Part shown: positions 1-39,435 of the stretch, one piece after another
Layout of the letters: each line of letters opens with the position of its first letter
Numbering within the stretch: position 1 is the first letter of the stretch
From: Zygnema cylindricum
Lineage: Eukaryota; Streptophyta; Zygnematophyceae; Zygnematales; Zygnemataceae
Assembly: GCA_037447655.1 (NCBI GenBank)
Contig: JBBHKE010000680.1
Span: forward strand, 1 to 39,435
DNA: 39,435 bases
Direction: 5' to 3'
The notes under the pieces: generated by a model
Database searches by the model: none
The model's input: the letters and a program-made list of their open reading frames with translations, nothing else
Told to the model about the DNA's origin: nothing
Program-made: the position numbers and the translations under genes

Positions 1-43
<43 letters not shown>
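1..43. repeat. Poly-C homopolymer at window edge
   Basis: There are 43 consecutive C residues. They open the pyrimidine-rich sequence that continues to about position 230. A homopolymer this long at a window edge may be a real G-quadruplex-type tract, or an artefact at a contig end or gap. Confidence 0.9.
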
Positions 44-45
<2 letters not shown>

Positions 46-668
46 GTCTCTATCCTCCCCCTCCTCACTCTACTCCTCCCCCCCGAACCCCACCCGCACC
101 CACCTCTCCCCCACTATGTGCACCCCTCCTTTCTCCACTCCCTCTCCCCCCGCTTCCCTTTCACCGCCCTCTCTATTTCCCCATCTCTCTCTCCTCCGTC
201 TCTTCCCCGGCCCACTCTCTGCCCCCTCTCTCCCCCATAATATATAGTATGTATACAGTGTCGTTAATATAGTGCTGTTTCGCATATAGTGTTTATTCGC
301 ATAGGACAAAATAGTAGTTTGGGCAAAATTAGGGTTTCCAGAATTTACGCGTGATTAGGGTTTGGCGGCACTCAGCGTCTCCTGTGGAAGTCCGGATGGA
401 CCACTGTCTGATAAGGGGTTGGAGACCTGTGGGATGTGGGAAGTCTCTTCCTCTCTCTCTCTCTCTCTTTCTCCCTCTCTCTGTTTATATTTCTCTCTCT
501 CTCTATACGCTCTCACTCTCTCTCTGACTTTCTGTGTCTGTCTCTCTGTGTTTAACTCTCTCTGCTTCTTTCGCTTCTCCTGTCTCTCTCTCTTTTTATC
601 TCTATCTCTCTATCAATCTCACTGTCTCCCTCTCTCTCTCTCTCGCACTCTCTTCTCTCTCTTTCTTC

Positions 669-710
<42 letters not shown>

Positions 711-951
711 GTTTGTCTCTCTCTCTCTCTGTCTCTGTCCTCATGTCTCTCCTTATCCCTTTCTTCCTGGCCCTTTCCGCCTCTGTCACTCTTCCTCTCT
801 CTCTCTCTCCCTCCCTCTCCCGCGCCTCTCCTCTCCCTCTCCTTTCCCTCTCCTTTCCCTCCCTCTCCCTCTCCTCTCCTCTCCCTCTCCTTTCCCTCCC
901 GTCCCCTCGCTCCCTCCCTCCCTCCCCCTCTCCCTCTCCTTCCCTCCCCAG
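44..951 (+). other. Pyrimidine-rich intron or upstream sequence of SHMT
   Basis: I recognise no SHMT exon here. Positions 235-460 are mixed sequence. From about 445 to 951 the plus strand is almost pure C/T, with interrupted (CT)n and CCCTCT runs, and it ends in an acceptor-like CCCCAG at 946-951. The earlier SHMT exons (N-terminal half, PLP-pocket start) must lie before the window. The long ORFs that can be read through this tract are low-complexity Ser/Leu/Pro translations of the repeat and are not genes. Confidence 0.6.
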
Positions 952-1247
952 GAAGCCGCCAACTCCTTTGAGAGGAGGGAGGAGAGGGAGAGACGGAGAG
1001 AAGGAAAGAGAGAGAGGGGGAGTGGGAAAGGGAGAGGGAGAGGGAGGAAGAGTTGTGAGGGGACGTCTTTTACTCCACTCATGTACTCCGATGGGTTGCC
1101 ATCTTTTTCAATGAAAGCCTGTTATTATTTTTAACTATTTAAACCTGTATTTGTCAATTTGTCAAATTTACCGGCCGTCAGATCTACATCTTGATCACCA
1201 CCACCCACAAGTCCCTCCGATGCCCTCCCTCCAGCATCATATTCTAT
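952..1247 (+). pseudogene. Broken partial copy of the SHMT exon at 1325
   Basis: Positions 952-972 follow an acceptor-like AG and match the first 21 bases of the real exon, encoding EAANSFE against EAANPFE. The similarity then stops at a purine-rich block (about 973-1055) and about 125 bp of AT-richer sequence. It resumes at about 1184-1247, which aligns at roughly 80% with the exon segment around the PLP-lysine motif (ACCACCACCCACAAGTCCCT is identical). The copy has lost its reading frame and a donor site. It looks like a decayed tandem duplication of the exon and its polypyrimidine tract. The first half could still act as a decoy acceptor. Confidence 0.65.
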
Positions 1248-1324
1248 CTCTCCTTATCCCTATCTGCCTCTCCCTCTCCCTCACCCAATCCAGCCCCTCT
1301 CCCTCCCTCTCCCTCCCTCCCCAG

Positions 1325-4280
<2,956 letters not shown>

Positions 4281-5892
4281 AAAGAAGGCACAAAAGGGGC
4301 GCAATAGAGGGTACAAAATTGGGTTTTTTGGGAAATGGGTTTTTGGAAAATGGGGTTTTGGAAAATAGGACGCGTTTGCCATATGTTGGGGCTGGTTTTT
4401 GTTTCGATGTTTCGGATAAATGTCAATCTCGTTTGCTATAAGATATTTTTTCTTTCCTCGTTTTATGAATTGGAGAGATAGATAGTTAGGGTTCTAGAGT
4501 TGTATAAGAAGGCGAATGCCCAACTACTATTGGGATGGGATTTGGAAAAAATCAAGGAGATTTGTCGTACCGGGACACTGTTTTACATAATTTTTGAATA
4601 AGAATCTGTTATTGGAACTTCTGCATTCTATATTTTTAATTTTCTTTATGGTTTATCTAAAACTTTTGAGTCTGAAATTAGTATCGCTCTGACAAAAAGG
4701 AAAGAAAGGTGGTTTTGAAAGAGTATCGAGATAGGGATTGTCCTTTCGGAGAAAAGCATGTGAGACATTTATTATCCACATTTAAGTTGTCGATATGTAA
4801 TCAAAAAAGTGTGTCAGTTGTGAGCACTTTTCAATTTTAATTTTCTATGTTAGGAGAGAATCAGACTGTTTATAGAAACGTTTTTGAAATTTAAATGCTC
4901 ATGAATGATTTTGGAATTTCTTCATTTTCACATCTTCTATTGTATTTTTATCATCTTCAAGGAAGATTGTCGTTAGCACAACATGGAAATCGTTACTATG
5001 TTAATCTGTTCAAACTGAACAGATACCAGAACTTGACAGATGAACTGTTGCATACCACAAGGAAACCTTTCAACGTGGTGGGCCTATAATACGGCATATC
5101 GAAGGTAGGAGTGTAAGAGCCTCGTGCCTGGATCTAATTGGAAAAGAAGTATAGCACAAAGTATAATATAGTATAGAATAGTGACGTATGGTATAGTATA
5201 GTGCAAAGATCATGGCGGGGGTGACAATCGTCATATCGATATCATGATCTCTGTTAGGTACCTTTTGCTGTTGGGCGCAAAGTCATAGGAGCTTACATAC
5301 CACAACTTAACGTTGAAATATCGCCTTACAAAATAACAAATATGTGACCAGCCTAGGCCCAAAAAACATCATCTTAAATTTTCAGTATATGCAACAGGTA
5401 AGAGTTTAAGAGAGATTTCCCCTCCAAAGTTTTGGAAGGAATTTTAAGGGTTGAAGTAGAAAAACTAACAGATCAAACATTTTATGTAGAAAAAAAAAAG
5501 GAACACCTCAAATTGGTCAATCTTCGTCTATACCAAACAAAACCCCAAAAAAAAAAAAAAAAAAAAAAAAAAAGGTATTGCTAGATAATGCAATTAAAGG
5601 AAAAGTGACAACTCTGCTCCAATTTTGCAATATTATTGAGGACCAAAGACCACATTTATGTTCTCAACGCTAAAAGATCAGTATCGAAACTCTGAACCTT
5701 CACATTAAAAAAAAAAAACATTGAAAGCTGATGATACAACTAAAACTAATGAGTGCCATTAACTAAAGCGTGCTTCTCTTTTTTGCCCCGCTTGTGTTTC
5801 AGCTTTGGCATTGCCGCCTTTTCTTTGTTGGACCCAGATAATTTATCATCGCGCTTTTTAATTCAATCTGGGTTATTATTAAATAACTTCCT
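4281..5892. other. SHMT 3' flank and intergenic region to the F-box gene
   Basis: Two genes converge here. After the SHMT stop there is AT-rich sequence with GGGTTTT/GGGAAAT runs (4318-4370), an irregular AGTATA-rich stretch at 5160-5205, a 27-base A-run at 5547-5573, and shorter A-runs at 5490 and 5707. The stretch at 5575-5892 is probably the 3' UTR of the minus-strand F-box gene. The short open frame at 4895-5089 has no family features I recognise. No clear poly(A) signal could be assigned to either gene. Confidence 0.5.
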
Positions 5893-8800
5893 TTAAATAC
5901 TAAAACTTGACACGGCACACACGAAGCAATCTTCGACTGCCAGTGGTCTTGGAATACGAACATTGCAAACTTCCCATCGAGCATTCTCAACACCGTCTTT
6001 GAATCCTAGTACACTATAGAGACTCATACAATTTTCACCTGTCCTCGTGCCAGAAGCCACAACAAAGAGTTTGTCCCCAACACCGGCCAATTGAATGTAC
6101 TCCACCTCTTTAAACCCCGACTTTTGCATATGGTTGTAACACGCGACGGTCTCCCATGTTCTTTGACACTCGTCGAAGTATTTGATAGAATGGTCAAATT
6201 CAATATCGGTTCCAAGAAAGTTGGAAAAAATACCAAAGATGCGTCCACCCAACACAGCAAAAGAGGCTCCACAACTCGAAAAGGATTTCTCACAGAGATT
6301 AAATGGACACGTCGAGGACCATGTGGAGAGTTTGGGATCATAGACATCAAAAAACTCTAGATCTTGAGGAGTTGACTTTACGACATGTAATTTGCCATCT
6401 TTCACGAATGAGCCTTGACTATCAAGCACGTGATTTCCGTACTTCAGAGGCAGAGTGGTCCACTTGCCACAGTTGTAATTCTCGTCAAAATCGAGGACAT
6501 CCATTGAAGACGACAAAAGACCTGCAAAACCATTGAGGTGCACTTTGTCATGTACTGTAAAACAAAAGTTGAAACCAAAAGGTGGTTTGACGTCGTGTTA
6601 CAAGTGAGATTTATTTAGTGGGTTTGACAGATTCATTTAAAAGTGCTATGATGATAGTCACCAGTTGTTGGGTAAAAGACATTGATTTTTTTTTGTTGAG
6701 AAATCGATGTCCACAAATCACTGTCAGAATAAAATGCTTTGATAATGGCAAAGATGAGGCAAAGCAAGTAAGAAAATTTCATGGAGGATGAAGAGGATAG
6801 AACCTTTGAAGCGGGTCCCAATGACAGGAAAAGAAAAATCTTCGCTGAAACGGGAAGCGAAATAAAGAAAAGAAAGTAGTAAAGGAGAAGGTTGAAAATG
6901 GAAAGAGAGACAAGTCCTCACAGGGATTTTATGTCACTGTCCAGAGGGGGTTTTCATACTCTGGCGCCTACATGTGAACTGTAATAGAGCAAAAAGTGCT
7001 TCCTTTGGGGTTTTGAATCATTTTTTAAGATTTTGCCAATTGTGCCGTTATTTTCTACAGGAGCAAGGTTTAAGATGCTGCCGTGCTTTGAAAAAAAATC
7101 CTTTCAAAATAATTTTATAGAATACTGCGTAGAGTTTAATCATGCATCATCTGATTTAAGTCTTGTTCAATGTAAATATAAACTGAAACTTTATTTTTCA
7201 TCAGTTTTATTGCTCACCGTCCACCACATAAAGCCGGTCATCAATTATACCAGCGGAAAACTGACTTCGCTTAGAAGGCATTCTCGGTCCTTCTTCCCAA
7301 GTGCCCTTCAAAGCATCGTAAATCCACATTTGGTCGGATTCCTTGTAACGGAGTTTCCTTTTTGAGGTAGAAAGTTTTCCACCGATAATGAATAGCTTAG
7401 GACCATGCGAAATGCATACATAGTCATCGAAAAAACCACCAGCTTTCGATACTATTAGAGGAGAAAGAGTGAGCCAACATCGAGTGTTGTAGTTGAACAA
7501 ATGGACAAAGAGGAGAAGAGATTTTCCATAAGCCGAGCACTCGACGTGACACACACACAGATGGTCTTCAAGGGAGCCAATGGAGGCACGTTCCTGAAAA
7601 ACAAGAAACACCCACCAGAAACAAACCAGAAACAACAAAATAGTTCAGTCGTTGCCGGTATAGAGCGAGAGGAACAGAGAAAGGGGGGAGATAGAGAGAA
7701 GGAGGGGGGAGAGCAAAGTTCGTTGAACCTTTGCCAGTATAGAGGAAGGGGAACAGAAAGAGGGGAGAGAGGGAGAGGAATAGAGAGGGGAGAGAGGCGG
7801 AATAGAGGGAGAGGAATAGAGAGCGAAGATGGATAGAGGGGAGAGAGGAACAGAGAGAGGAGGGAGAAGGAGAGAGGAAGAGCGGGAGACGAGAAAGGGG
7901 GGGTAAAAAGTTGTTAGTTGAGTCTTTACCAGTATAGAGGATGATGAACAAATAGAGGGGGGACAGGCAATATAGAGGGAGAGGAGCAAAGAGAGGAGGG
8001 AGAGGCAGTATAAAGGGAGTGGGAGAAGAACATAGAGAGATGGTGAGAAAGAGAGGGGTAGAGGAAGACATGGGTGAGGAGTAGAAAGTTAATAGTTTAG
8101 TCTTGACAAGCTGCCAGTGTAGAGGGACAGGAACAGAGTGTGTGGAGAGAGGAAGAAAGGGGGGCGTGGAAGACAGGGAGAGGGGAAGGAGCAGAGAAGA
8201 TTTAAAGTTTGTTAAAGTTTAGTTCCTCATTCTGATCTATAGTAACCAAAATTAACAAAATTATTCAAGAAATGTATGAATGCAAGCCAGGGCTTAAGAA
8301 ATCTCTCACTTTTCAAAGCTCTGGACTGTTGGCAACCTTACCAACAACTAAAACCCTAATTTTGGGGAAAAAAAATGAAAAAGTATATCGCTCAGATTAT
8401 AAAGTGGACTTTCAGAACCTCGGCGACAACTTGAACCCTCATTCCTGGAACAATGAATAAAAAACGTATTGCTCACTTTATAATGTTATGAACTGCTGAG
8501 AACTTTAACAACAACTTCAGCCCTAATCCTTGAAAATAATAGAAAAGCAAATCGCTCACCTTATCGAGCTATGAATTGCTTACCAACAACTTGAACCCTA
8601 ATCCTTGGAAAAAGAAATGAAAAATAAACGAAAAACAACAAATCTCTCACCTTGTAGAACTCTGTACTGCTGAGAAATTTGTTCCAGTCCTGATTCACAC
8701 AGCGTGACATCAGTCGCTGCTTCAACTTAAGCCGAGATAAGCAGGCCATCGCCAAATCATCCGGTAAAGGTGGAAGCATGCCAGACATGGAAGGTGTGGA

Positions 8801-9301
8801 CACGGGGGAGGTGACAGTGACAGTCACAACAGCTTTAGATTCTTCTTTTTTTAGTTTTTTTGCAATTTTTCTTTTATATTTGCCTTCAGACACTGCAGTT
8901 TCTTCTTTAAAATCTTTCTTGCGTTTTCCTGCAGATTTTCTTTTAAATTTGCCTTCGGAGACTGCAGATTCTTCATGAGACTTTTCTTCGAGTTCTTCTT
9001 CGCATTTTCCTTCAATTTTTGCTTCGGAGCACCCTTCAGATTCTCCGTCAGATTTTTCAGACGTTTCTTCAACATTTTTTTCCTCCGGAACCTCTTCTTC
9101 ATCACTGAGACAAATCCTGTAACTCTTCCTTTTACGAGGCTTCTTCCCGACGCCATGCGGAAGAAGCGGTTTCTCCTTTGGATGGAGTCTGGGAAGAAGC
9201 GGTTTTCTTTTCGGCTTCTGGATTCCAAGAGGAGCAGGAAAAAAGCGGCTTTTTTTGCCAAGCAAGTAAGGCATCAAGACTTCCCTGTGGAAGAACCTCA
9301 T
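5893..9301 (-). CDS. F-box/kelch-repeat protein, complete, 3 exons
   Basis: This is a probable substrate-receptor subunit of an SCF ubiquitin ligase. Exons on the minus strand are 9301-8651, 7593-7218 and 6554-5893 (TAA). The borders are AAG|GTGAGA, TTTCAG|GAA, ACG|GTGAGC and TTACAG|TAC. Phases are 0 and 1, giving 562 codons. Residues 1-165 form a charged low-complexity head rich in KRK clusters (likely nuclear signals) and acidic runs, including two tandem copies of EE[ST]AVSEGK[FY]KRK. The F-box follows (LPDDLAMACLSRLKLKQR...VNQDWNKFLSS) and ends exon 1. Exons 2 and 3 hold degenerate kelch units (KLFIIGGK, WIYDALKGTWEEGPRMP, DRLYVV, FFDVYDPKLSTWSS, WETVACYNHM). The order and the C-terminal tail match plant FBK proteins. 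The substrate is unknown. Confidence 0.85.
6555..7217 (-). other. Intron 2 of the F-box/kelch gene
   Basis: This is a 663-bp GT-AG intron with AT-rich mixed sequence. No repeat array or mobile element was recognised in it, unlike intron 1. Confidence 0.7.
7640..8215 (-). repeat. Purine-rich degenerate repeats in F-box gene intron 1
   Basis: The plus strand is GGAGAGAGGG-rich, so the sense strand of the gene is CT-rich. Inside it a module resembling AGTT...TT(G/A)CCAGTATAGAGG...GGAACAGAG recurs at about 7643, 7718, 7909 and 8087, spaced by variable lengths of GA repeat. It is a degenerate tandem array rather than a plain microsatellite. Confidence 0.75.
8290..8700 (-). repeat. Tandem repeat (about 85 bp, 5 units) containing the exon 1 donor site
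   Basis: The unit is CTCAC-CTT...GAACTGCTGAGAA-CTT...CAACAACTT..AACCCTAATCCTTGG (plus strand). Donor-like positions fall at about 8303, 8391, 8473, 8557 and 8647. The last is the true exon 1/intron 1 border. On the sense strand the copies read AAG|GTGAGAG (true), AAG|GTGAGCG, AAAGTGAGCA, a copy with the GT lost, and AAAAGTGAGAG. A block covering the end of the F-box exon and the start of the intron was therefore amplified into the intron. Confidence 0.75.
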
Positions 9302-9659
9302 CTCATTATTGGAGAAGAAACTGAGAGCTGGTTTGTTTTTGCTGAGGGACGAATTTCTGGAGTTAGGTTATGTGCGGAGAAGAAGCTGAGAACTTCGAAA
9401 TTTGCTGGACGAACGGTTTCTGGAGTTAAATTACAAAAAAAGAACTGTGTGGAGTAGTTGCGAATTTGAAGTTGTAGCTTGTTTAGGATTTCAGCGGGAG
9501 GAGAGTTTTTGATAATTTAAAATCTCAGAGTTACTCTCATTCGGAAGTTTTGATGATTCAAGTGTCCAAAATTTTGATTTTTGGCGGGGAACGAGTATTC
9601 GGAGTGAGGAAAAGTGATAATTTTGTACTTTGCCGTACCATGTCGTACTGTTCTTTATT
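9302..9659 (-). promoter_or_regulatory. Upstream region of the F-box/kelch gene with a tandem duplication
   Basis: This is the presumed 5' UTR and promoter. Two similar blocks of about 60 bp sit head to tail at about 9312-9371 and 9376-9433. Both contain GGAGAAGAA[AG]CTGAGA and, further on, TTTCTGGAGTTA. I see no convincing TATA box. The ATG at 9301 was chosen because it is the first in-frame ATG of the long exon 1 frame. Confidence 0.4.
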
Positions 9660-9667
9660 GTTTTTTG

Positions 9668-10563
9668 TAGTGTTGTGTATCGGTAAAAAACTTATCGCGA
9701 TAACACCGATACCGATAGTTATCGGTTATCGAACGGTCAGAGCTTCCGATATATCGGTCTGGGACCAACAAATTCCATATCGGCGATAACTTAGAAAAAT
9801 ATATAGTATGCGTACAATAGTACTTTATAACATACTGTATTATTTTATTGATTTTATATAGCGTGGCATGCCACGTATAAAAATCTGTTCTGTTACAGTT
9901 TAACTGCAATTTATTACGGTGAACGCTGCGCATAAACGTTGGCCGGTTAACTGAACAAAAAATTTACGGCGACGTACGGGAATTTACTAAAAAACTGGTG
10001 AACATGGAACTGGAAAAGGACGGCGGACACAAAAGTACAACGGACGCAAAATAACATTCTGCGCGCCGCCGGAATCGAACGGACGACTTGGAATGAGAAA
10101 ACACGAACGGACGGGCCAGCGTGAGCGCCGGCATCCCGGAATGGCTCTTTTGGCAGCTTTTGCCAAAAAAGCCGACAGATTGAAACGTGGCAGGTCCCTA
10201 GTGGATTTCAAGGAATTTAGGGACAAAGCCATGGCGTCGGATGTGAAAGGTACATCGTTTTTACTGGATCCGTATCAAAATCGTACAGATTTCATGGCGG
10301 CTACAGTACTTTCTATGCTTGTACACGTCCGGAGAATATGACGTACAGTTGAGTGTACATACCGTACATTTATCTGTACGGTCCGTACAGTTATCGCCGA
10401 TAATTATCGTTATCGGCATTATCGCCGATAAGTACCCGATATTATCGGCTACTTATTGGCGATAATACCGATGTCGATATATCGTACCAATATATCGATT
10501 ATCGGATACCCGAAAAAAGGCCCATATCGGTTATCGGCAAATCCTTACCGATACACAACACTA
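9668..10563. mobile_element. hAT-like non-autonomous TIR element (copy A1)
   Basis: The terminal inverted repeats are TAGTGTTGTGTATCGGTAA at the left and its complement ending ACACAACACTA at the right. The flanks are perfect 8-bp duplications GTTTTTTG (9660-9667 and 10564-10571), the size typical of hAT transposases. The first 130 and last 190 bp are crowded with TATCG/CGATA motifs (for example ACCGATACCGATAGTTATCGG). No transposase ORF is present, so it would need a transposase in trans. Confidence 0.85.
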
Positions 10564-10846
10564 GTTTTTTGAAAACAAATAACGTTACAGAAGATACGAT
10601 CATGATTCGCCAAAAGTCGGGCGAAAACATTGACCGCTCGATTGTACATCCGCGAAGCAATCGCTCCATCCGGCGCTTTAATGCGGATTTAAAGTTTTAA
10701 TGGACTGCCCACCTAAGGGGGAAGTGAGTACTGTAGTCCATCACAGAATCTACACCTGGATCCACCGACATTTTAACACGTTGCAAAGGCGGACATGCGC
10801 GTGCACACAATCTACCCTAAAAAATGGTCGAGGTGATGGTTCTTGG

Positions 10847-11039
10847 TAGTGTTGTGTATCGGCAATAAATTTATCGCGATGACACCGATACCGATAGTTA
10901 TCGGTTATTGAACGGTCAGGAGTCCCAATATATCGCTCCGAGACCAACAAATTCCTTATCGGCGATAAGTGGAAAAAATATAATACGCTATATTATAGTA
11001 CTTTATAATATAGTGTATTATATTTTTCAGTGTATATAG
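10847..11039. mobile_element. Left part of a third A-family hAT element, split by a nested insertion
   Basis: It begins TAGTGTTGTGTATCGGCAA and follows copy A1 closely (CCGATACCGATAGTTATCGG, GAACGGTCAG). It is interrupted at TATATAG by the element at 11040-14002 and resumes with CGTTGCATGCCGCGTATG at about 14011, matching A1 around 9860. Its right terminus was not found, so the copy is truncated. Confidence 0.75.
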
Positions 11040-14002
11040 TAGTGTTGGGTATCGGGTAGTTTCATATTGCGATAATTTCGATATTCGACATATCGAATAT
11101 CGATCGAGGAAAGTCCTCGATATATCGTACCTCGACCAACATAAATTATCGCGATATATATCGCGATATATTGTATTTTATAAAATAAAAATTTCATTTA
11201 ATATGTTGTTTTAGCGATAACGACATTTTTTCTGAAACGCGACGTACGACGTGATTTTCGTTCCGTGACTTAGGGTGTGTCCCCATGTGTTCAAGTAAGG
11301 GATTTTTTCCGTCGTTTTCACAAAAAAACGGGACTTGCAACGAGAAAATATTACGCCGTACGAAAAATGGGCAAAAACACAAGTACATTTTGCGTCACTT
11401 TGTAACTTGGAAGGTACGGCAATTTGGCGTTATTATCATCGCGACCCACTTCTAGCTCATCTTCACACTTGCACTGGAATCAAATCGCGACCTGGTTTTA
11501 ATCAAAATACTACTCTATTGACAAATAAAGAACTTGGATTGCACGTGTAAAAGGTTTTCGAAAAAAATTGCACGAAGGAAAGTACACGCTATTTTTTTTC
11601 ACTCCTCGTCACGCGCATGCACATAAGAAAATGACAAACATGTACGGAAAAAAAATTGCAGGGGTCGCGGACATCCACTTTCCTTCATGGGTCTTTTGCA
11701 AAATTTTACGGCGTCCTCGTCTCTCCCCCTCTTTCTCACTTGACCACTCCTCTTTCTCACATATTTACAGGAGATGCAGCAATAATAGTATCAAATGAAA
11801 GGTATATTTTTTTACTTTTTTTTGAATATTTTTGGTATAAGTTTGATGGCATATCGAATGATAAAAGATAAGAAAACGAAATCCGGAAGCCATGGCGGAA
11901 AATGTACGTACTGATGACATCACATGGTAGCATGACTTCGCTATGTCACAAAACCCTAAACATCTACAACGTCACAAAAACCTCGACGTTGTTGTTCTAC
12001 AACCACCGTTGCAGGCGGAGAACCAGCAGTAGTAGTGGAAGTAGACATGAAAAACAGCAGAAACTATCAAAGTACCTACTCAACAGCCAACTTTGAACTG
12101 ACACAAAATATGACTCAGAAAGCCAATATGCTTCAAATTTGGCACAGTGATACACAATACAGTAAACTGACAATTCCCAAAATTTCAGCTCAAATGACCC
12201 AGTAAGCCATAAGATATGATATCTGGAAGTTTCCCAAAAACTGCCCTTAGAAGATCATATTCCCAAAACTGGATAATACAAAATTGGCTAAGTCCTAGAA
12301 TATATACTCACAGTGAGTATCTACTGGTCACACTAATTCGGGTGATCGTACTACGAAACTATCCTGACTAACGACAAAGTATCTAGTCTGTACTTTACTG
12401 TACCTAGAGTACCTCCAAAAACCTAATTATTATTTTCCAAAAATCAAATTAATGAAACACTAATTTTTAATACACTAAACTACAAAACTGTGTTATTCAA
12501 ATATTTTCAGGTGACGAACGGTACAAAATGTTTCAGGTGCTTAGTCACACTAGTCGCTAAAGTCCAGCCGACTGTCGTAGTGTAGTACGAAGCACCTGAG
12601 TGCTTCGTCACTTGTGGTCCCACGTGAATCACGCCTCGTCACTTATGGTCCCACGTAAATCACGCTTCGTCACTTGCGGTCCCACGTGAATCATGCTTGT
12701 GGTCCCAGGTGAATCGCGTCCGTCGACATCTCTTAAAGTCAACGTTCATAAGGCGTACCGTACAATATATTTCCGAAATATCCGGACGTCTCCATTTAAC
12801 GATTATATAATTGTTCCGTACCATATAATTCCACGATATTCGTATAACTCGAAAAACTCCGTACCACATATTTTCCGTGGTATCCGGATCAGATTCCGAA
12901 TGTCTATTGCGTGACGCGTGTCGACGCTGCTCCGTAAAACCTGCAGAAGTACAAAACATTCTAATGTATCTTTTCTATTGTAACACTAATAAAAGTAAGT
13001 ATTACTACTCAGAAATTATTCTAAATCTACTCTAATTCCTAAACTAAAGATTTCCTATTTCAACAGACGTCTACAACCGTCGCCGTGTTTAGGAAGTTAA
13101 GTAGTTTCGTAGTCGTCTACATTTCGTTTCGTAGACTGTCGCACATTTCGTAGACATCTACAACTGTCACATATTCGAAGTAATGAACGCACAAGGAAAG
13201 ATTGACATACGTACACTTTGAAAAGTACACCGTAAAATCGGCGCTAAAATCCAAAGTAACGTTTCAAAGTTTCGGTTACATGGGGACACGCCCTTAAAAG
13301 GTAACGCCGCAAAGTGTAACTGACGAAAAAATACTAATACTGTAAAAATAATTCATATAGTTTCTTAGTTAGTACGTACTGCGGTACAGGACTTCACATA
13401 TGAAAACTTGAAACCCACACTAATTTAGTCAAAGTATGATATGAAAAAAAAATGTCGACTGTTCGTTTCGGTGATGAATTTTTATTATTATTTTTATTTA
13501 TTAATTTTTGAAGTGTACAAAATGAGAATTATTATTATTATTTTTATTCAATATTTATGAAGTGTATAAAATGTGATTTTTTATTCTTATTTTTATTAAT
13601 TGGAGTTAGTACTACCGGCTGTAGTAGCACTGCCAGCAGCTATAATTACTAGCAGCAGCAGTAGCTAGTACTATCAACTGCAGTAGCACTAGTTCTGGTT
13701 GCAACGGCACGTAGTTCTAGCAGCTGCAGTCAATCAATTCTCAATTAATTAGGTTTTTAATTAATCCATTTACAGTTCCCGATTCGCAGTTTCCGTGAAA
13801 AATATAAAACATCCTCCACCACTTTGACAGCTGTCCTTCTCTACTTCCGAGAATTGGCTAGCCATAATTTTTATTTTTTTTAAAAAGCTTCGATATATCG
13901 GCGATATTTCGCGATAATTTGAAATTCGATATATCGATTATCGGGTACCTTAAATTCGATATATATCGAATATCGGCAAATGGTCCTCAATACCCAACAC
14001 TA
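11040..14002. mobile_element. hAT-like TIR element (family B) nested in an A-family copy
   Basis: The TIR is TAGTGTTGGGTAT at the left and ATACCCAACACTA at the right (13 bp exact). The flanking octamers are GTATATAG and CTATATAG (7/8). Both subterminal regions carry dense ATATCGA/TCGATA motifs. The interior (2.96 kb) has no long ORF and holds segments in inverted orientation, for example GTGTCCCCATGTG near 11279 against ACATGGGGACACG near 13275. It is probably a non-autonomous or decayed element. Confidence 0.8.
12602..12717. repeat. 31-bp minisatellite, about 3.7 copies, inside the family B element
   Basis: The unit is GCTTCGTCACTTGTGGTCCC followed by ACGTGAATCAC. Units start at 12602, 12633, 12664 and 12695, and the last is shortened. 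Each unit carries CACGTG or a one-base variant of it. Confidence 0.85.
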
Positions 14003-14361
14003 CTATATAGCGTTGCATGCCGCGTATGACAATGTGTTGCGTAATCTATGCAACGTAATAACGGCGGCTCAGTAAGGCCTTAAGAATTTTGAATATTGCG
14101 CTAAATGTTGGTTACAGATGGATAGAAAAAAATAACAAAAAACTAAAACCGAGAAGCCATGGCTTAAAGTTCCAATGTTATTGATGTCGACGTTGTCACA
14201 TGTAAGGACTACGTCACAATGTCATAAAAACGTAGACGTCTACAACGTAACAATAAAATTGACGCCCACGGTAATGGATCGTGGCAAAATTATGTAGGCG
14301 CTCACATGATTAATAAACCATTTCGTTTTCGGGCATTGATAACCCTGAAAACTGGTATACT
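14003..14361. other. Remainder of the split A-family element and a dispersed repeat fragment
   Basis: Positions 14003 to about 14110 continue the interrupted A-family copy. Positions 14147-14260 resemble segments at about 11885-11990 and 16455-16580 (shared AAGCCATGG, CGACGTTGTCACA, ACGTCACAATGTCA, TAGACGTCTACAACG), a dispersed non-coding repeat. No gene is seen. Confidence 0.5.
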
Positions 14362-14819
14362 ACACCGTGAATCGCTATTAACGTTAATAACGCTAATTCG
14401 ACGGCCCCAAATTTTGAACGTTGAACCTAAAATATAATTAATAACTTTAAGTGCTTTTTTACATTAATATAGGTAATGCTCAATTAGTGTTAATAAATAT
14501 AATTTAGAGAGTTTTAAATAATGTATCATACGAAATGTGTGAGTCCGTACTAAAACTACTCATTATTTCGAAGAGACGTACAAAATAAGTGTAAAAAAAA
14601 GTCGTCGACACGGGAAACTCGATGCGTTACCACAGAAAAGCACAATGAACATAGGTTATGCTCGCTACACTATGGGAAAAATGTACCCAAATTAGCGTTA
14701 GTGAATAGATTAGAGAAAATTTGTTTTTGACAAAGGGCATTGAACCCAGATTATAATCGAAAACACTAATTGTATTTACACACTAATTAATTCTTAATGC
14801 TAATAGCTATTCACGGTGT
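14362..14819. mobile_element. TIR element of the CACGGTGT family, copy 1
   Basis: The left end is ACACCGTGAATCGCTATTAA. The right end complements it imperfectly (GCTAATAGCTATTCACGGTGT). The interior is AT-rich with GTACAAAATAAGTGT and a GTCGTCGACACG segment that recur in the other copies. There is no ORF. The flanking duplication is unclear. Confidence 0.7.
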
Positions 14820-14827
14820 GCACCACT

Positions 14828-15311
14828 ACACCGTGAATCGCTATTAGCGTTAATAACGTTAATTATACACCTCCGAATTATGACCCTCGGACCTAGAATA
14901 CAATATATAACTCAGTTTCTTTTTACGTTAGTATAAGTACTTTCTAATTAGAGTTAATAACTCTAGTTCAGAGAGTTTCTAACTAGTGTAGTGTACAAAA
15001 TATCCCAGTTTGTACTAAAATTGCTCGTTATCTGGTACAATCGTACAAAAAGAGTGTCAGATAAAGGCGTTGACACGCGAAAGTGACTGTGTCGACACGA
15101 AAAAGCACACTCAAATTTGATTACAAGCGATAAAGACGGGGGGGGGGAATTAAGCGAGCATGTTCTCACATGTTCAACAAATCAGCTTTATGGAATAAAT
15201 TAGAGTAATCTTTTTTTTGGCGAAAGGGCATTGAGGCAAAATTAGGGTTAATAATGTTATTTGTTATTTTACACTAATTATTTCTCATCGCTGATAGCGA
15301 TTCACGGGTGT
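14828..15311. mobile_element. TIR element of the CACGGTGT family, copy 2
   Basis: It starts ACACCGTGAATCGCTATTAG and ends GATAGCGATTCACGGGTGT, 8 bp after copy 1 ends. It shares internal GTACAAAAAGAGTGTCAGAT and CTCACATGTTCAA with other family members. Non-coding. Confidence 0.7.
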
Positions 15312-15316
15312 ACAGT

Positions 15317-15903
15317 ACACTCTGAATCGTTATTAGCGTTATAAACGCTATATCGACGCCCCCAAATTTGTAGGGTTTTACTTGAAATATAATTAATAAC
15401 ACTGTTTTTTTTTTTAGGTTAATTAAGGTTTTGGTGAATCAGCGTTAATAATTATAATTTATGATTTTATTGAATTGTGTGATGTACAAACGTGTCAGTC
15501 CGTACAAAATGGTAATTTCTTAAGTATAAAAGTATGAAATATGGATTAAAATTATCGCGATCGCACGTAAAACTGCACTCATAATAAAAGTAGAATGAGA
15601 TTGTACCTATTTTAGTGTACATATATTGATCCCGTATTAACTATACGGGAGAAAACCCAGATTAGAGTTATGAATAACTTAGAGTAAAATGACGCGACGG
15701 TGTATGATTTGTCAGATTTCGTGCTTTTACCTATTTTATTGTGAAGACCCTGCTGGCAGTTTTGTTGTACCCAAATCAACGTTATGGATCAATTAGAGTA
15801 ATTTGTTTTTTTTCGAAATCTTAAAAAATCCAAATTAGCGTTAATAACGCTAATGAATTGTTAACATTAATAATTCCTTGACGCTAATAACAATTAAAGG
15901 TGT
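15317..15903. mobile_element. TIR element of the CACGGTGT family, copy 3 (diverged)
   Basis: It starts ACACTCTGAATCGTTATTAG and ends ACGCTAATAACAATTAAAGGTGT. ACAGTAC lies at both borders (15312-15318 overlapping the start, and 15904-15910), which may include its target duplication. It completes a head-to-tail run of three related elements. Confidence 0.6.
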
Positions 15904-16984
15904 ACAGTACTAAAAAGCAAGGTTTCATCGCTAAGGGTACTTCCCATATCTACTTTTCTCTATCTTTTTGCCCTAAAATCCAGGGAACTTTGACAAAAAC
16001 TTTAGCCGTACGAGAAAATCACTTTTGCTAAAGTAGAGTGAACGTCAATTCATACTTTGGATGTACGACGTGTTTGTCGTCATGTGAACGCATTTTGGCG
16101 TTTTCCCCATTTTGACCCCCCGGCAAGAGAATCCAACCCAAAAAAAAACTTCATCCAAAATCACCTCGAGGATTTGGACGAGGGAGAGTCCTCGCTATTT
16201 TTCTCCGTGCCCGTCACGCCCATGTACGGAAAATTTTTTGCAGGGGTCTCGGCCCTCCATTTTCATTCATGGGTCCTTTGAATAATTTTTCGCCGTTGTC
16301 GCCTCTTCCCTTTCCCTCTCACACTATCGCTTGTATCTCACACTTTCTAGAATGAGACACGACAATATTGGTATAAAATGAAAGATTTTTTAAAAATATT
16401 ATTGACAATTTTTAGGTTATTTTTTAATGGCAAGTCGAGTGAGAAAAGTAAATAAAACGAAATTGGGAAACCATGGCGGAAAGTTATTGAATCAGTGACG
16501 TCGACGTTGTCACAAGTGAGCATGACGTCACAATGTCACCAAACCCTAAACATCTACCATTTCACAAAAATCTAGACGTCTACCACTGTCGCTGTTTTTG
16601 TTGGCGTCACCAATCGTCGGAAGTTGCGTAGTCGGTTTCAATCGCCACAATATGTACCTACGTCTACAGCCGTCACATCTCAAAGTTTCGATTTCATTTT
16701 CGCACATAAGGACGCTCTTCAAAGTAGTACGGAGAATCTTTACTACAGTCCCAAATACTTTATCAAAGTACCGATTACATGGGGACGTACCCTGAAGTAC
16801 AGTTAAATGGGCACACAACCCGAGGAGATGTACTGCGTCCTAGAAAGTACAGGAGTTGTAGATTTCAGAACCGAACACAAAAAAATATCGGTGTGAAGCC
16901 ACTTATATGGCACGTGGCTTAAACATCTAACGTCGAGATCAGCAGTCATCGCAGAGGTAACCACGTACACAATTTTAAAGCCGT
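15904..16984. repeat. Diverged copy of the interior of the family B hAT element
   Basis: Blocks here match 11330-12010 in the same order. Examples are AGAGTCCTCGCTATTTTT / CGTCACGCxCATG, CATGTACGGAAAA..TTGCAGGGGTC, TTCATGGGTC, and AAACCATGGCGGAAA followed by TGACGTCACAATGTCA and AAACCCTAAACATCTAC. The hAT termini are absent. There is no coding potential. The stretch to 16984 holds nothing else I can name. Confidence 0.6.
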
Positions 16985-18199
16985 TCGATCATGGAACCTA
17001 GAGCGCAAATGTGTAGGAAGTCTTATCTTTTACTTCGCGTTTTTCGTATGTACATTAAATTGCTCGAAGTTTATTCTAAAGTACGATGTCAAAATATCAA
17101 CTACTCACCGTACTCAGGAAAAGGACGAACTCCAAACATTGCGGGATATTTTTATCATTCTTCACAAATGAGCGGGCGCGAAAGGTCGAACCCCAACGAC
17201 TGCGGGATATTTTCGCCATTCTTTACAAATGAGTGGCGGCTGACAACGCGCCTTAACTTTTCGAAACTCCCCGACTACCGGTGACTATGTTCGACTGTAT
17301 TTCCAAGCGTGATAGTCAACACATACATGGAATCGTAACTCTTCGCCTATCGAACTATTGAGTACGAAAGCTTGTAACAGTCGATATTGTACTTACATAT
17401 CATAGAGTTCGATGTACAAACTGTACAATCATATTTTCTGTTTTATGGCATAGAGCATAGATGTCTCACGAGCATAAAACGCACGCGTGAAACGCCCAAA
17501 AAATAACGAATATGCGCATGAAACAAAATTCAAAAAATTATAAAATGCGTTGACCGACTTTCACTTTATAATAAAAGAAACATTATAAAAACATCTAATA
17601 AAAAATACTACTAAAACTTGATCAAACCATAGTTCAAAAGTAGGCGTTTTTATGGTAGGCCTATGGTAGGAGCACAAAACTTGGCACAAAACTCGCGTAG
17701 AGTAGGCATACTGTACATGTGTGCGTTCCTGCACACTTTTGTACGAACGTACTAATGTGACGTATGATCATAGTACAACGCACTTTTGTACGAACGAACA
17801 GATATGACGTATGATCATAGTACAGCGCACGTCGCTGGACGAAATTTCAGCGAACTGACACAGCGTAGGATGAGTTGTGTTATGGGCTTTTCATGTGATC
17901 TTTTATCCTTGCTACTTTGATCAGCGACCGTCCAATCGTCCAAATCTGTCGGCTTAAATAAAAAATACTTCAAAACTCACAGATTATATTTTTTTGTCCG
18001 AATGTTTTTCAAAATTTAGACATGACATTTAATTCTCTATCGATCGACGTGCAACTCAACCCTGTTACTATTTGTTTTCATTTTGCGACCAATACAATAT
18101 GGGTCTTAAGGCCATATTGTATGTTTTACAGACAATAGGCATATTGTATGGGCCTACTTTCACCTACTTTTGAAATATGGATCAAACTTATTTTTGTTT
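16985..18199. repeat. Non-coding intergenic DNA with two local tandem duplications
   Basis: A duplication of about 60 bp covers 17124-17184 and 17185-17243 (shared TGCGGGATATTTT, CACAAATGAG). A 47-bp duplication covers 17734-17780 and 17781-17827 (CACTTTTGTACGAACG ... TGACGTATGATCATAGTACA). Short open frames here show no family features. Confidence 0.7.
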
Positions 18200-18861
18200 T
18201 ACGTTATTATGCGTACTGTTTAATTAGCGTTAGCTACTCTAATTTCGAGTGCTTTTAAGAAGTGCAATGTACAAATTGCCTCTGTTCATACTAGAATATT
18301 CATTATTTTGTACAGGCGTACAAAATAAGTGCCACGTAAGGGCGTCGACAAGGGAAATAGAGTGCTTCGCCACAGAAAAAAGAGCACGCAGATTTGATTC
18401 CAAGTCATAACGACGAAGAAAAATCACAAAAACCTATTCTCACATGTTTAATTGTCAAACATGTGAATGCAGACTGAAGGTACTGTTTAATTGGCGTAAA
18501 TTGCTCGTTTTTTTACTTTTTCAAAAATTGAAATAGTGCATTATAAAGAATGAATCAGTTCGTACTGCTCATTATTTTGTATAGAAGTACAAAATAAGTG
18601 TCAGATAAGGGCGTCGAAACGAGAAATTGAGTGCGTCGCCACGAAAAAGCGCACTCAGATTTGATTCTCGGTCATGAAGACGAGGGAGAATCGCAAGAAT
18701 CTGTTCTCACATGTTCAAGCGTCGAACATGTGAATAAAGACAACCACGACTACATCCAAATTACTGTTAGGTTTATGAATTAGCGTTAGCTTTTGACTTT
18801 TTGTTAGCGTCAGACCCTTTAACCCAAAATAGTGTTTAGCGCTAATAACTATTCACGGTGT
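18200..18861. mobile_element. CACGGTGT-family fragment with a tandem internal duplication
   Basis: Two copies of a block of about 265 bp (about 18207-18475 and 18485-18745) share TACTGTTTAATT, TCATTATTTTGTA, GTACAAAATAAGTG, GGGCGTCGA, a GTCGCCAC/CGCCAC segment and GCAGATTTGATT. Each copy ends in a palindrome: CACATGTTTAATTG..CAAACATGTG and CACATGTTCAAG..CGAACATGTG. The right terminus TAATAACTATTCACGGTGT ends at 18861, one base before the retroelement target duplication. Confidence 0.65.
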
Positions 18862-18865
18862 ACGT

Positions 18866-19048
18866 TGTCGAGCGTGCCTGGTAACCGGGAGGTCCAGGTT
18901 ATATGTCCAAGGAGATGTGCATGAGAAACCTGCAATCCACCCCAAATGCTGATGCTCCCTTAGATCCGTGATAATGCCCATCTCTGTTCATTACCCCCCC
19001 CAGGGATATGCATAGAGAGTAAGGAGGAATGGATTGGAAAAGAAAAGT
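18866..19048 (-). repeat. Terminal block B2 of the retroelement
   Basis: It is about 97% identical to 20561-20748 apart from C-run length (8 against 15). The plus strand reads TGTCGAGCGTGCCTGG at the outer end. Its inner edge (GAAAAGAAAAGT) is fused to a sequence that in the full unit lies inside ORF1, so the join removes everything equivalent to 20749 to about 31009. Confidence 0.85.
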
Positions 19049-20558
19049 AGAGGTGGAGGTGAGGGTTGCCTCTCTGTCGGCCTCGGAGGAGTCTCGACGA
19101 CAACCGGATTGGGCATCACCCCCTTAAGAAACTGTTCAATGTTCAAAGCAGAGGTGAAAGGGACCGATTCCTCAGGCATCTGGGACTCTTCCTCTTGTGC
19201 CACCCCTTCTTGTCTTTCCTCTTCTTCCGGACTAACACCGAAGGATCCTTATCCGGAGCTTCTCCTCCGCCCATGACTTACACGAGCAGATGAGCTAGAT
19301 CCCTCGGATAAAATACATTACCCTAAGCAGCTATCCTCTTAAACAAAAGGGGACAGAGCTTTTTCAGTACTGTGCTACTCCGCTGGAAGCCCACTAAATG
19401 CCACACTCCCAACTACTCTCCAAAGAATAGGAAGGAAATGAGAGTCGTCCGATCCTTTCCGCAAAAACTCCGGACAAACCCAAAGATGACCACAAGAGTG
19501 TGCAAATAACTCCGACGCAGAAATATAGAAATAATAAATATCGGCTTTTCAGATTAAACAATATCACCTTGCCCCAGAGAATGAAATTAAAGATAGAAAT
19601 GAATGATAATGGTGAAGCGAATTCACATACCCCGGAGTGCAACGATGACCAAACTCAGCAGAAGAAACCTCTCCCAATGGCCCCGAAGACCGGTATGAGT
19701 CTCCCTCAACCCTCCCGGTTCCACCGCAAGGATCCGACAAGACTCTTATTAGTTTCAAACAGCGAAAGTCTAAACCGCCCAAAGAGGAGATAGTGCCAAC
19801 TACCCACCCGGTTCACGGTCTCCACAAAAGACAATCCAAAACAAAGATGGCAATAGAGTCCACGACACAATGCAACCGTTCTCCAACAGAAAGATTGATT
19901 TTAATTCTCTGGGGGTTTTCTCAGGAGACAGTACTGAAAAAGCAACCTGTCTCCTTCGGCCCCAAGTGCCTTATACAATTAGAGTTCGTCCTACTGCAAG
20001 TTCTAAAGTCAAAGCAATTTAACAAGCCAATCAGCGGCCAGCAATTGTTATCGTCCGGACATAAGACAAAACAGACTGTACTACACTCAGGGCTAAAATA
20101 TAGACGACTAGTTTCGGCTGAATTCGAGGCCAAAGATCCTTCTATAATACACAAAATGGAAACAAAGTTCTGACTCGACGTGAAACCGCCTAACTTTGTC
20201 CCTTCGTCATAAATGCTTTGCCTGGTGGTTGGGCCTGAACTAACATCATACAGACAGCTAACAGTAAGATCTACGAGATAATCCCAAATGTGACGTGTCG
20301 TTCTCTAAGGTATCCCTCTACTAGAGCTACATAGAACACACACTATAATGGATCAAACACTTTGCACCGGACTAACTCCTCAGTTCGACCTCCGTTTAAG
20401 GTGAACTAAAGTGTCTAGGGTTCCAGGATGAAAATAGAAAGATTTGATCTAGCTGATTGTCCTCTTCTTTCTCCGTACGCTAGAGTCCGTACAAAGTGGG
20501 ATGAAGCCTCGAACCTCTTGGGAGTGCAAATGTGCCGAAGATGCACACGCGCTTGACA
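19049..20558 (-). repeat. Terminal block A2, direct copy of 31010-32520
   Basis: It matches the right-end block over about 1.51 kb with some 25-30 substitutions, mostly transitions, that I could find by eye. It includes the first part of ORF1, where a 1-base deletion (CCGAAGGATCC against CCGAAAGGATCC) breaks the frame. It ends GCTTGACA at 20558, followed by gc and then block B1. Confidence 0.9.
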
Positions 20559-20560
20559 GC

Positions 20561-20748
20561 TGTTGAGCGTGCCTGGTAACCGGGAGGTCCAGGTTATATG
20601 TCCAAGGAGGTGTGCATGAGAAACCTGCAATCCACCCCAGATGCTGATGCTCCCTTGGATCTGTGATAATGCCCATCTCTGTTCATTACCCCCCCCCCCC
20701 CCCAGGGATATGCATAGAGAGTAAGGAGGAATGGAGTGGAAAAGAAAA
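20561..20748 (-). repeat. Terminal block B1 with a 15-G tract
   Basis: It begins (plus strand) TGTTGAGCGTGCC, directly after GCTTGACA-gc, so two element termini are abutted. It contains a C15 run at about 20689-20703, which is G15 on the element strand and could serve as a polypurine primer. It lies between the PHD-like finger ORF and block A2. Confidence 0.8.
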
Positions 20749-20822
20749 GTACCCTGTACCCCCCTTCCCAGATTCCCCCCCCCCCCCCTCTTAGTCCCAC
20801 GTGACTAAGAGGATTAGACAGA

Positions 20823-22940
20823 TTAGCCGCCAAAATCGCAGTCCCCACAGAACCACGAATTTGCGGGTTGAGAGCGAGGCTCCCAATTCAGAGGTAGGCA
20901 GCAGTCATGCCACCCCTGGTGACAGTGTTCACACACCAACAGGAGGTAGGGTGCGGAGGACACATGGCAAGCAATGGAACAAGCTGGAGGGTCTGCAAAA
21001 TAAGTGAGGTGGAAAGTGGGTTCATCCTCTAACCCTCGCAGATGGCAAGTGGCCACATTGATCTGATTTTCTTTAATTTTGCGGCCATCCTTCCCCTCCA
21101 ATGTAAAAACCCCTTTGTTTGAGACCTCTTTCAAAATCACCCGTCCGGCCGAAATGTCCAAAGTATCCTTCTTTTGTTGCATGCGATACACAAAATTCCC
21201 GAGCACAAATCGACGTTGCCAGAGGACATAATTGCCGCTCCGTCGTTGGGAATACAAGAGTTGATCTCTGTGCTGAGCAGCCTGTAAATTGCCCATGGCT
21301 AGAGGTATTTCCCGCTGAAATACCTTAGCCCGGTCGGCAATCAGTTTCTCTACAGTACCCTGGTTGTCCATCTCCGGAAGAACAACCGCCTGAGCCGACG
21401 CAGCCCCTGGTAGGATGAGATGTCGGCCAAAGAGAATGAAGTAAGGGCTATAGGAGTGGAGAGATGCTTGCCTGTTGAACCTGTACCCCATGGCAATCTA
21501 AGGCACCCGTGTGTCACACTCCCCCAAATCCTCTTCAACCGCATATTTCCGTAGTGACCGCTTCACTGTCTGTACGCACCTCTCGGCCAAGCCGTCGGCT
21601 TGGGGGTGGTCTTCGCTGGTTAACCTGTGGTCAATGAGGCACTTCTCCAAAAGGTTAGAAAATTCTCCGGCAAACTCAGACCCCTGATCCATTAGAACTT
21701 CGGCCGGTGCTCCAAATTGAGACAACACTCTCCGCAAAAATGCGTCCGCGATTGCTTTGGACTCCTTTCGGGGAAGAACCACCAATTCAATCCACTTAGA
21801 GAAGTGTTTAATCATGACCAGAACAAAACGGTTCCCCTTGCGGCTAGTGGGAAGTGGTCCTAGCAGATCTAGTGACCATCTGTAAAACATCCCCCGGATG
21901 GGGAGAGAGTGAAGCTCTGTTCCACCCTTTTTGTCAAAAGCTGCTTTTACCCGGTCACAGGAAGTGCACGTTTGCACCACACGATTGACCTGGGCCCGCA
22001 ACCCATGCCACCAATACGACCCTGTGACTAGCGAGGTTATTTGTTTCTGTCCGAAGTGCCCGCATTGCTGGTAAAGCCGAACAATGAGCGTTTCCCAATT
22101 TGCTGGAGGAGGAACCACTTTCCTCGTCCCATTGGCCCATTTCCGGAGAAGGATGCCTCGGTCCCATTCATAAGCCGCCATTCGGTTCTGAACACGGGAC
22201 AATTGACTTCCGGCAAGGTGGGATAGAGGAGAGCCCTTCTGGATGGATTGGAGGGAATCGCTGTCATTCCATATATCCTTCCGGCTGGCTCCAATGGGGG
22301 CCTGCCCCTCTACATCTGCAGCAAAAGTTGACAGTTCTCCTTCGGCTCGAGGCAGCCAAATAAAAGCGGAGGAAGCCTGGATAAGTCCCAAGCTGAGCTC
22401 AGGGTCTTTGTCATGTCGCGCCCCTGTAGAGTCTCTGGTTGAAGGGTCCGGATTCCTGCTGAGTCCGTCAGCATTCCCATGAATCTCCCCGGCTCTATGG
22501 ATGATGCTGAAATCATATTCCTGCAAGATGAGAACCCATCTGGCCAGCTTTCCAGTCAACTTACTGTTCTCCATGATCCATTTAAGGGGCTGGTGATCCG
22601 TTATAAGGGTGAAGTGTACTCCATAGAGGTAAGGCCGGAAGTGTTGGATGGCCCAAACCGCAGCGAGTAATTCCCCATGGTAACTGCTGTAATTCCCCTC
22701 GGCTCTGTTATTACTCCGGCTTGCGTAGGCCACTACATACTCAGCCCCTGCATCGTCCAATTGAGCCAAAACTGCTCCCAATCCGAACCTGCTCCAATCT
22801 GTATAAAGGAGGAAAGGCCGCTGGTGATCGGGCATCCGGAGCACAGGATGCTGTTTGAGGGAATCCTTCAGGAATTGGAACGCTATCTGCTGTTCTTCCT
22901 TCCACTGCCACTCCTGGTCTGTTCGCAACAATTGGTTCAA
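20823..22940 (-). pseudogene. RNase H, integrase and PHD-like finger (one in-frame stop)
   Basis: RNase H has D48 (YTDWS), E90 (YHGELLA), D115 (LITDHQPL) and D158 (GNADGLSR), numbered from 22940. The integrase zinc domain reads LYQQCGHFG ... CTSCDRVK, with Y where the first His is expected. The catalytic core has D in RWSLDLLGP, D in VLMDQGSEF and E in DGLAERC, spaced D-x34-E. At 21498-21500 a TAG replaces the Trp expected in the VP-W-IA motif, and the same frame continues to 20823. The C-terminal part ends in a PHD-like signature: C-x3-C, C-x2-C-x4-H-x2-C, W-F-C-x2-C. The frame is otherwise open for over 700 codons. Confidence 0.9.
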
Positions 22941-23918
22941 TGGCTGAGCGTGGCTACTGAATTCAGGAATAAACCGCCGGTAATAGTTGGCAAGGCAGAG
23001 GAAAGTACGAAAGCAGAAATGTCCTGCGGGGGTGGAAGAGCATCTAGGGCTGCCACCTTAACCATGTGGGGACCCACTGTCCCGGGAGTCACCTCATGAC
23101 CCAGATAAATATTTTTCTGCACCTCAAAGATGCCCTTCCCCGGGTGACACTTCAAACCCGCTGCTTGGAGTGCCCGGAGAACGATCTGTATGTGCTCCAA
23201 GTGTTCTTCGAATGTTTTGGAGAAAATGATAACATCGTCGATATAACACCGTGCGAAATAAATTCCCCGGAGAGCCTTGTCCATGGCCCGTTGGAATTTG
23301 GCAGGTGCATTTTTTAGGCCAAATGGCATGTAGAGCCATTCATATAGCCTGGATCCGGCCCAAAAAGTAGTCCTCTCTCGGTGTTTCGGCTCCATTGCAA
23401 TCTGGTGGAATCCATTTTTCATATCCAAAGTGGAGTAAATGGTGGCCCCAGCCAGAGAGTCAAAGATCTCTTCCGGGGTTAGGCATAGGATAACGGTCGG
23501 AGACAGTTGCGGCGTTGAGCATCCGATAGTCCCCACACATCTGGAAATCTACCATTTTTCCGGAGGAGTCTTTCTTTGGCGGGAGCACGGTTGGTGAGGC
23601 AAACCCATGTAGTCCTGTACTCTCCTGAACCAGCCTAGCTTCCACCAAAGTCTGCACCTTTGAAGTGATGAACTCCTTCTCTTTGAAACTGAGGAGGTAC
23701 TGTTTCTGCCAAACAGTAGCCGTCTCGTCGATCAAGTCAATCCGAAAAGGAGTCCCTTTATAGATCCCTACATCGGTGTCAGACCAGGCGAACACCTGCC
23801 CGTTATCTTCTATCAGCTTGGAGAGCTCGGCCTTCTGCTGTGGGTCTAGCTGTTCACCTAGAGTCCAGTCCATCTTCCCTGGTTCCATTGTCGCCAATGC
23901 TTCCGGTGGTCTACCCAA
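22937..23918 (-). pseudogene. Ty3/gypsy reverse transcriptase, two frameshifts
   Basis: The N-terminal RT motif KEKEFITSKVQTLVEARLV and CGDYRMLNAATVSDRYPMP lie in the 23918-23460 frame. The palm continues in another frame (23536-22937) with YSTLDMKNGFHQI, FGLKNAPAKFQRAMD and the catalytic CYIDDVIIF. The frame returns to the first one near 23015, just before the RNase H segment. The shifts lie at about 23475 and 23015 and compensate each other. The catalytic aspartates are intact. The fusion to the upstream methyltransferase frame is also shifted, near the (GA)4 run at 23920-23928. Confidence 0.9.
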
Positions 23919-25384
23919 GAGAGAGAGTCGAAGGTCAGCTCTACCTTTGGGTCGGTCCCTTGTTCGGCTGTTAAAACGCTGCTGTTGACAACTTCCTCTA
24001 AGCTGTCCTGTTCTGGGACTCCGTCCCCCCCCACTAAGGAAACTCCTGGGTCCAGTGTGCCATTGCTCCCCCCCACTGAGGAAGTTCCTGGGAATTTGGT
24101 GAATGTGAATTTTTCCCTCCTTGTCTCTCTCCCCCCCTCAAGCTTTAGAGTTGCTTGCATAGCCAACAACTGTGGAGCTTGAAGGTATGTTGTCCGTGAT
24201 TGTGGAGACTGAAGGCTTGAAAATGCAAGAGAATGTTTCAGCACCCAGGAAATTGCATTTAAATCCATGCTTTGTCCGATTAAACTGCACCTTTTTGAAG
24301 CCGATACCCCTGGCGCAGCTGTGGTTCCCTGTTGAAACCCCATTGCTTGTTCCCGTTCTGTAATATTCGGCGCTGTCCACGTGGCGGTTGTACTGTCAAA
24401 GATCATTCCTGGTGCGCCCTTCCGGTAAGCGTGGCTATTAGGAAAAGATACCAGAGTTGGGAGGGCCCTCCGTGGATACCCAGGCTTATTACAACAGAAG
24501 AAGGGTGCTTTGTCGGCTGTGATCACCGGTGTGGCCATTCGCCCCGGTCCGAGGATCTGTTGGATCGTGATGTTGGGATCTGTAACCTGTGATCTCAACA
24601 GCTGTTGGAGGATTGAAAGAGGAACCAAGTTGGTCCAATATGCCCGAACTCTGTGGGCTCTCGATCCGATCTGAGCTGCATCAAAAACTATGGGAGTCCC
24701 TAGAACCTTGGTCAATTGGTTCCAGCTGTTGACCACCTGTTTTCTCTTATCATCTGTGGGGTGAACGTTTTCCAAGACGTACCCCACTGGTGTGTCTTGG
24801 CGTTCCTGTAACTCTGTTATTAGTCTGGTCATTTGAAAGAAAGTTCTGCTACGGACGTTCTGGTGTCCTCGGCCCTGTCCTGCTAACGAATACCCCTGGC
24901 ATGGCCATCCAGCGACCACAAGGTCTACCCTTTCGAGCTTTTCCAGATGGGACTTCGTGATATTATCCACATTCTGGGGAAGCGTGCGATGAGAGTTAGA
25001 CATGGCGGACACCGGGAGTTGCTGTGGGTAAAGTTGGTGCAACTGTTGCAGGCGGTACTCACAGACTGCACAGGCGGCCGGGTCTATCTCGACTGCCGAG
25101 TAAGTTTCTATTTGGTATCCAGCTTTCAGGACGGCTTCCTGATCGGAACTAATGCCAAAAAATAGGGATAGAATCCTAAGTCTTGAAAGCGGGATTTGTA
25201 TTGACACCACTTGTCGATTAAAGTCTTTCCCTTTGTTAGGAACCGTTGGAAGTTCCGACCGGGGGACTTTTGCTGCTCCGGGTGATATTGCAGCCAAGCT
25301 CCTGTCCACTTCCCGCCGAAGTGTGGCCATCTGTACCAATCGGTTCTGATACTCCCTTTTCCACCGCTTGGAAATAGGGAATTG
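23858..25384 (-). CDS. Retroelement-borne cytosine-5 DNA methyltransferase, DNMT3-like
   Basis: The uninterrupted frame runs from the codon after a TAG (25385-25387) to 23858. Numbered from 25339, the motifs are: I, RILSLFFGISS (55-65); II, YSAVEIDP; IV, AGWPCQGYSL with catalytic C147; VI, VLENV (E190); VIII, SRAHRVRAYW; IX/X, EREQAMGF followed by SKRCSLIGQSMDLNAISWVL. Motif order is conventional, not rearranged as in plant DRM. The DKR after ENV and the GF...LIGQSxxxxxI tail resemble DNMT3. It would transfer methyl from SAM to C5 of cytosine. No separate target-recognition or reader domain is seen apart from the PHD-like finger encoded downstream. The last 100 residues are a Gly/Ser/Thr-rich linker. 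An ATG (MATLRR) lies just inside, but in-frame continuity with the protease suggests it is made as part of a polyprotein. Confidence 0.93.
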   Translation of the reverse strand, partial: QFPISKRWKREYQNRLVQMATLRREVDRSLAAISPGAAKVPRSELPTVPNKGKDFNRQVVSIQIPLSRLRILSLFFGISSDQEAVLKAGYQIETYSAVEIDPAACAVCEYRLQQLHQLYPQQLPVSAMSNSHRTLPQNVDNITKSHLEKLERVDLVVAGWPCQGYSLAGQGRGHQNVRSRTFFQMTRLITELQERQDTPVGYVLENVHPTDDKRKQVVNSWNQLTKVLGTPIVFDAAQIGSRAHRVRAYWTNLVPLSILQQLLRSQVTDPNITIQQILGPGRMATPVITADKAPFFCCNKPGYPRRALPTLVSFPNSHAYRKGAPGMIFDSTTATWTAPNITEREQAMGFQQGTTAAPGVSASKRCSLIGQSMDLNAISWVLKHSLAFSSLQSPQSRTTYLQAPQLLAMQATLKLEGGRETRREKFTFTKFPGTSSVGGSNGTLDPGVSLVGGDGVPEQDSLEEVVNSSVLTAEQGTDPKVELTFDSLSWVDHRKHWRQWNQGRWTGL

Positions 25385-25975
25385 CTAGATAGAATCAGCG
25401 ATATCGTTAGAGTATTTGAACACCTCCGAGGGGGTTGAGGCAGAGTAGACGGGATAGCATCCAAACACCGGAACAGTCGTTTTTCCCCGGTTCCACAAAT
25501 CCAAGGGGACCACCACTTTTGTTCCTTTCTGATCCTCAGTGTCTGAGACTGTAACTTGTTCCTTCCATACGCTCAACTCCATGTTCAACCTTGTCCACGT
25601 CGCCATACCCAGCAAAATTTCAAATTGCTTACCTTCCACCACTAGGAAGGGAAGCCGAACCTGCACGTGCTGGCCTGCATTGTCCGCAAATTTGATTTCC
25701 ATGGCTTTTATGATCCCATATACTGATTGGCTACCACTACTGACTGTGCTCAAGCATATGTCACTTGGACTGATTTTTGGCCGGAGTTCCTCGGGCATTT
25801 GTTGTAACGCTGATGTCGTTATTAAGTTTGGAAGAGCTCCGGTATCCACCACTGCATCCTGGTACCCGCCGTATCCATTAAGTTTAAAATTTCCCGTCCT
25901 GTTGAGGATAAGAGCCACCGAAAGGGCCTTATAATCCCTATCTGCCCATAAAGGTTTTTGATTCTGCCGACATGA
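25385..25975 (-). pseudogene. Retropepsin-type aspartic protease
   Basis: The active-site motif AVVDTGALPNLIT is present, with downstream LPFLVVEGKQFEILLGMATWTRLN giving the hydrophobic-hydrophobic-Gly (ILLG) signature. The frame opens at about 25975, where it is shifted from the upstream segment, and closes with TAG at 25387-25385. The next codons are in frame with the methyltransferase. Like other retropepsins it would act as a dimer to cleave the polyprotein. Confidence 0.85.
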
Positions 25976-27024
25976 AGACTGTCTTGGGCGGTTCTGCCAA
26001 CGCGACCCTTTTCCTCCTAGTGTGAATTTCTTCCCCTAATGCCTGTATGAGGGTTTCTTTGGGCATATTGTGGGAGGAAGCCAGCGTTTTGACATGCGTC
26101 AAGGCGTAGGGCATTAAGTGTCGTACTAGCATGACTGCCGGTTTGGAGAAAGGAGGGAGAGCTTTGGGCGATGAAATGGGTGAGTCCTCGTCTTCCGATT
26201 TCTCCTAGTCCCCCCATCTTCTTCCTTACTTTCTGCGTCAGATTTCCCCGTAGGAGGTGTAATTGGCGGATCTGTGGACGGTCTCTCTACCATGTATCTG
26301 TCAAACCATTCCTGATCTGTTTCAGTGGTTGAAGTATTTTCTTTCGGTTGTGTCTTCTTGTAATCTTCAAAACCGGGAGGAAGTTTCTTCGGAGCCGGAG
26401 GGGGCGGGTTAGTCGGCTTGAGTCCAGTCCAACGTCACTGTTTAGAAGTACTGCTCGCGGGGTCAAGGATAAGGGGCCGGTGGCTTTGCGACTGTGGTCC
26501 CTTTGTTCCATCGGTTGTTTGTCTTTTCTTTGGAAGGACGTTGTAGAGCGCAGTTGCCTGCGACTGTCCCCTACACCAACGTTCCATGCTCCGGACAGAA
26601 ATGTCCTAGCATGCTGAGCCTTTGGAGGCTCCATATCCCAACCCATCGGGTCATCATCATCTCCACCCAACGTGGTTTGCTGCTCCAGCTCCGCTAGCTT
26701 TTGTAGCAGTTCTTGTTTTTGTTTCTGCAGTTTCTAAGCCGGCGTAAGAGGTTGAGGAGTGCGGGCAGAGGATCTCAGTCGGAGAGCGGCCAGTTCTGTT
26801 GCCAAAGCGGCCAACTGAGTGCTCTGTTGCTGAATGATATGTTCCGGTGTCAGTCTGCTGGGCCCCGGTTCATTTGGAGATCGTCCCCACGGATACAAAA
26901 GTTGCAGTGGCAGAGGATTAACGGCAGTTTCCCCTTCGCCTGTAAACAATGCATACTGCATCATCTCCTTCGGAACCCATTTTTCCGAAAGCATTGCCCT
27001 TCTTTGTGGCCCATGAACCCACAA
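25938..27024 (-). pseudogene. Gag-pol linker: Gln-rich, coiled-coil and Pro-rich segments
   Basis: Read on the minus strand from 27024, a Pro/Leu segment is followed by a Gln/Ala-Leu heptad-like stretch (QQQSTQLAALATELAALRL). A TAG at about 26734 follows, and in the same frame KLQKQKQELLQKLAELEQQ comes next, a likely coiled coil. The frame then changes at least once, with the best continuation rich in P and E up to the protease at about 25975. The segment at 26132-25938 shows LAEPPKTVFMSAESKTFMG. I assign no enzyme activity here. Confidence 0.55.
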
Positions 27025-27668
27025 GCTTCACATTTTGACCCTTCAGTAGTATACTTCCCCCTTAGCTCATTAGAGATTTGAGCATCATCGAATTTCGGAA
27101 GTCGGATTTGTCTCAACTGGGATTGAGACATTTTGGCGGTTTCAAAGCGTGGAGTAGTTTTATAGGTTTCCTTAGTGACTAGGGTTCGGTCTCCTCCTCC
27201 GCCTCCTTGCTTGCGATCTTGCTGTTTCCTTGTTCTTTTCGCCCGCTCCCTTTCAAACTCTTTCTGCTTGATGGCGAGTTCTGGTTTGAGCTTTTGGGGG
27301 CACCTCTTCCATCCGTGACCTGGCTGGTTACAGTTCAGGCAATCGTAAAGAAAAACTTTTTTATCTCTCCCCATTGCAGGTTCTGGTCGGGCATCCGCTT
27401 CCTGCTTCCCCTTAAGCTTCCGCAAAGCTTGCAGTTCTGTCTGTTCGTCGTGGTTGAGCGATGTTTCCCCGGCGAAACCTGCAAAGTTGGCTCTGGATTT
27501 CCCGGTAACAGCCTTTTCTCGTGCCTCGCTATTAACAAAATGATCATACAATTTCATAGCAGCCAATGAAATTTCTAGAGCTGTGGGATTCCTATCGTGT
27601 ATAGCGTGACTGGCGCTCCAATTGTCCAGCAGCCTGTCCTTGCCTGAAGGAATTTCGAACAGCGACAT
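26961..27668 (-). pseudogene. Gag nucleocapsid region with two CCHC zinc knuckles
   Basis: The frame has CLNCNQPGHGWKRC and CEACGFMGHKEGQC, both perfect C-x2-C-x4-H-x4-C knuckles that bind RNA in Gag. They flank a Lys/Arg/Gln-rich stretch (FERERAKRTRKQQDRKQ) and GGGGG. The frame ends at 26961 by a shift into the next segment. It is in the same register as the gag N-terminal part at 28802, but the stretch between them (about 27780-27670) is readable only in another frame. Confidence 0.88.
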
Positions 27669-27669
27669 A

Positions 27670-28802
27670 ATATTTGGTGGCCATAGCCGGTGTATCTATG
27701 GTGGACAGTTTGGTCTTCTAGTAGAGGCTGGAGAATCGGTTGAACAGCGTTTGGGGAGTTTCATTCTTCAAACAGCGGAAGTCTGTGAACTCCTTGATGG
27801 CAGTTTCGTTCTTTCTGTGTAAAGGAGTCTCCAAGCGTCCAGAAGGGTGGTACAGGGATTAGGATTGGCAACCATCCGGGTGGCCGCTTCGGCTTCCTGT
27901 ACAGCCTGAAGGTGGTTGACAAAGGCCCTGCCTTGGGCCTGAAGTTTCATATCCATGGTGAAAGTGGGGGTGAGAGGAGCTGCGGCTGCGGCGGCCAGGT
28001 CGCCTGCTGCTAAAAGAGCCTCGGCGTCCAGATCCGGATCCGATATTTTGATACTGGGGGCCATTAACAAAGGTTGACGCTCCTTGTAATCGGCCACAGC
28101 TCCTCCGGCTAGATAATTTACCATCATTGGAAACAGGGTTGTTTCAAAATCTACTGGAATGGCCCCTCCCCTGTATTTGTTGATTTCAGATTGGGTGAAC
28201 GACTTCCACAGCAGTTCGAAATCAAAGAAAGCGATTCCCGAGCTATCTCCTGTAAAGATCCTTACGTCCCCCATTTCTTTTTCCTCCTCTGCAAGGTTGG
28301 TGAACTGTGAAGAGGATGGGCCGGTTGGGCTAACAAACTGAACCGGTGAAATTACCCCTGGATCTGCGTCGTCTGGCTCGGGCTCGCCTCCTTCTCCGGT
28401 AGAGGGAGCGGTCTGATGAGAGATGGCACTCCCCCCCACTGAGAAAGTTCCGGTTACTGGTGGGATAGTGAGATGACCAGTATCTCCCTGGTGTTGACCC
28501 TTGGGAAACGAGGACTTATCACCTTGGGAAAAGCTTGTAACTCTGAGACCTCCATAGGACCTCAGAGTAGGCAGCTCACACGAAGCCTCTAGGATAACCC
28601 TGACCCCTTTGTGTTTCAGCAAGAATACCTGCCACCCTGGCAGACAAAAAGTCTGACCACCTTCACCCCTGTAAAGGCAAGACTCCCCTGAGTCTATAGC
28701 AAAAAGAATCTCTGAATTTGTTCCTCTGAGCAGTAAGTTATGAAGGGTCAAAGTAGACCTTTTGTACAGAAGCTCTCTGGGAGAGAGGGTCCAATCTATC
28801 AA
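27670..28802 (-). pseudogene. Gag matrix/capsid region, frameshifted
   Basis: The 344-aa frame ends at 27768. It contains an acidic Pro/Ser-rich linker, then a capsid-like segment (VRIFTGDSSGIAFFDFELLWKS, where the usual Gag has a short F.G....W), an Ala-rich run, and LLDAWRLLYTER. At about 27790 the frame shifts and continues as TAIKEFTDFRCLKNETPQTL and FNRFSSLY, which resembles the retrotrans_gag core, then hits a TAG and shifts back to reach the knuckle frame. The N-terminal 80 residues (RELLYKRSTLTLHNLLLRG...) are unassigned. Confidence 0.7.
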
Positions 28803-29560
28803 TTTTTTCTAAGTCCTATCTCTCTCTAAACTCTATCTACTGAAGTACGGCACCAATCATAATAGTGTATCGTACATAAGTTACAAGTGCCGATGTACTT
28901 TATGTACGGATATTGTACGACATGGCCAATAAGTCGACACATGCCATTTTTGGATTCGTTCTTGGAATCCCAGGAGATGTCGCAATCCAATGTGATTTTG
29001 CCACGTGGCAATTGACGTGACGTCAACCGCAAACCGCCGAAAACTTATTCCACGATCTCGGCATGCTTCGTGGCCGTCCGATTAAGCCGGATTACAATCG
29101 TGACCGTCATAAATACTTCCGCAGTATTTGTTTCGCTCTCTAAACAAAATGCGCAGTATTCATTTCGGATGTTTCGTACGCCGTACTTTACAAACTGTGT
29201 CTATGTTTAAAGATCCGTTAAATGAAATAGACTACGTGTTAACATTTAAATACCTATCAAACTATATATCTTCAAGCATGATGGCAGACTAAATGGCTAA
29301 GGCTACAGGCTAAGTTGACGGGCGGTAGGTACCAGGTTCAAACCCTAGGTCCGTCAATTTACATTTTGGTAAATCTACCAAAATCTACAACCAGTAACTT
29401 TATCTCTAATCACCATAGGCAGCCATGGCTCTAGCTCCCTCTTCAACCTATAGTGACTACGACAAGTGTGGGAGCTGAAGAGAGAAGTTAGAGGCAGACT
29501 GCCTCGGCTTCTTTTCTGCATTTTGCAAAACCTAGAAAATACTAAAATAACCTTTTATTT
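28803..29560 (-). other. Non-coding spacer between ORF1 and gag in the retroelement
   Basis: There is no ORF on the element strand. Features are a tRNA-like sequence at 29279-29356 (plus strand) and a perfect 8-bp hairpin at 29364-29383 (TTTTGGTA/TACCAAAA, 4-nt loop). The base composition is like the surrounding intergenic DNA, so a later insertion into the element is possible. Confidence 0.55.
29279..29356 (+). other. tRNA-like sequence (SINE head or tRNA pseudogene)
   Basis: It has a B-box-type GGTTCAAACCC at 29335-29345 and a weak A-box-like TGGCTAAGGC at 29294-29303. The acceptor stem could pair TGATGG (29279-29284) with CCGTCA (29351-29356, one G-T pair). The T-stem has four of five pairs. 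I could not place a confident anticodon. It is antisense to the retroelement. Confidence 0.35.
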
Positions 29561-31236
29561 CTACAAAGCTGCCCGAAGTCCTGCTCCTCTATACCTAGGA
29601 GAGGCCCGTTCCTCCCGTTGAAGTGTTTCCACCGAGGGAATGTGGAGAATAGGTTTAGTCACCGGTGGTACTTGAGGGATTGGTGGAGAAGGGGATGGAG
29701 ATGACCGAGGACTACGATGGAAAGGTGTTTGTCTCTGTGTACGCCTTTTGGAGGTTTCGGGTGGAGGAGTTCCTTCGCTGGAACCGGGAGAACGTCGGTG
29801 AGGAAGAGAGTGGGCAGGAACGTCGTACTTGTAGGGTAAGACGGGTGGTCCTGGTGACCCACGGACTGCAGCGGCCGGAGAAATAGAAGGCGAAGGAGAG
29901 GATGCCTGAGGTGGCGATGGAGGAGGAGTAGTGAGTCCGAGGGAAATGTGTAGTTTCTGGTCTGGATGTAGCTGCACCACGGCCTCCACGGTAGAAGATC
30001 CCTCGACGGACGCGTGGCAAGGGGAGTTGCCTGATCCAGAGGTTGTTCTTCCGTCGCGGGACCTGTTCTACGGGGAGGTGCTACCCGTCCACTAAGGATT
30101 CCCCCAGATCTCCGTCTAGCCTCCCGTATCAGGATCAGCTCCTCTTCCAATGCTTTCTTCCTTTCCTCTTCAAGGGCATCCCAATCTATTGCGACGGGTT
30201 CGGCCCTCGCCGTAGCCTTATCCTGCGATCGCAGAATCTCAACCAATTTCTGGGTGCTGCTCACCACACCCGAGAGATCCGCAATCCCCAAACCGGGTAC
30301 CTCGGGGTCCGTAGGCCTTGAACGCCATAGTCCTTCGGATGGTCGGACAACTGGTGCGGAAGGAGACATAGAACTTGGGGAAATTGAGGCAGAAGGAAAG
30401 AACGGCTCTTCTTTGATTAGGGGAGCAAATCAACCTTTGCTGTCCCGATGGTTGAACCAGAAATCTCTCTTAGGCTCAGGTATCTTCCGCTTGCTACTCC
30501 CTTCCCTGGTCCGGCCCTGAGAAGTTGCTCTGCCCCTAGAAGGTCTACTGGTAGCAGTTTTTTGAGATATGGTGGGCTGTTGTCGTGCAGTAGACGTCAT
30601 CTCCGATTGCTCTCGGGCTGAGATGGGAGAGCCACTCTCGGACGAGCTACTTAGGATCTCCACTACTCCTCCCACTGGGCGTATGATCCGGGCTTGGTCG
30701 CTTCTGGCAACCCGCTGCACCAGCTCCTTCTTAACCTTAAACTCATGAATATTGTGAAGGGCTAGAATCTTCTTACGACCGGATCGGGTAGGATCCGACA
30801 AGAGTTGAGGATCCATGTATGTCTCCACTATTAGAGCCTTGGATCTGGTATAACGTACCACCTCGGGAGGGTGGCATGGGACCGCTTCCTTGTGTGCCAA
30901 ACCCTTTCTTCGAGATCGGGGAGATAAAGGTTGTCTTTTTACCTTCCCCGTGGCCCTAGCTCTGGCGGCCTTGGACAACGACGGAAAGTTTTCAGGGGTA
31001 AAGACTGGAGGAGGTGGAGGTGAGGGTTGCCTCTCTGTCGGCCTCGGAGGAGTCTCGACGACAACCAGATTGGGCATCATCCCCTTAAGAAACTGTTCAA
31101 TGTTCAAAGCAGAGGTGAAAGGGACCGATTCCTCAGGCATCTGGGACTCTTCCTCTTGTGCCACCCCTTCTTGTCTTTCCTCTTCTTCCGGACTAACACC
31201 GAAAGGATCCTTATCCGGAGCTTCTCCTCCGCCCAT
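29561..31236 (-). pseudogene. ORF1 of the retroelement, unknown function, disordered
   Basis: It starts at ATG 31236 (MGGGEAPDKDPF). It is open for 268 codons, has an in-frame TGA at 30430-30432, continues in the same frame through 30369 to about 29985, and then appears to shift into the 29989-29561 frame. The composition is Pro, Ser and charged residues. Recognisable pieces are a Pro-rich TERQPSPPPPP, a basic patch (KVKRQPLSPRSRRK), VVEILSSSSESGS resembling a SUMO-interacting motif, and a helical EEERKKALEEELILIREARR. No enzyme domain is seen. Its first 75 or so codons lie inside terminal block A1, so the 3' terminal block also carries a truncated copy (18991-19203 region). It could be a Gag-like or accessory protein. 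Confidence 0.55.
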
Positions 31237-32520
31237 GACTTACACGAGCAAATGAGCTAGATCCCTCGGATAAAATACACTACCCTAAGCAGCTATCCTC
31301 TTAAACAAAAGGGGACAGAGCTTTTTCAGTACTGTGCTACTCCGCTGGAAGCCCACTAAATGCCACACTCCCAACTACTCTCCAAAGAATAGGATGGAAA
31401 TGAGAGTCGTCCGATCCTTTCCGCAAAAACTCCGGACAAACCCAAAGATGACCACAAGAGTGTGCAAATAACTCCCACGCAGAAATATAGAAATAATATA
31501 TATCGGCTTTTCAGATTAAACAATATCACCTTGCCCCAGAGAATGAAATTAAAGATAGAAATGAATGATAATGGTGAAGCGAATTCACATACCCCGGAGT
31601 GCAACGATGACCAAACTTAGCAGAAGAAACCTCTCCCAATGGCCCCGAAGACCGGTATGAGTCTCCCTCAACCCTCCCGGTTCCACCGCAAGGATCCGAC
31701 AAGACTCTTATTAGTTTCAAACAGCGAAAGTCCAAACCGCCCAAAGAGGAGATAGTGCCAACTACCCACCCGTGCTACGGTCTCCACAAAAGACAATCCA
31801 AAACAAAGATGGCAATAGAGTCCACGACACAATGCAACCGTTCTCCAACAGAAAGATTGATTTTAATTCTCTGGGGGTTTTCTCAGGAGACAGTACTGAA
31901 AAAGCAACCTGTCTCCTTCGGCCCCAAGTGCCTTATACAATTAGAGTTCGTCCTACTGCAAGTTCCAAAGTCAAAGCAATTTAACAAGCTAATCAGCCGC
32001 CAGCAATTGTTATCGTCCGGACATAAGACAAAATAGACTGTACTACACTCAGGGCTAAAATATAGACGACTGGTTTCGGCTGAATTGGAGGCCGAAGGTC
32101 CTTCTATAATACACAAAATGGAAACAAAGTTCTGACTCGACGTGAAACCGCCTAACTTTGTCCCTTCGTCATAAATGCTTTGCCTGGTGGTTGGGCCTGA
32201 ACTAACATCATACTGACAGCTAACAGTAAGATCTACGGGATAATCCCAAATGTGACGTGTCGTTCTCTAAGGTATCCCTCTACTAGAGCTACATAGAACA
32301 CACACTATAATGGATCAAACACTTTGCACCGGACTAACTCCTCAGTTCGACCTCCGTTAAAGGTGAACTAAAGTGTCTAGGGTTCCAGGATGAAAATAGA
32401 AAGATTTGATCTAGCTGATTGTCCTCTTCCTTCTCCGTACGCTAGAGTCCGTACAAAGTGGGATGAAGCCTCGGACCTCCTGGGAGTGCAAATGTGCCGA
32501 AGATGCACACGCGCTTGACA
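31010..32520 (-). repeat. Terminal block A1 of the retroelement
   Basis: This is the 5' end of the element on its coding strand: TGTCAAGCGCGTGTGC at 32520, followed by the leader and the start of ORF1. It is a direct repeat of 19049-20558. A TATA-like TTGTATAAGG lies at 31940-31931 on the minus strand, about 700 nt before the ORF1 ATG. A 9-bp perfect stem-loop lies just downstream of it. Confidence 0.85.
31885..31917 (-). promoter_or_regulatory. Stem-loop next to a TATA-like site in the terminal block
   Basis: AGGAGACAG (31885-31893) and CTGTCTCCT (31909-31917) form a perfect 9-bp stem with a 15-nt loop. The same structure is preserved without change at 19923-19955 in the other copy. It lies 14 nt downstream of TTGTATAAGG on the element strand, so it would sit near the transcript 5' end. 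Confidence 0.45.
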
Positions 32521-32524
32521 ACGT

Positions 32525-32955
32525 TCAACCCTTTATTTTAATATTTACGTACATTGCATCTGTATATATGATCCGTACGAAAAGTAACGCATTTGACGAA
32601 AGGTTAAAAATCTATTAAAAATAACGAAATTTCGTTAAAATGTCAAAATCCGTTTGAATGAGACATCTATGGCATAGAGCAAATGACCAAACGTCCACGA
32701 AGAGCGCGTTTTGTAATAAACAAATAAACTCATCCTCACTACTTTGTTAGGGTGGTCACACAAATCTTTACAGCGGGCTGGAAGCGTCCGAAGACTAATG
32801 TAGGTTGTGGTCATTCACAATTTGAGGTCGTCACGATGGGCAATTTAAAAAAGACAACAAAAACAAGCAAGAACAACAAAAGAGAAAAAAAGGTTTAAAA
32901 AAGGTTGATCGAGCAATGTTTATAGTGCGAAGGTACAATAAATACCTATGTGTGT

Positions 32956-32999
<44 letters not shown>

Positions 33000-33899
33000 C
33001 TTTACAACGGTGATTGTGGTATGGAATTCGACGCGTAGTGTTATAAAATGTGTAAATGTTTGAGTATGATTTTTTGTATCAAAGAGGGGTACAAAGAGGG
33101 ATAAAAAGAAAGAGAGAGTGAGGGTCAATGTATCAGAGTGAAAGATAAACGCAAAGGAATAGCGGAAAATGGAGAGATGGTGAGAGAGATACAAGGGTAG
33201 AGGGCGAGGAAGAGCGGAAGCTAAAAGGAGGGGGAAAGAGGGTTAAATAATGATGGAGAGAGGGAGAGAAGGTTAAAGGGATAGAGACAAATTGGTGGCG
33301 GGAATAGGGAGGGAGAGCAAAAGCGAAAAGATAAGTTGAGAGAGGTAAGGGAGTTCAAAAAAATAGTGAAAAGAGGGCTAGCGAGAAAAAGGGTTAAAGG
33401 AATAAAAATTAAAATAAACAATACATAGAGAGAGATTAAGGAAGATAAATAGTTGGAGGGGGAGCTAACGGGAGGGGATAGGAGAGCGCGGCGATAAAAG
33501 GTAGAGGTTAAGAGAAGGAAAGTAAGATAAGTGAAAGAGGGAGAGGGATATAGATGAAAAGTGTGCGAGGGGAATAATGGACAAGAGTGAACGAGAAAAG
33601 GAAGGAAAAAGAGTGTGGGGGGGAGGAAAATAAAAAGAGAAGTAGAGAGAGAGACATTGGTGGCAAAAGAGAGATTGGAGGAGAGAAAAAAGAAAAAGAA
33701 CGAGCGAGAGACGACAAATGAGAGGGGGCGTCCGCTTTGCACTTTTGTAGATTTTAACGACTTTCCTACATGAAGTTGGATCCTCCCAAATTACCACAAT
33801 TGTATGCTTACATTAGCGCTGTCCCACGCCATTTGGAAAGCATCACACCGTGGATCTTTTGTGTTCATCGGTGCCCTCAATGACGATGCTCTGACCAAT
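32525..33899. other. Intergenic region with (TA)n and a purine-rich tract
   Basis: A perfect (AT)n run lies at 32958-32998. From about 33061 to 33735 the plus strand is rich in GAGAGAGGG and AAAGAG, with few pyrimidines. Open frames on the minus strand here are Ser/Phe/Leu/Pro low-complexity translations of this tract. No gene was recognised. Confidence 0.65.
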
Positions 33900-34378
33900 A
33901 ATATATTTAATAAATATAATAGCTTATGTACGTTAATGTAGGTAATGTCTAATTATTGCCATACACATTAATCGAGAAGGTTTATGAATAATTAAGTGCA
34001 TAAAAGTTGTCTTGTTGTACGCCATTTGCTCGTTGTTGTATTAAATAACAAGTAAAGTGTTAAATAACGACGTACAAACGTGAAAGTGAATAAAGTTGAT
34101 ACGAGTCAGCGCACTCATGTTTGATTCATAGTAATAAGGGTAAGGAAAAACTGCACGAAATTGTTCTTTTATGTTCAAAGGTCGATTATATGAACATAGA
34201 CTATAACGACTTCACTATGGGATGTGTAGATGAAATACTGAAATCCGTGTTAATTAGTGTTATTTATTGTTTTATTAGGTTTAAGTTATGAAGCCCAAGA
34301 AAGAGTTGATAAAAGTGTTTTCTTCCTTACACTAACAATTTTCCTTCACTAATAGCTATTCACGTTGAGCTTTAAGGT
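33900..34378. mobile_element. Diverged CACGGTGT-family TIR element
   Basis: The right end CTAATAGCTATTCACGTTGAG matches the family terminus. The interior repeats the family order: TTAATGTAGGTAATGTCTAATTA, GACGTACAAACGTGAAAGTG, GCGCACTCATGTTTGATTC, then the ATGTTCAAAGGTCGATTATATGAACAT palindrome region. The left end is poorly preserved. Confidence 0.55.
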
Positions 34379-34504
34379 GTCCAACACTAAGTGTTTCTTG
34401 TTAAAATGATATTAGTTATAAGTTAGATTTTATCACATGATATTATGGCCTGGAGTCAAAATACAACACTACCTACTGGTATTAGAGTTAATAGAAGTAA
34501 TTAG

Positions 34505-34964
34505 TAGTGTTGTGTATCGGTAAAAAATTTATCGCGATAACACCGATACCTATAGTTATCGGTTATCGAACGGTCAAAGTTACCGATATATTTGTACTTT
34601 CTGTACTTTCTTTCCGGAGTACAAATGGCAGGTTTCCAGTGGTTCCCAATTAAGAAAGGGACAAAGCCATGACGTCGGATGTGAAAGGTACATCGTTTTC
34701 ATTGGAGCCATACTAAATTTGTACGTATCTCATGCCGGCTATTGTACTTTCAGCTTGTACAAATGATCTGATTGGTAGGCACCTCAGTAGATAGGGGTTG
34801 TGAGTAGGGCGCGTCGGGGGAATAACACGTACACTTGAGTGAACTTGTCGTACATTTATCTGTACGTTCCAAGCACATATCTCTTTACCGATATATCGAT
34901 TATCGGCTTCCCGAAAAAAGGCCCATATCGGTTATCGGCAAATCCTTACCGATACACAACACTG
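34505..34964. mobile_element. hAT-like non-autonomous TIR element (copy A2)
   Basis: It is 460 bp with left end TAGTGTTGTGTATCGGTAA and right end TTACCGATACACAACACTG. Perfect 8-bp duplications GTAATTAG lie at 34497-34504 and 34965-34972. It is an internally deleted relative of the element at 9668-10563, sharing GATGTGAAAGGTACATCGTTTT and both TATCG-rich ends. Confidence 0.88.
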
Positions 34965-35355
34965 GTAATTAGATTGCAATTTTTTCTGGTCGAAAATCAC
35001 AAAATGTTACGCTATTTCAAGGAGTGAAATACAATCTGCCACGTCTTCTTCCTCTAAACTAGTATTGTGTATTATGAATTTGTATTAACACTAACAAATC
35101 GTTAACGCTAATTACCATTGGCAGTGTACTACCCGAATTAGAGTGATTAAGTATAATAGCGATGGGCGGTGTCTCTGTAGTGAATTGCATCGTTGCCAAA
35201 TTATTCGATACACGATATTAGTCGCAGTTTTGACATTTGAAAAAGACTTCGATATGCGAAAAAAACCTTTGCGATATACGGTACGCAGTCGTCCAAATAC
35301 TTTTAGTATGCTGTCACGTTCATACTTTTTCGTACTTAAAAAAGTAAAACTGCAG

Positions 35356-35362
35356 TATAAAT
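35356..35362 (+). promoter_or_regulatory. Possible TATA box of the MDH gene
   Basis: TATAAAT lies 112 bp before the chosen ATG. The region from 34973 to 35355 contains decayed TIR-element sequence (GTTAACGCTAATTACC at 35100-35115), which suggests a short native promoter. Confidence 0.4.
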
Positions 35363-35473
35363 CTGCCCGGAATCAGGAATCCGGAAACCAAGGTTGGATT
35401 TTTTTTTCACGTTTCTAGAAGCTTTCTTATTTATCACTTGCTCCTGCTCACTCTCTTTGTGCAAGTTGCAGTC

Positions 35474-37129
35474 ATGGCAACTATGGCTTCTGTGGCTCTC
35501 TCTGCCAGAATCCTTCCGGCTGGTTCAGCATGCGTTTCAGATAGTTTAACTGTCAAAAGCAAAATTTCCTGCAGAAGTAATCGTTTATCCGTCTCTTCCG
35601 GAGTGACTACGACCGCCGCGTTGAAGGAGTTAGCAGGTTTGAAATCTGTTTCTACTGCGTCTCGGTACGGAAATGAAGTCAGGGCGGCACTGAGAAAAGC
35701 TGCCGTCAGCCGGAAATCGGCAGAATCGGACTCAAAAAACTGCGGCAATGTTGTGGCTGCCTACAAAGTTGCGGTCCTTGGAGCCGGTGGAGGCATTGGA
35801 CAGCCCCTTTCTCTCCTTATAAAGATGTCGCCGCTTGTGTCCACTCTTCACTTGTACGACATTGCTAATGTTAATGGCGTGGCCGCGGATTTAAGTCACT
35901 GCAACACTCCAGCAAAGGTACGGCTAACCTTTTTTGGAGAAATATTTGCAACAAAAAAATATTTTGTACGTAAAATTGGATTGTGAAGAGTGAGGTACGC
36001 CTCAAATGATTTCGGCAATGGATCTTTATTGTGTGATTCGAGCAAGTCTTGTGATTTTTACACGGGTTTTTTTTTTCTGTTTTCCGGATTTGTTGTTTTT
36101 GTTGATATCAGACAACAATTTCTAAACCTCTGAGCTTTCTAAACTTTTTATGGCTAGTTTTCATATTCGCAGGTGATTGGCTTTACAGCTACAGATCACT
36201 TGGTTGCTAAGCTTTCCAAACTTTCTGAAATTTATTAACTTGATAATCTTTTTAAACTTTTATTGTGGCTAGTTTTGATATTCTTAGGTGATTGTCTTTC
36301 GAAGTCCAGATCGGCTGGCTTTTTAACTGTATAGATTTTGTATACTTTCTGTTCTTCTCTAAATTTTTAAACTTACATGGTGTCTAGTTTTGATATTCAT
36401 AGGAAATTGTTGTACAAGTCCAGATGAGTTGGCTTCTAATAACTTTTTAGACTTTATAGACTTTCTGAACTTTCTCTCTTTCTATATTTTTGAAACTCTG
36501 ATGGTGTCTGGTTTTAAAATTTGCAGGTGATTGAATTACAACTCCAGATCAGTTGGTTTCTAACATTTATTGACTTTATAAACTTTCTATACCGTCTCGT
36601 CCTTCTAAAACTCCTAAACTCCTCTTTCTAAAGTTTACAAACTTAGATTGTGTCTAGTTTTGATTTCTGCAGGTGATTGGCTTTACAGGTCCTGATCAGT
36701 TGGCTGCAGCTTTGGCCGATGTGGATCTTGTAATTATTCCCGCAGGAATCCCGAGGAAGCCTGGTATGACACGGGATGATTTATTTAAGATTAACGCCGG
36801 TATAGTCAAGGCACTTGTGGAGGCAGTTGCGGCTAACTGTCCAAATGTGAGCCGCCAGTTTGCTGTTTATTTATTCATGCTATGATGCTGCTGCAACCTT
36901 GACTTTTGTAGTATGACCGTACAAGTTTTTTGTTGTATCTTTTGCACTGTGGTGGTACATCGTTTGAAGTGTGACCGCACGCCTTTTGTCGCGAAACCGA
37001 AATTTTTTTGACACTATTATCGTCTTCTGTATTCTATTTTTTTCGTATGGGTTTACGTTGTATCTTTTTTCCATGCAATTATGTCAAAAGAAGACAAGAT
37101 TTGTTGTGAGTCTGACTCTTTCCTCCCCC

Positions 37130-37206
<77 letters not shown>

Positions 37207-39156
37207 TCGCTCCCTCCCTCTCTCTCTCAGGCCTTGATCAACATCATCAGCAACCCTGTAAATTCAACTGTTCCTATTGCGGCAGAGATTTTAAAAGCTA
37301 AGGGTGTTTACGACCCGAAGAAGGTCTTCGGTGTTACAACATTGGATGTTGTTCGAGCTAATACGTTTGTTGCAGAGGCCAAGAATTTAAAGCTGATTGA
37401 TGTAGATGTGCCTGTTATTGGAGGTCATGCTGGCATAACTATTCTGCCTCTTTTATCAAAGACAAAGCCTACGGTTACCTTCACCGAGGAGGAGATCGAG
37501 CAACTCACAGTCAGAATTCAGAACGCCGGAACGGAAGTTGTGGAGGTAAGCTTTTTTTTGTCAGCATTTCCTCCTTTCCTGCTTTCTTTGACTTCCTTGT
37601 TTTTTTCGCTTCTCCGGGCATCTGCTGTTTCCTCTTAATTACCATAATTGGACAGAAAAATGTACCATTTTTTACAAGATTGTACAGGTTTTTGTTTGAT
37701 TGCTATGATTACTGTGCCGCAAATGCTAGTTACAGTGTAAGTATAATTCCTGATGTAAAGAAGCGGTCGTCTGTTGATCTCATGAGACATTTAGACTCCG
37801 CTCCAGGAGATATGAACTCTTTCACCTTGCTAATTTGTCAGTAAGTAAAATGCATGTTTTTTTTTTTTTTTTTTTTAAACATATGTTTTTACCTTTCTTT
37901 GCAGGCTAAAGCTGGAGCTGGGTCAGCGACTCTGTCAATGGTATGTATATCCTGTTCATTTGAGGACTTCCACTACTTTTTATCGAGCTTTATCTCTTCC
38001 ACATTGAGATTGTTTTAAGGATGAGTTTTTGTTTTGAGAATGTGCCAAATGCCAAAATCAATCTCTTTTTTTGAAGGATCTGTTTCTTATTGTTGGATCA
38101 TTCTCCTTCCAGGCGTGTGATAACGGGAAGAAAAATGTTTTTTTCGGCGTTCTCTTGTAAACAATGTCAAATGATTTTATCCCTTCTTTCTGTATGTTTT
38201 TTTTTTTTAAATAAGCAGTTTTGTGGCTAGTCCATTTCAGCTGGGCATATTTATAAATTTCCGTGTCTCAGGATTATATGTACAATGTGTTTTTGGTAAA
38301 TGTCTGAATGTGTTTACGTGGAAATGTGGCATATATATATTCGGTAACTTTGTCGCTTGGTGCAATTTTTTGAGTGAAAGTGATGTGTTTGATTCCAGGC
38401 ATATGCTGCTGCAAGATTTGCCGAATCATGTCTGAGAGGTTTAGATGGAGATCCGGATGTCTACGAGTGTGCGTATGTGGAGTCTGACGTGAGTTGTCTT
38501 TTCCCTTTCTGGAACCTTTTTACTCGGGGTAAAATTCAGCATACGCAAAATTATAAATTTGTGTTAATTTCATCATTTAGTGAAGTGCCACGTGCAGATA
38601 GTACAAATCCGCCAACAAGGCGAATAATTTCCTGACACTTCAAGCCAATCGGAGGTTTACTGCATTAAGGAGAAGTGCTGCTGCTTTGTACCATTTTCGG
38701 TCCAAATGATGTGTTAATTCTGGATTGGGGAATCAGCAATTGTATATGAAAGGCCGTGTTGAGTTTAATGTTATACATTCACCGTTTTTAGAACATGCTA
38801 CAGTTTTTTTTTTTTTTCTGTTTCCCTGTTCGAACTCCTCTCCTCCTCCTCTCCTCATCCTCCCTTCTATTCCTCCTCTTCTGTTCTTCTCTCCTCCTCT
38901 CAAGTTTTAATGGAATCCTCGACCCGTGTCTGTTCTTTGTATGAACCTGTTGTTCTTGCAGTTGACAGAGTTGCCATTTTTTGCCTCGCGAGTTAAGTTG
39001 GGCAAGACAGGGCTGGAAGCATTTGTGAAGGCCGAACTCAGCGATTTGTCGGAATACGAAGCAAAGGCCTTGGAGGCGTTGAAGCCGGAACTAAAGGGAA
39101 GCATTGAGAAAGGCTTCGATTTTGCAAATAAGCAACCAGAATCGGCCACCGCTTAA
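35474..39156 (+). CDS. Plastid NAD-dependent malate dehydrogenase, complete, 6 exons
   Basis: It reversibly oxidises malate to oxaloacetate with NAD in the chloroplast. Exons are 35474-35917, 36673-36846, 37231-37545, 37905-37940 (a 36-nt microexon), 38399-38488 and 38962-39156 (TAA). All introns are phase 0 GT-AG, giving 417 aa. The start at 35474 gives a Ser/Ala/Lys-rich transit peptide of about 95 residues. Then come the NAD-binding [35 protein letters not shown], the substrate loop [30 protein letters not shown], and the catalytic His in [15 protein letters not shown]. The C-terminal block is [16 protein letters not shown]. Length and motifs match plant plNAD-MDH. An upstream in-frame open stretch (from 35438) lacks an ATG. 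Introns carry acceptor duplications and a (CT)n tract. Confidence 0.93.
36150..36700 (+). repeat. Tandem repeat (about 115 bp) of the exon 2 acceptor in MDH intron 1
   Basis: Units read GT(G/C)TAGTTTTGATATT-C-AG|GTGATTG..TTACA..TCCAGATCAGTTGG, followed by a CTTTCTAAACTTT-rich linker. Acceptor-like AGs precede 36173, 36288, 36403, 36527 and the true exon start 36673. The spacings are 115, 115, 124 and 146 bp. The upstream four units keep the polypyrimidine-AG and the first 30 or so bases of exon 2 in decayed form. Confidence 0.85.
37136..37201 (+). repeat. (CT)n microsatellite in the polypyrimidine tract of MDH intron 2
   Basis: About 33 CT units lie directly upstream of CCCTCTCGCTCCCTCCCTCTCTCTCTCAG, which is the acceptor of exon 3 at 37231. 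Confidence 0.93.
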
Positions 39157-39435
39157 GGGAACATTTATTCAATGAGATTATCATGTAGGGATTTTTGACA
39201 AGCATGCGAGAAGAGAGTGATGAAGGCATCAAAATTAGCGATCATATATGGGTAGACAGTAGTCATTTTTCGCAGAGCATGAATTGCAGATCCACAAATT
39301 GTAGAAGTTATTACTAGAAAGAAAGAAATAATACCAAAGCCATGGGCTTTATTTCCTTGTTGCTGCTTTGTTTAGTGGTATGCGGCAGTCCAGTTTATAA
39401 GGTGTCCCTCTCTCTGTGTCTCTCTCTCTCTCTCT
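39157..39435 (+). other. MDH 3' flank ending in a (CT)n tract
   Basis: This is the probable 3' UTR. AATAAT at about 39329 is a weak candidate poly(A) signal. The window ends inside TCTCTCTCTC (from about 39408), so the tract continues beyond the edge. Confidence 0.5.

What the first reader, a model, noticed from the sequence alone, without database searches (positions are those of the whole stretch)
20823..25384. Retroelement polyprotein combining a DNA methyltransferase with a PHD-like reader
A DNMT3-like cytosine-5 methyltransferase with all core motifs (PCQ, ENV, SRAHRVR, LIGQS) sits between the protease and RT of a Ty3/gypsy element, and a PHD-like finger follows the integrase in the same frame as the integrase. 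DNMTs inside retrotransposons have been reported for dinoflagellates and charophytes (de Mendoza and colleagues, 2018). I do not know of a description of the protease-DNMT-RT order together with a PHD-like finger. A writer and a chromatin reader in one element suggest it could mark its own cDNA or insertion site, or target chromatin by histone state.
Basis: partly seen in the sequence, partly recalled or inferred. Interest (0 to 1): 0.95.

Follow-up and report, generated by a model that had tools for sequence, protein, structure and literature searches.

The report
Retrotransposon with DNA methylase and PHD-integrase
A decayed plant-type jumping element carries both an enzyme that marks DNA with methyl groups and a finger, fused to its DNA-inserting enzyme, of the kind that reads histones; the methylase type of element was known, the finger appears to be an undescribed but conserved addition.

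Summary
On the minus strand of 18866-32520 lies a 13.7-kb Ty3/gypsy-type element with the order gag (zinc knuckles, by eye), protease, C5-DNA methyltransferase (DNMT), RT, RNase H, DDE integrase, PHD finger. The DNMT passes its Pfam cut-off; as a family profile it matches DNMT3A best (1e-24) among solved structures. The PHD is weak in this copy (18.4 bits, cut-off 24) but six relatives carry one right after the integrase (four whole, two cut short); the four rescanned score 8.9e-9 to 2.8e-12. That anatomy (Dnmt3 in gypsy Pol, DIRS-like repeats) was published for KnitGypsy-Dnmt3 of Klebsormidium nitens (de Mendoza 2018), so this is a relative of a known kind. New, as far as my searches go: the conserved integrase-PHD fusion, and a B1/A2 junction that looks like two joined integrase-ready ends. 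This copy is broken (stops, frame changes). DNMT and PHD on one contig were seen only in the window; host-genome copies and folds could not be tested.

The parts
18866..32520 (-). Whole element, 13,655 bp, ends TGTCAAGCG...CGCTCGACA
   Evidence: Repeat edges, TG/CA ends
31011..32520 (-). A1, 5' repeat; includes the ATG and first codons of the upstream ORF
   Evidence: 98.2% identical to A2, 24 mismatches and 3 gaps in 1511
20561..20751 (-). B1 repeat, 3' of the coding region
   Evidence: Repeat with B2; 6 substitutions in 182 aligned
20559..20560 (-). GC dinucleotide between B1 (..CA) and A2 (TG..), circle-junction-like
   Evidence: one search printed junction ...CTCAACAGCTGTCAAG...
19050..20558 (-). 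A2 repeat
18866..19049 (-). B2, 3'-terminal repeat
32521..32524 (.). ACGT, one copy of putative 4-bp target duplication
18862..18865 (.). ACGT, other copy of putative target duplication
30430..31239 (-). Upstream ORF (no Pfam domain above cut-off), starts within A1
26961..28808 (-). Gag-like region, interrupted; two CCHC-type knuckles read by eye in 26961-27695
   Evidence: Pfam only far below cut-off (zf-CCHC_4 E 0.32, C1_1 E 0.18)
25385..26035 (-). Aspartic protease-like ORF
   Evidence: PF13650 E 6.9e-05, 23.9 bits against cut-off 24.3
24245..25177 (-). DNMT3-class C5 methyltransferase domain, motifs in linear order (edges by eye)
22937..24137 (-). Reverse transcriptase, split over two frames (23460-24137 and 22937-23548), YIDD kept
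   Evidence: RVT_1 1.2e-24 in the second part; the first part matches P0001 and P0007
22515..22904 (-). RNase H (gypsy type)
   Evidence: PF17917 1.5e-36, PF17919 5.9e-34
21609..22109 (-). Integrase: H2C2 zinc binding and rve DDE core
   Evidence: PF17921 2e-11, PF00665 3.6e-12
21000..21497 (-). Integrase C-terminal (GPY/F-like, by eye) region
   Evidence: alignment with P0011-P0018 and P0020
20838..20972 (-). PHD finger at the integrase C-terminus
   Evidence: PF00628 18.4 bits, below cut-off; conserved in relatives

Best explanation
This is a decayed copy of a Dnmt3-carrying gypsy retrotransposon with DIRS-like split direct repeats, of the kind of KnitGypsy-Dnmt3, whose integrase ends in a PHD finger. 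Proposed cycle: (1) RNA made from a promoter in A1 is packaged by Gag and copied by RT/RNase H [inferred from domains]. (2) The element ends that the RNA lacks are restored from the internal B1-GC-A2 junction, the logic supposed for PAT/Ngaro elements [inferred from anatomy]. (3) The Dnmt3 domain, held with RT in Pol, methylates cytosines (CG most likely) of the new double-stranded cDNA or of the fresh insertion [inferred; CG activity was shown by others only for dinoflagellate DIRS DNMTs]. (4) The DDE integrase trims the ends to CA and inserts the linear cDNA, leaving a 4-bp duplication [TG/CA ends and ACGT seen; mechanism inferred]. (5) The PHD on the integrase holds the complex on histone H3 tails, most likely with unmodified lysine 4, and so biases where insertion happens [inferred from PHD subtype].
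For: Domain hits and order. DNMT3 class: best PDB hits of the single sequence are DNMT3A/B/C (3.1e-11 at best), M.HhaI from 9e-05; family profile DNMT3A 1e-24, DRM-type 3.2e-11, HhaI 1.4e-8, no DNMT1 or CMT among the 56 matches up to 0.01. Same order in relatives: P0001, P0003 and P0007 map collinearly to DNMT then RT; P0009 (Closterium sp. NIES-54) to protease (E 0.001) then DNMT. PHD: 6 of 16 integrase relatives carry it, P0011-P0014 whole and P0015-P0016 cut short; the other 10 end before it or at its first ligand; 8.9e-9 to 2.8e-12 in the four rescanned, P0011, P0012, P0013, P0016; the PHD profile's best solved matches include CHD4, KMT2C/D, KDM5, ATXR5, BAZ2 (best 60 of 119 shown). Split repeats A1-B1-A2-B2, TG/CA ends, ACGT flanks. 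No tyrosine recombinase or chromodomain in the 20 element ORFs scanned. The published K. nitens element has a Dnmt3 in gypsy Pol and repeats 'the same as that of a DIRS retrotransposon'.
Against: DNMT and PHD on one contig were seen only in the window; no longest-contig length was shared between the DNMT hits and the integrase hits. Motif IV and VI strings vary among relatives: of 9 rows that cover them, PCQ stands in 5 and ECQ in 4, ENV in 4 and ENA, ENT or EHV in 5, though Cys and Glu are kept in all 9. In de Mendoza 2018 the KnitGypsy DNMT gave no methylation in yeast (called inconclusive). The window PHD has C-x3-C instead of C-x2-C at the first ligands and scores under the cut-off; P0014 has lost one ligand. 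This copy is broken. The ACGT duplication is one palindromic 4-mer at one site (1 in 256 by arithmetic), and the empty site could not be shown. The subtype reading (unmodified H3K4) rests on recalled binding data.
Confidence: 0.6

Rival explanations
1. Ordinary tandem or rearrangement: the real element is A-coding-B, and A2-B2 is an internally deleted copy joined to it through end-to-end cDNA (a circle junction) before insertion. The split repeats are then an accident of this copy.
For: A1 runs into an ORF whereas A2 is cut off within that ORF, as a deletion derivative would be; B1|GC|A2 looks like two joined cDNA ends.
Against: The same A-coding-B-A-B arrangement is reported for the K. nitens Dnmt3 gypsy element (legend), so it is more likely a family trait. 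Divergence of the A pair and B pair is compatible with one insertion event (Fisher p 0.12 for 24/1509 and 6/177).
Confidence: 0.2
2. The DNMT and PHD are passengers with no role in transposition; the domains persist by descent only.
For: The copy is decayed; no activity data; motif IV and VI strings vary among relatives; most Ty3/gypsy elements do without either domain (recalled).
Against: The catalytic Cys and Glu and the GS-x-AH motif are kept among relatives 30-53% identical to the window; seven of the eight PHD zinc-ligand columns are invariant in five aligned fingers, the eighth being lost only in P0014. Ka/Ks below 0.2 was reported for KnitGypsy DNMTs.
Confidence: 0.15
3. Writer and reader work together in a cleaved or uncleaved Pol: the PHD brings the DNMT to H3K4-unmethylated nucleosomes, as the ADD domain does for animal DNMT3 (recalled), so that the element methylates its landing site.
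For: DNMT3 class of the catalytic domain; PHD subtype near KDM5, BAZ2, ATXR5; CpG o/e of the element 0.66 against 1.18 (left flank) and 0.88 (right flank), as after past methylation.
Against: RT, RNase H and integrase lie between the two and the Pol-side protease could release them from each other; few A-pair transitions are at CpG (2 of 17 inside the element; one search prints 18, one being the flank base next to A); CpG depletion may reflect base composition or host methylation.
Confidence: 0.15

Closest known systems
KnitGypsy-Dnmt3 (Klebsormidium nitens; de Mendoza et al. 2018, PMC5890265)
   Same: Dnmt3-class DNMT, not rearranged, in the Pol of a gypsy element; repeats arranged as in DIRS elements but gypsy domains
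SymbioDIRS-Dnmt3 (dinoflagellates; same paper)
   Same: Dnmt3 sharing an ORF with RT; A-coding-B-A-B repeats
   Different: Encodes a tyrosine recombinase, a different retrotransposon class; here DDE integrase
PAT / Ngaro split-direct-repeat elements
   Same: A1-B1-A2-B2 repeat layout (PMC4157794, passages)
   Different: No tyrosine recombinase found here; DDE integrase, TG/CA ends and putative target duplication
Chromoviruses (gypsy integrase with C-terminal chromodomain; recalled, and abstracts in the listing)
   Same: Histone-reader-type module at the integrase C-terminus
   Different: PHD finger, no chromodomain hit; also carries a DNMT and split repeats
Ginger1-9_HM DNA transposon (PMC2836005, passages)
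   Same: Gypsy-type integrase/transposase with a downstream PHD
   Different: DNA transposon with inverted repeats; the PHD goes with an Ulp1 domain; no RT or DNMT

Membership tests
Ty3/gypsy retrotransposon | Protease, RT, RNase H and rve integrase in this order | tested here: met
   protease just under its cut-off (23.9 against 24.3 bits)
Ty3/gypsy retrotransposon | Two identical LTRs with a primer-binding site next to the 5' LTR | tested here: not met
   A1-B1-A2-B2 instead of LTRs; the recalled plant initiator-tRNA primer site (up to 2 mismatches) matches only outside the element; other tRNAs not tested. I therefore call it gypsy-type, not a standard LTR element
KnitGypsy-Dnmt3-like elements | Unrearranged Dnmt3-class DNMT inside gypsy Pol | tested here: met
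KnitGypsy-Dnmt3-like elements | DIRS-like A-coding-B-A-B repeats | tested here: met
   definition
KnitGypsy-Dnmt3-like elements | DNMT clusters with KnitGypsy sequences in a tree | not testable with these tools
   No KnitGypsy sequence was identified among the hits; the tree has only the window, 13 relatives and two phage DNMTs
DNMT3 family | Closer to DNMT3 than to DNMT1/CMT, DNMT2, bacterial M.HhaI | tested here: met
   (profile and single-sequence scores, not a reference tree)
DNMT3 family | Catalytic motifs I, IV, VI, VIII, X in linear order | tested here: met
   motif names recalled
PHD finger | C4HC3 zinc-ligand pattern and Pfam profile | tested here: inconclusive
   Window copy 18.4 bits under cut-off 24, C-x3-C at the first pair; four relatives 35.7-46.9 bits
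DIRS/PAT (tyrosine recombinase) elements | Tyrosine recombinase domain | tested here: not met
   No such Pfam hit in the 20 element ORFs scanned (E up to 1, up to 0.1)
Chromovirus | Chromodomain on integrase C-terminus | tested here: not met
   PHD, no chromodomain

The most novel reading that the evidence does not exclude
A retrotransposon lineage of streptophyte algae that carries its own epigenetic kit: a de novo cytosine methylase that marks the new DNA copy and a PHD-tipped DDE integrase that chooses chromatin by the state of the H3 tail, replicating through split direct repeats whose internal junction stores the integrase-ready ends. It would be a third way, besides LTRs and tyrosine-recombinase circles, to keep element ends.
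Probability: 0.3. Interest if true: 0.85.

Novelty: new variant of a known kind. Interest (0 to 1): 0.6.

Why it matters
It makes two open questions testable in one element: why retrotransposons pick up DNA methylases, and whether an integrase can be steered by a PHD finger. It also suggests how split direct repeats can serve an element that inserts with a DDE integrase, a combination that the K. nitens report notes in a figure legend without a mechanism in the sections I read.

Tried and rejected
Chance fusion or nested insertion of an unrelated gene: rejected, since relatives keep DNMT-RT, protease-DNMT and integrase-PHD neighbours.

Bacterial or phage origin of the DNMT: a viral-contig scan with alignment A1 gave two loci (L001, L002) with DNMTs at 25-26% identity beside phage-like genes; a tree sets these two apart from the window and 13 relatives (100/100), but it is rooted at the midpoint, several forks are open and the phage rows have a different letter make-up. 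The bacterial/archaeal scan gave 14 pattern matches, none confirmed as a relative; it used one peptide pattern. Viral scans with the DNMT ORF and the integrase-PHD alignment gave no confirmed relative.

Same-contig proof of DNMT plus PHD in relatives: a second DNMT search gave three further proteins and no shared contig length. This does not exclude it: only the 8000 best word-sharing candidates were scored.

Empty-site test: the joined flanks gave no other copy spanning the insertion point within the window; inconclusive.

CpG mutation footprint: weak (2 of 17 A-pair and 2 of 5 B-pair transitions at CpG, where the A count of 18 includes one flank base).

Host genome copies: not tested. Fold of DNMT and PHD: not tested, the tool was busy and then switched off.
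Full report
What is there. The minus strand of 32520-18866 holds one 13,655-bp element. Pfam finds, in order, an aspartic-protease-like ORF (PF13650 6.9e-05, 23.9 bits, just under its 24.3-bit cut-off), a C5 DNA methylase (PF00145 1.7e-13, 51.1 bits against 22), RVT_1 (1.2e-24), gypsy-type RNase H (1.5e-36), integrase zinc domain (2e-11) and rve core (3.6e-12), and a PHD finger (PF00628, 18.4 bits, under its cut-off of 24). Upstream are an interrupted gag-like region with two CCHC-type knuckles (by eye) and an ORF without a domain above cut-off. Ten further ORFs of the element gave no Pfam hit up to E 0.1; no tyrosine recombinase or chromodomain was seen in these 20 ORFs.

Decay. Protease and DNMT share frame -3 with an in-frame TAG between them; the RT N-terminal part is in frame -2, its C-terminal part in frame -3, RNase H/integrase in frame -2, and one TAG separates the integrase core from its C-terminal part. 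This copy is not functional as it stands.

The DNMT. As a single sequence its best solved relatives are DNMT3A/3B/3C (3.1e-11 at best), then M.HhaI (from 9e-05). As a profile of eight sequences: DNMT3A 1e-24, DRM-type 3.2e-11, HhaI 1.4e-8, DNMT2 8.3e-06, and no DNMT1 or CMT among the 56 matches up to 0.01. Motifs run in linear order, unlike DRM (which is rearranged). Thirteen relatives were found (10, 3 more; each search scored only the 8000 candidates sharing most words). In the alignment, nine rows cover motifs IV and VI: the catalytic Cys and Glu are kept in all nine, but the string is PCQ in five and ECQ in four, and ENV in four and ENA, ENT or EHV in five. Three relatives (P0001, P0003, P0007) map to the window's DNMT and then its RT; P0009, from Closterium sp. 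NIES-54, maps to the protease (weakly, E 0.001) and then DNMT. P0010 also ends in an RT-like stretch by eye, without a hit. The protease-DNMT-RT order therefore looks like a family trait, though no relative shows all three in one protein.

The PHD finger. A search with the integrase C-terminal ORF gave 16 relatives; 6 (P0011-P0016) carry PF00628 right after the integrase, P0015 and P0016 being cut short within the finger, and the other 10 end before it or at its first zinc ligand. Rescanning four of the six gave 5.1e-11 (P0011), 2.8e-12 (P0012), 1.1e-10 (P0013) and 8.9e-9 (P0016). In an alignment of the window and P0011-P0014 ten columns are invariant: six Cys, the His, the Trp before the last Cys pair, a Leu and a Pro; the eighth zinc ligand is lost in P0014, and the window has one residue more between its first two Cys. 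The profile matches CHD4 (3.9e-23), KMT2C/D, KDM5 (5.6e-19), ATXR5 (7.8e-18), BAZ2B and BAZ2A, and further down PHF21A, AIRE and UHRF1 (best 60 of 119 shown). Several of these read the unmodified H3 tail (recalled), hence the prediction of H3K4me0 binding.

The repeats. A1 (32520-31011) equals A2 (20558-19050) at 98.2%, 24 mismatches and 3 gaps in 1511 (one search counts 25 in 1509 because it included one flank base). B1 (20751-20561) equals B2 (19049-18866) with 6 substitutions in 182 aligned. The layout is A1-coding-B1-A2-B2, as in PAT/Ngaro elements (PMC4157794, passages). Outer ends are TGTCAAGCG and CGCTCGACA; the inner B1/A2 junction reads ..CTCAACA-GC-TGTCAAG.., which looks like two cDNA ends joined with one spare base each. 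ACGT stands on both outer sides. TG/CA ends plus a short duplication point to DDE integration, not tyrosine recombination. A1 contains the start of an ORF, so A is not a classical LTR.

What is known. De Mendoza et al. 2018 (PMC5890265; abstract, sections 6, 9, 10, 11 and search passages read) describe KnitGypsy-Dnmt3: Dnmt3 in the Pol of a gypsy element of Klebsormidium nitens, repeats 'the same as that of a DIRS retrotransposon', Ka/Ks below 0.2, no activity of that DNMT in yeast (inconclusive) and CG activity for dinoflagellate DIRS DNMTs. The words PHD, zinc finger and target site are absent from its main text; its figures were not available. It is the only paper of the library that uses the name KnitGypsy. 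PMC12344493 (2025; passages) speaks of DNMT3 in 'LTR Copia and DIRS' elements as reported before. PMC6338049 (passages) lists chromodomain and exonuclease accessory domains and does not contain the word PHD. Searches for PHD on LTR-retrotransposon integrases (140 papers, 20 listed; 5; 12; none) brought up, in the listings and the passages I read, Ginger1 DNA transposons, a paper on LINE ORF1 (PMC4120745, listing only) and a review on steering retroviral integration that mentions PHD fingers (PMC8149907, listing only, not read). Further searches. Absence from these searches is not proof of absence: subscription papers and repeat databases were not searched.

Host. Flanking genes are serine hydroxymethyltransferase, F-box and Kelch proteins and a lactate/malate dehydrogenase; the last looks like the plastid malate dehydrogenase of streptophytes (recalled). 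The species was not identified. CpG observed/expected is 0.66 in the element against 1.18 and 0.88 in the left and right flanks.

Verdict. A real, decayed element of a known rare kind (Dnmt3-gypsy with split repeats), with a new conserved part (integrase-PHD). The mechanism given is inferred; the anatomy is shown. Missing: other copies in the host genome, same-contig DNMT and PHD in a relative, folds, and any biochemistry.

Noticed in passing
window 9400-18860: About 9 kb of AT-rich DNA without long ORFs beside the element is built of degenerate repeats (14 direct-repeat families), some recurring at 34.1-34.9 kb; CpG o/e is 1.49 in 9600-18860.
   Followed up: partly
window 14780-14850, 15270-15340, 18830-18865: The element sits next to a recurring motif ending ...ATTCACGGTGTA; in two other copies this motif is, by eye, the left arm of an imperfect palindrome, which may have been the target.
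   Followed up: partly
window about 3500-3900 and 37140-37220: Long CT-repeat tracts next to or within the SHMT and malate dehydrogenase genes (translated as SLSLSL runs).
   Followed up: no
window 20690-20790: Two G-runs (C-runs on the + strand) in and just before B1, polypurine-tract-like; the run length differs between B1 and B2.
   Followed up: no
L001 686-1840, L002 10019-10960: DNMT3-like cytosine methylases in two phage-like IMG/VR contigs; L002 also has a ribonucleotide-reductase-like gene that appears to hold an intein (by eye).
   Followed up: no
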